Assembly: GCA_020443425.1 (NCBI GenBank)
Contig: JAGRIE010000003.1
Location: 138,978-202,977, forward strand
Source of the DNA: Halioglobus sp.
GTDB lineage: Bacteria; Pseudomonadota; Gammaproteobacteria; Pseudomonadales; Halieaceae
Length of the DNA: 64,000 nucleotides
Reading direction: 5' to 3'
The notes below the pieces were generated by a model, which ran no database searches, had not been told where the DNA came from, and saw only the letters and a program-made list of their open reading frames with translations. How positions within the stretch are numbered: position 1 is the stretch's first letter; each line of letters opens with the position of its first letter. Shown here piece after piece: positions 1 through 64,000 of this stretch. A program made the translations under genes and the position numbers.

Positions 1-669
1 ATCATCTTTGAATACTACGCGGCCAGCGAAGGCGTGGGCTTCACCCTGATCGATTCCGCCAACTGGTTGACGCACAAGGGCTCGGTGGGAACTGCGCTGC
101 TGGGTGAATTGCATATCCTCGACGATGACGGCAATGAACTGCCCGCTGGCGAGATCGGCACGGTGTATTTCGGGGGTCAGCAGTCTCGGTTCCACTACCA
201 CGATGAGCCTGAGAAAACGGCCGAGGCCTATAACGAGAGAGGATGGGCGACCACGGGCGATGTTGGGTATGTGGATGATGAAGGGTATCTGTACCTGACG
301 GACCGCAAGAACTTCACCATTATCAGTGGTGGGGTCAATATCTATCCGCAGGAAGTCGAGAATATTCTTGCCAGCCACGACAAAGTGGCCGATGTGGCAG
401 TGTTCGGCATTCCCAATGAGGAGTTCGGCGAGGAGGTGAAGGCGGTGATCGAGCCGATGAACTGGGCCGATGCCACCGATGAGACCGCCATCGAGATTCT
501 GGAGTGGCTGCGCGAGCGCATCTCGAAACTGAAAATGCCGCGCTCGGTGGATTTCCACCCCAAGTTGCCGCGTATGGATAACGGCAAGCTCTACAAGCGC
601 CACCTTGTTGAGGAATACCGCAAGCTGGCGGAGTCCGCGTCCGGCAAGCCGGACGGAAACAAGGACTAG
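1..669 (+). CDS. Acyl-CoA synthetase (AMP-forming), C-terminal part
   Basis: The reading frame is open from the first base of the window, so only the C-terminal 222 residues are present and the true start lies upstream. The protein belongs to the ANL adenylating family, which activates a carboxylic acid with ATP and CoA. Visible signatures are the A5-type motif YYAASEG at the extreme left, the hinge/A8 region DRKNFTIISGGVNIYP, and the C-terminal lysine context PRMDNGKLYKRHL, where the catalytic Lys normally sits. The substrate cannot be read from this part; the neighbourhood suggests a fatty or branched acid. It converges on the alcohol dehydrogenase with only 7 bp between the stop codons. 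Confidence 0.9.
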   Translation: MIFEYYAASEGVGFTLIDSANWLTHKGSVGTALLGELHILDDDGNELPAGEIGTVYFGGQQSRFHYHDEPEKTAEAYNERGWATTGDVGYVDDEGYLYLTDRKNFTIISGGVNIYPQEVENILASHDKVADVAVFGIPNEEFGEEVKAVIEPMNWADATDETAIEILEWLRERISKLKMPRSVDFHPKLPRMDNGKLYKRHLVEEYRKLAESASGKPDGNKD

Positions 670-676
670 CGCGCGG

Positions 677-1879
677 TCAGCCGCGAATCGTGCGCAGGAT
701 GCCGCGACACTCCTCCTCGCTGATAAAACGCGGCGAGGGGTAGTTGGCGCCCTCCGCGATCGCTGCGGACACCAGCGCCTCGATGTCTTCCTCGCGTATC
801 GCCTCGCTCGTCAGCGGGATGCCGATCTCCTCGTTCAGTTCCCACACCCTGTCGATGAGGGTTCGCGCCAGCGTCGCGTCGGGGTCGGAGCGTTTGCCCA
901 TGCCGCAGTAAACCGCGATATCGGCCAGTTTGGCGGCGGCGTCGTCCTTCATCAGTTCCAGCACATGGGGCAGTACCATCGCATTGCCCAGCCCGTGCGG
1001 GATGCCGTACTTGGCGCCGAGGTTGTGGGAGATGGCGTGTACATAGCCGACCAGGGCGTTGGTGATGGCGAGCCCGCCGTAATGCGATGCCAGTGCCATC
1101 GCCTCGCGCGCCTGCAAATTGCTGCCGTTGCGGCAGGCTTCAGCCAGGTTGTCAAAGATCAGGCGACAGGCTGCCAGCCCGTAGTAGTTGGTATCCTCCG
1201 TTTCCCAGCGCCCGATATAGGATTCGATTGCGTGGGTAAGCGCGTCCATGCCAGTGGCGGCGGTGATAGCGGCCGGCAGGCCGCGCATGACTTCGGGGTC
1301 TAGCGCCGCCGCTTTTGGAATCAGGCTGGGATCGATCACCGGGCCTTTCTCATGCGTGTCATTGTTGGATATAACCGCTATGAAGGTCGCCTCTGAACCT
1401 GTGCCGGCCGTGGTCGGCACTGCGAAAAACGGTACCGCCGGCCGCTTGCATTTCTTCGCGCCGATACAGGCGGCCGCCTTGCAGTTGTTCGCCGACCCGA
1501 GCGCTATAACCTTGGCCGCGTCGATGGAGGAGCCGCCACCGAAGGCCAGTACCGAGTCACAGCGCTCCCGCTGAAAGCAATCGATGCCCTGGTCCACCAC
1601 TGCCTCGGTGGGGTCCGGCAGTACACCGTCGAACACAGCGGTCTCGACACCGGCGCTGTGCAGCGCCGCCAGTGTCGGGTCCAGGATACCGAGTTCACGC
1701 AGCGGCTTATCCGTCACCACGAGGATCTTCCGCATGCCGAACTGGCCGATGGCCTGGCTCAGCTGTATGGCCGATCCGGCACCAAGAAACACCAGCGGTT
1801 TGGGCTGTGGCTTGGTGATGAAACTGCCCATCAGGCCCTGGCGAAGACGATAGAAAGCTCTCTTGTAGATGGCTGTCAT
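677..1879 (-). CDS. Iron-containing alcohol dehydrogenase
   Basis: A 400-residue member of the type III (iron-dependent) alcohol dehydrogenase family, which interconverts alcohols and aldehydes or ketones with NAD(P). The nucleotide-binding motif GGGS is at residues 114-117, followed by PTTAGTGSE near 155-163. The four metal ligands expected of the family are present: Asp212 and His216 in the MDALTHAIES segment, His281, and His295 in IPHGLGNAM. Length matches the family. It could act on alcohols or aldehydes produced during lipid catabolism; the actual substrate is unknown. It stands alone on the minus strand between an acyl-CoA ligase and a decayed gene. Confidence 0.92.
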   Translation of the reverse strand: MTAIYKRAFYRLRQGLMGSFITKPQPKPLVFLGAGSAIQLSQAIGQFGMRKILVVTDKPLRELGILDPTLAALHSAGVETAVFDGVLPDPTEAVVDQGIDCFQRERCDSVLAFGGGSSIDAAKVIALGSANNCKAAACIGAKKCKRPAVPFFAVPTTAGTGSEATFIAVISNNDTHEKGPVIDPSLIPKAAALDPEVMRGLPAAITAATGMDALTHAIESYIGRWETEDTNYYGLAACRLIFDNLAEACRNGSNLQAREAMALASHYGGLAITNALVGYVHAISHNLGAKYGIPHGLGNAMVLPHVLELMKDDAAAKLADIAVYCGMGKRSDPDATLARTLIDRVWELNEEIGIPLTSEAIREEDIEALVSAAIAEGANYPSPRFISEEECRGILRTIRG

Positions 1880-1992
1880 GGTGGATCCTCAGTGTGATAA
1901 GCGGGTTTAATTATTGACGCGGAAGATAACGCATATTGCGTACATTTCCCAATTGCGTTTGTTGCTCCGCGGGAGCGATCGCGCGTATTCCG

Positions 1993-2268
1993 ATGGATTG
2001 TTGGCCACTGATCGCAACGTTTGTGGTGCAGTGCCCTGTGCTCTTCTACGGTTTCCTTTTCGACGATTTCGTGCGCTTGTACACGGTATCCAATCGCCCT
2101 TGGCTGGAGGCCGTCGGCGTGCCGATGGGAGGACATCTGTGACACAGCTTCACGGCCTGTATCCGGGTGATGAAAGCGCTTGTCGGGCTCAACCCGCTGC
2201 CCTATCTGGCTTTTGGCCTGCTCATCTACCGCGTCAATGCAGGGCTGTTGTTTGGCATTGTTCTCGCC
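1993..2268 (+). pseudogene. Remnant of a polytopic membrane protein gene
   Basis: One plus-strand frame reads like the N-terminal part of a multi-membrane-segment protein. A hydrophobic stretch (IATFVVQCPVLFYGFLF) is followed by FDDFVRLYTVSN, then MGGHL, then an in-frame TGA at 2140-2142. The same frame then resumes protein-like sequence (ALVGLNPLPYLAFGLLIYR, then GLLFGIVLAL). The frame is lost where the RND permease gene ends on the opposite strand. The DDF...GGHL...GLNPLPY pattern recalls glycosyltransferase-39-like membrane proteins of several hundred residues; that family link is from memory. A premature stop plus loss of most of the gene argues for a pseudogene. No ribosome binding site is clear. 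Confidence 0.5.
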
Positions 2269-5200
2269 CTACCCGGCGTGTCCGGCAGGGGCGGCGTCGG
2301 TCTCAACTGCCGCGGGTTCTGCGGGTGGCGGCTGCCGCCTGAAGGGCAGGTAGAACACCGGGATGATGAACAGTGTGAATACGGTGCCGACCAACATGCC
2401 GGCCGTGATCATCAGGCCGATGCTGAAGCGGCTGTTGGCGCCGGGCCCGGTGGCGATCACCAGAGGCCAGACCCCCATCACGGTGGCGAAGGTGGTCATC
2501 AGAATCGGTCGCAGGCGCAGCGACGCCGCCTCGAGCACAGCCTCCTGCCGCGACATGCCCTGTTGCATCAGTTTGTTGGCAAATTCCACAATCAGTATGC
2601 CGTGTTTGCTGATCAGCCCGATCAGTGTCAGCAGCCCGATCTGGGTGTAGATGTTCAGTGTGGCAAAGCCCAGTGCGATCGGCACCACCGCGCCGAAGAT
2701 GGACAGCGGCACGCTGACCAGCACGATCACGGGATCGCGGAAGCTGTTGAACTGCGCGGCCAGCATCAGGAAGATCAGTATCATGGACAGCAGGAACAGT
2801 ATCGGGAAGGAGGAGGTCTCCTGCATAAAACGGTGGGAGGCGCCGGTATAGCCCGCCTTGAACTCCCCCGGTGCAATCTCCTGCAGTTTGCCGCGCAGGA
2901 ACGCCAAACCGGTGCCGAGGCTGTTGGGTGGCATCATAATGCCCTGTATGGTGGTGCTGTTCAGTTGCTGGTATTGCGTCAGTTCGTTGGGTTCAACCGT
3001 GGACTCCAGCGAGATGATCACCGACAGCGGCACCAGTTCATTGCTGGCAGTGCGCACGTAGTACTTCTCCAGTTCCTGCCTCGTCAGACGGAATCCCCTG
3101 GCGGCCTGCGGGATCACCTTGTAGGAGCGGCCCTCAAGATTGAAGCGGTTGACCTCGGACTCACCGAGCATCACCGACAGGGTCTGGCCGATTTCGCGCA
3201 TGGAGATACCCAGCCGCGAGGCCAGTTCCCTGTCGATATTGACTTTGATCTCGGGGCGGTCGAAATCCAGCGTCTGGGTGACGAACGCAAACAGCCCCGA
3301 TTCCATCGCGGCTTTTACCAGGTCTTCACCGACACGGTTCAACTCCTCGTAGTCACTGGTCGAGGCCACTACGAAACTGACCGGCAGGCCGGCGTCAAAT
3401 CCCGGCAGCGGCGGGGTGCCGAAGGCGAACATCTCCATGCCGGCGACGCGACTGATTTTTTGCTGGAATTCGGCCTGTACTTCCTGCTGTGTGCGCTCCC
3501 GCTGCGACCACGGGAACAGTGTAATGCCGCCGAAATTCTGGCTCGGCATGATGACCTGCCAGGAGTGGCTGAATTCGGGTATGCCCTTCCAGATGCGCAC
3601 CACCTCATCGAGGAAGTAGTCTGTGTACTCCAGGTTGGCGTAGCGCGGTGCAATGCCCGTGACATAGATGCCACCGGAATCCTCCTCTGGTGCAAGTTCC
3701 TCCTGCGCCAGTGAGAACAGCACCGGCAGGCTGGCGAGTATGCCGGCGGCAAACAACAGCACTGCGCCCCGATTGTGCAGACTGATGGATAACAGGCGCC
3801 GGTAGTGGCGGTTGAGCGCATCGAACCTCTGGTCCAGCCAGTTGGCGATTCGTCCCTGGTGCTCGCTGTCCTTGAGCACCCGCGAGCACATCATCGGGCT
3901 CAGCGTCAGTGCCACGATGCCGGAGACCACCACCGCCCCGGCCAGTGTCATCGCAAACTCACTGAAGAGCGCGCCGGTCAATCCGCCGATAAAGCTTATA
4001 GGCGCGTATACAGCGGCGAGTGTCAGCGTCATGATCACTACCGGCAGCGCCACTTCCCGCGCGCCCGCCATTGCGGCCTCGCGGGGTGAGGCGCCGAGTT
4101 CGATATGCCGGTGCACATTCTCCACCACGACGATCGCGTCATCGACCACCAGTCCGATAGCGATGATCATGGCAAGCAGTGTCAGCAGGTTGAGGGAAAA
4201 GCCCATCGCCATAATCAGGAATACCACGCCGATCAATGACAGTGGGATTGCGACCAGCGGTATCAGTACCACCCGCAACGAGCCCAGGAACAGGTAGATC
4301 ACCAGAATGACAATGAGGCTGGCCTGCCACAGGGTGGTGACAACTTCCTTCAGCGCCTCGTCAATCACCACACTGCCGTCCCAGTCCATGAACAGCTCCA
4401 TATCCGCCGGCAGGCGTTCGCGTATCCGCGGGATCGCCTCATGTACCTCCCTGGACACATCCAGCGGGTTGGCGTCCGGCGTTTGTGACACCGACATGAA
4501 AATTGCGTCGCGCCCGCTGGAGAGCGTTTTGACCTGGGTGGTCTCCGCCGACAGCTCCACATCCGCCACGTCGCCCAGCCTGACACGTTCCTCACCGTCC
4601 TGCCTGACCACCAGCTCCTCAAAATCCGCGGGCGTTTTCATGTCTGTGCGGGCATCCACTGTGGCGCGCACCAGATTGCCCTCGGTGGCGCCGGAGGTGG
4701 CGATGTAGTTGTCGCGCTGGATCGCTTCGCGCACATCGGAGGTGGTGACGCCGAGGGCGGCCATGCGTACCGGGTCCAGCCAGATGCGCATGGCCAGGAA
4801 CTGGCCGAAGATCTCCACCTTGCCGACGCCTTTCAATGTCGCCAGTTCCGGCTGTACCGCGCGCAACAGGTAATCGGTTATCTGGTAGGGGTTCATCTCG
4901 CGGGAGTGAAACGCCAGGTACATCATCGCGTCACCACCGGCGGCGGTGGTGACCACGGGCTCCTCGATATCGCTGGGGAGATCGCCCCTGGCCTCCCTCA
5001 CCTTGGCGATGACTTCAGACAACACATCGCTGCTGTTTTCGCCAAGCCTGACATAGACTTCGATCTCGGAGCTGCCGGGGTTGCTGCGTGAGGTCATGTA
5101 CTCGATACCGCGGGCACCGGCTATGCTGACCTGTAACGGTGTGGTGACAAAACCCTGGACTGTGCGCGCGCTGGCACCGCGATAGAGGGTCTCTACATAA

Positions 5201-5334
5201 ATGACGCTGCGCTCCAGCTCCGGAAACTCGCGGATGTTCACGCGCGACAGGGCGGTGCCGCCGAGCAGCAGTAGCAAACTGCTGACCACAATCGCGAGTA
5301 CGGGGCGCTGGATGAAATGGTCGGTGAAAGCCAT
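2269..5334 (-). CDS. RND efflux transporter, inner-membrane permease subunit
   Basis: A 1021-residue permease of the HAE1/AcrB-like RND family, a proton-driven pump that exports hydrophobic compounds across the envelope with a periplasmic adaptor and an outer-membrane channel. The first membrane segment (residues 11-29) is followed by the large periplasmic porter domain. The proton-relay pair Asp398-Asp399 lies in IGLVVDDAIVVVEN, and a second-half lysine occurs in GLISKHGILIVEF. It is the second gene of an adaptor-permease operon; the adaptor stop is 6 bp upstream of this ATG. No TolC-type channel gene is adjacent, so a channel encoded elsewhere is likely. Confidence 0.95.
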   Translation of the reverse strand: MAFTDHFIQRPVLAIVVSSLLLLLGGTALSRVNIREFPELERSVIYVETLYRGASARTVQGFVTTPLQVSIAGARGIEYMTSRSNPGSSEIEVYVRLGENSSDVLSEVIAKVREARGDLPSDIEEPVVTTAAGGDAMMYLAFHSREMNPYQITDYLLRAVQPELATLKGVGKVEIFGQFLAMRIWLDPVRMAALGVTTSDVREAIQRDNYIATSGATEGNLVRATVDARTDMKTPADFEELVVRQDGEERVRLGDVADVELSAETTQVKTLSSGRDAIFMSVSQTPDANPLDVSREVHEAIPRIRERLPADMELFMDWDGSVVIDEALKEVVTTLWQASLIVILVIYLFLGSLRVVLIPLVAIPLSLIGVVFLIMAMGFSLNLLTLLAMIIAIGLVVDDAIVVVENVHRHIELGASPREAAMAGAREVALPVVIMTLTLAAVYAPISFIGGLTGALFSEFAMTLAGAVVVSGIVALTLSPMMCSRVLKDSEHQGRIANWLDQRFDALNRHYRRLLSISLHNRGAVLLFAAGILASLPVLFSLAQEELAPEEDSGGIYVTGIAPRYANLEYTDYFLDEVVRIWKGIPEFSHSWQVIMPSQNFGGITLFPWSQRERTQQEVQAEFQQKISRVAGMEMFAFGTPPLPGFDAGLPVSFVVASTSDYEELNRVGEDLVKAAMESGLFAFVTQTLDFDRPEIKVNIDRELASRLGISMREIGQTLSVMLGESEVNRFNLEGRSYKVIPQAARGFRLTRQELEKYYVRTASNELVPLSVIISLESTVEPNELTQYQQLNSTTIQGIMMPPNSLGTGLAFLRGKLQEIAPGEFKAGYTGASHRFMQETSSFPILFLLSMILIFLMLAAQFNSFRDPVIVLVSVPLSIFGAVVPIALGFATLNIYTQIGLLTLIGLISKHGILIVEFANKLMQQGMSRQEAVLEAASLRLRPILMTTFATVMGVWPLVIATGPGANSRFSIGLMITAGMLVGTVFTLFIIPVFYLPFRRQPPPAEPAAVETDAAPAGHAG

Positions 5335-5340
5335 CGCTGT

Positions 5341-6474
5341 CTAAAACTTCACAGTGTCGTCGATGACAACACGTGCATCGCGGTACAGTTTGTTCTGCCC
5401 GACGGTGACCACCCATTCACTGCTTAGCAGCCCCTTGGTGATGGCAATCTTCCCGTCCCTGGTCGCCCCGGTTTCCACCACGCGCGGTTGGGCGGTGGTC
5501 TTGCCCTTGCTCTGGGTCAGCACAAACACTGTATTGCCATGCAGCGAGTATGTCACGGCCGTCTCCGGAACGGTGACCACGCGTTTCGGTTGATCCAGAT
5601 CGATAATGAGGCGCGCAAACATTCCCGGCAGCAGGCCGTCGCTGTCCTCGATGGTGGCGCGCGCCATCAGGTTGCGGGTACTGGTGTCGACCTTGGCGTC
5701 GATCGCGGTCAGGGTCGCCTTGAACACCCGCTCGGGAAAGGCCGACACATGCACGGCGATCGACAGTCCGGGCCGCAGGCTGGGAAAGTAGCGGTCGGGT
5801 ACCGAGAAATCGATCTCCAGTTCGCTGAGGTCCTGCAGGTTGGTGATTGCGGTGCCCGATTCGATGTAATCGCCGACCTTGACCCTTATGATGCCGGTGG
5901 TGCCTGTGAAGGGCGCGACGATGCGCTTGTTCTCCAGTTGGGCGCTGGTCCGGGCAAGTTGTGCGGCGGCACTGTCCAGCTCCGCCTGTGAGCGGTCGTA
6001 CTGGCTTTGCGGGATGGATTTCTGCTTGATCAGGCTGGCGTCGCGCTCGAACAGCTGGCGCGCCAGTTTGAGGTCGGCCTCGCGCTGCTTGCGCGTGGCT
6101 TTTTCGATGCTGTTGTTGAGAGTCAGGATGGGCTGCCCGGCTGTCACCTGCTCCCCGGATTCCACCGATATCTCAATTACCTCGCCGCTGGTCTCAGCGC
6201 TCAGTTCCACGCCGCGGGCGGCGCGAATTGTCCCGACGGTCTCGAGTTCGGATGGCCACACCGCGGATTGTGCGGTGGCGGCGCCGATGGTGATGGGTGG
6301 CGGTGTGAAATCGGTGCCGGCCAACACTGAAAACTTGTTGTACAGGTAGCCTGCTATACTGCCGAAAATGACCAGTAGCAGAACCACAACGAACAGATAA
6401 GCGCGCAATGCCCGGCCCCTTATAGTTGTTGTTCGGTTGTGTGCCCATTGCAGCGGCACGTGACGAGTGGCCAT
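5341..6474 (-). CDS. RND efflux periplasmic adaptor (membrane fusion protein)
   Basis: A HlyD/AcrA-type adaptor that links the RND permease encoded immediately downstream to an outer-membrane channel. After a short cytoplasmic N-terminus there is one membrane anchor (LFVVVLLLVIFGSIAGYLY). A split barrel-sandwich lipoyl-like domain (around GVELSAETSGEVIEI and IVAPFTGTTGII) flanks a helical hairpin rich in Lys, Gln and Ala, and a beta-barrel follows. The ATG at 6474 is preferred; a GTG at 6501 would add nine residues (MRGEAKALK) but has no ribosome binding site. Adaptor first, permease second is the usual order. Confidence 0.92.
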   Translation of the reverse strand: MATRHVPLQWAHNRTTTIRGRALRAYLFVVVLLLVIFGSIAGYLYNKFSVLAGTDFTPPPITIGAATAQSAVWPSELETVGTIRAARGVELSAETSGEVIEISVESGEQVTAGQPILTLNNSIEKATRKQREADLKLARQLFERDASLIKQKSIPQSQYDRSQAELDSAAAQLARTSAQLENKRIVAPFTGTTGIIRVKVGDYIESGTAITNLQDLSELEIDFSVPDRYFPSLRPGLSIAVHVSAFPERVFKATLTAIDAKVDTSTRNLMARATIEDSDGLLPGMFARLIIDLDQPKRVVTVPETAVTYSLHGNTVFVLTQSKGKTTAQPRVVETGATRDGKIAITKGLLSSEWVVTVGQNKLYRDARVVIDDTVKF

Positions 6475-6610
6475 TTTAAGGGCTTTGGCTTCCCCGCGCA
6501 CTATTCGTGGGCTAATTGCACAAAAAACCTTTGTATACAGGCCGCTGCGCCGGCCTCAGCCCTACGCCATAGCGGCTGCAAATGCAAGCGGCTAATCTAC
6601 GGCGAGCGCT

Positions 6611-6638
6611 TTGACGCCTGCGCTATATGGATTATGCT
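6611..6638 (+). promoter_or_regulatory. Sigma70-type promoter for the patatin gene
   Basis: TTGACG (6611-6616) and TATGCT (6633-6638) are separated by 16 bp, a good match to the sigma70 consensus. Transcription would begin near 6645, about 40 bases before the chosen start codon. This supports the start at 6684 over the in-frame ATG at 6627, which would lie inside the promoter. Confidence 0.6.
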
Positions 6639-6683
6639 TGCATCAATAGCAAAAGAAGCCATGGCTACAGGAGGGCTTTTGCC

Positions 6684-8357
6684 TTGAGAAATGCACGTAA
6701 GCTGAAGAATCTGCAGAAGCGGATGGACAACGCCACCAGTTATGAGGAGTGGGCCGAGGCCGCTCAGGGGCACGACGAGCTATCCGGTGAGAAGCGCTGG
6801 CGTCAGGTGGACCACACCCGACAGTACGACTACGCACAGATTCGCCTGCGCCTCGACAAGCTGCGCAGCCTGCGTGCCCGCCACGACTACCAGGGCCTGC
6901 TGTTTACACTGAACGAGGGTATCCACGGGAATATGGGCGGTATGGGGCGACACAGCCTCTACAGCCATGCGAAATTCGGTACCAAGGTGCTGATTGAGCA
7001 GTACATCGACGAGGTGGATGATTCGCTGCGTTTCCTCGCGGAGCTGGAGACTGACGAGATCAGTGTTCAGGAGAAGCTTGATTTCTTCTATCGTGCCAAT
7101 ATCTGCTTTGGTCGCTCCGCACTGATGCTGAGCGGCGGCGGTGTGCTGGGTTTCTATCACCTGGGGGTTGTTAAAACACTGCTGGAACAGGAGCTGCTGC
7201 CGCGCGTGATCTCGGGTTCCAGCGCCGGCTCGCTGGTCGCTGGCACACTGGGTACACACACGGATAAGGAACTGGATCGCTTTTACGATCCGGCCAATGT
7301 GCTGACTGAGGCAGAGCGTGAAGCGTCTGTGTTTACCCGAATGTTTTTTGGTGCCAATGCCCAGATAGATGTGGGCGACCTGGAGAAACTGATCGCGCGG
7401 ATGATTCCGGACCTGACGTTCCAGGAGGCCTACGAGAAGACCGGTCGGCAGATCAGTATTTCTGTCGCCCCGGCAGAATTGCACCAGCGCTCCCGCCTGT
7501 TGAATGCCATCACCTCGCCCAACGTCTACGTCAGGTCAGCTGTCATGGCCTCCTGTGCAGTGCCGGGGGTCTTCCCCCCGGTCATGCTGATGGCGAAAAA
7601 CCAGCACGGCGAGCGCCAGCCCTACCTGCCCACACGCAAGTGGGTGGACGGCTCTATCGCCGATGACCTGCCCGCCAAACGCCTGCAGCGGCTCTACTCC
7701 TGTAATCACTATATCGTGAGTATGGTCAATCCGATCGCCATTCCTTTCCTGGAAAACGACGGCAACCGCGGTGCCCTGAAGGGAGCCCTGGGCACCCTCG
7801 GTGTCGGTATGGGGCGCGAGTTGCTGAACTTTTATCGCGGTATGGTGCAAAATCGCAGTGAGACCTGGCCGCGTTTCAATATGTTGATGAGCAGCGTTCA
7901 TGCGCTGATGGACCAGGAGTACAGTGGCGATATCAACATCGTCCCGAAATTCCGCTGGTACAACCCGGCCAAATTGCTGTCGCACCTGTCAGAGAAGGAC
8001 CTGATCGCCCTGATGGAAGGGGGTGAGCGGTCGGCCTATCCCGCAGTGGAAGCCATCCGGACCTGCACCAAGATCAGCCGTACCATGGAGGAGATACTGA
8101 ACCGCTTCGAGCAGGGTGATCTGCGCCCGGACGAATCCGAGTATCACCGGCCCCGTTCATCGCGCCGTCGCCCGCCGCCAACCCGCGCTGACCGACAGGC
8201 CCTGCGCGAACATCGCCTGCACTCGGGGAATGTCGAAAGAGCCGCCAGTGGGAAAGCGGCGACGCCGCGCAAGAAAAGCACGACGCGAAGCAAATCCACG
8301 GTGCGGCGTAAACCCAAGGCACCGGCCAAGCCCGAGGATGCGCGCAAAGTCGCCTAG
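6684..8357 (+). CDS. Patatin-like phospholipase with DUF3336-type N-terminus
   Basis: A lipid acyl hydrolase of the patatin family using a Ser-Asp dyad. The oxyanion-hole motif SGGGVLGFYHLG is followed by the nucleophile elbow GSSAG (Ser180), and the catalytic Asp is in WVDGS (Asp322). The N-terminal region (RMDNATSYEEWAEAA onward) matches the DUF3336 helical domain found ahead of patatin in lipase/lysophospholipase proteins. The last 80 residues are rich in Arg, Lys, Pro and Ser and look disordered and nucleic-acid- or membrane-binding. The start is a TTG at 6684, because AGGAGGG at 6669-6675 is well placed for it; the upstream ATG at 6627 has no such site. It is probably a single-gene unit. 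Confidence 0.9.
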   Translation: MRNARKLKNLQKRMDNATSYEEWAEAAQGHDELSGEKRWRQVDHTRQYDYAQIRLRLDKLRSLRARHDYQGLLFTLNEGIHGNMGGMGRHSLYSHAKFGTKVLIEQYIDEVDDSLRFLAELETDEISVQEKLDFFYRANICFGRSALMLSGGGVLGFYHLGVVKTLLEQELLPRVISGSSAGSLVAGTLGTHTDKELDRFYDPANVLTEAEREASVFTRMFFGANAQIDVGDLEKLIARMIPDLTFQEAYEKTGRQISISVAPAELHQRSRLLNAITSPNVYVRSAVMASCAVPGVFPPVMLMAKNQHGERQPYLPTRKWVDGSIADDLPAKRLQRLYSCNHYIVSMVNPIAIPFLENDGNRGALKGALGTLGVGMGRELLNFYRGMVQNRSETWPRFNMLMSSVHALMDQEYSGDINIVPKFRWYNPAKLLSHLSEKDLIALMEGGERSAYPAVEAIRTCTKISRTMEEILNRFEQGDLRPDESEYHRPRSSRRRPPPTRADRQALREHRLHSGNVERAASGKAATPRKKSTTRSKSTVRRKPKAPAKPEDARKVA

Positions 8358-8388
8358 CCCGCGACTGCGACGGTCGCATTGACCTGAG

Positions 8389-8409
8389 CCGGGCCCGATG
8401 GCGGCCCGG
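8389..8409 (+). terminator. GC-rich hairpin after the patatin gene
   Basis: A 7-bp perfect stem, CCGGGCC (8389-8395) with GGCCCGG (8403-8409), follows the patatin stop. There is no clear T-run, so it is a weak terminator or a transcript-end hairpin. It contains the ATG at 8398 in its loop, which argues against that ATG as a start codon. Confidence 0.35.
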
Positions 8410-8433
8410 TCCGGGTCTTCCCGTCACAGCGCC

Positions 8434-8973
8434 GTGAACGTCCCTGCGTATGCCGAGATCCATTTGAGTCACATCTACAGTTTCCCGCCGCTGGAGAGTC
8501 CCGCCGCAAGGCGCCTGATCCTCGGTTCCATGCCGGGGAGGGCATCGCTGTCCGCACAGCAGTACTACGCACACCCGCGCAACCATTTCTGGCACTTTAT
8601 GGATCTGGTCTTGGGGGTGCCGGAAGCGGCACCCTATGAAGAGCGCTGCCGGGCGCTGGTGGCGACCGACACGGCGGTGTGGGATGTGCTCAAAGCCTGC
8701 ACGCGCAGCAGCAGCCTGGATGCCGATATTGACGAGTCCTCAATTGTCGCGAATGATTTTGAGGCTTTTCTGTCGGCCCATCCGCAGGTCCGGTGTATCT
8801 ACTTCAACGGTGCGAAAGCGGAGTCCGTCTACAGGCGTTATGTGCTGCCCGGCCTGCCCCCGCCGCTGGCGGGCATTGCAAGCCAGCGGCTGCCGTCGAC
8901 CAGTCCGGCGAATGCGGGCATTCCCTTTGGGACGAAACTGCGACAGTGGCAGCTTATCACGCGTACCGGTTGA
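8434..8973 (+). CDS. Uracil-DNA-glycosylase-superfamily protein (deoxyinosine glycosylase type)
   Basis: A small DNA-repair glycosylase predicted to remove deaminated bases such as hypoxanthine or uracil. The conserved N-terminal block IYSFPPL...RLILGSMPGRASL with QQYYAHPRNHFW is characteristic of the hypoxanthine/mismatch-uracil branch of the superfamily. A later IYFNGAKAESVYRR and a C-terminal LPSTSPAN motif correspond to the second catalytic loop. Start codon is uncertain: GTG 8434 is given, but homology only begins at TTG 8464, which would give 169 residues, typical for the family. The 3' end overlaps the convergent acyl-CoA dehydrogenase by 17 bp. Confidence 0.82.
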   Translation: MNVPAYAEIHLSHIYSFPPLESPAARRLILGSMPGRASLSAQQYYAHPRNHFWHFMDLVLGVPEAAPYEERCRALVATDTAVWDVLKACTRSSSLDADIDESSIVANDFEAFLSAHPQVRCIYFNGAKAESVYRRYVLPGLPPPLAGIASQRLPSTSPANAGIPFGTKLRQWQLITRTG

Positions 8974-10174
8974 TCACCTGTTTGCCCAGCGCCATCAGGT
9001 GTACCTGGTCCGGCCCGTCGGCCTGGCGGCACCAGCGCGCGTAATTGAACGCCTCGGCCATACAGTAGTCCTCCGTCAGGCCACCGGCGCCGTGCATCTG
9101 CATGCAGCGGTCGATCACGGTTTGCGCCATCAGCGGCACGGTTGTCTTGCTGGCGGCAATCATGTCGAGTGCCTCCTTGGCGCCGACAGCATCCATTTTC
9201 TTGCAGGTTTTCAGTACCAGCAGACGTGCCATCTCGATCTCTGAAAAGCTGCGCGCGATGTCCTCGCGCACTGATTGGTGCTGGCTCAGCGTGCGGCCGA
9301 ATGTGGTGCGTGTAGAGACGCGCTTGCAGGCCAGTTCCAGCGACCGCTGCGCCGCCCCAATCAAGCGCATGCAGTGGTGAATACGGCCTGGTCCCAGTCG
9401 CCCCTGGGCGATTTCAAAACCCCTGCCGGGCCCGAGCAACACATTCTCCAGCGGTACCCTGACATTGTCGAATACCATCTCCGCATGACCGATGGGCGCA
9501 TCGTCATAGCCCAGGGTGGTGAGAGGGCGTACGATCTGCAGGCCGGGGGTATCCCTGGGCACCAACACCTGGGTTTGCTGCAGGTGACGGTTCGGGTTGT
9601 CCGGGTCGGATTTCCCCATCACAATAAAAATGCGCGTGCGCTCATACAGTGCGCCGGTGATAAACCACTTGCGACCATTCAGCACCCATTCGTCACCGTC
9701 CTTGACGATACTGAGTTCGATATTGGTGGCGTCAGAGGAGGCCACCTGCGGTTCTGTCATCGCGTAGGAGGAGCGAATATCGCCGGCCAACAAGGGGGTC
9801 AGCCATTTTGTCTGTTGCTCCGGCGTGCCGTATTTCATGAACACTTCCATGTTGCCGGTGTCCGGGGCATTGCAGTTGAAGACTTCCGGAGACCACAACA
9901 CGCGTCCCATGATCTCCGCCAACGGTGCGTAGTCAAAGTTACTCAGGCCACCCTGCTCACTGAATTTCGCCAGCGAAGGCGGGATAAACAGGTTCCACAG
10001 CCCCTCGGCTTTGGCCTTGGCCTTCAACTCGTCCATGATAGGCAGGTAGCTGTAGCGGTTGGGCGCGTCGTGCAACTGCTGTGCGTACTCCTTCTCGCGC
10101 GGATAGATATTCTCATCCATGAACCGGGTCAGTGTTGCCTGGTACCTGAGGGAGTCTTCGCTGAATTCAAACAT
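8957..10174 (-). CDS. Acyl-CoA dehydrogenase, ACAD10/11-like
   Basis: A flavoprotein of about 405 residues that normally oxidises acyl-CoA to enoyl-CoA. The FAD/substrate signature YAMTEPQVASSDATNI and VLNGRKWFITGA are present, and the C-terminal helices end with the NYARWCRQADGPDQVHLMALG block seen in ACAD10/11 relatives. The start is placed at ATG 10174 (MFEFSEDSLRY); the longer frame to 10291 would overlap the thiolase and has no protein-like N-terminus. It is the last gene of a minus-strand operon whose first gene is a kinase-like phosphotransferase. That pairing is known in the 4-hydroxyacyl-CoA pathway, where phosphorylation and elimination yield the enoyl-CoA. Confidence 0.9.
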   Translation of the reverse strand: MFEFSEDSLRYQATLTRFMDENIYPREKEYAQQLHDAPNRYSYLPIMDELKAKAKAEGLWNLFIPPSLAKFSEQGGLSNFDYAPLAEIMGRVLWSPEVFNCNAPDTGNMEVFMKYGTPEQQTKWLTPLLAGDIRSSYAMTEPQVASSDATNIELSIVKDGDEWVLNGRKWFITGALYERTRIFIVMGKSDPDNPNRHLQQTQVLVPRDTPGLQIVRPLTTLGYDDAPIGHAEMVFDNVRVPLENVLLGPGRGFEIAQGRLGPGRIHHCMRLIGAAQRSLELACKRVSTRTTFGRTLSQHQSVREDIARSFSEIEMARLLVLKTCKKMDAVGAKEALDMIAASKTTVPLMAQTVIDRCMQMHGAGGLTEDYCMAEAFNYARWCRQADGPDQVHLMALGKQVINRYA

Positions 10175-10244
10175 TTGGATATCCCATTTGCAGTGGTGCA
10201 GAGGGCGCGTGGCGAACAGTGTTCGCCACGCGGGGGAAGGGCGT

Positions 10245-11480
10245 CTAGATGCGTTCGATGATGATGGCGGGAGCCATGCCGCCAGCGGCACACATGGTGA
10301 TCAATCCGAACTGCTGGTCACGACGCTCAAGTTCATCCAGCACGGTTCCGATCAACAGTGCGCCGGTGGCGCCGATCGGGTGTCCCAGCGCCATCGCGCC
10401 ACCGTTGACGTTGACTTTGTCACGATCGAGCTTGAGGTCGCGAATGAATTTCTCCGTGACTACTGCAAAAGCCTCGTTGATTTCGAACAGGTCGATATCC
10501 TCGATGCTCAGCCCCGCTTTCGCCAGTACTTTACGCGCCGCAGGTACCGGCGCGTTCAGCATCAGGGTCGGGCAGTCGCCCATATTGCACATCGCCTTGA
10601 TACGCGCGCGCGGTTTCATACCGTGCGCCTTGGCGTACGCGGGGGAGGTGAGCAGTATCGCGCCGGCACCGTCCACGACACCGGAGGAGTTGCCCGCGTG
10701 GTGCATGTGCGTGATCTCAAGCCCCGGATATTTTTGCAATACCATGCTGCGGTAGGTCGTGCCGCTCTCATCCAGTGGATAGTCGGCCACGGGGGCAAAC
10801 GACGGCTGCAGCTCGGCAAGGCCTTCCAGCGTGGTCTGGGGGCGCGGGAACTGCTCCTTGTCCAGCGCCAGGGTGCCGTCCACTGAGTACACGGGTACCA
10901 GGCTCTTGTCGAAATAGCCATTTTTGATGGCGTTGGCGGCACGCTGCTGCGAGGTATAGGCCAGTGCATCCAACGCCGCCCGGTCGATACCCTCCATACT
11001 GGCAATCGCGTCCGCGCACACGCCCTGGTGGGGCTGTGGGTGCATCGCGCGCAGTGCCAGGTTGCCGTTGTCGAGGAACATGCTGGGCGTTGAACCCTCT
11101 TCGGAGTACAGGGACATCATCTCGGCGCCGCCGCCGATGACCACATCTTCAGTGCCGGACATGATGCTCATGGCCGCCAGGTTGACCGAGGTGATGCCGG
11201 AGCCGCAGAAGCGATCCAGTGTCATGCCGCTGGAGCGGATGTCGTAGCCCGCCTCAAGAGCGGCCATGCGAGCGAGGTCGCCGCTCTGGCGTCCGCGCTG
11301 CGAACTGGTGCCGAAGATGACATCGTCGACGTCGGCGGTGTTCAGGTTATTGCGCTCCGCAATCGCCTTGAGCACAGTGGCGCCCAGGTGTTGCGGGTGT
11401 TGCTCAGTGAGGGCGCCTTTGCCCTTCTTGCCAATGCCTCGGGGTGTGCGGCAGGCATCGATAATCCATGCTTCTGACAT
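10245..11480 (-). CDS. Acetyl-CoA acetyltransferase (thiolase)
   Basis: A 411-residue thiolase that cleaves 3-ketoacyl-CoA to acetyl-CoA and a shortened acyl-CoA, or runs in reverse. All catalytic elements are present: the nucleophile Cys92 in DRFCGSG, His367 in GGAMALGHPIGATG, and the acid/base Cys397 in MCAAGGMAP. An NEAFA motif lies near residue 335. It sits between the enoyl-CoA hydratase and the acyl-CoA dehydrogenase on the same strand with short gaps, so it probably supplies the final step of a beta-oxidation spiral. Unlike the two thiolase-fold proteins near 48-50 kb, this one is a true thiolase by its residues. Confidence 0.95.
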   Translation of the reverse strand: MSEAWIIDACRTPRGIGKKGKGALTEQHPQHLGATVLKAIAERNNLNTADVDDVIFGTSSQRGRQSGDLARMAALEAGYDIRSSGMTLDRFCGSGITSVNLAAMSIMSGTEDVVIGGGAEMMSLYSEEGSTPSMFLDNGNLALRAMHPQPHQGVCADAIASMEGIDRAALDALAYTSQQRAANAIKNGYFDKSLVPVYSVDGTLALDKEQFPRPQTTLEGLAELQPSFAPVADYPLDESGTTYRSMVLQKYPGLEITHMHHAGNSSGVVDGAGAILLTSPAYAKAHGMKPRARIKAMCNMGDCPTLMLNAPVPAARKVLAKAGLSIEDIDLFEINEAFAVVTEKFIRDLKLDRDKVNVNGGAMALGHPIGATGALLIGTVLDELERRDQQFGLITMCAAGGMAPAIIIERI

Positions 11481-11491
11481 AACTTTACTCC

Positions 11492-12256
11492 TTATTTACC
11501 TTTCCAGTTGGGGGCGCGTTTTTCGGCGAAGGCTATAGAGCCCTCCATTGCATCTTCACTGCCGAATACCGGCATCACGATGTCCTGTTGCTTCTGCCAC
11601 ATTTCCTCACCAGACCAGTCGGCTGATTCCAGGATGACCTGCTTGCTGATGGCAACCGCCAGCGGGCCGTTGGCAACGATTTTCGCAGCCAGTGCTTTGG
11701 CCGCTTCCAGCGCGGTTCCGGAGGGCACCACCTGGTTCACCAGGCCGATTTCATAGGCGCGTTGCGCGGTAATGAAATCGCCGACGATGGCCAGTTCCAT
11801 AGCCAATCGCGAGGGAATCTGGCGCGGCAGTTTGATCAGGCCGCCGGCGGCGGCTGCGAGGCCGCGCTTGACTTCAGGGATGCCGAACTTGGCGTCGTCA
11901 GCGGTAACGATAAGATCGCAGGAGATCGCCAGCTCCAGGCCACCCGCCAGCGCGTATCCCTCGATAGCACCAATCAACGGTTTGCGCGGCGGGGCCTCGG
12001 TCAGCCCGGCGAAGCCGCGGCCCTCGACCATCGGCATCTCACCGCTGACAAAGGCCTTGAGATCCATGCCCGCGCAGAAGGTGCCGCCGGCGCCAGTGAG
12101 GATCGCAACGTGAATACTGTCGTTGCTGTCCAGTTCATCCATGGCCGCTGCAACACCGACCGCGACAGCGCGGTTGGCGGCATTCTTGGCTTTGGGGCGG
12201 TTCAGGGTGACGGTCATGATGCCGTCAGTGACGTCTACCAATACTTCATCAGACAT
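11492..12256 (-). CDS. Enoyl-CoA hydratase/crotonase
   Basis: A 254-residue crotonase that hydrates 2-enoyl-CoA to 3-hydroxyacyl-CoA. The oxyanion-hole segments are CAGMDLKAF and EGYALAGGLELA, and both catalytic glutamates have candidates: Glu in GGLELA and Glu in FGIPEVKRGL. The N-terminal VTLNRPKAKNA motif is standard. The stop codon is 11 bp upstream of the thiolase start. It is the second gene of the operon, after the phosphotransferase. Confidence 0.93.
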   Translation of the reverse strand: MSDEVLVDVTDGIMTVTLNRPKAKNAANRAVAVGVAAAMDELDSNDSIHVAILTGAGGTFCAGMDLKAFVSGEMPMVEGRGFAGLTEAPPRKPLIGAIEGYALAGGLELAISCDLIVTADDAKFGIPEVKRGLAAAAGGLIKLPRQIPSRLAMELAIVGDFITAQRAYEIGLVNQVVPSGTALEAAKALAAKIVANGPLAVAISKQVILESADWSGEEMWQKQQDIVMPVFGSEDAMEGSIAFAEKRAPNWKGK

Positions 12257-12310
12257 AGCGTTTATCCTCGTTAGTGAAAAAATGCGTGGTGCGGTTAAAC
12301 AGTGTATGGA

Positions 12311-13333
12311 TCAATCAGTAAGCAGCATCGCCAGATTGGCCAGTTCTTCTACCGCCTCGCCATGCGAGTCGGCCTCGGTGCTGGAGGCCGTGCCGATCTG
12401 CGCACGTTTGACAATGCCCTGCAGGATGGCGGCCAGCCGGAACAGCGAAAATACCAGGTAAAAATTCCAGTTCTCGATACCGTCGCGTCCGGTGCGTTCA
12501 CAATAGCGCGCGATATACTCTTCATCCGTGGGAATGCCGAGGGCGGCCCGATCGACACCCGCGAGTCCCTTGATGCGGCCGTCCCTGGGCAGCATCCAGG
12601 CCATACACTGGTTGGCCAGGTCAGCCAGCGGGTGCCCCAGCGTCGACAGTTCCCAGTCGAGCAGGGCGATGACGCGGGGTTCCGTCGGGTGGAACATCAT
12701 ATTGTCCAGACGGTAATCGCCGTGTACCAGGCTGACGGTGCCGTCGTCCTCTGGCATGCGCTCAGCAAGCCAGCTCATCAGGGATTCCATCGCCGCGATA
12801 GGGCGGGTTTCGGAGGCGCGATACTGCTTGCTCCAGCGGCCCAGCTGGCGCTCAAAATAGTTGCCCGGTCGGCCGTAGTCGCTGAGCCCCACAGCGTTCA
12901 CATCGACATTGTGCAGGGCGGCCATAGTCTGGTTCATCGCGTCATAGATGGCGGCGCGTTCGGCGTTGTCGGCGGCTTCCGGCAGCAGTGGATCCCAAAG
13001 GATGCGGCCCTCCTTATACTCCATCACGTAGAACATGGAGCCGATCACGCTGTCGTCCTCGCACAGCACATACGTTTTCGGGACGGGAACATCGGTATCC
13101 TGCAGGGCGCTGATAACGCGAAATTCCCGGTCTACCGCGTGCGCGGATTTCAGCAATTCACCCGGCGGCTTGCGCCTGAGCACATACTGCTCGCCGCTGG
13201 CAGAGGTCAGCTTGAACGTCGGGTTCGACTGGCCGCCTGGAAATTTCTCGGCCTCCACAGGCCCTTCGAATCCGGGGATGTGCTGGGTGAGATAATCGCT
13301 GAGGCTGTGTGTGTCCAGTGTTTGTGTTTTCAT
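12311..13333 (-). CDS. Phosphotransferase (APH/kinase-like), partner of ACAD
   Basis: A 340-residue protein of the aminoglycoside-phosphotransferase/ACAD10-11 kinase fold. The G-rich/Lys region FPGGQSNPTFKL...YVLRRKP is followed by the catalytic loop VHGDYRLDNMMF and the metal-binding ALLDWELSTLGHP. In the ACAD10/11 and bacterial levulinate pathways such a kinase phosphorylates 4-hydroxyacyl-CoA, and an acyl-CoA dehydrogenase homologue eliminates the phosphate. Here the matching dehydrogenase is three genes downstream. ATG 13333 (MKTQTLDTHSL) is chosen; the extension to 13423 is not protein-like. It is the first gene of the operon. A specific substrate is not shown by the sequence. Confidence 0.88.
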   Translation of the reverse strand: MKTQTLDTHSLSDYLTQHIPGFEGPVEAEKFPGGQSNPTFKLTSASGEQYVLRRKPPGELLKSAHAVDREFRVISALQDTDVPVPKTYVLCEDDSVIGSMFYVMEYKEGRILWDPLLPEAADNAERAAIYDAMNQTMAALHNVDVNAVGLSDYGRPGNYFERQLGRWSKQYRASETRPIAAMESLMSWLAERMPEDDGTVSLVHGDYRLDNMMFHPTEPRVIALLDWELSTLGHPLADLANQCMAWMLPRDGRIKGLAGVDRAALGIPTDEEYIARYCERTGRDGIENWNFYLVFSLFRLAAILQGIVKRAQIGTASSTEADSHGEAVEELANLAMLLTD

Positions 13334-13771
13334 GGGCCTGTCATTTCGCTGTACGGTGGCTGATTCCGACCGTGGCAAAGTCTGTGCTGTGGGTGCATGT
13401 GTAACAATGACTCCTCGCAACAAAAAAATGTGCTGGAACTTACACTGTTATCGCAATCCTTCCCGCCCCGGCAGCGGCCTCGCCCGATTGGAGGAGAGCC
13501 ACATAATGGGCAAAAGTGTCGCAACAATAAAGGGCTTTTTCCAGGCCCACCCATCACCGCGCGGGTAGGTGAGACACACCGCTGTCACCGCGCTTGCCTC
13601 GACCCCGGCGCGGGCGAGCGCGGATGCGGCGGGCCTGCCGTGGTTTTGCTACTGGAAACTAACGTCCGGGGGCGGTATTATCGGTCCGGGGACAGGCCAA
13701 TTTGCGGGTTTCATGGTGACGCCGACGCGCGCCGTGGCTGCTTTTGGCGTTGCGGGCTATCGGGATATCGA
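13334..13771. other. Divergent intergenic region, 438 bp
   Basis: This stretch separates the minus-strand beta-oxidation operon from the plus-strand NlpC/P60 gene and must hold both promoters. The only translation-like signal is a 20-codon frame starting at ATG 13506 (MGKSVATIKGFFQ, stop near 13566), preceded by TTGGAGGAG. It could be a leader peptide or chance. I compared the region with cobalamin, TPP and glycine riboswitch cores and saw no convincing match. No repeat or gene is otherwise visible. Confidence 0.4.
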
Positions 13772-14314
13772 ATGAAGAATAACAATACCAACCGTATTTG
13801 GCGGGTGACTGTATACAGCCTGTTGTTATGTGTTGCAGGGTTTATCACCGGGTGTGCTTCGCCGGCACAGCAACCCACCATGACCAAGGTTCAATCGCCG
13901 CCGCCCGTCGACAAACTGCTCAAGGCCAACGATATTCTCTTTTCCGCGCTGGGTCAGGTCGGTATCCCTTACCGCTACGGCGGCAGTACGCCGGACAGCG
14001 GTTTCGATTGCAGTGGCCTGATTCAGTATGTGTATGCGGCCAGTGCCAATATCAAATTGCCGCGCACGGTCGCCGGAATGTACCGGATCGATGCGCCGGT
14101 CGTGGATGAAGACAAACTGCAGGCGGGTGACCTGGTGATATTTGCCACCGGTTGGGGTGATCGCCCCAGTCACGCCGGGATCTATGTGGGTGAAGGCCGT
14201 TTCGTACATGCACCCAGCAGTGGCGGAGCGGTCCGGATGGATTATCTCAGTGAAGAGTACTGGCAGCGCAGCTACCTGAACGCGAAGCGGCCGCTGGCAG
14301 CGCTCGACCAGTAA
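13772..14314 (+). CDS. NlpC/P60 (C40) peptidase lipoprotein
   Basis: A 180-residue outer-membrane-type lipoprotein with a murein endopeptidase domain, predicted to cut peptide cross-links in peptidoglycan. The signal peptide ends in a lipobox, FITGC, with Cys28 as the lipid-attachment residue. The catalytic Cys80 is in GFDCSG, His134 in SHAGIYVG, and the third polar residue His146 in FVHAPSSG. This is the length and order of NlpC/Spr-type proteins. ATG 13772 is the only start that gives a signal peptide; the frame upstream is not protein-like. SprT follows 4 bp downstream, so the two are probably co-transcribed. Confidence 0.92.
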   Translation: MKNNNTNRIWRVTVYSLLLCVAGFITGCASPAQQPTMTKVQSPPPVDKLLKANDILFSALGQVGIPYRYGGSTPDSGFDCSGLIQYVYAASANIKLPRTVAGMYRIDAPVVDEDKLQAGDLVIFATGWGDRPSHAGIYVGEGRFVHAPSSGGAVRMDYLSEEYWQRSYLNAKRPLAALDQ

Positions 14315-14317
14315 GCG

Positions 14318-14935
14318 TTGCAATCCCAGCGACCCGGAACGCCCCACTCCCAGCCAGCAGGAAATGCCGCCCCGGTGGTTGAGCCGATAGGCCGTGCCGC
14401 ACAGCGGCAGGTGGAGATGCGCACCGAGCACTATATCGCGCGCGCAGAGCAGTTGTTTGAGCGCAGGTTTGACCGTGTGCCCGTGCTGTTCGACCTCAAG
14501 GGACGCACGGCCGGTATGTTCAAGGTGATCGGTAAGCGGCGTCTCATCCGCTACAACCCGTGGATATTTGCAAAGTATTTCGAAGAGAACTTGCGCGATA
14601 CCGTGCCGCATGAGGTGGCGCACTATATTGTGCACGAGGTCTATCCAAGGCGCTCGACCAAGCCACATGGCGATGCGTGGAAAGCGCTGATGGCAGAGTT
14701 TGGTGCTGACGCCGGCGTGACCTTTGATCTTGATCTGGACGGTGTCCCCCAGCGCAGCCAGCGCACCCACCCGTATTATTGCGGGTGCCAGCTGCATGCG
14801 GTTTCCACCACCCGCCACAACCGGGTGCAGGCGCGGAGGATGCGCTATCACTGCTGTGCCTGCCACGGATTGCTGGTGTACACGCCACAGGCTGAGCCGG
14901 CACTGCAGCCGAAGTATCGCGTGTCGCGTACCTGA
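14318..14935 (+). CDS. SprT-family zinc metalloprotease
   Basis: A SprT-like protein of about 200 residues. The zinc site HEVAH is at residues 98-102, with a further His in KPHGDAW, and the C-terminus carries a zinc ribbon (YYCGCQ and HCCACHG). Related SprT/Spartan domains act on DNA-protein cross-links, but the role of bacterial SprT is poorly known. The start is unsure: TTG 14318 follows the preceding stop by 3 bp, while GTG 14375 has a CAGGAAA site upstream. The first 33 residues are low-complexity, so the shorter form is plausible. Confidence 0.85.
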   Translation: MQSQRPGTPHSQPAGNAAPVVEPIGRAAQRQVEMRTEHYIARAEQLFERRFDRVPVLFDLKGRTAGMFKVIGKRRLIRYNPWIFAKYFEENLRDTVPHEVAHYIVHEVYPRRSTKPHGDAWKALMAEFGADAGVTFDLDLDGVPQRSQRTHPYYCGCQLHAVSTTRHNRVQARRMRYHCCACHGLLVYTPQAEPALQPKYRVSRT

Positions 14936-15067
14936 TTGTGCCCCTGTCGCCAGGGCCGGGGAAGTAGCCTCGCGCAGGTACTTCTGATAGTGTGCAGCGC
15001 ATAAAAATCCGGGCTCCAGGGCGTAGTCTGATGCCAAGGCCTTTAGTCTTCATTCGGGACCTTGTAC

Positions 15068-16471
15068 ATGATCCAAGTCTTCAAAGCACCTGATCGCCTG
15101 TTCTACTGCGCGAGTTACGCCTTGTTTGCGCTGCCCCTGATCCTGTTCTACACCTTCTATATCCCGGCCTTCCAGGTGCCGGACGAATCCTCACATTTTG
15201 CCCGCGCCTACCAGGTTGCACAGGGAGAGTTCTTCCCGACCAAGCAGGCTGATCCCGGCGCGCCCGCCGGGTTCATAGTGGGTGGCACGACGGATCCCGG
15301 CATCTATGACGCAGCGGGGATATTGACGTATATGCAATTCAACGCCGCGATGAAATTGACGCCGGAGAAAGCCGCGGAGGCAGAGGCATTCCAATGGACG
15401 GTGGGCAAGATGCGGGATACGCGCAGTGTCGCTGTCAATGCGCCGACATATTACGTGATTCCCGCACTGGGCGTTGTTGTCGGCCAGGCCCTGGATATGA
15501 GTATCGTCGGCACACTGACACTCTCCCGGCTGCTGAGCGGCCTGTTCGCTGTCGGTCTCACCTGTGTTGCTATCTGGAACTTGCGCCGGGGCTTTGGCGT
15601 ATTTTTTGTGCTGTTGATGATGCCGATGACGCTGGCACAGATGGCCTCCAGCAGCCAGGACGGCATTTGTTTCGCCGTGGCGGCACTGTGTGTGGCGCTG
15701 CTGTCTCGCATCGACCCGGAACTGCCGCGCGGGCAGCGGCGCGTATTGCTGGGTTTGTCCGCGCTCCTGCTGATAACCGTTATCAGCGCCAGGACGCCCT
15801 ACGCGGCCCTGTCGCTGTTCTATCTCTATCTCGCCTACACCTTCAGGGCCAGAACCGATGTGGTGGTCGAGTGCTGCGTGGCGTTTGTCGCGACATGGTG
15901 CGTGACGATCCTGTGGGCGCTGTATGTAGCGCTGTATGTGTCTGTTCCCTTCGGGTTGGAGGGGGCCGACTGGGGTGAGCAGGCCGTCTTTGTGCTGCAG
16001 TCCCCGTTCGAATGGTTGGGCATACTGGCCGAGTCGTGGCGCCAGCGGTGGGACCTCTACGTCAAATCCTTTGTCGGGCTTGTCGGGCACCTGGATACAC
16101 CATTCCCCAACTCGTACTACGCCCTGACCGGGGTGACATTGTGTGTCGCCTATGTCACAAGCTACTGGTCTGGGAAAGACACCGGTTTCGCCAGTGTGTG
16201 CACACAGGCACTGGTGCCGCTGGTAATTGTGCTGGGGACAATCGTCGGTATCTTCCTGGTGCTGTACATCTCATGGAGTCCGCTGAGAAACCCCGTCATC
16301 GAGGGCCCGCAGGGCAGGTACTTTATTCCTGCCGCGCTGTTTCTGGCTCTCGGCGCGTCAGGCAATACCCTCGGCGGACGCCAGCAGGTGCTATACCGTG
16401 GCCTGATGCTGGCCTTTGCCGCGGGCACCTTGCTCATCACGCCACTGGTGGTGCTGCAGCGATACTACTGA
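15068..16471 (+). CDS. DUF2142 polytopic membrane protein (glycosyltransferase-like)
   Basis: A 467-residue integral membrane protein with about ten hydrophobic segments. The segment PAFQVPDESSHFARAYQVAQG after the first membrane helix, and GPQGRYFIPAALF near the C-terminus, fit DUF2142/GT-C-type proteins, where an acidic periplasmic loop follows helix 1. It faces GtrA and a GT2 enzyme encoded convergently. In gtr clusters a flippase (GtrA), a polyprenyl-phosphate sugar synthase (GtrB) and a specific membrane transferase together decorate surface glycan, and this protein could be the transferase. ATG 15068 is preferred to TTG 15062. Confidence 0.8.
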   Translation: MIQVFKAPDRLFYCASYALFALPLILFYTFYIPAFQVPDESSHFARAYQVAQGEFFPTKQADPGAPAGFIVGGTTDPGIYDAAGILTYMQFNAAMKLTPEKAAEAEAFQWTVGKMRDTRSVAVNAPTYYVIPALGVVVGQALDMSIVGTLTLSRLLSGLFAVGLTCVAIWNLRRGFGVFFVLLMMPMTLAQMASSSQDGICFAVAALCVALLSRIDPELPRGQRRVLLGLSALLLITVISARTPYAALSLFYLYLAYTFRARTDVVVECCVAFVATWCVTILWALYVALYVSVPFGLEGADWGEQAVFVLQSPFEWLGILAESWRQRWDLYVKSFVGLVGHLDTPFPNSYYALTGVTLCVAYVTSYWSGKDTGFASVCTQALVPLVIVLGTIVGIFLVLYISWSPLRNPVIEGPQGRYFIPAALFLALGASGNTLGGRQQVLYRGLMLAFAAGTLLITPLVVLQRYY

Positions 16472-16484
16472 GTGATGACTGTGG

Positions 16485-16916
16485 TCAGGGCTTCGGGTTT
16501 CCGACAAAAACAAATCGTCTGGAAATAGTGAAGTTGAAGACCAGGGCCGTGACGGAGCCTATCGCTACCGCGATCACCGGATAGCTGTGGCACAGCTCGG
16601 AACCCAGAATGCACGCGGCGTAAACGCCGTAATTCAGCGAGGCGCCAATACCGTTGGTCAGAATGAACCGCAGCCACTGATCAAGCATCGCGCGCGCTGA
16701 AGCTGAGTGCGTGTCGGCCGGCGACAACTGGTCGCGGAAGGTGTAGTGGCGATGTAAAAACCAGGTCACGGTCGCCGCGGCGAGATAGCTGAATACGCGA
16801 CCGACCAGCAGGCCGACGCCAAACCAGGACGCCAGTATCTGCAGTACCGAGGCATCGATGACAAAACCCACAGAGCCGACAACTGCAAAGCGATAGAATT
16901 CGCCCGACAATTTCAC
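16485..16916 (-). CDS. GtrA-family membrane protein
   Basis: A 143-residue protein with four membrane segments, the first in YRFAVVGSVGFVIDASVL and the last in VIAVAIGSVTALVFNFTISR. This is the classic GtrA/DPMS-like profile, including the FNF..SR..VF ending. Family members are thought to flip or stabilise polyprenyl-phosphate-linked sugars. The start overlaps the upstream glycosyltransferase stop by 4 bp (ATGA), indicating translational coupling. Confidence 0.92.
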   Translation of the reverse strand: MKLSGEFYRFAVVGSVGFVIDASVLQILASWFGVGLLVGRVFSYLAAATVTWFLHRHYTFRDQLSPADTHSASARAMLDQWLRFILTNGIGASLNYGVYAACILGSELCHSYPVIAVAIGSVTALVFNFTISRRFVFVGNPKP

Positions 16917-17878
16917 CGCTCGCGCTCACCGCGCCGGTAACCGAACTGGGGGACCGCCAGGTAAAACAGTCGTTTGGTCTCGCGCCGGCCCAGCGCGATG
17001 GAGTCTGTAATCATGCCCGTGACGAGGCTGACAAATCCCAGCAGCACCAGACCGACCACTGCAGATGCCGTGGGCATGCGCGGCACCAGCCCGGACTCGA
17101 GGTAGGTCAGCAGCAGCGGTATCCCGAGCACGAGTGCGATCAGCCAGCAGGCGACAAACAGGATTCCGTAGAAGGGCAGCGGCCGCTCTTTTTCAAACAG
17201 GCGCAACATGATGACCAGTATTCGCAGGCCGTCGCGGTAGGTATTCAGTTTGCTGGTTGAGCCCTCCGCGCGCGCACCGTAGGGCGTGACGACTTCATCG
17301 ACGGGCATGTGCAGTTCAAGTGCGTGCACGGTCAGTTCTGTTTCCGTTTCGAAGCCGGTGGCCAGGGCGGGGAACGATTTCACGAAGCGGTGACTGAACA
17401 CGCGATACCCGCTGAGTATGTCACTGATTTCGCGCTGGCCGAACAGGGTGCCCAGCAGCCAGGTCAGCATGCGGTTGCCCCAGACATGACCTGAGCGATA
17501 GGCGGAGGCCTGTGTGTGCTGGCGCGAACCCACCACCATATCCAGCCGGTCCTGGCGCAGCCGTTCCACCATGGCCGGTGCGCTGGCCGCATCATAGGTG
17601 CCATCGCCATCGACCAGCACATAGATGCCGGCATCGATATCCGCAAACATCCTGCGCACGACATGCCCTTTACCCTGGTAGCGCTCCCCGCCAACGGTGG
17701 CGCCTGCGGCGCGCGCAACGGCGACAGTGTCATCGCTGCTATTGTTGTCGTAGACGTAGATGTCCGCGGTTGGCAGCGCCCGGCGAAAGTCGGCTACAAC
17801 GCGGGCGATGGCCCTGGATTCGTTGTAACACGGGATCAGGACGGCGATTTTGGGGTCCAGGCTTTTTTCAGGTTCCAT
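16913..17878 (-). CDS. Family 2 glycosyltransferase (GtrB/DPM1-like)
   Basis: A 321-residue enzyme with an N-terminal GT-A domain and C-terminal membrane anchors. Visible motifs are VLIPCYNESRAI, the metal/nucleotide-binding DGDGTYD, and SGYRVFSHRF. Two hydrophobic helices lie at about residues 235-262 and 272-295. Such proteins transfer a sugar from an NDP-sugar to undecaprenyl phosphate, and the linked GtrA would then flip the product. The sugar is not predictable. It is the first gene of a two-gene minus-strand operon. Confidence 0.9.
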   Translation of the reverse strand: MEPEKSLDPKIAVLIPCYNESRAIARVVADFRRALPTADIYVYDNNSSDDTVAVARAAGATVGGERYQGKGHVVRRMFADIDAGIYVLVDGDGTYDAASAPAMVERLRQDRLDMVVGSRQHTQASAYRSGHVWGNRMLTWLLGTLFGQREISDILSGYRVFSHRFVKSFPALATGFETETELTVHALELHMPVDEVVTPYGARAEGSTSKLNTYRDGLRILVIMLRLFEKERPLPFYGILFVACWLIALVLGIPLLLTYLESGLVPRMPTASAVVGLVLLGFVSLVTGMITDSIALGRRETKRLFYLAVPQFGYRRGERER

Positions 17879-18042
17879 AAGCGGGGATACACGGCGGTGG
17901 GCGAAGGTGAGCGATGACCGGATTGCGGCTGCTAAGATACCACCTCAACGTAAAATCGGCGAGTGATGCGGGTAGATAATTGCACCGCCCGCCATGGCTG
18001 CCCAGAGGCCGCGGTGCAGGTCTGGTCGGGGGTGAGGCTGAC

Positions 18043-20862
18043 TCAATCGATACCCAGTTCCACACCGCTGAACTCGTTGTCGCTTTCTTTCAGGTTGGCC
18101 TGTGCCACCACGGCGCGCTCCGGGGCCAGCCCGGCAGTGTTCACCAGGTAGGCCTTTACCGCCACCGCGCGCTGGCTTGCCAGTGCCAGCATTTGCTCGT
18201 CTGGCACGGTGATGCTCTGCACCACCAGCTCGTACTGTTCGCGTGGTGTCAGCTCGCCAGCGCCGGTGCCGGCGCCGGGCAGGTCGGCATGCAAGGCTGA
18301 GATCTCATTCTCCCACTCGATATCTTTCAACTTGATGTCGTCCTCGCTCAGGCCGCGTTCCAGCAGTACCTGCTTGAGCGTATTTTGCTGCAGGCGCTTG
18401 TAATCGGCGGCCATGTTGAGGCGGCCGGTAATCGCCAGTGACAGTTTTGGCCGCTGTTCCAGCGCTCGGGCAAGCTCGTCCAGCTTGCCCATACTGCGCT
18501 CACCCAATGTCGAGGAGCCAGAGGAAAAGCTGATGCGCTGCAGGTCCTCTTCCGAACTCACCAGGTTCGCCAGCAGGGTGAAAGGTGCAGTGATCGCTTT
18601 CGTCAGCAGATTGACGACCGCGTCCGAGATCACGCCACTGAGATCAAAGCCGGGATTGTTGACGTCACCGGTCACCGGTACCTGCATATCAATGACGCCA
18701 TTGGAGTCTGTCAGTATGGCCAGTGCCAGCTCCAGCGGCAGGTCTACCGCCTTGTCGCTGGAAATTTTTTCCCCGAGCTTCAGTTTTTCCACCCGGATCG
18801 AGTTGTCGCCCTGCAGGTGGTTGTCCTTCAGTGAGTAGTGCAGGTTCAGGTCCAGCAGGCCGCGGTCGATGACGTAGCCCGCGTAGGTGCCGGAGTAGGG
18901 CGACAGCAGGGCCATATCAACGCCGTCGAACACCAGCGTCAGGTCGAGGTTGGTCGGGTCAGCCATCGGGGTCACGGCGCCGGACAGCGTGACCGGCGCG
19001 TATCCATCTACCGAGCCGCGCAGGTCCACCGTTGCGGGCGTGGACGGGTCCGAGCTGAGGTTGAGCACCTCGCCGTCCAGCTCGCCGATCACGGTGCGGA
19101 ACTGGATGGGCAGCGATTGGTCCATAAAGTCGATGGCGCTGTCACTGATCTGTATCGAGGGCAGGCTGAATGTCCAGGGTTTGTCCTGCGTCAGGTCCTC
19201 GGCAATCTGCTGCGCCTCCTCGCCCACCTCCGCCTGCCAGACTTTTGATGCGTTGATCGAGCCGTCCTCCTGAATGTGGATGCGCCCAGTGTAGCTGTCG
19301 ATAGTCAACTGTTTGAGTACCAGGCTGTGTGCTGTCATATCCACTGCGAGCCCATCGATGCGAACCAGTTCGAAGCCGGTGAGTTCCACCTCCGCGCCCT
19401 CACGCCGGGCCGAGAACTCCCGGATTTTGCCCTCCAGTGTAATCGTGGTCGGGGCGAACTCCTGCAGCGCCACCTGTCCTTCCAGTTCCACGCTGCCGCC
19501 TGTGACCTTCGCTTTCAGGGCCTCGGGTAGATTGGGGTTGAACCAGGTCAATGGCAGCCCCTGCAGCGAGTAGTGGATGCTGCCGGCGCCCGGATCGAGC
19601 GCCAGTGTCCCATCGACCGCAATTTTCGCCTGCTCGTTGATAGCAAGGCTCAGTGACAGCGGCGTGTCACCCGACAGCGGCCAGTTGAGATTCTCCAGCG
19701 AGGCCTCCAGCGGTTTGATGTCCAGCACCTGCGGATCAGTGTACGCGGAGCGCCAGCGCACGCTGCCGTTGTGCAGGCGGGCGCTGCCCAGCGCCACCGT
19801 CCACGGCTCGCCACCGGTGTCGGTGTCCGCCGTTTCTTCTGCATCGGCGCCGGTTTCAACGGCAAACAGGTCCTGCAGGCTGATACGGGATTCTTCCATC
19901 CAGCCGGCGACAGCGAGAGTATCCAGTGTGACGGCATTGATGGTGACGGCATGCGTGGCGCTGTCGAGCGCAATACCGTCGATATCGAGTCGCTTCAGGC
20001 TCACTGCGGTATCGGCGAGTTGTGCCGGTGCCTTGGGCGCGATATCGAGGTCGGCCAGCGCCAGGTGTCCGCTGTTCACGCTGTAGCTGAGCCCGTCGTT
20101 CCAGCCAACCCGGTACTCCGCCTCCGCCAGCAGACGGCCGTCCTTCAGTTCAAAGGCCAGCCACGGCTCCGCGTACACCCACAGCTTGTGCAGGTTGAGT
20201 CCCTGCAGCGACAATTGCCCGCTGCTCTCGCCGCGAGGAATGGAGATGGCGCCGGTCCAGTCCAGGCGGCCGCCGTCTGCCGCCTCGACCGCCACGCTGA
20301 ACGGCCTGCCTTCCTCGAACACGGTGGAGAGATCCTGCACCTGGATGTGCAGGCCGTTCCAGCGGCTGATGTAGGCGGTTTCCCTGGCGGCGTCGGTGAT
20401 CACAATAGCTTCGGAGTGCAGTTCCAACTCGCGGATAGTGATACCGGGGAGGGCGGTGTCCTCACTGGCCGGGGGCTCTGCCGCGGGCGGCTCACTGTCG
20501 CCCAGCAGGTCGGAAAAATTGTATTCGTCTGCACTGTGACGGGTGATGCCCACGTAGAGATCGCGAATCCGGACCGTATCCAGTACCCAGCCGGGTTGCC
20601 ACAGGCTCTCCATGGACAGGTCGATGGAGGCTTCGCTGAATCCCGCAAAGCGCTCACCGCCGGGCTCCCCCAACTGCGCCTGGCTGATGTCGAGACTGAG
20701 GGTGAAAGGATTGAGTATTACCCAGCCTGTCTGCAGTTCACGTCCGTAGGTATCCTGCAGGTATTTGTGCGGCAGGAAGTTCAGCGCTGGTGAAATCAAC
20801 AACAGGGCGATCACAAGATAGGCGATGTAGATAGTCGCAACAACGCGCAAGAAAGTCCGCAC
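18043..20862 (-). CDS. DUF748 (AsmA-like) large envelope protein
   Basis: A 939-residue protein with one N-terminal membrane segment (TIYIAYLVIALLLISPAL) and a long periplasmic part rich in beta-structure. Repeated patterns such as DLSMESLWQPGWVLDTVRI and LDLNLHYSLKDNHLQGDNSI are typical of DUF748/AsmA-family proteins, which relate to lipid-transfer bridge proteins of the envelope. The C-terminal part (KLDELARALEQRPKLSLAI) resembles the mixed domain that ends many DUF748 proteins. GTG at 20862 is the start. Function is inferred only from family; envelope lipid homeostasis is the best guess. Confidence 0.85.
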   Translation of the reverse strand: MRTFLRVVATIYIAYLVIALLLISPALNFLPHKYLQDTYGRELQTGWVILNPFTLSLDISQAQLGEPGGERFAGFSEASIDLSMESLWQPGWVLDTVRIRDLYVGITRHSADEYNFSDLLGDSEPPAAEPPASEDTALPGITIRELELHSEAIVITDAARETAYISRWNGLHIQVQDLSTVFEEGRPFSVAVEAADGGRLDWTGAISIPRGESSGQLSLQGLNLHKLWVYAEPWLAFELKDGRLLAEAEYRVGWNDGLSYSVNSGHLALADLDIAPKAPAQLADTAVSLKRLDIDGIALDSATHAVTINAVTLDTLAVAGWMEESRISLQDLFAVETGADAEETADTDTGGEPWTVALGSARLHNGSVRWRSAYTDPQVLDIKPLEASLENLNWPLSGDTPLSLSLAINEQAKIAVDGTLALDPGAGSIHYSLQGLPLTWFNPNLPEALKAKVTGGSVELEGQVALQEFAPTTITLEGKIREFSARREGAEVELTGFELVRIDGLAVDMTAHSLVLKQLTIDSYTGRIHIQEDGSINASKVWQAEVGEEAQQIAEDLTQDKPWTFSLPSIQISDSAIDFMDQSLPIQFRTVIGELDGEVLNLSSDPSTPATVDLRGSVDGYAPVTLSGAVTPMADPTNLDLTLVFDGVDMALLSPYSGTYAGYVIDRGLLDLNLHYSLKDNHLQGDNSIRVEKLKLGEKISSDKAVDLPLELALAILTDSNGVIDMQVPVTGDVNNPGFDLSGVISDAVVNLLTKAITAPFTLLANLVSSEEDLQRISFSSGSSTLGERSMGKLDELARALEQRPKLSLAITGRLNMAADYKRLQQNTLKQVLLERGLSEDDIKLKDIEWENEISALHADLPGAGTGAGELTPREQYELVVQSITVPDEQMLALASQRAVAVKAYLVNTAGLAPERAVVAQANLKESDNEFSGVELGID

Positions 20863-20941
20863 AACAAGTCATCCCATAGTTCATCGTCTTGGACCCAATA
20901 TAGTGTAATTGGCTGCGAATGCCCACCGGTGCCGGAGCGGC

Positions 20942-21943
20942 CTACAGGCCCTTTCGATAGGTGTACGGGGTAACCCCGGTCCAGCCCTTGAAGGCGCGGA
21001 TAAAGGCGCTGGACTCCGAAAAACCCGCGCGGTGTGATATCTCCTCGATGCTGAGCCCCTGCTTGCCGAGGAAATGCAGGGCGGTGTCGCGGCGCACCTG
21101 GTTTTTGATGTCCTTGAAGGTGGTGCCCTCACTGGCCAGTCGCCGTCTGAGCGTCTGTGGGTGCACACCGAGGGTGGCCGCCACATCGTTCAGTTCCGGG
21201 ACCTCGCGGAGCTGCCTGCGCACCAGGTTGCGCACCTGCGAGCTCCAGCTGTTGACCTTGTAATCCTGGGTCAGCATGATCAATGCCGGGTGCCGAAGAA
21301 AATGGCGCAGTGAGGCTTCATTCTGCACCACGCGCTTTTCCAGTAACCCCCGCGACAACAACAGCTGGGAGCGCGGCTGGTCAAACCGTATGGGGTTGCC
21401 CAGGAACATGTGCCGGTAATCCAGGGCTGGTGCTTGTGCTGCGGATTCCAACTCCACCACCTGAACCGGCAGGTGTTCCTGCACCAGCCAACTGGCAAAA
21501 CGGTGGGTGTTGAATAACAGCAGTTCGTGCAGATAGGGTTTTGCATCGGGGTTCTTTCCCTGGTATTGCAGGAACACGCGGGCGAGATCCCCGTCCTCCT
21601 CCAGCACCGGGTCAACACCGACTTCAAACAGCTGATAAAAACGGCAGTAACGGCTCAGTGCCTGCCCCAGCGTTTCACTGCCGATAACCGCGTGACACAT
21701 CATCGCCCAGCAGCCGATCGGAAGCGGCCTGCAGCCGTAGCCAAGCGATTCATCACCCATCGCCTGCATGGTGCTGACCTGCAGGTCAGCAAAACGCTCA
21801 ATGGAGATGCGCGCGTTGCTCTCCAGCATGAGTCGCGGGGAGATGCGGTGTTTGCGCAGCAGGCTGATCGGGTCGAGGCCCCGGTCGACCGCGTTTTTCA
21901 GGACCGCACGGGCAAAGTACACGGATATGGAGAGGTCGCGCAT
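20942..21943 (-). CDS. AraC-family transcriptional regulator
   Basis: A 333-residue regulator with an N-terminal arabinose-binding-like ligand domain (about 1-220) and a C-terminal double helix-turn-helix. The HTH part includes LNDVAATLGVHPQTLRRRL and SIEEISHRAGFSESSAFIRA followed by GVTPYTYRK, the usual AraC ending. ATG 21943 (MRDLSISVYF) is chosen because the longer frame to 22198 is not protein-like and would run into the diguanylate cyclase. The gap to that gene is 7 bp, so the two are one operon. This type often controls fatty-acid or steroid genes; the target here is unknown. Confidence 0.9.
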   Translation of the reverse strand: MRDLSISVYFARAVLKNAVDRGLDPISLLRKHRISPRLMLESNARISIERFADLQVSTMQAMGDESLGYGCRPLPIGCWAMMCHAVIGSETLGQALSRYCRFYQLFEVGVDPVLEEDGDLARVFLQYQGKNPDAKPYLHELLLFNTHRFASWLVQEHLPVQVVELESAAQAPALDYRHMFLGNPIRFDQPRSQLLLSRGLLEKRVVQNEASLRHFLRHPALIMLTQDYKVNSWSSQVRNLVRRQLREVPELNDVAATLGVHPQTLRRRLASEGTTFKDIKNQVRRDTALHFLGKQGLSIEEISHRAGFSESSAFIRAFKGWTGVTPYTYRKGL

Positions 21944-21950
21944 AGAGCCG

Positions 21951-23123
21951 TCAGGCGTTGGAGAATTGTGTGCTGAGCAGGATGGGCTTGCTGTCCACCG
22001 ATGCCACCCGGTTGCGTCCCCCGCGTTTAGCCAGCTGCATGGCGCGGTTGGCCTCGTGGGACAGTTTGTCCAGGTCGGTTTCACCGACTGTACCCGCGAC
22101 GCCGACGCTGACAGTGACCGGGATACGTTGCTGGTTGACCACCAGCGGCCGGTCCGCGATATCCTGTCGCAGGCGCTCGGCCAGTACGCGGGCACCATCG
22201 AGGTCTGTGTGCGGCAGTATCAGCAGGAATTCATCGCCGCCGGTGCGGGCGACAACATCGCTGGCGCGAGAGAGGCGTTGCAGGGATTGCGCCACCAGAC
22301 GGATGATCTGGTCGCCTGCCTCATTGCCAAAATTGCTGTTCATCTCACGGAAATGGTCGATGCCGGTCATCACGGCAGCAGTGGGCAATTGCCCGCGGGC
22401 AGCTTCCGCCAGTGTCAGGTGCAGCGCGTTCTCCAACCCACGCCGGTTGAGCAGTTGGGTCAGCGGGTCCTCTGTTGCCAGGTGCGACAGGCTCTGCTGG
22501 TACTCGATCAACATGCTGGCCATAAAGCCCATTGCCACGAGGGTATAGGCGGTGCTGTACATGCCGAAATTGATGGCCTGGGCCAGTGCAAAGTTGTTCT
22601 CGAAGTGCCATTGGTAGAGCGCGCCACAGGCCCCCAGTAACATCAGCAGGCCGGCTGTGGCGATGATGCCGTCACCGACGTTGCCTCTCTTCCAGCAGCG
22701 CCAGGCGCACAGCAGTGCGGCGGCACTGAAAAAGAAAGAGGCGCTGACCATCTGCACGGCGAACATCGGCCGCGGCTGCAGGAAGAATACGCTGAGGCAG
22801 GCGAGCAGGCAGATGATGCCCATCACGATGCGCCCGCGCTTGAAGCCGGCGCGCTGGCCCGCTGCCATGAACAGGATATAGCTGTTGAGGATGGAGGCGA
22901 CAGACGGAATGTCGATCACCATCGGTATTGCAGACCCCTGCTGCAGGGCAAACGCAATCCAGCCCAGCAGGGCCGCCATGAAGTAGACGGTGTACAGGCC
23001 CAGCCCCGGTGAGGGGTTGCTGGCATCGCTGAGTACGTATACCACCAGCATCTGTGCGCAGGTGATCACGAAGATCAACCCAAAGTACATAACAACCCAG
23101 CTTTCGGGGTGAATCTGTTCCAT
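21951..23123 (-). CDS. Membrane-bound diguanylate cyclase (GGDEF)
   Basis: An N-terminal membrane sensor with about seven hydrophobic helices (residues 10-200) is followed by a GGDEF domain that makes cyclic di-GMP from GTP. The active-site loop TGGDEF is intact at about residues 294-299. The inhibitory I-site RASD lies five residues upstream, so product inhibition is expected. The metal-binding Asp in MTGIDHFREMN is present. ATG 23123 is preferred because GGGAAGG precedes it; an in-frame ATG at 23159 would add 12 residues. Co-encoded with the AraC regulator downstream. Confidence 0.93.
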   Translation of the reverse strand: MEQIHPESWVVMYFGLIFVITCAQMLVVYVLSDASNPSPGLGLYTVYFMAALLGWIAFALQQGSAIPMVIDIPSVASILNSYILFMAAGQRAGFKRGRIVMGIICLLACLSVFFLQPRPMFAVQMVSASFFFSAAALLCAWRCWKRGNVGDGIIATAGLLMLLGACGALYQWHFENNFALAQAINFGMYSTAYTLVAMGFMASMLIEYQQSLSHLATEDPLTQLLNRRGLENALHLTLAEAARGQLPTAAVMTGIDHFREMNSNFGNEAGDQIIRLVAQSLQRLSRASDVVARTGGDEFLLILPHTDLDGARVLAERLRQDIADRPLVVNQQRIPVTVSVGVAGTVGETDLDKLSHEANRAMQLAKRGGRNRVASVDSKPILLSTQFSNA

Positions 23124-23257
23124 AACCTTCCCGGATTGGCCGCCTTGAGCGACTGTCATGTCCAGTCAATTTATTTGTCAGGACGGGTCATTGTTGGCCT
23201 CAGCGGCGCTCACCATACTGTTTGCCGTTCAGTTACCGGCTTCCCAGGGGGTGTACC

Positions 23258-24433
23258 ATGTTGCAACGAGATTTTACTGAAGAACAGCACATGTTTCGCG
23301 ATGCCTACCGCAAGTTTCTCGCTGTGGAGATTGTGCCACATATGGAGTCCTGGCGTGAGGCCGGAATTGTCGACCGCGCCGCGTTCCGCAAAGCGGGGGA
23401 GCAGGGCTTCCTGATGGTGTGGCCGGACGAGAAGTACGGCGGTATGGGCGACCCGGACTTCCGCTTCGAGCAGATCATCATTGAGGAGACCAACTACGCC
23501 CGCGCGGGCGACTGGTACAACACGCTGCACGGCCGCCTGGTGGGCCCCTACCTGACACGGTTCGGCAGCGAGGAGCAGTGCCTGCGCCTGTTGCCGAAGT
23601 GTGTCAGCGGGGAGAGTATCCTGGCTATCGCCATGACGGAACCCGATGCGGGCAGCGACCTGGCGGGCATGCGCACCACCGCGGTGGAGCAGGGTGACCA
23701 CTGGGTGCTGAACGGCTCGAAAACGTTCATTTCCAACGGCATCAATGCCGACATTGTCATCGTCGCCGCCAAGACGGATCCCGACAACAACCCGCATCAC
23801 ATGACGCTGTTTATCGTCGAGCGCGGGATGGCGGGTTTCGAGCGCGGCCGCAACCTCAAGAAAATGGGCCTGAAGGCACAGGATACCGCAGAGCTGTTCT
23901 TCAATGATGTAAAAATCCCCAAGGCCAATGTGCTCGGCGAGCCGGGGCAGGGATTCATCTACCTGATGAAGGGGCTGGCGGAGGAGCGCCTGATCGGCGC
24001 CGCCGGCTACCTGTCTGCGGCACAGCTGTCGTGGAACCTGACGCTCGACTACGTGAAAGAGCGCAAGGCCTTCGGCAAGCCGCTGTCCGCTTTCCAGAAC
24101 ACCCAGTTCAAACTCGCCGAACTGCGCACCCAGCTGGACTTCGCACAGGTCTATGTCGACCAGTGTGTGGCCTCATTCAATGACGGGCAGTTGACTGCGG
24201 TTGACGCCGCCAAGGCCAAGCTGGTCAGCAGCGAGCTGCAGGTGGCGGCGGCGGACCTCGGCGTGCAGCTCCACGGCGGCAACGGCTATATGGACGAATA
24301 CCCGATTAGCAGGCAGTATACCGACGCGAAGATATCCACCATCTACGCAGGCAGTTCCGAGGTGATGAAAATCATTATCAGCCGGGACTTTCTCGGTGAG
24401 GATTACACGCCGTTTAACACCCGTAACTTTTAA
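23258..24433 (+). CDS. Acyl-CoA dehydrogenase
   Basis: A 391-residue FAD-dependent dehydrogenase for the first step of beta-oxidation. The signatures AMTEPDAGSDLAGM and WVLNGSKTFISNG are complete, as are the helical C-terminus LGVQLHGGNGYMDEYPISR and IYAGSSEVMKIIISRDFL. ATG 23258 follows a GGGGGTG stretch. It starts a plus-strand cluster with an HSD10-like dehydrogenase, an alpha-methylacyl-CoA racemase and a crotonase, which suggests methyl-branched acyl-CoAs as substrates. It resembles long-chain/branched-chain members rather than glutaryl-CoA enzymes. Confidence 0.95.
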   Translation: MLQRDFTEEQHMFRDAYRKFLAVEIVPHMESWREAGIVDRAAFRKAGEQGFLMVWPDEKYGGMGDPDFRFEQIIIEETNYARAGDWYNTLHGRLVGPYLTRFGSEEQCLRLLPKCVSGESILAIAMTEPDAGSDLAGMRTTAVEQGDHWVLNGSKTFISNGINADIVIVAAKTDPDNNPHHMTLFIVERGMAGFERGRNLKKMGLKAQDTAELFFNDVKIPKANVLGEPGQGFIYLMKGLAEERLIGAAGYLSAAQLSWNLTLDYVKERKAFGKPLSAFQNTQFKLAELRTQLDFAQVYVDQCVASFNDGQLTAVDAAKAKLVSSELQVAAADLGVQLHGGNGYMDEYPISRQYTDAKISTIYAGSSEVMKIIISRDFLGEDYTPFNTRNF

Positions 24434-24475
24434 CTGACGTTCAACTGTAAAAACCCATTATTCAGGAGAATTGAT

Positions 24476-25267
24476 ATGGATCTGAAAGATAAAGTAGCTG
24501 TGATCACCGGCGGTGCATCAGGCCTGGGTCGCGCCACTGTGAAGCGCTTCGTGGCCAATGGCGCCAAGGCGGCGATTTTCGATATGAACGAGGAGAAGGG
24601 CAAGCAGTTGGTGGATGAGTTCCCCGGCCAGGTGATTTTCTGCAATGTGAACGTCACTGACGAGGCCTCCGTCGCGGCCGGTATCGCTGCCACCATGGAA
24701 GCGTTCGGCGGCATTCACATCTGCTGCAACTTTGCCGGTACCGGCAATGCCAAGCGCACCATGGGCAAAAACGGTCCCTTCCCGCTGGATGAGTTCAACC
24801 TCATCATCCAGATCAACCTGGTCGGTACCTTCAATGTACTGCGCCTGTGCGCCGAGAAGATGGCCGACAACGACGTGCTCAACGAGGACGGTGGTCGCGG
24901 TGTGATTATCAACACGGCCTCCATCGCTGCCTACGAAGGGCAGATCGGCCAGGCGGCGTATTCCGCCTCCAAAGGTGGTGTTGTCGGCATGACGCTGCCG
25001 ATCGCCCGCGACCTGGCGGTGCTGGGTATCCGTGTGAACACCATTGTTCCCGGCCTGATCGCCACCCCGCTGATGATGGGCGGTGCTGAGGAGATGACGC
25101 CGGAAATCGCCGAGTTCCTGAAGCCGCTGGCCAGCCAGGTGCTGTATCCCAAGCGTCTGGGCCGCGCCGACGAGATTGCACAGCTGGCGCAGCAACTGGT
25201 CGAGAACGACTACATCAATGGCGAGTGCATCCGCATGGACGGCGGCATTCGCATGCAGCCGAAGTAG
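24476..25267 (+). CDS. SDR dehydrogenase, HSD17B10-like 3-hydroxyacyl-CoA dehydrogenase
   Basis: A 263-residue short-chain dehydrogenase. The NAD motif is TGGASGLGRAT, the catalytic site is the Tyr-Lys pair in AAYSASKGG, and the end is GECIRMDGGIRMQP. These features, including ASIAAYEGQIGQAAYSASKG and IARDLAVLGIRVNTIVPGL, are strikingly like animal HSD17B10 (type 2 3-hydroxyacyl-CoA dehydrogenase). That enzyme oxidises 2-methyl-3-hydroxybutyryl-CoA and some steroids. AGGAGA precedes the start. Its place beside the racemase fits oxidation of methyl-branched 3-hydroxyacyl-CoA. Confidence 0.93.
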   Translation: MDLKDKVAVITGGASGLGRATVKRFVANGAKAAIFDMNEEKGKQLVDEFPGQVIFCNVNVTDEASVAAGIAATMEAFGGIHICCNFAGTGNAKRTMGKNGPFPLDEFNLIIQINLVGTFNVLRLCAEKMADNDVLNEDGGRGVIINTASIAAYEGQIGQAAYSASKGGVVGMTLPIARDLAVLGIRVNTIVPGLIATPLMMGGAEEMTPEIAEFLKPLASQVLYPKRLGRADEIAQLAQQLVENDYINGECIRMDGGIRMQPK

Positions 25268-25293
25268 TCCGGCGCAAACCATTGTCCCACCGT

Positions 25294-25319
25294 GAGGTGC
25301 CCGATACAGCGGGCGCCTC
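25294..25319 (+). terminator. Hairpin between SDR and racemase genes
   Basis: GAGGTGCCCG (25294-25303) pairs with CGGGCGCCTC (25310-25319) with one G-U pair. No T-run follows, so it is more likely an mRNA-stability element or partial attenuator within the operon than a full terminator. Confidence 0.35.
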
Positions 25320-25346
25320 ATTACACGACTTCACAGGAGAAACCGT

Positions 25347-26474
25347 ATGGGCCCACTGCACGGCTATACAGTGATTGAGCTCGCCGGTATCGGTCCGGCC
25401 CCGATGGGCGGCATGATGCTGGCGGATATGGGGGCAGAGGTTATCAGGATTGATCGCGCCGCCGGAGCGTCGGGACTGAAGGATGTCAGCGCGCGCGGCA
25501 AGAAGTCTGTCGTCCTCAACCTCAAGGATCCCGGCGGGCTGGAAACCCTGCTGCGCATGGTGGAGAACGCCGATGTGCTGATTGACCCGTTCCGACCCGG
25601 TGTCTGTGAAAAACTCGGCGTCGGCCCGGATGTGTGCATGGCGCGCAACCCCAAGCTGGTGTTTGCCCGCATGACGGGATGGGGGCAGGAGGGTCCGCTG
25701 GCACAGAGCGCGGGACACGATATCAACTATATTTCAATCACCGGGGCGCTTTACGCGATGGGGCGCAGGGGTGAGAAGCCCGTGCCGCCGCTGAACCTCG
25801 TCGGTGATATGGGCGGCGGCGGCATGCTGCTGGTCAACGGCGTGCTGGCGGCGCTGCTGGAGACGTCCAATTCCGGCAAGGGGCAGGTCATCGATGTGGC
25901 GATGGTGGACGGTGCGGCCCAGCTGATGTGGATGTTCCACGGTTTTGAGGCCTCAGGCATGTGGGATGCGACGCAGCGCGAAGCCAATATGCTCGATGGC
26001 GGTGCCCACTTTTACGACACTTACGAATGTGCCGACGGCGAGTACATTTCTGTCGGTTCCATCGAGCCGCAGTTCTACGCTCTGTTGAAATCGCTGGCGG
26101 AACTGCCGGAGCAGGATTTTGCCGCGCAGCACGACCAGGCTGGCTGGCCGCAGATGAAAGAGAAACTGGCAGCGGTCTTCAAGCGGAAAACACAGGCCCA
26201 GTGGTGTGAAATCATGGAGGGTACGGATGTCTGTTTTGCCCCGGTGCTGAGTTTCGTCGATGCACCGAAGCATCCGGCCAATATCGCACGCGACACTTAT
26301 ATTGAAGTCGATGGCGTGACGCAGCCGGCCCCGGCGCCTCGTTTCAGCCGCACCCCGTCCCGGGTGCAGCACGGTGCACACGAGGCCGGGCAGGATACCG
26401 ACGCCGTGCTGAAGGCGATGGGTTTTGCCGAACAGGAACTCGAGAGCCTCAGAACGGCCGGTTCGATTACTTAA
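25347..26474 (+). CDS. Alpha-methylacyl-CoA racemase (CaiB/BaiF family)
   Basis: A 375-residue family III CoA-transferase-fold protein. The pattern is that of alpha-methylacyl-CoA racemase: ELAGIGPAPMGGMMLADMGA at the N-terminus, the catalytic pair His124 (SAGHDINY) and Asp154 (NLVGDMGGGG), and DTYECADGEYISVGSIEPQF further on. The enzyme interconverts 2R- and 2S-methylacyl-CoAs so that chains such as sterol side chains or isoprenoid acids can enter beta-oxidation. An AGGAGA site precedes the ATG. It is central to the inference that this cluster handles branched substrates. Confidence 0.93.
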   Translation: MGPLHGYTVIELAGIGPAPMGGMMLADMGAEVIRIDRAAGASGLKDVSARGKKSVVLNLKDPGGLETLLRMVENADVLIDPFRPGVCEKLGVGPDVCMARNPKLVFARMTGWGQEGPLAQSAGHDINYISITGALYAMGRRGEKPVPPLNLVGDMGGGGMLLVNGVLAALLETSNSGKGQVIDVAMVDGAAQLMWMFHGFEASGMWDATQREANMLDGGAHFYDTYECADGEYISVGSIEPQFYALLKSLAELPEQDFAAQHDQAGWPQMKEKLAAVFKRKTQAQWCEIMEGTDVCFAPVLSFVDAPKHPANIARDTYIEVDGVTQPAPAPRFSRTPSRVQHGAHEAGQDTDAVLKAMGFAEQELESLRTAGSIT

Positions 26475-26500
26475 AAAACACAGTCTGGAGGGTTTTTGGC

Positions 26501-27289
26501 ATGGGTAAATACAACACAGTATTGATCGAGCAACACGGCCCGGTCGCCGTAGTGAGCCTGAACCGGCCCGACAAACTCAACAGCTTCGACGGTGAACTGC
26601 GCCGCGAATTGTTGCAGGCGGTGCGCGAGGTCAATGCTGACGACAGCGTGCGCGCGGTGGTGCTGACCGGGGCCGGTCGCGCCTTCAGCGCCGGCGCCGA
26701 TCTCGGTGATATGCCGGAGGATAAAACCCACTTCCGTGTGGAAGACCAGCTGAACGGCGAATACAAGCCGGTGCTGATGGAGATTCACGAGGCACACAAG
26801 CCCTGGATCAGTGCAGTGAACGGCGCCTGCGCCGGCATCGGAAGCGCCTTTGCAATGGTCTGTGATCTCACAGTGATGGCGGATGACGCCTATCTGTACC
26901 AGGCGTTTGCGGCGATCAGCCTGGTTCCGGATGGTGGGGCCACCTGGCATCTGGTGCGCACATTGGGCCGCAAACGCGCCTATGAGGTCATTGTGACCGG
27001 GGAAAAACTGCGCGCCGACAAGTGCCTGCAGTGGGGCCTTTGCAACCGCGTGGCGGCAGCTGACACCTTGATCCCGGAGACGCTGGCATGGGCGACGGAG
27101 ATCGCCGGCAAGGCGCCGCTGTCGCTGCGGTATGCGAAGGAAGCGGTCAACGCGGCAGTCGAGGATTCGGTCAGTGAGACCATCTCCAAAGAGGCCAAGC
27201 TGCAGCATATCTGTATCACCAGCGAGGATGCCCAGGAGGGCGTGATCGCCTTTATGCAAAAACGCCCACCGGTATGGAAGGGGCGTTGA
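26501..27289 (+). CDS. Crotonase-family protein, PaaG/isomerase-like
   Basis: A 262-residue crotonase. The oxyanion-hole segments SAGADLGDM and GACAGIGSAFAM are present. The first hydratase glutamate is replaced (SAFA instead of ELA), and the second region reads LVPDGGATW with Asp instead of Glu. This residue pattern is that of PaaG-type isomerases and related enoyl-CoA isomerases rather than hydratases. It may shift double bonds in unsaturated acyl-CoAs. It follows the racemase by 26 bp in the same operon. Confidence 0.88.
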   Translation: MGKYNTVLIEQHGPVAVVSLNRPDKLNSFDGELRRELLQAVREVNADDSVRAVVLTGAGRAFSAGADLGDMPEDKTHFRVEDQLNGEYKPVLMEIHEAHKPWISAVNGACAGIGSAFAMVCDLTVMADDAYLYQAFAAISLVPDGGATWHLVRTLGRKRAYEVIVTGEKLRADKCLQWGLCNRVAAADTLIPETLAWATEIAGKAPLSLRYAKEAVNAAVEDSVSETISKEAKLQHICITSEDAQEGVIAFMQKRPPVWKGR

Positions 27290-27351
27290 TGCTGCGCTGA
27301 GCGTCGTCATCTGCGCTATAGTAGCCCGCTGAAGTTGACGCGGAGTGAGCG

Positions 27352-28890
27352 ATGGACAGTGAAATCAGGCCGGAACTGCTGGCGTTGCAGCAGCGGTTGG
27401 CGAACACCCTGGACGAGGTGCGCGACGCGGCGCGCCGCAAGCGCCACGCCAAAGGCTACCGCACGGCGCGGGAAAACGTCGCAGATCTCGTCGATGCGGG
27501 ATCGTTCCAGGAGTACGGCCAGCTGGCGGTAGCCGCCCAGCGCAGTCGCCGCGATTACGAGGAGCTGCAGACCAGTACCGCCGCCGACGGTATCATCACT
27601 GGCACCTGCACCATCAATGCTGCGCTGGTGGGCGCACAGCGCGCCCGCGCCGGCGTCATTGTCAACGATTACTCCGTGCTCGCTGGTACCCAGGGCTTTT
27701 TCCATCACCGCAAGCTGGATCGCATCTGTGAGCTGGCGGAGCAGCATTCACTGCCGCTGGTGATGTACACCGAGGGCGGTGGTGGGCGGCCGGGTGATAT
27801 CGATGTCGCCACACAGATCGCGGGTCTCAATATCAAATCGTTTTCCACCTGGGCGGCCTTGAGCGGTGTCGTGCCGCGTATTGCCGTGAACAACGGTTAC
27901 TGTTTTGCCGGCAATGCGGCCCTGTTCGGCTGCGCTGACTTTTGTATTGCCACGCGCAACTCCTGGATCGGCATGGCTGGGCCCGCGATGATCGAAGGGG
28001 GCGGTTTGGGCAAGCACGAGCCGACAGCCATCGGCCCGATCGATGTGCAGGAAAAGAACGGCGTGGTTGATATCGTCGCTGAGGACGAAGCCCATGCGAC
28101 TGCGCTGGCGCAACAGCTGCTTGCCTATTTCCAGGGTGAAGTGTCTGAGTGGTCGACGGTGCCCCAGGAAGCACTGCGCGAGGCCATTCCCCAGGACAGG
28201 CGCTGGGGCTACCCCGTTCGGCGCATCATTGAGACGCTGGCCGACACCGGCTCCTTCCTCGAATTGCAGCGCATCTATGGCCGCGGCATTATCACCGGCT
28301 TCATGCGGCTGGAGGGTAAACCGGTAGCACTGATCGCAAACGACTGCCAGCAGCTGGGCGGGGCCGTCGACGCTGTGTCCGCTGAGAAAGCGGCGCGCTT
28401 CCTGCAGGTCTGCAATGCGTTTGCAATGCCGGTGGTGTCGCTAACGGATACCCCCGGCTTTATGGTAGGGCCGGATAGCGAGGCCCAGGGTGCCGTGCGG
28501 CGTATGTCGTCGCTGTTTCTGGCGGGATCGCGGCTGCGGGTGCCTGTGGTGGCCATTTTCTTGCGCAAGGCCTACGGGTTGGGCGCCATGGCGATGACCG
28601 GCGGCACCTTTGTGGCACCGGTATACGCGGCGGCCTGGCCCACCGGTGAGTTCGGCGGCATGGGGCTGGAGGGCGCAGTGCAACTGGGTTTTAAAAAGGA
28701 GCTGGAGGCGGTGCAGGACGCAGAGGCCCGCGAACAGTTGTTCCAGCAGCTGGTGGCACAGCTGTATGAGGTGGGCAAGGCGTCGGAAGCGGCCTCCTTC
28801 CTGGAACTGGATGCCGTGATCGATCCCGCCGAGACCCGCGCGGTCATCCTGCGGGCGCTGGCCGTTGCCAAGCCGCGTGTCCGTCACTAG
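27352..28890 (+). CDS. Acyl-CoA carboxylase carboxyltransferase subunit
   Basis: A 512-residue carboxyltransferase of the PccB/MccB/AccD family, which moves CO2 from biotin to an acyl-CoA. The N-terminal crotonase-like lobe ends with an IEGGG-type segment (PAMIEGGGLGKH), and the C-terminal lobe has SLTDTPGFMVGPD, KAYGLGAMAM and PTGEFGGMGLEGAV. Glycines of both oxyanion holes are visible. No biotin carboxylase or biotin carrier gene is adjacent, so it must work with a partner encoded elsewhere or have a different role. The substrate is not determined. Its end overlaps the AraC gene by 26 bp if TTG 28865 is used. Confidence 0.9.
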   Translation: MDSEIRPELLALQQRLANTLDEVRDAARRKRHAKGYRTARENVADLVDAGSFQEYGQLAVAAQRSRRDYEELQTSTAADGIITGTCTINAALVGAQRARAGVIVNDYSVLAGTQGFFHHRKLDRICELAEQHSLPLVMYTEGGGGRPGDIDVATQIAGLNIKSFSTWAALSGVVPRIAVNNGYCFAGNAALFGCADFCIATRNSWIGMAGPAMIEGGGLGKHEPTAIGPIDVQEKNGVVDIVAEDEAHATALAQQLLAYFQGEVSEWSTVPQEALREAIPQDRRWGYPVRRIIETLADTGSFLELQRIYGRGIITGFMRLEGKPVALIANDCQQLGGAVDAVSAEKAARFLQVCNAFAMPVVSLTDTPGFMVGPDSEAQGAVRRMSSLFLAGSRLRVPVVAIFLRKAYGLGAMAMTGGTFVAPVYAAAWPTGEFGGMGLEGAVQLGFKKELEAVQDAEAREQLFQQLVAQLYEVGKASEAASFLELDAVIDPAETRAVILRALAVAKPRVRH

Positions 28891-29887
28891 TCACGGCAGC
28901 GTCACCACCCCCTGCCTGAAGGCGGTGCTGCAGGCGGCGTCCGCACTGGGTGTTGACACCGCGCAGCTGCTGCGCGATGCGGGAATCAACAGGGAGCTTC
29001 TGGTCACGCCTGTAGAGCGGATTCCGCTGGCGCGCTACCTGGAGGTCTACCGCATGGCGCAGCAGCGCAGCGGCAATGCCGATATCGGTCTGCATGTGGG
29101 ACACATCACCTATTTCAGTGGCATGACCCTGCACCTGTACATGACGACAATCTGCCGCAACCTGAAAGAGTATTTCAACGTCATCCCCAGCACCATCCGG
29201 TTGCGCGGTGACATGGGGCGCGTACTGATCCGCCCGCTGGGTGATTTTATCCGCCTGGAGTGGCATCCCCTGAATACCGACATCCCGCCGTGGCGGCCGC
29301 TGATCGATGAGATGCTGATGTCATCTGCCGAGATTGTGGGCGCTATCTGTGCGCTGCCGGTGCCGGTCCGCGCCGCCGAATTTACCTATCCGGCCCCCGA
29401 TGATACCCGCGCCCTGAAGCGCGCCTTCGGTCCCAATCTCAAATTTGGCTGCGAGGTCAGCTGCCTGTATTTTGCCCGCGAGGTGGTGCGCTATCCGCTG
29501 ATTGATGTCGAATTCGATGTCAGTGGCGATTTCTGGGCCGGGGCGCGCTCGGTTTTTGAGGAGCCTGCCAGTATCGAGCCGTTCCTGCGCGATACGCGGG
29601 TGGCGATACGCAGGGCACTGCCCGGTGGCGGCCTGACGATAGACAGCCTGGCGGATGAGCTCGGTATTTCCCGGCGCACGCTGCAGCGCCGGCTGAGTGC
29701 GCTGGGGTCGAGTTTCAAGTCGATCCTGCAGGATGTGCGCGAGGAGCAGTCGCGGCGCTATCTGGACGACCCGCGGCTGGCAATTACCGAAATTGCACTG
29801 TTGCTGGGGTACTCCGACCAGGCCTCGTTCTCCAATGCGTTCAGGACATGGTGCGGCTGTACCCCCACCGAGTACCGGCAGCGCTGA
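28865..29887 (+). CDS. AraC-family transcriptional regulator
   Basis: A 340-residue AraC regulator: an N-terminal arabinose-binding-like domain, then the paired helix-turn-helix SLADELGISRRTLQRRLSAL and ITEIALLLGYSDQASFSNAF, ending in CTPTEYRQR. It overlaps the end of the carboxyltransferase gene, or starts at GTG 28877 with a 14-bp overlap, so it is translationally coupled to the catabolic cluster. Control of that cluster in response to an acyl or steroid-like ligand is a reasonable guess; no operator was identified. Confidence 0.88.
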   Translation: MPSRVSVTSHGSVTTPCLKAVLQAASALGVDTAQLLRDAGINRELLVTPVERIPLARYLEVYRMAQQRSGNADIGLHVGHITYFSGMTLHLYMTTICRNLKEYFNVIPSTIRLRGDMGRVLIRPLGDFIRLEWHPLNTDIPPWRPLIDEMLMSSAEIVGAICALPVPVRAAEFTYPAPDDTRALKRAFGPNLKFGCEVSCLYFAREVVRYPLIDVEFDVSGDFWAGARSVFEEPASIEPFLRDTRVAIRRALPGGGLTIDSLADELGISRRTLQRRLSALGSSFKSILQDVREEQSRRYLDDPRLAITEIALLLGYSDQASFSNAFRTWCGCTPTEYRQR

Positions 29888-30031
29888 GGCCGGTGCGGCG
29901 GCGCTGGCACAAGCCGCCCAGCCAGTCAGTTGGCGCCAGTGGCCGGGGATGGGACAATCGCAGGGTGTGCGCGGCACCGCCAGGGCGGCGGTCGTCGCAG
30001 TTTGAATTCACTACTTTAATAGGGCAGGGAT

Positions 30032-30802
30032 ATGAAAAATTTGTTTAACGTCGAAGGCAAGGTGGCTGTCGTCACGGGGGGATCACGCGGTATCGGTGCG
30101 ATGATTGCGCGCGGTTTTGTTGAGAATGGCGTGAAGACCTATATCACCGCGCGCAAGGAGGAGGAGTTGCGCGCCACCGAGAGGGAGCTCAGCCAGCTGG
30201 GGCAGTGCATCGCCATTCCCTCTGACCTGTCCACGCTGGACGGGGTCAGTGCTTTCGCCGCCGCTGTGATGGCACAGGACGAGCGGGTTGATATCCTGGT
30301 CAATAACGCCGGGGCGACCTGGGGTGCAGACATCGACGACTTCCCGGAGAGCGGCTGGGACAAGACCATGGATCTCAACGTCAAATCCCTGTTTTTCCTG
30401 ACGCAGAAGTTGCTGCCCGCGCTGCGCGCAGCGGCGCGCACTGATGACCCGGCGCGGGTGATCAATATCGGCTCCGTCAACGGAATGCGGCACTCCCATA
30501 TGACCAATTATGCCTACTCCGCCAGCAAGGCCGCGGTACACCAGTTGACCGCGCATCTGGGCGCGGACCTCGCGCCCCAGGGTATCAATGTCAACGGTAT
30601 CGCGCCGGGTTTCTTCCCCAGCAAAATGACCGCGTACATGTTGCCGCACGAGGCAGAGATGTCCGCTGGTATTCCCTGTCGCCGCCTCGGCAACGCCGAG
30701 GATGCGGCGGGAACGGCCATCTACCTGTGCTCGCGTGCCTCGGCCTGGGTGAGCGGACAGATGATTGTGCTGGACGGCGGCCTGGTGGCTAACGCCGGCT
30801 GA
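30032..30802 (+). CDS. SDR-family oxidoreductase
   Basis: A 256-residue short-chain dehydrogenase/reductase. The NAD(P) motif is TGGSRGIGAMIA, the NNAG motif is LVNNAGATWG, and the catalytic Tyr-Lys pair is in NYAYSASKAAVHQL, with the Ser in NIGSVNG. The basic residues after the glycine motif (ITARKEEEL) suggest NADPH use. It resembles RhlG/FabG-like reductases. A strong AGGGCAGGGAT precedes the ATG. It could reduce a 3-ketoacyl-CoA or a ketone; the substrate is not evident. Confidence 0.9.
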   Translation: MKNLFNVEGKVAVVTGGSRGIGAMIARGFVENGVKTYITARKEEELRATERELSQLGQCIAIPSDLSTLDGVSAFAAAVMAQDERVDILVNNAGATWGADIDDFPESGWDKTMDLNVKSLFFLTQKLLPALRAAARTDDPARVINIGSVNGMRHSHMTNYAYSASKAAVHQLTAHLGADLAPQGINVNGIAPGFFPSKMTAYMLPHEAEMSAGIPCRRLGNAEDAAGTAIYLCSRASAWVSGQMIVLDGGLVANAG

Positions 30803-30920
30803 CACCGCCCGCGGCGGATGCCAGGCCAGAGGAGGGCGCCGCGCACAGTGCGGTTTCCACTTTGGAAAAATCCTGTTCGCGGTTACAGTGCGCCTGTCGT
30901 TAACGAGGGATATTCGATCG

Positions 30921-32822
30921 ATGGCTGAAGATGTGGCGCTGGACCCTGAACTGACCCCACTGTTCCTGCTGCATGACGCCAGCCTGGAGGCCGACGCCAT
31001 TGCGGAGCTGGCCGCCCTGGCCAGCGTGACCTTTGTCACCTGGGCGGAGCGCGAGACGCCGCCGCGCAAGTCGCGGGTACTGTTCTTCCTCGGTGATGAA
31101 ATGATTCGCGAGGCGGCGACCCTGGCACTGGAACTGCAGTGGGAAGTGGGCGTGCTGCCGCATCGCGAAGCGCGGCAGGCGATGACGGCACTCGGGGTGC
31201 GTGGGGAATTGCAGTCCGTGTTCCAGCACTACCTGACGGCGCCGGCGATCGAGGCTGACGCGCTTACCTGCAATGACGAGCTGGTCTTCACCTCGGTGGT
31301 GATCGGTCGGGTGCTGGCATTGCGGCCGTATGATATCAATCGGCCGCAGACCGCCTGGAACCTGGTGACCGGTGCTTTCAGGGGACTCGGGAAGTTAAAG
31401 CTGGCGCTGTATCACCTTACGACGGGCAAGGAGAAGGAGCTGCATCTCGCTGCGCTCGGCATGGTGGTGATGGGGCAGACGCAGAGTGCGTTGGTCGGCC
31501 GCTCCTTTACCCAGGAACTGGGCGTGGGCGACCGGCGCCTGTCCGTACTGGCGCTCGCGCCCCGAAGCATTACCAGTTACCTGTGGTTTCTGCTGCGGCT
31601 GCTGTGGCCGAAGAAGTTCAGCCTGGCCCGGTTGCCGGCGTCTCTCGGCCTGATCCAGACTGACCGGCTGCGGATTGTCGCGCCGCGCGGTATGGAATAC
31701 CTGCTCGACGGCAAGCCCGTACACACCTCCGAGATCGAGTTCAAGGTGCTTGAGGGGCGCCTGAGGCTGCTGCCGGGGCCGGCGATGGCGATGCGCAGTG
31801 AGGCGCCGGTGACGGTGTCCAAGGAGACGGTGCGCCTGAATCATATCCCGCAGCAAGAGGAGGCGGGCCCGCTGCTACAGCAACCGCTGCCACTGTTCAG
31901 TCACGCGACAGAAGAGGAGTACCGGGAGCTGTTCGTGGCGCTGCGCGACAGCGCCAGGGTGACGCCGTCCTACCAGGTACTGATGGTGCTGAGTGTGTTG
32001 CTGGCATTGGCCGGCCTGTATGCCAATTCCGCCCCGGTCATCATCGGCGCCATGATCCTGGCGCCGCTAATGTCCCCGATTGTATCGCTGGCTATGGGGC
32101 TGGCGCGCTCTGATATCGGCCTGATTCGCAGTGCGATGAAAACGCTGTCGCTGGGGGTGGCGTGGGGGCTGGTGTGCGGCATCCTGATGGCCTGGCTGAT
32201 GCCACTGGACCTGCCGACCGACGAAATGAAAATGCGCATGGCGCCGACCCTGCTGGATCTGCTGGTGGCCGTGATATCCGGTGTCGCCTGTGCCTATGCG
32301 AATGCGAAGGAGGAGATCGCCAAAAGCCTGGCCGGTGTCGCGATCGCTGTCGCGCTGGTGCCCCCGCTCAGTGTCGTGGGTATCGGTGTCGGCTGGGGGG
32401 ATTGGGGTATGGCCGCCGGCGCCTCGCTGCTGCTGATCACCAACCTGGTCGGTATCGCGCTGGCTGCCAGTGTCACCTTCCTGGTGCTGGGCTTTTCACC
32501 GTTCAAGCGGGCGCGGGCCGGGCTGGGATTCTCACTGCTGCTGCTGGCGGCAATCAGTGTGCCGCTGTCGCTGTCATTCGCCCACCTGGTCGAGCGCCAG
32601 CGAATCCTGGAGCGTATTTCAACCGGTGATATCCAGTTGCAGGGACTGCAGGTGCATGTGGATCACGCCGAGGTCACGCTCAGCGAACCACCGCTGGTGA
32701 GCCTGGAGCTGAGTGCCAGGGAGCAGTTGAATGCAGCGCAGGTAAGCGAGCTGAAGGTGCTCGTCAGCAGGGAGCTGGGCCAGGACATCCAGCTGGAAGT
32801 GCAATCCAATATCCGCCTTTGA
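30921..32822 (+). CDS. DUF389 membrane protein with lipid-kinase-like N-terminal region
   Basis: A 633-residue protein. The C-terminal part from about residue 330 is a DUF389 (TIGR00341) integral membrane domain with about seven helices and the family motif SAPVIIGAMILAPLMSPIV. The N-terminal 300 residues contain the stretch GMEYLLDGKPVHTSEIEFKV, then LRLLPG, which resembles the C-terminal beta-sandwich of YegS/diacylglycerol-kinase-like proteins. The GGDGT nucleotide motif of active lipid kinases is not seen, so the domain may be degenerate. Start ATG 30921 is used; the frame extends to 30765 without protein character. The role of DUF389 is unknown. Confidence 0.82.
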   Translation: MAEDVALDPELTPLFLLHDASLEADAIAELAALASVTFVTWAERETPPRKSRVLFFLGDEMIREAATLALELQWEVGVLPHREARQAMTALGVRGELQSVFQHYLTAPAIEADALTCNDELVFTSVVIGRVLALRPYDINRPQTAWNLVTGAFRGLGKLKLALYHLTTGKEKELHLAALGMVVMGQTQSALVGRSFTQELGVGDRRLSVLALAPRSITSYLWFLLRLLWPKKFSLARLPASLGLIQTDRLRIVAPRGMEYLLDGKPVHTSEIEFKVLEGRLRLLPGPAMAMRSEAPVTVSKETVRLNHIPQQEEAGPLLQQPLPLFSHATEEEYRELFVALRDSARVTPSYQVLMVLSVLLALAGLYANSAPVIIGAMILAPLMSPIVSLAMGLARSDIGLIRSAMKTLSLGVAWGLVCGILMAWLMPLDLPTDEMKMRMAPTLLDLLVAVISGVACAYANAKEEIAKSLAGVAIAVALVPPLSVVGIGVGWGDWGMAAGASLLLITNLVGIALAASVTFLVLGFSPFKRARAGLGFSLLLLAAISVPLSLSFAHLVERQRILERISTGDIQLQGLQVHVDHAEVTLSEPPLVSLELSAREQLNAAQVSELKVLVSRELGQDIQLEVQSNIRL

Positions 32823-32875
32823 TAAACAGTGACCGGGCAGGGCGCACGCCCGATTAGCCCCTGGAGCAACAGTCA

Positions 32876-33820
32876 GTGAGTACATCTGCCTACACGGTTC
32901 TGGATCACGGTATCACCTGTATTGATGCCGCCTACGTCACGGAGGGGACGGCGTGTTTCTACCTCCTCGAAGAGGGCGGTGAATGCGCGGTGGTTGAGAC
33001 GGGTACCAGCCACAGTGCGGCCGGTCTCTGGCAATTGCTACGCGACCGGGCAATCGCGCCGGAACAGGTCCGCTATGTCATTCCCACCCATGTACACCTC
33101 GATCACGCCGGTGGCGCCGGCACCATGATGGCTGCGCTTCCCGGTGCACAGCTGTTGATCCATCCGCGTGGCGCCAGGCATATGATTGATCCGGGCCGGC
33201 TGGTGGAGGCTTCCAAAGCGGTGTATGGCGAGGAACTGTTCGAGGCGCTATACGGCGTGGTGGAGCCGGTTGCCGCCGAGCGCGTGCGTCAGGTGGAGGA
33301 TGGCGATTCGGTGTCGCTGTCCGGTCGCCGGCTTGAGTTCCGTCATACCCGCGGGCACGCCGAGCATCATGTCTGCATCTGGGATGAGACCAGTCGGGGC
33401 TGGTTCAGCGGTGATATGTTCGGAGTCTCCTACCCCTGGTGCCGTTTCAGCAGTGCCGATTTTGTACTGCCTTCCACTACGCCCAGCCAGTTTGACCCGG
33501 AGGCCTACCTCGCTTCATTGGCCTTGCTGGCAGGGTACTCGCCGCAGCGTATGTATCTTACGCACTATGGCGAACTGGCGTATTCTGAGCCGTTGGCGAA
33601 ATTACTGGCGCAGCAGATCGAGTCCTACTGCGCTTTCGCCGGCGCCCATGCAGGCGACGCAGCTGCACTGCAGCAGTGCCTGAGTGAGTATACGTCAGGA
33701 CTGCTGCAACAGGTCGATGCGAGCGTCGATGCAGAGCAATTGGAGCGGCACCTCGCGTTCGATATGCAACTCAATGCCCAGGGGCTGCAGGCCTGGCAGC
33801 AACGGCTGGCGCGCGTGTAA
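32876..33820 (+). CDS. MBL-fold metallo-hydrolase
   Basis: A 314-residue metallo-beta-lactamase-fold hydrolase. The metal motif THVHLDHAGG is intact, followed by the third ligand region RHTRGHAEHH and the bridging Asp in WFSGDMFG; a C-terminal His lies in YLTHYGELA. The GTG at 32876 is preceded by CTGGAG. Related proteins are thioesterases, glyoxalase-II-like enzymes or lactonases; which activity applies is not clear. It is followed within 17 bp by the GNAT-HDAC fusion gene and is probably co-transcribed. Confidence 0.87.
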   Translation: MSTSAYTVLDHGITCIDAAYVTEGTACFYLLEEGGECAVVETGTSHSAAGLWQLLRDRAIAPEQVRYVIPTHVHLDHAGGAGTMMAALPGAQLLIHPRGARHMIDPGRLVEASKAVYGEELFEALYGVVEPVAAERVRQVEDGDSVSLSGRRLEFRHTRGHAEHHVCIWDETSRGWFSGDMFGVSYPWCRFSSADFVLPSTTPSQFDPEAYLASLALLAGYSPQRMYLTHYGELAYSEPLAKLLAQQIESYCAFAGAHAGDAAALQQCLSEYTSGLLQQVDASVDAEQLERHLAFDMQLNAQGLQAWQQRLARV

Positions 33821-33836
33821 CGCAGGAGAGAACACG

Positions 33837-35564
33837 GTGTTTAAAATACGACAGGTACACGATGCGGTCTCACCGGAGAACCAGACGGCGCTGTCCGCAG
33901 TCGTCAATATCTACCAGCAGGCGTTCTCCTACTACCCGGAGTACGCCGCCAGGATTGCCCAACTGCTGAAGTTCACCAGTGAGCAGGAATTCGATGTCAT
34001 CCTGCTGGTGGCCGAAACGCGCAAGAAGCGCATCGCGGGGTTTGCGCTCAGCTTTTATTTTGCGCGCCAGCACTATGCCTACCTGGATTACATAGTGGCC
34101 AGCCCGAAGCGAAACGCCCGCGGTTACGGCGCTGCTTTGTACGAGGCCACCTGTGAATACCTGCTGCAGCGCAAGTGCAAAGGGCTGTTTATGGATGTGC
34201 CGACCGATGACGAAGCCCTGCTGGTCAATAAGTCCGAGCTGGCGGTCAACCGGCGACGGCTGGCCTTCTACGAGCGCTTTGGTGCTCGTCCCATCGCCAA
34301 TACACTGTATGAGAGCACCAGGACCAAGGCCAACCAGGGCTTTTTCACCTACCTGGTGTTCGATGACCTGGAACTGGGAAAAACCCCCTCGCGTCGCGAA
34401 GCGCGGGATATCGTCGCGAGAATCCTTGCCGCCAAGGCCAGTATCGGCGCGGATGATCCCAAACTGAAACTGATCCTGGATTCGATCAGGGATGATCCGG
34501 TGCAACTCAGGGCGCCCGTGTACAGTAAACCTGCGCAGCTCCGCCCCACGACACCGCAGCGGACCCTTGAATTTGTGAGTACGGGAGACTCCAACCAGAT
34601 TCATCACCTGCGGGAAAAGGGCTATGTGGAGCGGCCCGCGAGAGTGCACGCCATTTTGAAAGGGCTGGCTGCAGTTCCGGTGAAAGAGTTCAAGCTGAAG
34701 TCCTTCCCCGAGAAGCATATCCTGGCGGTGCACAGCCCCAGCCTGCTGGCCTTCCTCAAGCAGGGTGAGAAGCAGCTGGAGAGCGGCCAGCTGTTGTACC
34801 CGAATGTGTTTCCGGTGCGCAGGCCCGACCGGGTACCCAAGTCGTGGGAGAGCCAGGCCGGGTATTTCTGCATCGACACTTTCACGCCGGTGACGGCCAA
34901 CGCGTATAAGGCCGCCCGCATCGCGGTCAATGCGGCCGTGACAGCGGCACAGCGCGTCGCCCGGGGTTCACCGCTGTGCTATGCGCTGTGCCGGCCCCCC
35001 GGGCATCACGCCGAGACCCGGGCATTCGGTGGTTTTTGCTATTTCAACAATGCGGCGGTTGCCGCACAGTACCTGTCCGACCACGGCAAGGTGGCGCTGC
35101 TGGATATCGATCACCACCACGGCAACGGTTCACAGGACATCTTCTACCGGCGCAGCGACGTCATGACGGTGTCGATACACGGGCATCCCCGCTTGTGTTA
35201 CCCGTATTTTGCCGGGTATCGCGATGAGAAGGGTGAGGGCGATGGCAAGGGGTTCAACCGCAACTATCCGCTTTATCCCGGCGTTGATGACAATGCCTAC
35301 TGTGAGACCCTGGCGCAGGCGTTAAAAGCGATTGGGCGCTTTGGTCCCGATTACCTCGTCCTGTCGTTGGGATTTGACATCATGGCCGGCGATCCGACCG
35401 GTACCTTCAACGTCACTGCCCGCGGTATGTACCGTATTGGCAGGATGCTGGCGGATACCGGCCTGCCGCTGCTGATCGTGCAGGAGGGGGGCTATTCACT
35501 GCGCAATCTGCGCATGGGGGCGGCAGAGTTCTTCCGGGGAATCGTTGTCGAAAGCCCCGCTTAG
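33837..35564 (+). CDS. GNAT acetyltransferase-histone deacetylase-family fusion
   Basis: A 575-residue two-domain protein. Residues 1-180 form a GNAT domain with the acetyl-CoA loop RNARGYGAAL (about 93-102). Residues 245-575 form a HDAC/acetylpolyamine amidohydrolase domain with the active-site pair His390-His391 (PPGHHAE), zinc ligands Asp425, His427 and Asp514 (DIDHHHGNGS and GFDIMAGDP) and the transition-state Tyr553 (EGGYSL). Both halves look intact. GTG 33837 with AGGAGAG six bases upstream fixes the start. The fusion joins an acetyl-adding and an acetyl-removing enzyme; the substrate could be a protein lysine or a polyamine. Confidence 0.88.
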   Translation: MFKIRQVHDAVSPENQTALSAVVNIYQQAFSYYPEYAARIAQLLKFTSEQEFDVILLVAETRKKRIAGFALSFYFARQHYAYLDYIVASPKRNARGYGAALYEATCEYLLQRKCKGLFMDVPTDDEALLVNKSELAVNRRRLAFYERFGARPIANTLYESTRTKANQGFFTYLVFDDLELGKTPSRREARDIVARILAAKASIGADDPKLKLILDSIRDDPVQLRAPVYSKPAQLRPTTPQRTLEFVSTGDSNQIHHLREKGYVERPARVHAILKGLAAVPVKEFKLKSFPEKHILAVHSPSLLAFLKQGEKQLESGQLLYPNVFPVRRPDRVPKSWESQAGYFCIDTFTPVTANAYKAARIAVNAAVTAAQRVARGSPLCYALCRPPGHHAETRAFGGFCYFNNAAVAAQYLSDHGKVALLDIDHHHGNGSQDIFYRRSDVMTVSIHGHPRLCYPYFAGYRDEKGEGDGKGFNRNYPLYPGVDDNAYCETLAQALKAIGRFGPDYLVLSLGFDIMAGDPTGTFNVTARGMYRIGRMLADTGLPLLIVQEGGYSLRNLRMGAAEFFRGIVVESPA

Positions 35565-36002
35565 GGGGGAGGCTCTGACGCTGCAATGGGAACTGGCCAT
35601 CCCGCATGTCGCTATTCGCTGCATCCGCGAGGTTAAAGAGGCGAGAGTCTACAACCGTGCCGGTTTACGATGACCCGTTTCTCAGTGCCGGGAAGATTGT
35701 GCAGTTCACGGGCCTGTCCGCCTGACACGTTTCGGCTTCTGTACGCATTGTCGCAGCGCTGCACCAGCGAGGTGCATGCGTTGTCAAAAGCGCATAAATG
35801 GTGCGTTAATTGCGTTTTTCTCTCCGGTCTTCCCCTCGAAATTTTTCCCCGGCGACATTCTTTTGCGGGATGTTCCGGTATATGCTTTACTCAAGTACCC
35901 GCATAGTGACCAGAGCAGAATCAATGGCCGGCGATGCCTGTGATTCAGGAATTGTGAAGATACGCAAGCTCGAACTAACTCAATCAGAAGCTGGAGAAAG
36001 AT
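35565..36002. other. Intergenic region, 438 bp
   Basis: No gene with protein character is seen on either strand. The right half is more AT-rich and must contain the promoter of the vWA-OmpA gene; TATGCT at 35881-35886 is a possible -10 box, but no good -35 box is found. A GGAGA site just before 36003 is the ribosome binding site of that gene. Confidence 0.4.
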
Positions 36003-37103
36003 ATGTATAAACGTCCCGTGAGAAGTTTAATGGTGGGGGTGGCGCTGACGGCACTGGCGGCCTGCGGTGGAACTCCCTATACGCCGGTGGCAAAGCAGGG
36101 CGACCCGATCGATGTGAATGCCTACACCAAGCAGGTTGACACATTCGTTGTGCTATTGGATACCTCCGGCTCCATGAAAACCGAGGATGCAGGTCGACCG
36201 CGTATGCACACGGCCGAGGACTGGTCAGCCAGCTTCGGCAATGCCGTGCCCGCGATGGGCTTCAATGCCGCTGTGGTGACGTTCGGTAAAGGGGCTACCG
36301 GTTCCTGTATCGGATACGGACTGGCCTCGACGCTGTACGGGCCCACTGCCTATAACGCTGCAGATTTCTCCAGGGCGCTCGGTACCCTGAAATGCGCCGC
36401 GAGCACCACGCCTATTGTTGACGCTATCGACTCGACAACAGCACTGCTGGCGGAAGATACCGGTCGCACGGCGGTTATTATCGTCAGTGACTTCAACTGG
36501 GATGATCCTGACGGTGTGAAGGCGTCGCTGGCGGAGTTGAAATCCCAGCATCCCGGCAAGATCTGTGTGCACACGGTTAAAGTCGGCAACGACACCGAGT
36601 ACGATGCCATGATCTCCAGCATCACTGACAGCGCCAGCTGTGACAGTGCAGTGGCCGCCGGCGATGTCGCCTCTGGTCCGGCGCTGTCCACCTATGTAGC
36701 GGATACGCTGCTGACCCCGATGGAGAAAGGCCTGGAGTACACGACGCACACCGTCTCCGCCGAAGTGCTGTTTGACTTTGACAAGTCTGTGGTCAAACCG
36801 CAGGGCCTCAACGAGCTGAAGCGTATCGGCGACATCATCCGCAGCCAGGGTATGTCCGTCGGTGACATCGATGTGGTCGGTCACACTGACAGTATCGGCA
36901 GCGATGCTTACAACCAGGCCCTGTCGGTGCGCCGCGCCGAGGCTGTGAAAGCGGTCCTCGTCGGTGCCGGCATCTCGGCCGATATCATTGATGTGATCGG
37001 TATGGGCAAACGCGATCCGGTTGCTTCGAACGACACCGCGGCAGGTCGCGCGCAGAACCGTCGGGTTGACGTACTGGTCGGAGCCAGGAAACCCGCAAAA
37101 TGA
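36003..37103 (+). CDS. Lipoprotein with von Willebrand A and OmpA domains
   Basis: A 366-residue lipoprotein. The signal peptide ends with LTALAAC, giving Cys21 as the lipidated residue. A vWA domain follows, with the metal site DTSGS at residues 53-57. A C-terminal OmpA/MotB-like peptidoglycan-binding domain starts near residue 255 (AEVLFDFDKSVVKPQG) and includes GHTDSIGSDAYNQALSVRRA and NRRVDV. It probably tethers the outer membrane to peptidoglycan and binds a protein or ligand through the vWA face. It has its own promoter region upstream and a strong hairpin downstream, so it is a single-gene unit. Confidence 0.93.
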   Translation: MYKRPVRSLMVGVALTALAACGGTPYTPVAKQGDPIDVNAYTKQVDTFVVLLDTSGSMKTEDAGRPRMHTAEDWSASFGNAVPAMGFNAAVVTFGKGATGSCIGYGLASTLYGPTAYNAADFSRALGTLKCAASTTPIVDAIDSTTALLAEDTGRTAVIIVSDFNWDDPDGVKASLAELKSQHPGKICVHTVKVGNDTEYDAMISSITDSASCDSAVAAGDVASGPALSTYVADTLLTPMEKGLEYTTHTVSAEVLFDFDKSVVKPQGLNELKRIGDIIRSQGMSVGDIDVVGHTDSIGSDAYNQALSVRRAEAVKAVLVGAGISADIIDVIGMGKRDPVASNDTAAGRAQNRRVDVLVGARKPAK

Positions 37104-37128
37104 CCTCTGCGTAACACGCATGTTCTCT

Positions 37129-37157
37129 CCTCTACTGCCCGGTCCGGGCAGTAGAGG
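37129..37157 (+). terminator. Strong hairpin terminator after the vWA-OmpA gene
   Basis: A perfect 14-bp inverted repeat, CCTCTACTGCCCGG (37129-37142) and its complement at 37144-37157, followed by CTTCCCTT. The stem is very stable, though the T-run is interrupted. Confidence 0.65.
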
Positions 37158-37386
37158 CTTCCCTTCCGGGCGCCACCCAGGCGACCTGTCAACCATCCGG
37201 TAGCTGCCCCGCTCTTTCAGAGACTAGCCCGCAGATGTCAGAAGCGCTGCCTGTCCCGGTCTTTTCGCACTGTTAGCATGAATGCTTAGCCTCGCTTTAT
37301 TGAACGCGGGCGCCGAATGCTTCACAGTACGCGGGTGGAAAATGCAGCAGTCATCAAGCAACCGCTCGTGAACGGGAATCCCCTGT

Positions 37387-38850
37387 ATGACTACCTCAGC
37401 TGACAGTGATTATGTGGATGTACTGATCGTCGGCGCCGGCCTCTCTGGTATCGGCAGTGCCCGGCATTTGCAGCGCGCCTGTCCCGACCGCAGCTTCGCA
37501 CTGCTGGAGAGCCGTGCTGCGCTGGGTGGCACCTGGGATCTGTTTCGCTACCCCGGCATTCGCTCCGACAGCGATATGTACACCCTGGGGTACTCCTTCA
37601 AACCCTGGCTGGAACGCAAGGCTCTCGCCGACGGCCCGTCTATCCTGCGCTATTTACGCGAGACAGCGGCGGAGACAGGCGTCGACCAGCATATCCGCTA
37701 CCGCCACAAGGTGCGCAGTGCCAACTGGAACTCCAGTGAGTCCCGGTGGACAGTGCTTGTCCAGCGCGGCGAAAGCGGCGAACAGGTTGAGCTGCGTTGC
37801 CAGTTCCTGTTGATGTGCTGCGGTTACTACGATTACGACAAGGGTTACACGCCGGACTTTGCCGGTACCGACGAGTTCGGGGGGCGCATCGTGCACGCCC
37901 AGCACTGGCCCGAGGATCTCGAGTACCGTGGCAAGAAGGTGATCGTGGTCGGCAGTGGCGCGACCGCGGTGACACTGGTGCCGGAACTGGCCAGGGAGAC
38001 AGCACATACGATTATGCTGCAGCGCTCTCCGACATATATCGCATCAGTACCGGAGGAGGATTCGACGGCCGCCTGGCTGCAGCGCTTCCTGCCTGGCTCC
38101 TGGGTCTACCGGATCACGCGCTGGAAGCGGGTGCTGCTGCAGATGTATGTGTACGCGCTGTCACGTCGGCGGCCGGCTCTGGTAAAGCGATTCCTGCTCG
38201 GCAAGGTGCGCGAGGCACTGGGTCCCGACTACGATGTCAGGACGCATTTCACCCCTTCCTATAACCCCTGGGACCAGCGCCTTTGTGCGGTACCCGAGGG
38301 CGATATGTTCAAGGCCATTCGCGAGCAGCGGGCAGAAGTCGTCACTGATCATATCGAGTGTTTTACCCGCAGCGGTATTCTGCTGCAGTCAGGCCGCGAA
38401 CTGGAGGCGGATATCATCGTGCTGGCGACGGGGCTGAACCTCAAATTCATGGGCGGCGCACAGCTGTCGGTGGACGGACAGGCAGTCGATCCTTCAGCAC
38501 TGTATGTCTACCGCGGCATGATGTTTGGCAACATACCGAACCTCGCCCAGGTCTTCGGGTACACCAATGCCTCCTGGACACTGAAAAGTGACCTGACCGG
38601 AGATTTCATTTGTCGCCTCCTGAACTACATGCGCAAGACCGGGGCGTCCACCGTCACACCACGGTTGCGGGACGGCACCGTAGAAGAGGAACCGATGCTG
38701 AACCTGAATTCCGGCTATGTGCTGCGCTCGGCCGGGCAGTTCCCCAAGCAGGGCGTCAAGTTGCCCTGGCGTTTGTACCAGAATTACATTCTCGACTTCC
38801 TGCAACTGCGCCTGCGACCGCTGAGAGACAGTGTGCTTGAGTTCAGATAG
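37387..38850 (+). CDS. Flavin-containing monooxygenase, Baeyer-Villiger (EthA-like) type
   Basis: A 487-residue FAD/NADPH monooxygenase. The FAD motif GAGLSGIG is at residues 16-23, the NADPH motif is VVGSGATAVTLVP, and the Baeyer-Villiger fingerprint is present as FGGRIVHAQHWP. Sequence between these motifs (FRYPGIRSDSDMYTLGYSF) matches the EthA branch. Such enzymes insert oxygen next to a ketone to form an ester or lactone, or oxidise sulfides. In a steroid- or terpenoid-degrading genome a ketone substrate is likely, but this is inference. The final residues are followed by a short ORF and a GST gene. Confidence 0.93.
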   Translation: MTTSADSDYVDVLIVGAGLSGIGSARHLQRACPDRSFALLESRAALGGTWDLFRYPGIRSDSDMYTLGYSFKPWLERKALADGPSILRYLRETAAETGVDQHIRYRHKVRSANWNSSESRWTVLVQRGESGEQVELRCQFLLMCCGYYDYDKGYTPDFAGTDEFGGRIVHAQHWPEDLEYRGKKVIVVGSGATAVTLVPELARETAHTIMLQRSPTYIASVPEEDSTAAWLQRFLPGSWVYRITRWKRVLLQMYVYALSRRRPALVKRFLLGKVREALGPDYDVRTHFTPSYNPWDQRLCAVPEGDMFKAIREQRAEVVTDHIECFTRSGILLQSGRELEADIIVLATGLNLKFMGGAQLSVDGQAVDPSALYVYRGMMFGNIPNLAQVFGYTNASWTLKSDLTGDFICRLLNYMRKTGASTVTPRLRDGTVEEEPMLNLNSGYVLRSAGQFPKQGVKLPWRLYQNYILDFLQLRLRPLRDSVLEFR

Positions 38851-38905
38851 CCGCTTCCTGCAACGCATTTCGCAGGCCCATACCGATAACCCTGGAGAAC
38901 ACATC

Positions 38906-38983
38906 ATGAGCAACGCCATTACAGCGCATCAACCACCGGGCCAGCCGGTACCGCAATCCCGGGTAGCGGGAGGAGGGCGATGA
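38906..38983 (+). CDS. Possible 25-residue peptide coupled to the GST gene
   Basis: A 25-codon frame (MSNAITAHQPPGQ...) begins at ATG 38906 after a CTGGAG site and ends in a TGA overlapping the ATGATG of the GST start. It might couple translation of the GST gene, or be the stub of a lost gene. No family is recognised, and it could be chance. Confidence 0.3.
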   Translation: MSNAITAHQPPGQPVPQSRVAGGGR

Positions 38984-39621
38984 TGATTTTACACGGCGCT
39001 TCAGGTTCGCCATTCGTGCGCAAGGTACAGGTGGCGCTGGCCGCCAAGGCTTTGCCCTATGAGCAGATACAGCAACTGCCCTTCACCAAAGATGCCGAGT
39101 ACCGCAAGATCAATCCGCTGGGCAAGATTCCGACCCTGCAGGATGGCGAGCTCACCATTTGCGACTCCTCCGTGATCTGCGAGTACCTTGAGGATGCCTA
39201 TCCCGCGGCGCCGCTGTATCCCAGCGGCAGTGCCGATAAAGCGCGGGCCCGCTGGTATGAAGAGCTGGGTGGTTCGCGCGTGGCGGAGCTTGCTGCGGGG
39301 ATCTTCTTCCAGCGCTTCATGCGCCCGATGATTCTGAAGCAGGACACGGACGAAGCGCTGGTGGCCAAGATCATCGACCGCCAGCTGCCGCCCATCCTCG
39401 ATTACCTGGAGTCACAGGTGCCGGAGGAGGGGTTTATTTTCGGCGAGTTTATGATGGCGGATATGAGCCTGATGAGCCCGTTCGTAAACGCCGCCTATGC
39501 GGGATACCACGTCGATGCGCAACAGTGGCCGCACTTTTCCCGCTTCATCGAGCGGGTGAAGTCCCATCCCGTGGTCAGTGAGGTGCTGGTGGCCGAAGCG
39601 GCAACCACGGGCTTCGGCTGA
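38980..39621 (+). CDS. Glutathione S-transferase family protein
   Basis: A 213-residue GST with an N-terminal thioredoxin-like domain (SGSPFVRKVQVAL, then NPLGKIPTL and DSSVICEYLE, the glutathione-binding loop) and a helical C-terminal domain with FGEFMMADMSLMSPF. The Ser in SPF at the N-terminal position is a candidate for the thiol-activating residue. GGGAGGAGGG precedes the start, where ATG 38980 or 38983 can be used. It may conjugate or isomerise a catabolic intermediate; a role beside the monooxygenase is possible. Confidence 0.9.
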   Translation: MMILHGASGSPFVRKVQVALAAKALPYEQIQQLPFTKDAEYRKINPLGKIPTLQDGELTICDSSVICEYLEDAYPAAPLYPSGSADKARARWYEELGGSRVAELAAGIFFQRFMRPMILKQDTDEALVAKIIDRQLPPILDYLESQVPEEGFIFGEFMMADMSLMSPFVNAAYAGYHVDAQQWPHFSRFIERVKSHPVVSEVLVAEAATTGFG

Positions 39622-39686
39622 GCCTCACTCCGATTACAGCGCATGCTGAATTGAAATCGATCACGCGGCAGGAGGACAGGTCTGCA

Positions 39687-42056
39687 ATGACAGGCAGTAT
39701 TCATACACTTGAGGAAATCACCGATGGCAGCGCGGGCGGCAAGGCCTATGGCCTGGCGCGCCTGCTGGCGATGGGGCTCGCTGTCCCGCCCGCGTTTGTG
39801 CTGCGCGATGCCAGTGCGCAGCACGTTCCAGATACGCTGGACCAGCACTATCTCGATCTCGGCAAGGCAGCGGTCGCCGTGCGCTCATCGGCGCTGGGTG
39901 AGGATGGCGAGGATGCCTCGTTTGCCGGTCAGTACGACACGGTGCTCAATGTCACTGGTCCCGAGCAGTTGCGCCAGGCCATTGCGCAGTGCGTGGCATC
40001 GGGTTCGAATGAGCGTGCGCGCAGTTATCAACAGACCCATACCGGCACGGCCGGGGTCACGATGAATGTGGTGGTGCAGGCCATGGTGAACGCCCGCGTT
40101 GCCGGGGTGGTGTTCACCGCTGATCCCGTCAGCGGGCGGCGCGACCTGTTGGTGATCGACGTTGTGGCCGGCCTCGGTGAGGCTCTGGTCAGTGGCGAGG
40201 CCACCCCCGATCACTACGCGGTGAATCGGCACGGTGACATTGTCCGTCGCCAGTTGACCGGTGCCGAGACGCTACTCAGTGACGCCGAGATCGCTGCCAT
40301 TGCGCGCCAGGCGCGCGGTGCCGCCGAGCACGAGGGCCAGCCGCTGGACTTGGAGTGGGCCATCGATGAGGACGGCACCCTGTACTGGCTGCAGGCACGG
40401 CCGATTACCACACTGCCGGCAGACCTCAATGAATTCGACACCGCGCTGCCGCGACCGGATGACGTGTTGACCATCAGCAATGTCAGCGAAATGATGCCCG
40501 GCGCCGTGTGTCCGCTCACCGGTTCCTTTACTGGCTGGGGCATCGACTACGGCCTCCAGCATATGCAGGTCGCGGTGGGGGCGAGGCCGGCGATTGTGAA
40601 AGACTGGCAGGTGACAGCCTGGGGCTATGGGCACCTGTTCCTGAACATGAGCGGCAATGTGGTGATGTCAGCCGCCGTGCTCGGTTCCAGTGTTGAGCAG
40701 GCCGCGCAGTCGCTGTGCGGGCGCCTGGTGCCCGAGCTGAAACCGTTCCCGCCGCAGCCGCTGCTGCGACGCGTGTTCAATACCGCAAAACTGCTGCGCT
40801 ACTGTCTGCGGGCTCCGGCGGTGGTCGATGACTTCGACCGGGAGCTGGATGCTTTCGCAATCGAGCACAAGGCGGACAGCAGGGCGATGTGGGCACAGCT
40901 GGCCGGCAAACTCAGGTTTTTTGATCACGCCATGGCCGTGCATATCCAATCCTCCGCACTGTCGGGGTTCCTGTGTTCCATCGTCGAGAATATGGTCTCC
41001 GGTCGCAGCAATGAAAGCACCCAGGAAGAGCAGGGCGAGGCCGTGCGCCTGCTGTCCGGTGCCAGTGGCGTGGAGAGTGCGGTGATGCTGGAGCAACTCG
41101 ATGCGTTGATCGACCAGATCGTCGCACATCCGCAGGCCCAGCGTGAATTCCAGCAGGCCCCGGTGGCCGCGGCGCAGGCCTGGCTCCTGGGTACGCCGGA
41201 GACTGCGGCGGCGTACACGCGCTTCCTGGATGAGCACGGCCACCGCGGCTACCGCGAGCTGTGCATGCGCGATCCGTCCTGGGGGGATGACCCGGCCCCA
41301 CTGATCCAGAGTATGCAGGCGGCGGTGCACGCGCGCCTGGTCACCGGTGGCCACGCACCGATGCACACTACAGCGATTGACTGGTCTACACTGAGTCGCG
41401 GGTTGCGCTGGGTGCTGCCCAAGGCGCACAACGCGATACGGCGTCGGGAGCATACCAAATCCCAGCTGGTGGATGTGGCTCACCGCTTCAAGCGCGCTTT
41501 TCACCACCTCGGTGAACTGCTGCAGGCCGAGGGCGCGCTGCCTGATGCCGATCTGGTCAATTTCTTCACGGTCGTTGAATTGCCAGGGTTTGTCGCCGCC
41601 CCTGACGCGGCAGCGGTTGGCCGCGCACTCGCTCGCAGGGAGGCGCTGGCCTTTCAGCAGCGGTTTGAATTTCCCGAAATTTCGGTCGGCATGCCCGAGC
41701 CGTTGGAGGTGCGCACCGTTGATAACACCGACGGTGTGCTGCACGGGCGCCCGGCCTCCCGTGGAGTTGTCGAGGGCATCGTCCGCGTGGCCCATACCCT
41801 GGCGGAGGCGGCGGCATTACAGCCGGGTGAAATCCTGGTAACGCCTATCACTGATATCGGCTGGACTCCGTATTTCAGTCTTATCGGCGGGCTGGTCACC
41901 GACCTCGGCAGCGCGGTATCACACGGAGCGGTGATCGCGCGCGAGTACGGCTTGCCCTGTGTCGTCAACTCCCGCGATGGCACACGGTTTTTCAACACCG
42001 GTGACCGCGTCCGGCTGGACGGTGACAAGGGTGTGGTGGAACGTCTGTCGCCGTAA
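39687..42056 (+). CDS. PEP-synthase-like/rifampin-phosphotransferase-like enzyme
   Basis: A 789-residue three-part protein. The N-terminal ATP-binding domain (PPDK_N) includes AVRSSALGEDGEDASFAGQY and GVVFTADPVSGRRD. A central variable domain follows, and the C-terminal mobile domain has the phospho-histidine motif SHGAVIAREYGLP (His746). PEP synthase proper ends with a large PEP-binding TIM barrel; here the His domain is at the very end. This order is that of rifampin phosphotransferase-like proteins, which phosphorylate a small molecule using ATP. The central domain therefore sets the substrate, which is unknown. ATG 39687 follows AGGAGG. Confidence 0.85.
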   Translation: MTGSIHTLEEITDGSAGGKAYGLARLLAMGLAVPPAFVLRDASAQHVPDTLDQHYLDLGKAAVAVRSSALGEDGEDASFAGQYDTVLNVTGPEQLRQAIAQCVASGSNERARSYQQTHTGTAGVTMNVVVQAMVNARVAGVVFTADPVSGRRDLLVIDVVAGLGEALVSGEATPDHYAVNRHGDIVRRQLTGAETLLSDAEIAAIARQARGAAEHEGQPLDLEWAIDEDGTLYWLQARPITTLPADLNEFDTALPRPDDVLTISNVSEMMPGAVCPLTGSFTGWGIDYGLQHMQVAVGARPAIVKDWQVTAWGYGHLFLNMSGNVVMSAAVLGSSVEQAAQSLCGRLVPELKPFPPQPLLRRVFNTAKLLRYCLRAPAVVDDFDRELDAFAIEHKADSRAMWAQLAGKLRFFDHAMAVHIQSSALSGFLCSIVENMVSGRSNESTQEEQGEAVRLLSGASGVESAVMLEQLDALIDQIVAHPQAQREFQQAPVAAAQAWLLGTPETAAAYTRFLDEHGHRGYRELCMRDPSWGDDPAPLIQSMQAAVHARLVTGGHAPMHTTAIDWSTLSRGLRWVLPKAHNAIRRREHTKSQLVDVAHRFKRAFHHLGELLQAEGALPDADLVNFFTVVELPGFVAAPDAAAVGRALARREALAFQQRFEFPEISVGMPEPLEVRTVDNTDGVLHGRPASRGVVEGIVRVAHTLAEAAALQPGEILVTPITDIGWTPYFSLIGGLVTDLGSAVSHGAVIAREYGLPCVVNSRDGTRFFNTGDRVRLDGDKGVVERLSP

Positions 42057-42068
42057 CGCAGCGGGCAA

Positions 42069-42100
42069 CAAAAAGGCCGCGTCCCGAAGGGGCGCGGCCT
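42069..42100 (-). terminator. Rho-independent terminator of the SYLF gene
   Basis: On the minus strand a 12-bp GC-rich stem with a 3-base loop (42074-42100) is followed by TTTTT (42074-42070). It lies directly after the SYLF stop codon and could also slow transcripts coming from the plus-strand gene on the left. Confidence 0.8.
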
Positions 42101-42123
42101 CGTATGACACCAGGTACTGCGGC

Positions 42124-42696
42124 TTACAGCGGATCGTAGCTGTACTTTTGGCCGCCCAGCGTCGCCTGGTACATCAAGCCACCTTTGGCGATAGTGAAAA
42201 TCGCCATACCCTTGCGGAACCCCAGTGACTTGTTGTCCGCATCGTTCTTGCCGCCGCTGATGCCGGCCGTTGCGCCGCCACCGGTGTTGGCGGAGGCGTG
42301 CGCACCGGCAGTGATTGCCACGGCGCTGGCATCCGCGCTGAACTCAAAGTTACCGGAGGTGAAGTTGTCGAGGGCGGCTTCGTTCTCGAAGAAGATGATC
42401 TGGCTGAAAGCTTCGCCACCGAGCTGGAAGCCGATGGTGAGCTGTGTCATCGTCGAGGTGCCGATGACTTCTCCGTCCTTGTAGACGCGGCCGGAACCAT
42501 GTGCGCCACCGATACCGATGCCACCCTTGCCGATTGTGGGAAATACGGCGTAGCCGATACTTTTGTCAAAATAGGCACTGCTTTCGCCGGCCTGCCGGAA
42601 GCTGTTGATGGCATCGTCATACTCATCGGCGAGGACCGACTGGCTTGACAGGCTCGCCATCACGAACAGCAGAGTTGCCCGAAGAAGTGTTTTCAT
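42124..42696 (-). CDS. SYLF-domain (Ysc84-like) lipid-binding secreted protein
   Basis: A 190-residue protein with a cleavable signal peptide (cut probably after SSQSVLA) and a SYLF domain: SIGYAVFPTIGKGGIGIGGAHGSG, then TQLTIGFQLGGEAFSQIIFF and GMAIFTIAKGGLMYQATLGG. SYLF domains bind phosphoinositides or other lipids in eukaryotes, while bacterial members are periplasmic or outer-membrane-associated with unknown ligands. A glycine-rich loop near ASANTGGGATAGISGG is notable. It is transcribed alone and ends at a strong terminator. Confidence 0.92.
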   Translation of the reverse strand: MKTLLRATLLFVMASLSSQSVLADEYDDAINSFRQAGESSAYFDKSIGYAVFPTIGKGGIGIGGAHGSGRVYKDGEVIGTSTMTQLTIGFQLGGEAFSQIIFFENEAALDNFTSGNFEFSADASAVAITAGAHASANTGGGATAGISGGKNDADNKSLGFRKGMAIFTIAKGGLMYQATLGGQKYSYDPL

Positions 42697-42793
42697 AGTG
42701 AAGTTCCCTTATCTGGATTGGTGGTTGAGGGTGTGCGTGCCGCTGTCGGAAGCATGGCAAACACACCTGATAGCGTCAAGTGGGGCCAGCGCA

Positions 42794-43585
42794 CTATACG
42801 TAGGCGATGGCACCGCCGTCTACACGTATATTCTGGCCGTTGATAAAGCCCGCCTGCTCACTGCAGAGGAAGGCGACAAGCGCGGCCACTTCCTCGCGGC
42901 TTGCCAGCCTGCCGACGGGGTTGGGGAAGTCCTCGGCGACGATATGCTGTTCAATCTGCTGCCAGTCCTCTCCCCAGCCGCGCTTCTGCGCCTTTGCGCG
43001 GTAGCCCGCTTCCAGTTCCGGTGTGCGTATCAGTCCCGGCGATACCGTGTTCACCGTGATACCGGTACCGGCCAGTTCCTGTGCCAGGCTGACGCCCAGA
43101 TTGGCCAGCGCGCCCTTGGCCGCATAGTAGTGCGGCATGATCCGGCCCGGGCGGTGTGAGCCGATCGTTCCGAGGTTGACGATGCGCCCCCAGTTCCGGC
43201 GTTTCATACCCGGCACGATGCCCTGCGACAGCCGCGCGACCGAGAGGACATTTTTCTGGTACATCTCCAGCCAGTCAGCCGTGCTGGCAGTGTCCCATTT
43301 CGCAAAGCTGGCGGTGCCGTAGTTGTTGACCAGAATGTCGACCTCCAGTGCCTGCTCCGCAAGCTGTGCGAGTACCGCTTCGCAGCCCGCTTCAGTGGCG
43401 AGGTCTCCCTCGACAGCATGGCGGCACAGCAGGGTTTCGGCGGCCGCGGCGGCGCTGCCATCGCACTGGTTGCTGTGCAGTATCACAGTGGCGCCACTGC
43501 GCGCGAGTTCGCTCGCGATAATGTACCCGGTGTTGCGGTCGGAGCCGCTGACCAGTGCTGTCCTGTTGTCGAAAGTGAGCTGCAT
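42794..43585 (-). CDS. SDR-family oxidoreductase
   Basis: A 263-residue SDR with some unusual features. The glycine motif reads SGSDRNTGYIIA, a variant of TGxxxGxG. NNYGTAS replaces the usual NNAG, and the catalytic Tyr-Lys pair appears in HYYAAKGAL. The C-terminal FINGQNIRVDGG is standard. ATG 43585, with CCGGAGAAG upstream, is chosen over the 43663 start. It may be a dehydrogenase for a hydroxylated intermediate, but the altered nucleotide motif makes cofactor choice unclear. Confidence 0.88.
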   Translation of the reverse strand: MQLTFDNRTALVSGSDRNTGYIIASELARSGATVILHSNQCDGSAAAAAETLLCRHAVEGDLATEAGCEAVLAQLAEQALEVDILVNNYGTASFAKWDTASTADWLEMYQKNVLSVARLSQGIVPGMKRRNWGRIVNLGTIGSHRPGRIMPHYYAAKGALANLGVSLAQELAGTGITVNTVSPGLIRTPELEAGYRAKAQKRGWGEDWQQIEQHIVAEDFPNPVGRLASREEVAALVAFLCSEQAGFINGQNIRVDGGAIAYV

Positions 43586-43646
43586 GGCGATGGCTTCTCC
43601 GGTGACTTCCCTAGCTGCGGGCGGCAGTGTTACATTGTGGTCCGCA

Positions 43647-43674
43647 CACAATAACCCGACCACAATAACCCGAC
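43647..43674. repeat. 14-bp perfect tandem duplication
   Basis: CACAATAACCCGAC occurs twice head-to-tail (43647-43660, 43661-43674) between two divergently transcribed genes, about 35 bp upstream of the solute-binding protein start. It is either a slippage product or a doubled binding site. Confidence 0.7.
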
Positions 43675-43707
43675 CAGACAGGTCACCCGCTAGTGCAGAG
43701 GTAGTTC

Positions 43708-44457
43708 ATGTTCGCCAGATTGTTAGTGTCAGTCCTGCTTATCCTCTGTGCCGCCGGCACTATGGCCGCCGGGCTGAAGGTGGGCGTGTCGGCGGATTAT
43801 CCGCCAATGGCCTATAAACAGGAAGGGCAGATCGTCGGTATCGAGGCCGATAATGCCCGTGCGATCAGCGCACTGATCGGCCAGGACATGACGCTGGTGG
43901 ACATGCCGTTCGAGAAACTGATACCGGCGCTGCGAAATGGTGAAATCGATGTCATCATGTCCGGCATGAGTGTCACGCCGCAGCGCAGCGAACAGGTGCG
44001 CTTTACCGACTCCTACATGGAAGTGGGGCAGATGGCGATCATGAGTACGGACAAAGTCGGTCATTTCTCCCGGCCCTGGGCCCTGCACAGCGAGGGTGTC
44101 CGTATCGGTGTGGAGCCGGGCACCACCGGCGCGGCCTATGTCGAGAATGAACTCAAGGGCGCAGAGGTCTCCTACTTTGATGACCCGGCCGCCGCTTTTG
44201 CCGGCCTGCGCAACGACGACATCGACCTGTACATCCACGATGCCCCCACCAGTTGGCAGCTGGCCACCTCCGCTGAGAACGGCGACCTGATCAGCCTCTA
44301 CAAGCCGTTGACCCATGAGCAGCTCGCCTGGGCGGTGCGACTCGACGACGAGCGATTGGCCGCGCGGTTGAACGACGCGCTGCTGACGCTGAAACGCAAC
44401 GGCACACTGGGTTACATTTTCAATCGCTGGATCCCCGTCACTGTGGAAGTGCGTTGA
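43708..44457 (+). CDS. Periplasmic solute-binding protein family 3
   Basis: A 249-residue exported protein. A signal peptide (LLVSVLLILCAAGTMAA) precedes a bilobed amino-acid-binding-type domain with LKVGVSADYPPMAYK, IEADNARAI, VIMSGMSVTPQRSEQVRFTD and IGVEPGTTGAAYVE. Such proteins feed ABC transporters or act as sensors or enzymes. No permease or ATPase genes are adjacent, so it may be an orphan binding protein. It is followed by an unrelated kinase-like gene 71 bp downstream. Confidence 0.9.
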   Translation: MFARLLVSVLLILCAAGTMAAGLKVGVSADYPPMAYKQEGQIVGIEADNARAISALIGQDMTLVDMPFEKLIPALRNGEIDVIMSGMSVTPQRSEQVRFTDSYMEVGQMAIMSTDKVGHFSRPWALHSEGVRIGVEPGTTGAAYVENELKGAEVSYFDDPAAAFAGLRNDDIDLYIHDAPTSWQLATSAENGDLISLYKPLTHEQLAWAVRLDDERLAARLNDALLTLKRNGTLGYIFNRWIPVTVEVR

Positions 44458-44528
44458 GTGTGTGCGGATGATGGCTCGCGACACGACCCGTTGGCTCCGG
44501 TGCACTGGCGCGGGCCCCGCATAGATTG

Positions 44529-45569
44529 ATGGCCACGATACCCACAGGGCTGGGCGGCCTGTCCCGCGAGTGGCTGTCCGAGGCACTGCAGACGCCGGTA
44601 TCCGGTGTCACCCTGCTGGATGCGCACGCTGGCACCACCGGGCGAGCACTGCTGGCGCTGGAGTACGGTACCGCGACCGCACTGCCGCCAAGGCTGTTCG
44701 TCAAGTTGCCGCCGGGCGACCCACAACAGCGCGAGTTCGTCACCGCCACCGGCATGGGGCGTTGCGAGGCGCGGTTCTATCAGCGTCTTGCCCCCGAGTT
44801 GCCGGTGCGGGTGCCGCGCTGTTACTTCGCCGCCAGTGATACCGCCGGCGATGCCTATATCATGTTGCTGGAACATCTGGTGGACAGCGGCTGCACGTTC
44901 AGGAATTCCAGCACACGCTATTCGCTGGACTATATCCGCCAGATTCTGGCCGCCTTCGCGCGCCTGCATGCCCACTACTGGGCGTCGCCGCGCTTCTCTG
45001 CTGATCTCGACTGGGTGCAGCCACTGCGGCAGCAGAGCGTCGGTGCGCAACTGGTCGCCCGGGCGCTGCAGGCACACGGTGCGAAGATGCCGCCAGTCTT
45101 CACCGCTATGGCCGAGCTTTACCTGGCACAGACCGACGCCATTCACCAGTTGTGGCGACGCGGCGTGCCGACACTGATACATGGCGACGTCCATGACGGC
45201 AACCTGTTCTACGACCGCGACCAGCCGGGGTTTCTCGATTGGGCGATGCTGGCACAGGGTCCGGCGATGCGTGATGTGGGGTATTTCCTCGCGGGGACAC
45301 TGAAGCCCGAGGACCAGCGTGACAGCGGTCGCGAGCTGCTGCGTTACTATCGCGAGCAATTGCTGGCGCTGGGTGTGGTGGCGCCATCGTTGGATGAATT
45401 GTGGCAGCAGTACCAGTGGCACGCGGCGTATGTCTGGGTCGGCGCGACCGCGACGCTGGCAATGGGCGATGCCTGGCAGCCGGTCAACTACCTGTTGGCC
45501 TCAATGGAGCGACTGCATGCGGCGCTTCAGACGCTGGGTTCGGTGGAGGCTATACGCGCCGCCCTGTAG
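44529..45569 (+). CDS. APH/ecdysteroid-kinase-like phosphotransferase
   Basis: A 346-residue small-molecule-kinase-fold protein. The ATP-binding N-lobe includes RLFVKLPPGD, the catalytic loop is LIHGDVHDGNLFYD, and the metal site is GFLDWAMLAQGP. This branch resembles ecdysteroid/choline-kinase-like proteins often found in steroid- and lipid-degrading bacteria. It differs from the phosphotransferase at 12.3-13.3 kb, which has the DWELSTLGHP motif of the ACAD-linked group. The substrate is unknown. ATG 44529 is used, with a TTG three bases upstream as an alternative. Confidence 0.85.
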   Translation: MATIPTGLGGLSREWLSEALQTPVSGVTLLDAHAGTTGRALLALEYGTATALPPRLFVKLPPGDPQQREFVTATGMGRCEARFYQRLAPELPVRVPRCYFAASDTAGDAYIMLLEHLVDSGCTFRNSSTRYSLDYIRQILAAFARLHAHYWASPRFSADLDWVQPLRQQSVGAQLVARALQAHGAKMPPVFTAMAELYLAQTDAIHQLWRRGVPTLIHGDVHDGNLFYDRDQPGFLDWAMLAQGPAMRDVGYFLAGTLKPEDQRDSGRELLRYYREQLLALGVVAPSLDELWQQYQWHAAYVWVGATATLAMGDAWQPVNYLLASMERLHAALQTLGSVEAIRAAL

Positions 45570-45689
45570 TGCCCGCGGGTGTGCAGTGCCGACACCGATG
45601 CCGCCACCGGCCGTGGTGCTGTAGGTGAGACTCTGCCGCAAGCAGAACACCTGCAGCAGGGGCCCGTCTCCTGTGCGCCTGTCCCGGCG

Positions 45690-46592
45690 TCAGTTCACGC
45701 CGGGAAAGTTGTACTCGTGGCCCCAGAGATCGCCCTCGACACTGACCGTGGGCACATAGTTCTCCCAGTCGATGAGCAGGCCGTCATAGCCGTACTCAAC
45801 GGCGATGCCACCGGGCGCGAGTATATAGATCGAGCACATATTGTCGTTCACATGGCGGCCCAGGGTGGCGAGGAAATGGACCCCGGCCTGCTGCGCCCGT
45901 TTCATCGCCTGGCCGACTTCATCCAGTGTCTGCACTTCGACCATCATATGCACGATGCCCGCCGGATGCGGGCCGCTGAACAGGGCTACCGAGTGTTGGC
46001 GCGGGTTGTTGGCGTGCATGAACTTGATCTGCAGGCCGTCAAGGCCGGGCGGGTACAGCGTGTCGGTGAGGCCGGTGCCGAGCAACTGGGTGTAGAAATC
46101 CAGGCAGGCTTCGATATTGGGCGCGGGCAGTACGCAGTGCCCGAAGCCCATATCCCCGGACTGCTGGTAGGTGGTCACAAAGCGGCTGACGCCGGTGGGC
46201 GAGACCAGCGGTACATAGTCGAGCTTGCGGCCCCAGTACAACTCCAGTGTATTGCCGGCCGGATCCTGCACCGTGGCGAAGGCGGTGACACAGCGTCGCT
46301 GTGCGTCCTCCGGTGCTCCGGCCGCGACGCTGTGGCCCGCTCGTTCCAGTTCCTCAATGGTGCTGCGCCAGGCCATCTCATCGGCAAATTCCAGCCCGGT
46401 TGCAATCAGCTTGTCCGCGTCGGACGGCTCGATCATAAAGCGGAAGGGGTGGTCATCCATGCGCAGGAAACGGGCGCCGTCGGTGTCCTCGCGCTGCGCA
46501 TCCATCAGGCCCAGCACACCGGTGCCAAAGTCCATCCACGCCGCTGGGTCTGTCGACGCGATTCTTAAATATCCGACTGCTGAGACTGACAT
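45690..46592 (-). CDS. Extradiol ring-cleavage dioxygenase (type I, VOC fold)
   Basis: A 300-residue two-module VOC protein with the length and spacing of BphC/HsaC-type extradiol dioxygenases. The three iron ligands are visible: His152 (MGFGHCVL), His215 (AGIVHMMVEV) and Glu266 (GGIAVEYGYDG). The N-terminal module is the usual degenerate copy. These enzymes open catechol rings next to the hydroxyls; HsaC/TesB do this to ring A of steroids after aromatisation. It is divergent from the DUF35/thiolase-like operon, suggesting a shared pathway. Exact substrate is inferred only. Confidence 0.9.
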   Translation of the reverse strand: MSVSAVGYLRIASTDPAAWMDFGTGVLGLMDAQREDTDGARFLRMDDHPFRFMIEPSDADKLIATGLEFADEMAWRSTIEELERAGHSVAAGAPEDAQRRCVTAFATVQDPAGNTLELYWGRKLDYVPLVSPTGVSRFVTTYQQSGDMGFGHCVLPAPNIEACLDFYTQLLGTGLTDTLYPPGLDGLQIKFMHANNPRQHSVALFSGPHPAGIVHMMVEVQTLDEVGQAMKRAQQAGVHFLATLGRHVNDNMCSIYILAPGGIAVEYGYDGLLIDWENYVPTVSVEGDLWGHEYNFPGVN

Positions 46593-46603
46593 ACATGTAC
46601 TCC

Positions 46604-46850
46604 GGTTGGGTTTCTATCGGGTTCGCTCTGGCCCGCCATTATCAGTGAATTTCGCCGGGCTGGCAGGTGCGCAGGGGCATTCTGTGGCCGCTGGTACAAG
46701 TAACGCAACCCCTGAGGCGCAAAGGTGTGGCGACACAGGGTCAAAACGCTCATCCGGCACCCGTTGATCAGAAATGTCATAGCGAGGTGATCCTTTGCGT
46801 CATTGAGTGCCTGCAGTGGCTCACTGATACTGGCAACCCGAAACCCAACC
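46604..46850. promoter_or_regulatory. Divergent control region with matching leader motifs
   Basis: An 11-bp sequence, GAAACCCAACC, occurs at 46840-46850 on the plus strand and as its complement at 46604-46614. Thus each divergent gene carries the same motif 12-23 bases upstream of its start codon. A further AACCCGA precedes the motif on both sides. It may be a shared operator for a regulator or a common leader element; no promoter boxes were called with confidence. Confidence 0.4.
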
Positions 46851-46872
46851 CGTATCAAGGAGGGCTGTGACT

Positions 46873-47313
46873 GTGTCGCAACCGGAAATCCTCAACCAGT
46901 CGTTTGAACTTGGTTACACCTACACCCGCTCCACTGGCCCGGTGATCGGCCGTTTCATGACCGAACTGAAAAAGCGCAACATCGTCGGCATCAAGGCCAG
47001 CGATGGGCGGGTCGTGGTCCCCCCCATGGAATACGATCCCGATACCGCTGAAGAACTCAGTGAGTTCGTCGAAGTGGGTGAGCAGGGCGAGATTGTCAGC
47101 TTCGCCTGGGTCAAGGAACCCCGTGAGTCGCATCCGCTGCAGCAGCCGTTTGCGTGGGCGATGATCAAACTCGATGGCGCCGACGTGCCGATGATTCACT
47201 GTGTGGCGGCGCCTGCTGAGAGCGATCTTGCTACCGGTGCGCGTGTCCGCGCTGTGTGGGCCGATGAAACCATCGGCTTTATCACCGATATTCGCTGCTT
47301 CGAACTGGTATAG
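46873..47313 (+). CDS. DUF35 OB-fold protein with degenerate zinc ribbon
   Basis: A 146-residue DUF35-type acyl-CoA-associated protein. The OB-fold part (EIVSFAWVKEP, then FAWAMIKLDGADVPMIHCV and GARVRAVWADE) is clear. The preceding ribbon region reads GIKASDGRVVVPP, with all four zinc cysteines missing. DUF35 proteins pair with thiolase-fold partners to form acyltransferases or aldolases. AAGGAGG at 46857-46863 favours GTG 46873 over GTG 46867. It is the first gene of the operon running to 52.7 kb and precedes a second DUF35 protein that keeps its cysteines. Confidence 0.85.
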   Translation: MSQPEILNQSFELGYTYTRSTGPVIGRFMTELKKRNIVGIKASDGRVVVPPMEYDPDTAEELSEFVEVGEQGEIVSFAWVKEPRESHPLQQPFAWAMIKLDGADVPMIHCVAAPAESDLATGARVRAVWADETIGFITDIRCFELV

Positions 47314-47324
47314 GAGAGCAAGCT

Positions 47325-47840
47325 ATGAGCGATGAACAGGATGTAATCACCGGTATCAATGCACCGGTCTACCTGAAATATAACTTTACCGCCGGGGCGG
47401 CGCCCTCGCGCTTCCTGACCCAGCTCAAGAAGGGCGTGCTGATGGGGCAGCGCTGCCCCAAGTGTTCCGCCGTGTACGTGCCGGCGCGCGGCTCCTGCGC
47501 ACTGTGCGGGGTTGCGACGGAAGAGGATGTGCAGCTCTCGGACAAGGCGACTGTGGAGTCGTTCACGATCGTCTCCATACCGATCCCGGGCAATCCTATC
47601 GAGCCGCCGTTTGTCGTCGCCAACCTGGTGCTGGACGGCTCCAATATCTCCCTGATACACCTGCTCAGCGAGTGTGAGAACTCCGAGGTTCGCATCGGCC
47701 AGCGCGTGCAGGGCGTCTGGAAACCTGAATCCGAATGGGATTACTCCATGAATAATATCCGTTATTTCAAGCCCATCGACGAGCCGGATGTGCCGGCTGA
47801 AAAGATCGGGAAACTACCTGTTACCGGCTGGGAGGGCTGA
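47325..47840 (+). CDS. DUF35 OB-fold protein with intact zinc ribbon
   Basis: A 171-residue DUF35 protein. A complete zinc ribbon has Cys44, Cys47, Cys58 and Cys61 (GQRCPKCSAVYVPARGSCALCG region), followed by the OB-fold (VESFTIVSIPIPGNP, FVVANLVLDG, QRVQGVWKPES). Such proteins bind acyl-CoA and are obligate partners of thiolase-fold Ltp/SCP-x proteins, for example in steroid side-chain retro-aldol cleavage. It follows the cysteine-less homologue by 11 bp, and the next gene starts 3 bp after its stop, so stable complexes with the two downstream proteins are likely. Confidence 0.92.
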   Translation: MSDEQDVITGINAPVYLKYNFTAGAAPSRFLTQLKKGVLMGQRCPKCSAVYVPARGSCALCGVATEEDVQLSDKATVESFTIVSIPIPGNPIEPPFVVANLVLDGSNISLIHLLSECENSEVRIGQRVQGVWKPESEWDYSMNNIRYFKPIDEPDVPAEKIGKLPVTGWEG

Positions 47841-47843
47841 GCT

Positions 47844-48911
47844 ATGAAAGATATTGCAATCGTCGCGTATCAGCAGTCCGATAGCGTTTCGGATGCGGGT
47901 GCTGTCAATGAAGTTGAGCTGATCATGCCGGTGCTGGCGCGCACCTTCGAACAGGCGGGGCTGAACAGCGCGCAGGATGTCGATTTTGTCTGCTCCGGTA
48001 GCTGCGACTACCTGCAGGGCGCGGCCTTCGCGTTTGTCTCAGGCGTGGACGCCCTCGGCGCTGTGCCGCCGATCAAGGAATCCCATGTCGAGATGGACGC
48101 CGCCTGGGCGCTGTATGAATCCATACTGAAAATTCGCATGGGTCACGCCGACTCGGCACTGATTTACGGCTTCGGTAAATCCTCACCCGGTGAACTGCCG
48201 GTGGTGCTGTCCCAGCAACTCGACCCCTACTACCTGGCGCCGCTGTGGGTGGACAGCATTTCGCTGGCGGCACTGCAGGCCAGAATGATGTTGGACAAGG
48301 GGCTGATCACTGAGCGGGACATGGCCGAGGTGGTGTCGCGCTCGCGTCGCAATGCCATGAACAACCCGCACGCCCAGCTGTCCGGTGATATCTCGGTGGA
48401 CGATGTCCTCGCCGAGGAGACCTACCTGTCTCCGCTGCGCAAGGCGGATTGCAGCCCGATCTCCGATGGCGCCAGCGCCATCATTATCGCGACCGTGGAG
48501 CAGGCCAGGGCCTGGGGCCTGCCCTATGCGGTGATCAGCGGTATTGACCACTGTATCGAGACGCACAACCTCGGCATGCGCGACCTGACCGATTCAGTCT
48601 CGACGCGCATGGCGGCCAACCGTGCCGGCATGAACACAGGCAAGGTGGATGTGGCCGAGCTCTATGCGCCATTCAGCCACCAGGAGATTATTCTGGCGCG
48701 CGCCCTGGGGCTGGATGACAGCACCCAGGTCAATCCCAGTGGTGGTGTGCTGGCCGGCAACCTGATGATGGCCTCCGGCCTGTCCCGTGTCGGTGAAGTC
48801 TTCAACCGTATTGTGAAGGGTGAGGCGCAGCGGGGTATCGCTCATGCGACTTCAGGTCCCTGCCTGCAGCACAACCTGGTAACGGTCCTGGAAAAAGGAG
48901 AGAACGCATAA
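47844..48911 (+). CDS. Thiolase-fold lipid-transfer (Ltp-like) protein, no nucleophile Cys
   Basis: A 355-residue thiolase-fold protein. It has the C-terminal motifs DVAELYAPFSHQE, NPSGGVLAGNLMMASG and HATSGPCLQHN. The thiolase nucleophile region reads KESHVEMDAAWAL, with no cysteine at the expected place (about residues 83-84), and the histidine of GHP is replaced by Asn (GNL). It is therefore unlikely to be a true thiolase. In Ltp2-type enzymes with DUF35 partners the fold works as an aldolase. It sits directly after two DUF35 genes and overlaps the next thiolase-fold gene by one base (TAATG), as expected for a complex. Confidence 0.88.
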   Translation: MKDIAIVAYQQSDSVSDAGAVNEVELIMPVLARTFEQAGLNSAQDVDFVCSGSCDYLQGAAFAFVSGVDALGAVPPIKESHVEMDAAWALYESILKIRMGHADSALIYGFGKSSPGELPVVLSQQLDPYYLAPLWVDSISLAALQARMMLDKGLITERDMAEVVSRSRRNAMNNPHAQLSGDISVDDVLAEETYLSPLRKADCSPISDGASAIIIATVEQARAWGLPYAVISGIDHCIETHNLGMRDLTDSVSTRMAANRAGMNTGKVDVAELYAPFSHQEIILARALGLDDSTQVNPSGGVLAGNLMMASGLSRVGEVFNRIVKGEAQRGIAHATSGPCLQHNLVTVLEKGENA

Positions 48912-50074
48912 TGGCTAATTTGGCAGCGGTGGTCGGCATTGGCCAGACCAAGTACATGACCAAGAGAACAGATGTCTCAATTGCGGGCTTGTTGCGCGAA
49001 GCTGCGTTCAAGGCGCTGCAGGACGCGGAACTCACCTGGGACGATATCGATGCCGTGATCATCGGCAAGGCCCCTGATATGTTTGAGGGTGTCATCATGC
49101 CCGAGGTGTATCTGACCGATGCGCTCGGGTGTAATGGCAAGCCGATGCTGCGTGTGCACACGGCGGGCTCCGTCGGCGGTTCCACAGCACTGGTGGCAGC
49201 GTCCCACGTGCAGAGCGGCACGTTCAAGCGGGTGCTGACGGTGGCGTTCGAGAAGCAGTCAGAGTCCAACGCGATGTGGGCACTGTCGAATGCCCAGCCG
49301 TTCTCCACCCACCTGAACGCGGGTGCCGGCGGCTACTTTGCACCCATTATCCGCGAGTATATGCGCCGCTCCAAGGCGCCCTATGACGTGGGTATCAAGG
49401 TGGCAGTGAAAGATCGCCTGCACGGTGCACGCAACCCGCTGGCGCATCTGCAGAAGCCCGACATCACCATGAAAGAGGTGGAAGAATCCTTCATGCTGTG
49501 GGACCCCATCCGCTTCCTGGAATCCTGTCCCTCATCGGACGGCGCCTGTGCCATGGTGATCGCCAACGAAGAGTTGGCCGACAAGGCCTCCAAGCCCCCG
49601 GCCTGGATCCGCGGTGTGGCGATGCGGTCGGAGCCGACCATGTACGCCGGTCGCGAACAGGTCAACCCGCAGGCGGGACGCGACTGTGCCGCCGATGTCT
49701 ACAAGCAGGCGGGCATTACCGACCCGCGCAAGGATCTGGACTGCGCGGAAGTGTATGTACCGTTCAGCTGGTACGAGCCCATGTGGCTGGAAAACCTCGG
49801 CTTTGCGCCCGAAGGTGAGGGCTGGAAACTGACCATGGAAGGCGCCACTTCGCTGGACGAGGGCGGTGATATTCCCTGGAACTGCTCCGGTGGTGTACTG
49901 TCTTCCAACCCGATCGGCGCCTCGGGCATGATCCGGTTTGCCGAGGCCGCCAGGCAGGTACGCGGCGACGCCGGTGCACACCAGGTCGAAGGCGCGAAAC
50001 TGGCGCTGGGTCACGCTTACGGTGGCGGTGCGCAGTTTTTCGCCATGTGGGTTGTCGGCGCAGAGAAGTCGTAA
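48911..50074 (+). CDS. Thiolase-fold lipid-transfer (Ltp-like) protein, no nucleophile Cys
   Basis: A 387-residue thiolase-fold protein related to SCP-x/Ltp. The N-terminal block GIGQTKYMTKRTD and AVIIGKAPDMFEG are typical, and the C-terminus has SGGVLSSNPIGASG and LGHAYGGGAQ. At the nucleophile position the sequence is VHTAGSVGGS instead of the usual cysteine motif, and the usual GHP His is Asn. Like its neighbour it should not catalyse Claisen cleavage by a Cys intermediate. A role as the other subunit of an aldolase with the DUF35 proteins is plausible. Acyl-CoA ligase follows 33 bp downstream. Confidence 0.88.
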   Translation: MANLAAVVGIGQTKYMTKRTDVSIAGLLREAAFKALQDAELTWDDIDAVIIGKAPDMFEGVIMPEVYLTDALGCNGKPMLRVHTAGSVGGSTALVAASHVQSGTFKRVLTVAFEKQSESNAMWALSNAQPFSTHLNAGAGGYFAPIIREYMRRSKAPYDVGIKVAVKDRLHGARNPLAHLQKPDITMKEVEESFMLWDPIRFLESCPSSDGACAMVIANEELADKASKPPAWIRGVAMRSEPTMYAGREQVNPQAGRDCAADVYKQAGITDPRKDLDCAEVYVPFSWYEPMWLENLGFAPEGEGWKLTMEGATSLDEGGDIPWNCSGGVLSSNPIGASGMIRFAEAARQVRGDAGAHQVEGAKLALGHAYGGGAQFFAMWVVGAEKS

Positions 50075-50107
50075 GCGACGTCACACAGGACTCTGGAGAA
50101 AAAACGA

Positions 50108-51736
50108 ATGGCCAAGCACTACAATATTGCCGACCTCTATGAAATGGTGGCCGACAAGGTACCCACGCGCAGCGCGCTGGTGTGCGGCTCACAGCGAGCC
50201 ACGTATGCGGAACTGGAGCAGCGCGCCAACCGGCTGGCGCACTATCTTGCACAACAGGGCGTCAAGGCCGGCGATCATGTCGGCCTGTACCTCTACAACT
50301 GCAACGAGTACCTCGAGGGCATGCTCGCCTGTTTCAAGATCAGGGCGGTGCCGATCAACGTCAACTACCGCTACGTGCAGGATGAGCTGCTGTACATCTT
50401 TGACAATGCGGACATGGTTGCCTGCATCCATAACCAGGAGTTCACGCCCCATATCGCAGAGGTGCGCAAATCGGCACCGGACCTGAAAACCTTTATCTAC
50501 GTGAAGGATGATTCCGGCTGCGATCCCTCAGTGATAGGCTCAATAGAGTACGAGGCCTCGATGGCGGGGCAGAGTGACAAGCGCGATTTCGGCGAGCGCT
50601 CGGACGATGACCTGTTTATTCTCTACACCGGTGGCACCACCGGCATGCCCAAGGGTGTGATGTGGCCGCACAAGGCGGTGTTCTACGCTGCCATGGGCGG
50701 TGGCGGCTGGTTCCACCCCGACGGCGCGATCACGGAGCCGGAGCAGATCGCAGGTCGCATCGGTGATTTCGCGATCGTGGGTATGGCGCTGGCACCGCTG
50801 ATGCACGGCGCCTGCTGGTGGTATGCCTGTATCCAGTTGTTGGCGGGCAACTCCGTGGTGCTGAGCCCCGGCCGTTCACTGGTCGGCGAAGATGTGTGGG
50901 ACATCGTGGAGAAAGAGAAGGTCAACTCCCTATCCATTGTCGGTGATGCGATGGCCGTGCCACTGCTGGATGCACTGGACGCCAACCCCGATCGCTGGGA
51001 CCTGAGCTCTGTGTTCAGCATCGGCTCGGGCGGTGCGGTATTCTCCGAGAGCAAGCAGGATGCCTTCCGGAAAAAATTCCCCAATGTCTATATCTCCAAT
51101 TCCTTCGGCTCTTCCGAGAGCGGCAGTATGGGTATGGACGGCGGCGGCAAAAAGGGCCAGGGCCTGGGCAATATCACCAAGAGTGAGTTCATGTCTGTGA
51201 TCACCGATATCGAGGGTGAGCCGCATCGCCACGTCGAGCGCGGCGAGACGGGTATTTTCGCACGCAGCGGCTACATTCCCGTGGGTTACTACAATGATCC
51301 GGTGAAAACCGCCAAGACCATTGTCGAAGTCGATGGCCAACCGTGGCTGCTGCTGGGCGACGAAGCGCGCCTCGAAGAGGACGACACCATCACGGTATTC
51401 GGGCGCGGTTCCAACTGCATCAACTCCGGCGGTGAGAAGATTTTCCCCGAGGAAGTGGAGCAGGCCCTGAAAGCCAATCCCGATATCTTCGACTGCCTGG
51501 TGGTGGCGACACCCGATGAGCGTTTCGGCAGCCGCGTCACCGCGGTGGTCGCAGCGCGCGGTGATGCCCAACTGACGCTGGCAGGCGTGCAGGAGCATGT
51601 GCGCCAGCATATCGCCGGTTACAAGGTGCCGCGCGAGCTGCATGTGGTGGACGAGGTGCCGCGTGCGCCCAGTGGCAAACCGGCCTATCCGAAAGCACTG
51701 GAAATCGCGCTGGCGGGGACGCACAAGGTGACCTGA
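50108..51736 (+). CDS. Acyl-CoA synthetase, FadD19/steroid-type
   Basis: A 542-residue AMP-forming ligase. The ATP loop is YTGGTTGMPKG followed by VMWPH, the adenylate motif is FGSSESGSMG, the hinge is GRGSNCINSGGEKIFP, and the C-terminal Lys lies in PSGKPAYPKA. The VMWPH after the loop recalls FadD19/FadD17-like ligases that activate steroid side-chain acids. It would supply CoA-thioesters to the enzymes encoded around it. It is in the same operon as the DUF35 and Ltp-like genes. A medium-chain or aromatic acid cannot be excluded. Confidence 0.92.
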   Translation: MAKHYNIADLYEMVADKVPTRSALVCGSQRATYAELEQRANRLAHYLAQQGVKAGDHVGLYLYNCNEYLEGMLACFKIRAVPINVNYRYVQDELLYIFDNADMVACIHNQEFTPHIAEVRKSAPDLKTFIYVKDDSGCDPSVIGSIEYEASMAGQSDKRDFGERSDDDLFILYTGGTTGMPKGVMWPHKAVFYAAMGGGGWFHPDGAITEPEQIAGRIGDFAIVGMALAPLMHGACWWYACIQLLAGNSVVLSPGRSLVGEDVWDIVEKEKVNSLSIVGDAMAVPLLDALDANPDRWDLSSVFSIGSGGAVFSESKQDAFRKKFPNVYISNSFGSSESGSMGMDGGGKKGQGLGNITKSEFMSVITDIEGEPHRHVERGETGIFARSGYIPVGYYNDPVKTAKTIVEVDGQPWLLLGDEARLEEDDTITVFGRGSNCINSGGEKIFPEEVEQALKANPDIFDCLVVATPDERFGSRVTAVVAARGDAQLTLAGVQEHVRQHIAGYKVPRELHVVDEVPRAPSGKPAYPKALEIALAGTHKVT

Positions 51737-51877
51737 GGCTGCGAGTCCGCTGTCTTTCGAGGAGTGGGGGCTCGCCTGACCAGACTCGTGCGACAGCGGA
51801 AATAGCACCAGATTCAACGCGACGGCAAATCGAAACAACAAGCAATCCTAAAACGCATCAGGAAAAAGGTATCCACC

Positions 51878-52696
51878 ATGGCAGAACTCGATATCAGCAC
51901 CAAGAACTGCATCGTAGAACAGGAGGGCAGGGTCCTCATCGTCACGCTCAACCGCCCCGAGGCCAAGAACGCCTTCAGCCCCGAGATGCTGCTGGGCCTG
52001 TACAAGGCGTGGCGCCGGCTGGAGGAGGACGACGAACTGATGTGCGCCATCCTCACCGCCAATGGCGACACCTTCTGCGCCGGTATGGACCTGAAAGCCG
52101 GTGCCGACGGGAACCAGCGTTCGACTGATGAGTTCATGGAGTTGATGGGCAAGGTGCCGAATGTACACTGGCAGGCGCTGCTGCGCGATAACCGCCCCAA
52201 CAAACCGCTGATCCTCGCCGTAGAGGGCTACGCACTGGCCGGCGGCACCGAGATACTGGCCGGCACGGATATCCGTGTCGCGGCTGAGGATGCCACTTTC
52301 GGTGTCACCGAGGTCGCGCGCGGCCTGTATCCGATGGCGGGTTCCAGCATCCGCCTGCCACGGCAGATTCCGTACTGCCTCGCAGCCGAGATCCTGCTGC
52401 TGGGGCGCCATATCTCGGCGCAGGAGGCACTCGACTGGGGCCTGGTGAACCGTGTGGTGCCAAAAGGCCAGACGCTGGCCGTGGCGAAGGAGATCGCCGC
52501 CCAGATCTGCGAGACCGGGCCGCCGGCGCGGAAAGCCATCACCCGCTCGCTGCGCGATATCCAGACCGATGTGAAAGAGGCAGACGCCATGCTGCAATCG
52601 GATGAACTGGCCAACCCGGTGTTCGCCTCTGCCGACGCCAAAGAGGGTATGCGCGCCTTCAAGGAAAAACGCAAAGCCAATTTCACCGGTACCTGA
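51878..52696 (+). CDS. Enoyl-CoA hydratase, EchA19-like
   Basis: A 272-residue crotonase. It has VTLNRPEAKNAFSPEML, FCAGMDLKAGADG, EGYALAGGTEILAG and FGVTEVARGLYPMAGSS, giving both candidate glutamates (TEIL and TEVAR). The pattern resembles the EchA19-type hydratases of steroid side-chain degradation, but that is a similarity judged by eye. It is the last gene of the operon and is followed by a clear terminator. Confidence 0.92.
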   Translation: MAELDISTKNCIVEQEGRVLIVTLNRPEAKNAFSPEMLLGLYKAWRRLEEDDELMCAILTANGDTFCAGMDLKAGADGNQRSTDEFMELMGKVPNVHWQALLRDNRPNKPLILAVEGYALAGGTEILAGTDIRVAAEDATFGVTEVARGLYPMAGSSIRLPRQIPYCLAAEILLLGRHISAQEALDWGLVNRVVPKGQTLAVAKEIAAQICETGPPARKAITRSLRDIQTDVKEADAMLQSDELANPVFASADAKEGMRAFKEKRKANFTGT

Positions 52697-52714
52697 ACGC
52701 TCCCGGTACACAGC

Positions 52715-52745
52715 ATCCACCGCGGGCAGTCGCGGTGGATTTTTG
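52715..52745 (+). terminator. Rho-independent terminator of the DUF35-Ltp-FadD operon
   Basis: ATCCACCGCG (52715-52724) pairs perfectly with CGCGGTGGAT (52731-52740), with a 6-base loop and TTTT following. It ends the operon that begins at 46873. Confidence 0.85.
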
Positions 52746-52781
52746 CTACGCTGTCGCACCCTCCGGAATACGAGTAAACCG

Positions 52782-53456
52782 ATGACCGACCGAGCCGCTA
52801 TCTTTGATCATATCGTCACCTCGCGCCGCTCGCTGCGCGCGTTCCTGCCGCAACAGGTAGAGGACGGCGAACTGTCCAGGATTTTTGACATCGCGCAGCG
52901 TGCGCCCAGCAACTGCAACAGCCAGCCGTGGGTGACACACGTGGTCTCCGGGGCGAAGCTGGACGAGCTGCGGGCGCAGATGCCGCAGCGATTTGCCTCC
53001 GGCAATTTCAGTATGGATTTCCCCTACGACGGTGTGTACCACGGTGTATACAAGGAGCGGCAGTACGGCGCCGCACAGGCCCTGTACGCTGCCGCAGGGA
53101 TTGCGCGTGAGGACAAGGCGAAGCGCAACGAGCAGTTCATGCGCAATTTCACCTTTTTTGACGCGCCGCATGTGGCCTTCCTGTTCCTGCCTGAACCGTT
53201 CGGCCTGCGCGAAGCGGCGGACCTCGGCATGTACGCCCAGACCCTGATGCTGACGCTGACCGCGCACGGCCTCGGCAGTTGCCCGCAGACGGCGCTGGGA
53301 TTCCAGGCGGATTTTGTGCGCGAGCAGCTGCAGATCGACGCCAGCAATAAACTGGTGTTCGGTATTTCATTCGGTTACCCGGATCCGGATGACCCGGTGA
53401 ATGCCTGTGTCACCGACCGCGCGGCGCTGGCCGATGCGGTGACCTTTCACGCCTAG
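52782..53456 (+). CDS. Nitroreductase-family flavoprotein
   Basis: A 224-residue nitroreductase. The FMN-binding SRRSLRAFLPQQV and APSNCNSQPW are followed by DLGMYAQTLMLTLTAHGLG, LGSCPQ, and the family ending GISFGYPDPDDPVN. Such enzymes use NAD(P)H to reduce nitro groups, quinones or enones; some act as dehydrogenases on ring systems. ATG 52782 is used; the frame upstream belongs to the hydratase gene in another frame. It follows a terminator and lies 16 bp before the next crotonase gene. Confidence 0.92.
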   Translation: MTDRAAIFDHIVTSRRSLRAFLPQQVEDGELSRIFDIAQRAPSNCNSQPWVTHVVSGAKLDELRAQMPQRFASGNFSMDFPYDGVYHGVYKERQYGAAQALYAAAGIAREDKAKRNEQFMRNFTFFDAPHVAFLFLPEPFGLREAADLGMYAQTLMLTLTAHGLGSCPQTALGFQADFVREQLQIDASNKLVFGISFGYPDPDDPVNACVTDRAALADAVTFHA

Positions 53457-53472
53457 CCGTACAGGAACCGTC

Positions 53473-54246
53473 ATGACTGACCTGATAAAAACCGAGAACC
53501 GCGACGGCGTGCTGGTGGTGAGCTTCAACCGCGCGGACAAAAGGAATGCGATCAATACACAGATGTGGATTGACCTGCGCGAGACGTTCAAGGCGGCGGC
53601 CGCAGACGATGACGTGGTCTGTGTATTGCTGTGCGGCGCCGGTGATAATTTCTGCGCCGGGGTCGACATGGCCAGTTTCGGCGATGTCGGTGAGGGCGAG
53701 GAGCACCCCTTCGAGTCTGCCGCGCGCGCAGTGGTGGAGTTCGACAAGCCGCTGGTGGCAGCGGCACAGGGGGTGGCCATCGGCGGTGGTGCCACCGTGC
53801 TGTTCCACGCCGATATCGTGTACGTCGGAGAGAGCCTGCGCATGCGCCTGCCGTTTGCCAGCCTCGGCCTGGTGCCGGAGTGGGGCAGCAGCTATATGCT
53901 GCAGGCCAATATCGGCGCACAGCGCGCCGCCGAGTTGTTTTATACGGCGCAGTGGATAGATGCGGACAAAGCCTACAGTGTCGGCATCGCCGCCGCCGTG
54001 CTGCCGGACATCGACCTGTTTGAGCACGCGCTCGCCAAGGCCCGCGAGATCGCCCAGTGGCCGGTCAACTCGCTGCGCGAGATCAAGCGCTCGCTGCGCC
54101 TGCATCACCTGCCCGCTATCGATAGGGCGATCAAGGAGGAGCAGGCCGGTATGCGGCGGCAGGTCGGTTCGCCGGAGAATATCGAGGCGATCACCGCATT
54201 CATGGAAAAGCGCCCACCCAACTTCAGGAATAACGGGGCGGGCTAG
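53473..54246 (+). CDS. Crotonase-family enoyl-CoA isomerase-like protein
   Basis: A 257-residue crotonase. It has FNRADKRNAINTQ, CAGVDMASF and QGVAIGGGATVLF, then SLGLVPEWGSSY. The first hydratase Glu is absent (GATVL), while a Glu is kept in VPEWG, which is the arrangement of delta3-delta2-enoyl-CoA isomerases. It probably repositions double bonds so that unsaturated or ring-derived chains can be degraded. Co-transcribed with the nitroreductase. Confidence 0.9.
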   Translation: MTDLIKTENRDGVLVVSFNRADKRNAINTQMWIDLRETFKAAAADDDVVCVLLCGAGDNFCAGVDMASFGDVGEGEEHPFESAARAVVEFDKPLVAAAQGVAIGGGATVLFHADIVYVGESLRMRLPFASLGLVPEWGSSYMLQANIGAQRAAELFYTAQWIDADKAYSVGIAAAVLPDIDLFEHALAKAREIAQWPVNSLREIKRSLRLHHLPAIDRAIKEEQAGMRRQVGSPENIEAITAFMEKRPPNFRNNGAG

Positions 54247-54384
54247 CACAAACTCCGTGGACTGCTGCAGCCAGCGTGCCCCCGGCACAGCTGCCGGACA
54301 GTCACCTGTTGTGTCTGCAGTCAATCGGGTACACTCCGTGTCAGGCCACGCCAATATCGCAATTATCATAATTAGAGGTAGCCG

Positions 54385-56814
54385 ATGAACACCTTTCTCC
54401 AGCACTGGAAGCCCATTTCTGTCGCCGCCGCCGTGACGCTGGCGCTCACCGCCTGCAGTAACAGCTCCAACAACGGCAATGACCCTGACAACCCTCCGGT
54501 TGACAGCAGTACCTACGCCGCCGACATCGTGTGGACAGAGTATGGCATCCCCCATATCACCGCAGAGGACTACGGCAGCGCCGGCTACGGTGTCGGCTAT
54601 GCCTATGCCCGCGAGAACTTCTGCACCCTGATGCGCGAGTATGTGCGCGCGGCCGGGGAGTCCTCCCGCTATCTCGGTGACGATGGCGACCTCAACTCGG
54701 ACCTCGTGATGAAGCTGTACAACGGCGACGACCGTATCAACCGCATGATCGAGGAGGACCTGCCCGGGTATATCGTGGACAACCTGACCGGCTACGCTGC
54801 GGGCGTTAACCGCTATCTCGCAGAGACGGGGGTCGAAAACCTGGCGCAGGGCGACGAGGGATGTCGCGGCGCGGAATGGGTGCGTGAGGTAGAGCTGCAG
54901 GATGTGGTGCGACTGGTGCACCGCGCCATCCTGGTGGGCAGTGCACAGCCCCTGAGGGATTACATCGTGGCGGCTGAGCCGAGCGCGCAGATGGCGAAGG
55001 TGGCCCTGCCGGAAGGCATGAGCCCTGACGCGCTGATCGCCGCAAACCTGACCCAGGACGCGTTTGAGGCCGGAATCGTACTGCCCAAAGGCGGCGCAAT
55101 GGGCAGTAACGCCTACGCTGTGGGTGCGGACGCATCACAGACCAATTCCGGCATCCTGTTCGGCAACCCGCACTTCCCGTGGCAGGGGCCGCAGCGTTTC
55201 TTCATGTTCCATGTCAGCGTAGGCGATGAATACGATGTGATGGGCGCGGCGCTGTCAGGCCTGCCGGCCCCGGTGATCGGCTTCAGTCGCGACGTGGCCT
55301 GGTCGCATACTGTGAGCACCGCATCGCGATTCAACTTCTACGAGCTGGAACTCAATCCGGACAATCCGATGGAGTATGTCTATGACGATGGCTTCCGCGA
55401 GATCACCAGCGAAACCGTGAGCGTGGAGGTGATGACCGAAGCCGGTGAGGTGGAGACGCTGGAGCACACGTTCTACTTTTCGCACTACGGCGCCATCATC
55501 AACCTCGGCGGCATCAACAGCCTGCTCGACGGCTGGCCCACCATCAACGGCTCTGTGCTCACCTACTACGATGCCAACCTCGAGAACCTGCGTGGCCTGG
55601 AACAGTGGATGAATATGGGCAAGGCCAAAAACCTCGGCGAGTTCAAGAACGCGCTGCGCAGCCTCGGGATTCCCTGGGTGAACACCATTGCCGCAGACCG
55701 CTACGGCGATGCGTTTTACGGTGATATCTCGGTAACCCCGCATATCAGCGTCAGCCAGGCCGACAATTGTGTGCGCGGCCTGCTGCAGAGTGCCGTCACC
55801 GGGTTTGGCTACCTCACGCTGGATGGCTCCGACTCAGCCTGCGAAGCGGGCAGTGATGAGGGTACGGTCGCCGGCATCTTCGGTTACGACAGCCTGCCCA
55901 AACTGGAGACGCGCGAGTACGGTGCCAATGCGAATGACAGCTACTGGTTGTCCAACCCGCGCATGTTGCTGGAAGGCTTCTCGCCGATTATCGGCAAGGA
56001 GCGTGTAGAGCAGAGCCGCCGCACACGGGCGACATTCTCGCAGGCGGAGAGCCGCCTGGCCGGTAGCGATGAGCTGGGCGATCCCGGCTTCAATATCGAT
56101 AATATCCGCCAGTTGCTCTACAACGCCACCAACTATACGGCGGAACTGATACTCGACGATGTGGTGGCGATCTGCCGGCGGGACGACAACAGCGAGGCGG
56201 AGGGCATCTCCATGGAGCAGATGGCCTGCGACCTGCTGGCGGGCTGGGACCGCACCCACCAGAACGACAGCGTGGGTGGCCATATCTTTTTCGAGTTCTG
56301 GAAGGAGCTGCGTTCCACACCCAACCTGTTTGCCGTCCCCTTCGATGCGGCTGACCCGGTGAATACACCGCGCAATCTCAATGTTAACGACAAGGCCGTT
56401 ATCGATGCGGTGCAGGCGGCGCTGGGCGCTGCCGTCGCGACACTGGCGGACGCGGGTATTGAACTGGACAAGCCCTGGGGTGAAGTACAGTTCGTGGAGA
56501 AGAACGGTGAGCGTATTCCCATCCACGGCGGCTCCAGTGACATGATGTTCAGCGTTATCACCTCCGGTCTGGAGGACGGCGAGGGCTACTCCAGCATTCG
56601 CCACGGCAACAGCTATATCCAGGCGATCACCTGGGATGAAAGCGATTGCCCGGATGCCTACGCCATCCTCACGTACTCGCAGTCAACAGACCCGGCCTCC
56701 GAGCACTACGCGGATGCCACCAAGCTGTACTCCAGCGGCGGCTGGATTGATATGCCGTTCTGCGAGGCGGCGCGCGATGCGCAGGAGATCGGGCGGGTGA
56801 CGATTTCGGAGTAG
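54385..56814 (+). CDS. Penicillin-acylase-family Ntn-hydrolase lipoprotein
   Basis: An 809-residue precursor. The signal peptide ends with a lipobox, LALTAC, giving Cys24 as the lipid site, so the enzyme is probably anchored to the outer membrane. It is an N-terminal-nucleophile hydrolase that self-cleaves before a serine: GGAMGSN puts the nucleophile at Ser241. NPHFPW follows, as in PvdQ/acyl-homoserine-lactone acylases. Asn and Arg residues of the active site are expected in the beta-subunit. Substrates could be acyl-homoserine lactones, N-acyl amino acids or bile-acid-like amides; the sequence does not decide. It is a single-gene unit. Confidence 0.9.
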   Translation: MNTFLQHWKPISVAAAVTLALTACSNSSNNGNDPDNPPVDSSTYAADIVWTEYGIPHITAEDYGSAGYGVGYAYARENFCTLMREYVRAAGESSRYLGDDGDLNSDLVMKLYNGDDRINRMIEEDLPGYIVDNLTGYAAGVNRYLAETGVENLAQGDEGCRGAEWVREVELQDVVRLVHRAILVGSAQPLRDYIVAAEPSAQMAKVALPEGMSPDALIAANLTQDAFEAGIVLPKGGAMGSNAYAVGADASQTNSGILFGNPHFPWQGPQRFFMFHVSVGDEYDVMGAALSGLPAPVIGFSRDVAWSHTVSTASRFNFYELELNPDNPMEYVYDDGFREITSETVSVEVMTEAGEVETLEHTFYFSHYGAIINLGGINSLLDGWPTINGSVLTYYDANLENLRGLEQWMNMGKAKNLGEFKNALRSLGIPWVNTIAADRYGDAFYGDISVTPHISVSQADNCVRGLLQSAVTGFGYLTLDGSDSACEAGSDEGTVAGIFGYDSLPKLETREYGANANDSYWLSNPRMLLEGFSPIIGKERVEQSRRTRATFSQAESRLAGSDELGDPGFNIDNIRQLLYNATNYTAELILDDVVAICRRDDNSEAEGISMEQMACDLLAGWDRTHQNDSVGGHIFFEFWKELRSTPNLFAVPFDAADPVNTPRNLNVNDKAVIDAVQAALGAAVATLADAGIELDKPWGEVQFVEKNGERIPIHGGSSDMMFSVITSGLEDGEGYSSIRHGNSYIQAITWDESDCPDAYAILTYSQSTDPASEHYADATKLYSSGGWIDMPFCEAARDAQEIGRVTISE

Positions 56815-57099
56815 CTTTGCAACGGAGGCGCAGACCAGAAGTCCGGCGCTTTCGTTTCTCAGACGAAGAACGAAGTGCCGCACGAGGGGGTCAGTATCGG
56901 TTGGCGACAATCCACTAATAATAAGTATCAGGGATGATTCGCGCGAGTCATCCAGACCGCTATCAACCTGATTGAAAATGCGACGTGTACATAATACCAG
57001 TGAGGTCAATTTTATTCGGCTGGCTATAGTATCGAACTAAATGAACAGAACAGATACTCGATAACACAGGAGTTGGCTCACGCTTGGTGGGTAAACGCT

Positions 57100-57115
57100 A
57101 ACAGTTCCTACTGTT
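57100..57115. promoter_or_regulatory. Inverted repeat ahead of the cas promoter
   Basis: AACAGT and ACTGTT flank TCCT (57100-57115), a perfect palindromic site lying immediately upstream of the predicted -35 box. It may be an operator controlling cas9-cas1-cas2-cas4 expression. Which regulator binds is unknown. Confidence 0.35.
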
Positions 57116-57118
57116 GGC

Positions 57119-57147
57119 TTGTACTTGGATAAATTCCTGTAGATAAA
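57119..57147 (+). promoter_or_regulatory. Candidate cas operon promoter
   Basis: TTGTAC (57119-57124) and GATAAA (57142-57147) are 17 bp apart, giving a start near 57154 and a leader of about 40 bases. The boxes match the consensus only moderately. Confidence 0.35.
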
Positions 57148-57192
57148 CGAGTTATCCCAAACTGTAATTTGATGAATAAGGAAACTCATCTT

Positions 57193-60100
57193 ATGACGCG
57201 TGTAATATCAGCAATTGCTATCGACTTGGGTGCTCGCTACACGGGGCTCTATTCAACTCAGTATATGGAAGGCGAAGTGCCGTGCTCGGCTAACGCGCAG
57301 GCAGCTACTTTGGTTCTGCCCGAAGAGGGCGGAAAGATGACGTGGAGTCAGCAGGGTAGAACGGCCACACGTCACAGGTTGAGGTCCAACAAACGGCGCA
57401 AGTTTGCAAAACGGCTCCTGAAATTGTGTATTCAAGCTACGCTGGATTCCTCAGCTATAGATCTGACGGATGACACTTGGGCACGTACATGGGAGGGACT
57501 CAGTGGGTTATTGAATCGACGGGGATTCAACCGGGTACAGGTTGAAGTCGATTTATCAGAGCTCGCGGGTGTAGAGCCCGATTGGTTCGCCCGGACATTT
57601 CCGGATTACTTTGTCACAAGTGTAGATCTTGCCAGCCAGTGGGAGTTGCTCGCGCAAAATCCGGAGCGTTTGCGCGAACTGCAAGCGGACAAAACATTTG
57701 GACAGTCCACTACTGAGTTGAAGAAGCTCATGGTTGATATGGATGCTGTCGAAAAATCAGCTCATGCATCGATCATGACTCTTCTGAAGAGCGCCGTCAG
57801 CAGCATTCTGGATGACCTCGATTATGGTCATAAGCACCGTCTCGACTATCTGCAGGATATTCAAGCACAAATTTCTCGGGATAGCCGATTTCACTGCCTT
57901 GAAGCAGCGATAACGAAAGATGAACTGTGGCGTCTGGTCGGTAACGTTTCCAACCTGCAGTTGAGAGCGTTGCGATGGTACTTCAACGACAAAAGCATGG
58001 CCAAGGGCGATCGCTGGGACGAAAAAGCGCTCGAAAAGGTGCTGATGCGATGGATTGATTATTGGCGGCCACAAGGGGACAAAATTGAGATTGAGAAGAG
58101 CCGTCGCCATCAACGGGAGTTCAAGCAAGCGTTAGTCAGTGCAGGTTCTGCGCTGGTTTTCCTGAAATCGTTCCCGCCAGAATGCTCTATCCCACCTTAT
58201 GAAGACCAGGATAACCGGCGTCCTCCCAAAGACCAGACCCTCTGGTTGAGCCCCGTATCGATGAATAACCAGTTTGGCAGTGAATGGCGCCGGTGGGCGA
58301 AATCCCTGCGGCAAGCCAACCCGGAATGTAATGAGGGCATAGCAGATGCATTGGCTGGCTATGACCGCAAGTCACGGCTTCCGAAAACGGTTAACGATAA
58401 CCGGGTTATGCCTGCATATTCCGACAGCGAACTTGAAGATACCTATTTTTTACAACGGATACTGGACAGGAACCGTTATCTGGACCCCTACGCGCTGCGG
58501 GCGCTTGCACGAAACCTGCGACCAAAGGATACAGAGACGGCCTTCAAGCGCTTGCGTGATGATCTTGGCAGTGAATACGCTAACAGTTTTCTGTCATTTG
58601 CTGAGGCTTACTATTCGGAATGGGAGCTGGCAAGGCAAGGGGTTTGGTCCCGCCATTCGAATTCCTTGCTGGAGCGCTCGGATCTGAATCCGCCCCATAA
58701 ATCGAAGTTGCTGAATGTGCTGGTGGGAAACATTATTCAGCAGAAACTCGACGAAGATGAGTTGGCCACATTCCTGGAGAATCTCTGGACTAAGCGCGTG
58801 GTTGGCAAAAGTACGCTCAGAGGCGCCGCCAAATCCATAGAGGAGTGCCGCAAGCAACACGGTAATCTGTTCAATGAGAAGCTTCGACGAATGCGTTACC
58901 AGAAGGAGCTGTTGCACGAGGAAAAACCAAAATGGGACAAAGAGCAGAAAGAAATCTGGAAGGTGTACGAAAAGGCGTTATTGGCATCTGGGGTTATTGC
59001 CGAGTATTTCAGGCATGAACACACGCGCGCCGAAAAATATGCAAACCCTTACAGTATTGCCCAACTGTATACAATTCTGGAAACCGACCGGAAAGGGTTT
59101 TCCCGCACCACCCGTGCAGCGCATCTGGAAAACAACTGGCGTATGGGTGAGGTGACTTTGGCGTCAGGGAAGGTTATCGCCCGATGCAGCCGTCTGCCTG
59201 CGGATAGTGTGAGGCCATTTGATGGTGTCCTGAAGCGTGTGCTTGAGCGCAGTGCTGCCGAGATCGCCAGGTTTAAGAGCGAGCAGATCCGGTCACTTGA
59301 AAGCAGGGGGCTGGAGTTGGAGGTGCCCATTCTCGTTGAAGAGAACAGATTTGCGTTCAGTGAGTCGCTGCTGGACTTGAAAAAGGCAAGCCCCAAGCGC
59401 CGTAAAGCACTCTCCGAACGCTTGTCTCAGCAATCCACCCGCTGGCAGACCAAGCATGAGAGAATCACTGCGGCATCTCGTGGCATCTGCCCCTATCTCG
59501 GGGTGGCTATCGGAAGCAATGGTGAGCGTGACCATATCCTGCCGCAGTCGAGTAGCCTGAGTCAGTCCGGAACAGTCTACAACAGCGAGGCCAACCTGAT
59601 TTACTGCTCGCGGGATGGCAACCAGAGAAAGGGTAACAAGCGCTATGGTCTTGCGGATCTCCATGCAAACTATTTAAGGACGTTATTTGGAACGGATGAC
59701 AGTAATGAGGTCCGACTTCAAATTGAACGTAAGGTGGAGGCTCTGCCGAACGGCTTCATTTTTGATGCACTGTCTCCGGATGACCAGAATGCAGTGCGGC
59801 ACAGCCTCTTTCTGGCTGATGACAGTTCTGCCAGGGCGCGTGTTGTGACGCATCTCGCTAAACAGAATGCTTCGCGTGTTAACGGCACGCAGGCCTGGCT
59901 TGCCCGGCGAGTTGTTGAATTGTTGTCAGATGACTTGAGTGCCTGGGCGGAGAGCAGGGGCCACAGTTTGCGTTTTTCTGTTTATAGGATTGATGCTCAG
60001 AGTACCAGCGAAACAAGGGTTCTATTGGGAGAATACGATAGTAAATTTGTGAAGCCGAGTCCCCAGGGTGTCTCTTCCCACGCCATTGATGCGATGTGCG

Positions 60101-61491
60101 TTTATGCCGCTGCAGGCAGTGTTCAACGAGTAGCCGATAAGCTGGCAATCGGATCTATTTTCCAGGAGGACATGCACGTTTTGTCAGAGGCATTTCCCGG
60201 AGCACTAGAGATTCGGCGGATAGAGCGGAAATCGAGGGCCGAGAAGTCTGATATATCTTCACAGCCAATCTTTAAGGAAGGTATCTATGCAGAACATTTT
60301 CTTCCTTTATGGGTGGATGAAAAAGTCGTGAGAGTCGGCTGGGAAAAATCTACCGGACTGGTTGTTGAAGGTTCCAAACCAAGGTTGCTGGTAGAAGTCT
60401 TGGCCCCTTGTATCAAGGGCGGGGACGCCGCGGTTGCTGCCGCGTTGACGGCAGAGCACAGCGTGAGATTGGAGATTGATCGTCAGCTGGCGTTTGAGTA
60501 CCTTCGCCGATCTGCAAAAGAGCCACTAACGGACGTGGAACTTTGCCTGACTGCTATGCTTGAAGGCCTGTACTATTCCACCAGTAAGAAAGAGGTACAG
60601 AAACGCCTTTATGATGCGGCGAGAAAATCCTTCAGGTCTGCGGATGAAATTCTCGACGAAAGGGACTTTCGCGTGAATGTCCAGCTTGCTATCGGCCGCG
60701 GCAAAAAGGCCAGTGTGAGTCTGAAGGGAAATTTGCTTTTACCAGCACGCAATGATTGGCATGCCCTATTAGCGGTGCCTGAGATTGGTGAGTTACTCGG
60801 CCAGAAAACGCCAGAGCCCGCTAACATGCGACGGATCTATGAGAAGCATTTCAATGCCGGTAGTCGAGTCAAACACAGCCCTGTCCGGCGGGTATTTTCT
60901 TTACCGATAGTGGATGCGCCCAGTGGTGGCTTTCGAATCAGAAGAAAGGGGCAGGCAGGTGATATTTGGCAGTTGCATGCAATTGAGGGCTCTCCCGCAG
61001 TCGGCTTTGCCGTGGATTCCAACAGAAAAATTCAGTGGGATACCACTGTTCTTCATCCATCGTTGCTGGACAGCGGAAACATCGTTGGTAAGAGGGCAAG
61101 ATACCAGCATGACGCCGGGGAAATACTGGCTTTTGGCAAGTGGTTACCAATAGAGGTGCCGCTGCCAGCTGAAATTATCCGTTTGGAAATGGCGCCTGGT
61201 ACCAAGGATCGGAGATATATTCGACTAACCCAATCCTTTGCGTCATTGCGAAAATGGTTGTTGTCTGCCAGCAAGGAGGCTATTGCAGGGCCGCTTGATC
61301 TTCCCGCTGAAATTAAAGTGACCCCCGCGGTATTTGCCAAAGAACACGGCATCACCCTGCTTGGCAAGCCACGATCAAATCTGTTTGTTGAAACTGTAGG
61401 GAGTTTTGTTACCTATTGGTACATTGTAGAGAGCAGTAATGCCGCGATGAAGACCGCCTACCAGGAAGCATATAACAAGATATCAGGGTAA
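57193..61491 (+). CDS. cas9: Type II-B Cas9 RNA-guided DNA endonuclease
   Basis: A 1432-residue Cas9. RuvC-I is IAIDLGARYTG with Asp11. The Arg-rich bridge helix spans about 57-76. A long helical recognition lobe follows. RuvC-II has Glu716 in PILVEENRF. The HNH domain has Asp780-His781 in ERDHILPQSS and Asn810 in DGNQRKG. RuvC-III has His963 and Asp966 in SSHAIDAM. The C-terminal third should contain the PAM-reading domain. N-terminal sequence, size and the cas4 linkage match Francisella-type II-B, although this is shorter than F. novicida Cas9. The start is ATG 57193 with AAGGA upstream; a TTG at 57169 and an ATG at 57172 lack a ribosome site. Both nuclease sites appear intact. Confidence 0.97.
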   Translation: MTRVISAIAIDLGARYTGLYSTQYMEGEVPCSANAQAATLVLPEEGGKMTWSQQGRTATRHRLRSNKRRKFAKRLLKLCIQATLDSSAIDLTDDTWARTWEGLSGLLNRRGFNRVQVEVDLSELAGVEPDWFARTFPDYFVTSVDLASQWELLAQNPERLRELQADKTFGQSTTELKKLMVDMDAVEKSAHASIMTLLKSAVSSILDDLDYGHKHRLDYLQDIQAQISRDSRFHCLEAAITKDELWRLVGNVSNLQLRALRWYFNDKSMAKGDRWDEKALEKVLMRWIDYWRPQGDKIEIEKSRRHQREFKQALVSAGSALVFLKSFPPECSIPPYEDQDNRRPPKDQTLWLSPVSMNNQFGSEWRRWAKSLRQANPECNEGIADALAGYDRKSRLPKTVNDNRVMPAYSDSELEDTYFLQRILDRNRYLDPYALRALARNLRPKDTETAFKRLRDDLGSEYANSFLSFAEAYYSEWELARQGVWSRHSNSLLERSDLNPPHKSKLLNVLVGNIIQQKLDEDELATFLENLWTKRVVGKSTLRGAAKSIEECRKQHGNLFNEKLRRMRYQKELLHEEKPKWDKEQKEIWKVYEKALLASGVIAEYFRHEHTRAEKYANPYSIAQLYTILETDRKGFSRTTRAAHLENNWRMGEVTLASGKVIARCSRLPADSVRPFDGVLKRVLERSAAEIARFKSEQIRSLESRGLELEVPILVEENRFAFSESLLDLKKASPKRRKALSERLSQQSTRWQTKHERITAASRGICPYLGVAIGSNGERDHILPQSSSLSQSGTVYNSEANLIYCSRDGNQRKGNKRYGLADLHANYLRTLFGTDDSNEVRLQIERKVEALPNGFIFDALSPDDQNAVRHSLFLADDSSARARVVTHLAKQNASRVNGTQAWLARRVVELLSDDLSAWAESRGHSLRFSVYRIDAQSTSETRVLLGEYDSKFVKPSPQGVSSHAIDAMCVYAAAGSVQRVADKLAIGSIFQEDMHVLSEAFPGALEIRRIERKSRAEKSDISSQPIFKEGIYAEHFLPLWVDEKVVRVGWEKSTGLVVEGSKPRLLVEVLAPCIKGGDAAVAAALTAEHSVRLEIDRQLAFEYLRRSAKEPLTDVELCLTAMLEGLYYSTSKKEVQKRLYDAARKSFRSADEILDERDFRVNVQLAIGRGKKASVSLKGNLLLPARNDWHALLAVPEIGELLGQKTPEPANMRRIYEKHFNAGSRVKHSPVRRVFSLPIVDAPSGGFRIRRKGQAGDIWQLHAIEGSPAVGFAVDSNRKIQWDTTVLHPSLLDSGNIVGKRARYQHDAGEILAFGKWLPIEVPLPAEIIRLEMAPGTKDRRYIRLTQSFASLRKWLLSASKEAIAGPLDLPAEIKVTPAVFAKEHGITLLGKPRSNLFVETVGSFVTYWYIVESSNAAMKTAYQEAYNKISG

Positions 61492-61495
61492 TCTG

Positions 61496-62494
61496 ATGAG
61501 ACATCTGACTGTGATGGAGTATGGTCATTTTCTGGGGTGCCAGGGCGAGCGGCTACAGGTCAAGGGTAATGACGGGCTGATAGCAGAAACGCCTCTTTCA
61601 CGCCTGCGTTCCGTTACGATTGCGAAGCGGGGTGTCTCGTTTTCAAGTAACCTGCTGTTGGAATGCGCCAGTCGAGGAATTCGTTTTTTTATTGCGGATT
61701 GGCGCGGACGAAATGTAGTCGCACTGTCAGGTACTCACCAGCATGCCGTTTCCGCACTACGACGTGCACAATTTGAGTTTATTGAGACACCCCAGGCTCG
61801 ATCCGTGGCTGCCCAGATGCAGTTCGGTAAAGTACGGAACCAGCGTGCCGTATTACTGTATTTCAGCAAGTATTCCCGGTTGAAATCATCTGACTCAGTC
61901 CGATTGTTGGCAACAGCGGCAGATAAAATCGCTGAGTGCAGCCGTGCGTTGAGCTCTATTGATTTCAGCCGACGTGATTCATGGCGCGAAGAGATATTGG
62001 GCTATGAAGGCGCCGCTGCCAGTATTTACTGGCGTGCACTTGCGGCTGCTCAACTTGTCCCAGATTCATTTGTTGAAAGGCAGGGGCGTGGAGCTACTGA
62101 AGTTACCAACCAGCTGTTGAACTATGGTTATTCGTTATTAACAACTTATGTATGGAGTGCGCTGGATAACGCCGGTTTCGAGCTTTACTGTGGAATACTA
62201 CATGCACAGCGACCGGGAAAGCCGTCGCTGGTATTGGATTTCATGGAGGAGTATCGCCCCTGGGTTGTAGATCGGTGTGTAATAAAACTGCGGCAGCAAC
62301 TGAAAAACAAGTGCCGGATGGACACAAGCCTGAAACGAAAGCTCACAGAAGACATCCAGTACACAATGTCAAAACCCTATGCTTATAACGGCAAGCGCCT
62401 ACGTCTGGAGTCGATATTGCAGCGTCAGGCATATCGTTTGGGAGGCGTGATGGTTGAAGATAAGACTTATCGCCCATATCGTTTCAGGTGGTAG
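61496..62494 (+). CDS. cas1: Cas1 CRISPR integrase
   Basis: A 332-residue Cas1, the catalytic subunit that inserts new spacers with Cas2. The metal ligands are recognisable: Glu171 in GYEGAAASIYW, His236 in GILHAQRP, and Asp248 with Glu251 in LVLDFMEEYRP. The N-terminal beta-domain ends near residue 85, and the rest is the helical catalytic domain. The ATG is 4 bp after the cas9 stop, so it is co-translated. It appears complete, so the locus should be adaptation-competent. Confidence 0.97.
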   Translation: MRHLTVMEYGHFLGCQGERLQVKGNDGLIAETPLSRLRSVTIAKRGVSFSSNLLLECASRGIRFFIADWRGRNVVALSGTHQHAVSALRRAQFEFIETPQARSVAAQMQFGKVRNQRAVLLYFSKYSRLKSSDSVRLLATAADKIAECSRALSSIDFSRRDSWREEILGYEGAAASIYWRALAAAQLVPDSFVERQGRGATEVTNQLLNYGYSLLTTYVWSALDNAGFELYCGILHAQRPGKPSLVLDFMEEYRPWVVDRCVIKLRQQLKNKCRMDTSLKRKLTEDIQYTMSKPYAYNGKRLRLESILQRQAYRLGGVMVEDKTYRPYRFRW

Positions 62495-62496
62495 TA

Positions 62497-62793
62497 ATGG
62501 GTACCCATAATCGATATTTATTTTGCTATGACGTGGAAGACAACAAGACCAGACGCAAGCTCTTTGAGGCACTGAAAGACTTGGGATTAGTGCCGATTCA
62601 AAAATCAGTTTTTTTTGGAGACCTGAATGCGGCAGAGCTTAGAAGTTTGAGGCGATTGGTATGCTCTCTATTGGACGCCGGCTCAGACCGCTGTTTCTGG
62701 GTGCAGAGTAATGGTCTTGAACGTGACTTGCCCGCGCATCTTGGATACCGAAATTTTACATTGATACCGCCAGAGGGTAGTTGTTGTGTATAG
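62497..62793 (+). CDS. cas2: Cas2 adaptation protein
   Basis: A 98-residue Cas2, which bridges two Cas1 dimers in the spacer-integration complex. The ferredoxin-like N-terminus YLFCYDVEDNKTRRKLFEAL places the conserved Asp at residue 12. ATG 62497, three bases after the cas1 stop region, has AGGTGG at 62486-62491. A GTG at 62488 would overlap cas1 and is less likely. The 3' end overlaps the cas4 start by 8 bp. Confidence 0.95.
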   Translation: MGTHNRYLFCYDVEDNKTRRKLFEALKDLGLVPIQKSVFFGDLNAAELRSLRRLVCSLLDAGSDRCFWVQSNGLERDLPAHLGYRNFTLIPPEGSCCV

Positions 62794-63373
62794 TGACGGC
62801 TCTCTGCCAGTTTCTACACTTCGGCAGCTGATATTCTGTTCACGTATCCCATATATCAGCGAAAGCTTGGGAATAGCGGCTGGTTCACGCCCATGGTTGA
62901 GACAAGGCGTGGACTACCAACAGCGCCAGGAGATGCTGAATAAGCGGCGCACTCTTGGCCGCTACCATCTGGCGTTGGATGGCGCGCAAATAATCCACAA
63001 CTATCAGTTGAGAAGCAAGAAATTGCGGATACATGGGATATGTGATGCTGTAATCAAAGCACCGCATTTTGCCGCTCCGGTCGAGTTTAAAATGTCGGAA
63101 GATAAGCCGGGCAGGGGGCAAATTGTACAGCTGGTAGCCTATGGGCTTATATTAGCTGAAGAACTGCACCTCAACGTAACAAACGGCTATATTTTATACG
63201 GAGAGCGAGGCAGGACGCTGGAGGTTTCTATGAAGCTATGGAAACCAAAGGTCCTGGAACTCATAACGGATCTGCATGATCTTCTGGCTTACCCGCTCCT
63301 GCCCTCCAGTTCTGCATCCGAAGCGCAGTGCGGACAATGTGAATATCTTAATTTTTGTGCCGACAGATTTTGA
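62786..63373 (+). CDS. cas4: Cas4 iron-sulfur nuclease
   Basis: A 195-residue RecB-like Cas4, which trims prespacers and helps select those next to a proper PAM. The four cluster cysteines are Cys18 and Cys182, Cys185 and Cys191. Nuclease residues are Asp87 in GICDAV, Glu100 and Lys102 in VEFK, and Gln115 in QLVAYG. GTG 62786 has AGAGGG eight bases upstream. Cas4 in a Cas9 operon is the hallmark of subtype II-B (II-A has csn2, II-C has neither). The operon ends at a terminator 20 bp downstream. Confidence 0.95.
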   Translation: MYSDGSLPVSTLRQLIFCSRIPYISESLGIAAGSRPWLRQGVDYQQRQEMLNKRRTLGRYHLALDGAQIIHNYQLRSKKLRIHGICDAVIKAPHFAAPVEFKMSEDKPGRGQIVQLVAYGLILAEELHLNVTNGYILYGERGRTLEVSMKLWKPKVLELITDLHDLLAYPLLPSSSASEAQCGQCEYLNFCADRF

Positions 63374-63392
63374 TACGATAGCAGTGAGCCAG

Positions 63393-63426
63393 AAAATAAA
63401 AAGGACCACTGAAGTGGCCCTTTTTT
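63393..63426. terminator. Bidirectional terminator between cas4 and tracrRNA
   Basis: GGACCACT (63403-63410) pairs with AGTGGCCC (63413-63420). TTTTTT follows on the plus strand (63421-63426), and the minus strand reads into TTTTT from 63402. On the minus strand the one mismatch becomes a G-U pair. It can end both the cas operon and the leftward tracrRNA. Confidence 0.8.
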
Positions 63427-63526
63427 AACTCCGGATGCTCGAGGCAGAAGCCGGATTCAAACATGATTTTAGAGGATTTCAGCTCCCACGAATGGGATTC
63501 CTCAGGCTCCTTGGGATAGGATCTGT
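63400..63526 (-). ncRNA. tracrRNA candidate of the type II-B system
   Basis: The minus strand at 63526-63510 reads ACAGATCCTATCCCAAG. This is identical to positions 4-20 of the plus-strand repeat unit, so it is a perfect 17-nt anti-repeat to the leftward-transcribed crRNA. CCUG a few bases on can pair with CAGG of the repeat, then GAAUC near the repeat 5' end. Downstream are a UCCCA-UUCG-UGGGA hairpin inside a GAGGA/UCCUC stem, and a UCCGG/CCGGA stem-loop. The RNA would end at the terminator near 63400, about 125 nt. It is the tracrRNA by position, complementarity and fold; no expression evidence is available. Confidence 0.8.
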
Positions 63527-63531
63527 GTTTG

Positions 63532-63559
63532 AGAATACCGTAATGTTCGCAAAAGACAA
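63532..63559 (-). promoter_or_regulatory. Promoter of the tracrRNA
   Basis: On the minus strand TTGTCT (63559-63554) and TATTCT (63537-63532) are 16 bp apart. The predicted start falls at about 63526-63524, the first base of the anti-repeat, which is the position expected for a short tracrRNA. Confidence 0.5.
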
Positions 63560-63645
63560 AGTAAAATTTGCAATTACCTCACTTTCGACAAAATCGCTTC
63601 ACGATAGCCACGTTACCTCAGTATTGGCGCGCTCCTTAGAGCGGG

Positions 63646-64000
63646 CCTACAGATCCTATCCCAAGAAACCTGCAACTGAAACCACTCTGTACGTCCTGCC
63701 TGTGAATCGGTATGCGCCTACAGATCCTATCCCAAGAAACCTGCAACTGAAACAACAATCCCTGCATCAAATATCCACTCACAGGCACCTACAGATCCTA
63801 TCCCAAGAAACCTGCAACTGAAACATATCACTCAAGTTTTACAAATTGTATCCCTCCAGCCTACAGATCCTATCCCAAGAAACCTGCAACTGAAACTGCA
63901 TATCACCAGCCTGCATACTGCTCATAACCGGCCTACAGATCCTATCCCAAGAAACCTGCAACTGAAACTAGGCGTATAGCCCTTGCTGAGTTTCCAGTAC
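63646..64000 (-). CRISPR. CRISPR array, five 37-bp repeats in window, continues to the right
   Basis: Five identical 37-bp repeats lie at 63646-63682, 63717-63753, 63788-63824, 63860-63896 and 63932-63968. They begin CCTACAGATCC and end CTGCAACTGAAAC. Complete spacers are 34, 34, 35 and 35 bp, and a fifth is cut by the window edge. The GCAACTGAAAC end matches the Francisella II-B repeat, whose crRNA starts GUUUCAGUUGC on the opposite strand. Transcription is therefore inferred as leftward, with the leader beyond 64000. The repeat nearest cas4 would be the leader-distal end. A small stem (63630-63643) abuts it. Confidence 0.95.

Follow-up and report, generated by a model that had tools for sequence, protein, structure and literature searches.

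A divergent type II-B CRISPR-Cas locus in Halioglobus sp. and a covarying inverted repeat near the cas-proximal end of II-B arrays

Several type II-B systems have already been described. The Cas9 of Parasutterella secunda (PsCas9, with chains of 1435-1462 aa) has a measured NGG PAM and leaves predominantly 3-nt 5' overhangs, according to passages in PMC10482872. A Legionella II-B Cas9 has been characterised as well (in a section of PMC7606464), and interference by the Legionella II-B system is reported in PMC5071653, whose passages on acquisition concern the I-C system of that organism. The direction of II-B arrays has been given in two ways: an excerpt of PMC3936727 describes the array as transcribed opposite to the cas genes, and a portion of PMC6737040 takes it to run in the cas direction. 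The end at which II-B arrays acquire spacers was called undetermined in a passage of PMC13187072 in April 2026. In type II-C, which has cas9, cas1 and cas2 and no cas4 (same excerpt of PMC3936727), new spacers are reported to enter at the last repeat and every repeat to have a promoter of its own, as stated in parts of PMC13187072 and PMC12814883.

We analysed a stretch of 64,000 nucleotides (hereafter the window) from Halioglobus sp., whose assembly has 222 contigs totalling 4334610 bases, with a completeness of 94.18 and a contamination of 3.97. The features of its CRISPR-Cas locus are as follows.

57193..61491, plus strand: cas9, type II-B (Csx12), 1432 aa from ATG
61496..62494, plus strand: cas1, 332 aa; TIGR00287, 196.8 bits
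62488..62793, plus strand: cas2, 101 aa, GTG start; TIGR01573 and PF09827 above cut-off
62786..63373, plus strand: cas4, 195 aa, GTG start; TIGR00372, 88.7 bits (cut-off 65)
63398..63526, minus strand: tracrRNA candidate, from anti-repeat, fold, duplex and a layout as in relatives
63398..63425, minus strand: terminator-like hairpin of the tracrRNA candidate, 12 pairs and a T-run
63485..63496, minus strand: hairpin CCCA-UUCG-UGGG in the repeat:anti-repeat bulge of the tracrRNA candidate
63503..63526, minus strand: anti-repeat, 92% complementary to the repeat across 24 nt
63545..63554, minus strand: leader arm 2 (TTTTGCGAAC), 91-100 nt from the last repeat
63582..63593, minus strand: leader arm 1 (TTTTGTCGAAAG), 52-63 nt from the last repeat
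63630..63643, minus strand: short hairpin adjoining the last repeat, not significant in the window alone (z -0.19)
63646..64000, minus strand (crRNA strand): CRISPR array, the five repeats nearest the cas genes, broken off where the contig stops

All four cas genes are open plus-strand frames that pass curated family models, and both the intactness claimed for them in the earlier note and the tracrRNA candidate and array of identical repeats that it placed downstream are borne out. In the family-model search, Cas9 scored 485.8 bits with TIGR03031 (cut-off 399.4), and it matched PF21069 in the Pfam search; an alternative TTG start at 57169 would extend it to 1440 aa. The TIGR01865 model gave a 20-bit match, below its cut-off of 100, at another place in the same genome. 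Cas1 is 43-55% identical to four other II-B Cas1 proteins, one of them a fragment, and reached 88.3 bits with TIGR03639, the model named for type II Cas1 (cut-off 120). The cas operon holds no csn2-like gene. A 128-aa frame at 63435-63821 spans the tracrRNA region and the repeats, has no Pfam match and is most likely no real gene. Upstream of cas9, genes resembling those for thiolase, acyl-CoA ligase and enoyl-CoA hydratase (window 48000-56800) and one for a penicillin-acylase-like protein (54385-56814) were named by eye.

The locus was assigned to type II-B because Cas9 passes TIGR03031, because cas4 is present in an operon lacking a csn2-like gene, and because of the Cas9 tree. In that tree, built by a quick method with SH-aLRT support, with II-C sequences as outgroups and II-A left out, 28 II-B rows are split from 10 II-C rows by a branch with support of 100, and the window Cas9 falls within II-B, apart from the II-C branch. 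These results support the II-B call, for which Cas9 phylogeny had been proposed as a check. The rarity ascribed to the subtype also holds, since hits above the TIGR03031 cut-off came from a single genome among the 140 screened in the family, from 2 among 390 in the order and from 4 among 369 in the class, each count including the genome analysed here. A search for more II-B loci in the genomes around G801 (30), G719 (4) and G804 (13), plus G517, gave nothing beyond known ones, and no II-B Cas9 was found in viral contigs, plasmids or phages. Two other remarks of the earlier note went too far: a non-pathogen context is shared by many II-B carriers (Sutterella, Turicimonas, sponge and mussel symbionts, HTCC5015), and the view that few members are characterised passes over the Legionella enzyme and PsCas9, which is a closer solved relative than the Francisella novicida enzyme (FnCas9, PDB 5B2O). 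The locus is a divergent addition to an already known kind, which the earlier note recognised correctly, and the II-B Cas9 set gains a 1432-aa enzyme that shares no more than 44% identity with any other member in the comparison.

PsCas9 is the nearest solved chain (835 bits across residues 4-1427; PDB 8UMF/9KO9) and is similar in length to the window Cas9. Four Sutterellaceae II-B Cas9s, 33-36% identical to the window Cas9, lie in the adjoining group of the tree. FnCas9 shares with the window its subtype, cas4 and the strand of the array, and is longer (1629 vs 1432 aa, as had been remarked). An alignment of 28 II-B Cas9s shows no variation at residues D11, E716, D780/H781, N810, H963 and D966, which we take to be the catalytic positions of RuvC and HNH, in agreement with the statement that the catalytic residues are present. 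At the REC3 clamp (FnCas9 S792/Y794/Q798), the window Cas9 keeps Tyr and Gln and has Asn in place of Ser792, while PsCas9 has N, F and Q; the glutamine, Q624 of the window Cas9 at the position of FnCas9 Gln798, is invariant in 28 rows. R1340 aligns with FnCas9 Arg1556, presumably the PAM-side arginine, and is invariant in a 23-row alignment; a KPR motif at 1392-1394 may stand for FnCas9 Arg1585. By homology, the window Cas9 is predicted to make RNA-guided double-strand cuts at an NGG-type PAM.

Because no Rfam family reached threshold anywhere in the window, the tracrRNA call rests on complementarity, fold and homology. The candidate folds as a single strand with z -2.23 (4 of 200 shuffles were equally good), and its predicted duplex with the repeat has -56.5 kcal/mol. 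One terminator-like hairpin was found in the tracrRNA region against 0.7 expected in shuffles; as T's follow its stem on the plus strand too, it may also end the cas transcript. A sigma-70 scan gave no promoter on the minus strand, and the 5' end of the tracrRNA was placed from a -10-like TATTCT read by eye inside 63531-63539. The bulge hairpin sits between the anti-repeat and CTGAAA. Hairpins at the same place with other stem letters occur in loci L030, L031, L032 and L034 and, by eye, in L042, L028 and L029; the hairpin-bearing loci all belong to one 11-row tree group (L026 and L027 are without the hairpin, and L035 was not resolved), and the Sutterellaceae group has it in common with the window wherever a tracrRNA was found. 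No scaRNA-like second repeat-like RNA between tracrRNA and array was seen among the best two hits per strand. The tracrRNA is displaced in L028 (7650-8000) and L029 (7450-7992), where it is found upstream of cas9 and on the same strand as the cas genes rather than in the gap that separates cas4 from the array.

Judging by complementarity, by the terminator and by the homology of the repeats, crRNA and tracrRNA are on the strand opposite to the cas genes, and the tracrRNA layouts, those of L028 and L029 included, agree with an array running against the cas genes. This direction matters below: spacer entry at the 3' end of the crRNA strand requires it, and if the direction taken in PMC6737040 were right, the cas-proximal end would simply hold a 5' leader of the usual kind.

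Five exact 37-nt repeats lie at 63646-63968 with a spacing of 71-72. The array is truncated in the window, because the final base of the window is also that of contig C156 (202977) and falls within the array. Contig C141 of the same assembly carries 16 further repeats identical to these (21 of 21 seen), and we infer that the two pieces form one array, which on C141 adjoins a urease gene cluster (named by eye). The locus had been described as complete, which stands for the cas genes and fails for the array. At the end of C141 (L010 14631-14985), 355 nt of non-array DNA with small frames lie between the array piece and the contig end. This flank could possibly be an element with a protospacer, entered by the assembly in error, in which case the 33 nt beside the array would be followed by CGG. 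That reading was kept as a lead only: among the observed spacer lengths of 33-37 an NGG follows with 33 alone, no phage relative was found, and the flank does not carry the second leader arm (arm scores of 6 and 3 of 8).

Spacer searches against phages and plasmids had been proposed for inferring the PAM, and they returned no usable protospacer. Array stretches gave 7 records against phages, every one with E of at least 1, and 2 against plasmids with E 5. Among the 140 family genomes, seven other than the host each gave a single short match (E 5.8e-5 to 0.04), five within the 355-nt flank and two touching the array, none usable for a PAM. An exact IMG/VR search with the 20-nt starts of six of the 21 spacers or part-spacers (five spacers plus the putative 33-nt one) had 0 matches.

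Thirty-five II-B loci were listed for comparison (with L023, L021 and L024 as duplicate records of L050, L042 and L027, respectively). L033, L041, L044, L047, L051 and L052 were dropped as having no array, L035 and L058 for doubtful repeats, and L053 (two repeats, without cas4) entered only the flank column counts (26 and 21). Four near-copies, L027, L048, L055 and L059, do not enter the non-redundant counts but do form part of the 29-locus motif count. In a motif-free scan of the cas-proximal flanks of 25 non-redundant loci, the strongest inverted repeat was found at offsets 53 and 91, with a mean of 9.12 of 12 matches, against a mean of 5.96 (sd 0.46) over all 4465 offset pairs. The arms covary, because none of 5000 random exchanges of partners between loci gave a sum as high as the observed one. 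No comparable inverted repeat was found when the far flanks of 20 loci were scanned, the maximum being only 6.6 (mean 5.86, sd 0.26). Loci with the cas-proximal inverted repeat span several phyla.

The motif TTTNCGNAAA was first spotted by eye on the same sequences that were then counted, so its counts are a description and no independent test; the motif-free scan, the covariation and the far flank are the better controls. With position unrestricted, 24 of 29 loci have their best motif pair beginning at a distance of 52-59 nt from the array (20 of 25 once near-copies are removed), and its spacing is 37-38 in 22 of 29. Scores of at least 13/16 were reached in 21 of 29 loci, whereas first-order resampled sequence gave 2.4 on average and never more than 6. 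Both arms match at least 6/8 near their expected places in 19 of 25 loci, vs 6 of 1725 anchors on the minus strand of the window. In the other six (L025, L028, L029, L043, L049 and L050) at least one arm is below 6/8, and some of these keep the arm pairing with other letters. In addition, folding of the 48 nt next to the array is stronger than in shuffles on the cas-proximal side (mean z -2.18, with 14 of 25 under -1.5), the far flank having a mean z of -0.17 (5 of 20), the window's own 48 nt folding no better than its shuffles.

Old ends of arrays decay. Among 23 arrays taken as closed and having at least three repeats, nine show more decay in the terminal repeat at the far end, none show more at the cas-proximal end, and 14 show no difference, in a repeat walk that accepted far repeats at up to 15 mismatches and near ones at up to 12; two of the nine far cases (L042 and L059) needed more than 12. 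This set includes L048, L055 and L059, excludes L027, whose array is cut, and counts L057 as closed though it is cut 56 nt past its last whole repeat. Without near-copies and L057, the figures are 8, 0 and 11 of 19. Over half of the closed arrays have no terminal difference. The window array has no decayed repeat, and no spacers were common to different loci among the arrays compared, so the polarity is judged from indirect signs. Because old ends decay and the far terminal repeat is the more decayed, the cas-proximal end is the likely end of entry, which suggests that II-B adds spacers at the last, cas-proximal repeat, the polarity reported for II-C.

Taken together, our reading, to which we give a probability of about 0.75, is that the locus is an intact and probably working II-B system, in which the cas-proximal last repeat is most likely the place where spacers are inserted under the direction of the leader arms. 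Cas9 with the crRNA:tracrRNA duplex, both RNAs being made from the strand opposite to the cas genes, would cut DNA beside an NGG-type PAM, and the cut would probably be staggered and highly sensitive to mismatches, as with PsCas9 and FnCas9. Cas1, Cas2 and Cas4 would add new spacers, most likely to the end of the array that is 3' on the crRNA strand, and the leader, through its inverted-repeat arms about 53 and 91 nt from the last repeat, would direct them there. Entry there would make the cas-proximal spacers the newest. The more specific proposal for II-B in general, to which we give somewhat better than even odds, is that integration at this repeat is guided by the locus-specific, covarying, fixed-distance inverted repeat through recognition by the system's own adaptation proteins, and that the element, lying across the promoter region of the tracrRNA, could link the storing of new memories to the supply of guides. 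If true, this would show which spacers of a II-B array are older and which newer, and would guide the design of II-B recording constructs. A fixed, covarying leader element is a concrete and cheap handle on the acquisition end.

The arms might instead be operators of the tracrRNA promoter, serving autoregulation or a host regulator and unrelated to integration, with acquisition at the far end, where a promoter would be. By eye, most loci have arm 2 within the promoter region of the tracrRNA, just upstream of a -10-like sequence, and each arm is near-palindromic in many loci. However, over 18 loci the distance from arm to array edge is nearly constant (sd 0.94 and 1.03, values lowered by a search restricted to 45-65 and 83-103 with ties set to 54 and 92), whereas that from arm 2 to the tracrRNA motif CTGAAAT is not (sd 15.06), so that the position of the arms follows the array edge more closely than it follows the tracrRNA. 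Moreover, in L028, where the tracrRNA lies elsewhere, sites remain at 54 and 92 (5 and 7 of 8), those of the likewise displaced L029 being weak. The far flank lacks conservation, and decayed repeats sit at that end. We consider the operator explanation unlikely. A related matter is whether crRNAs are transcribed from promoters within each repeat, as in II-C, without a single external promoter. Across 25 II-B repeats, a scan for -35/-10-like hexamers, using assumed promoter letter frequencies, had a mean of 6.17 against 2.61 (sd 0.48) in letter shuffles, never equalled in 400, although this test overstates the signal because the repeats share ancestry. The far flank, for its part, has no conserved column above 0.6 bit. 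Against this, the signal in the repeat of the window itself is weak (TAGGAT, p 0.10), and L028, L029 and L043 show nothing (p 0.63-0.85). Such transcription has an even chance in our judgement and is compatible with entry at the cas-proximal repeat.

A degenerate or silent remnant, retained by chance in one assembly, would fit the presence of the locus in a single family genome and the state of a relative in the same order. This Thalassolituus sp. locus (L042) has a Cas9 43-44% identical to the window's, a similar repeat, leader arms at 55 and 93, and still cas9 and 18 repeats; cas2 was not found there, and a 213-aa frame (12386-13027) matches Cas1 residues 57-94 and Cas4 residues 46-192, so its adaptation genes seem to have been fused by an internal deletion. 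In contrast, the cas genes of the window are intact and pass their models, the invariant residues of Cas9 are kept, all repeats seen are identical, and the tracrRNA candidate has its terminator-like hairpin. We regard the remnant explanation as very improbable.

Some further observations concern individual loci. In L050 (12197-13190, HTCC5015) and L033 (3780-4790) cas1 lies in two frames, which may reflect a broken adaptation module or an assembly error. The L029 array contains 14 spacers twice (positions 2-16 and 19-35 from the cas side), and six spacers are present twice in L056.
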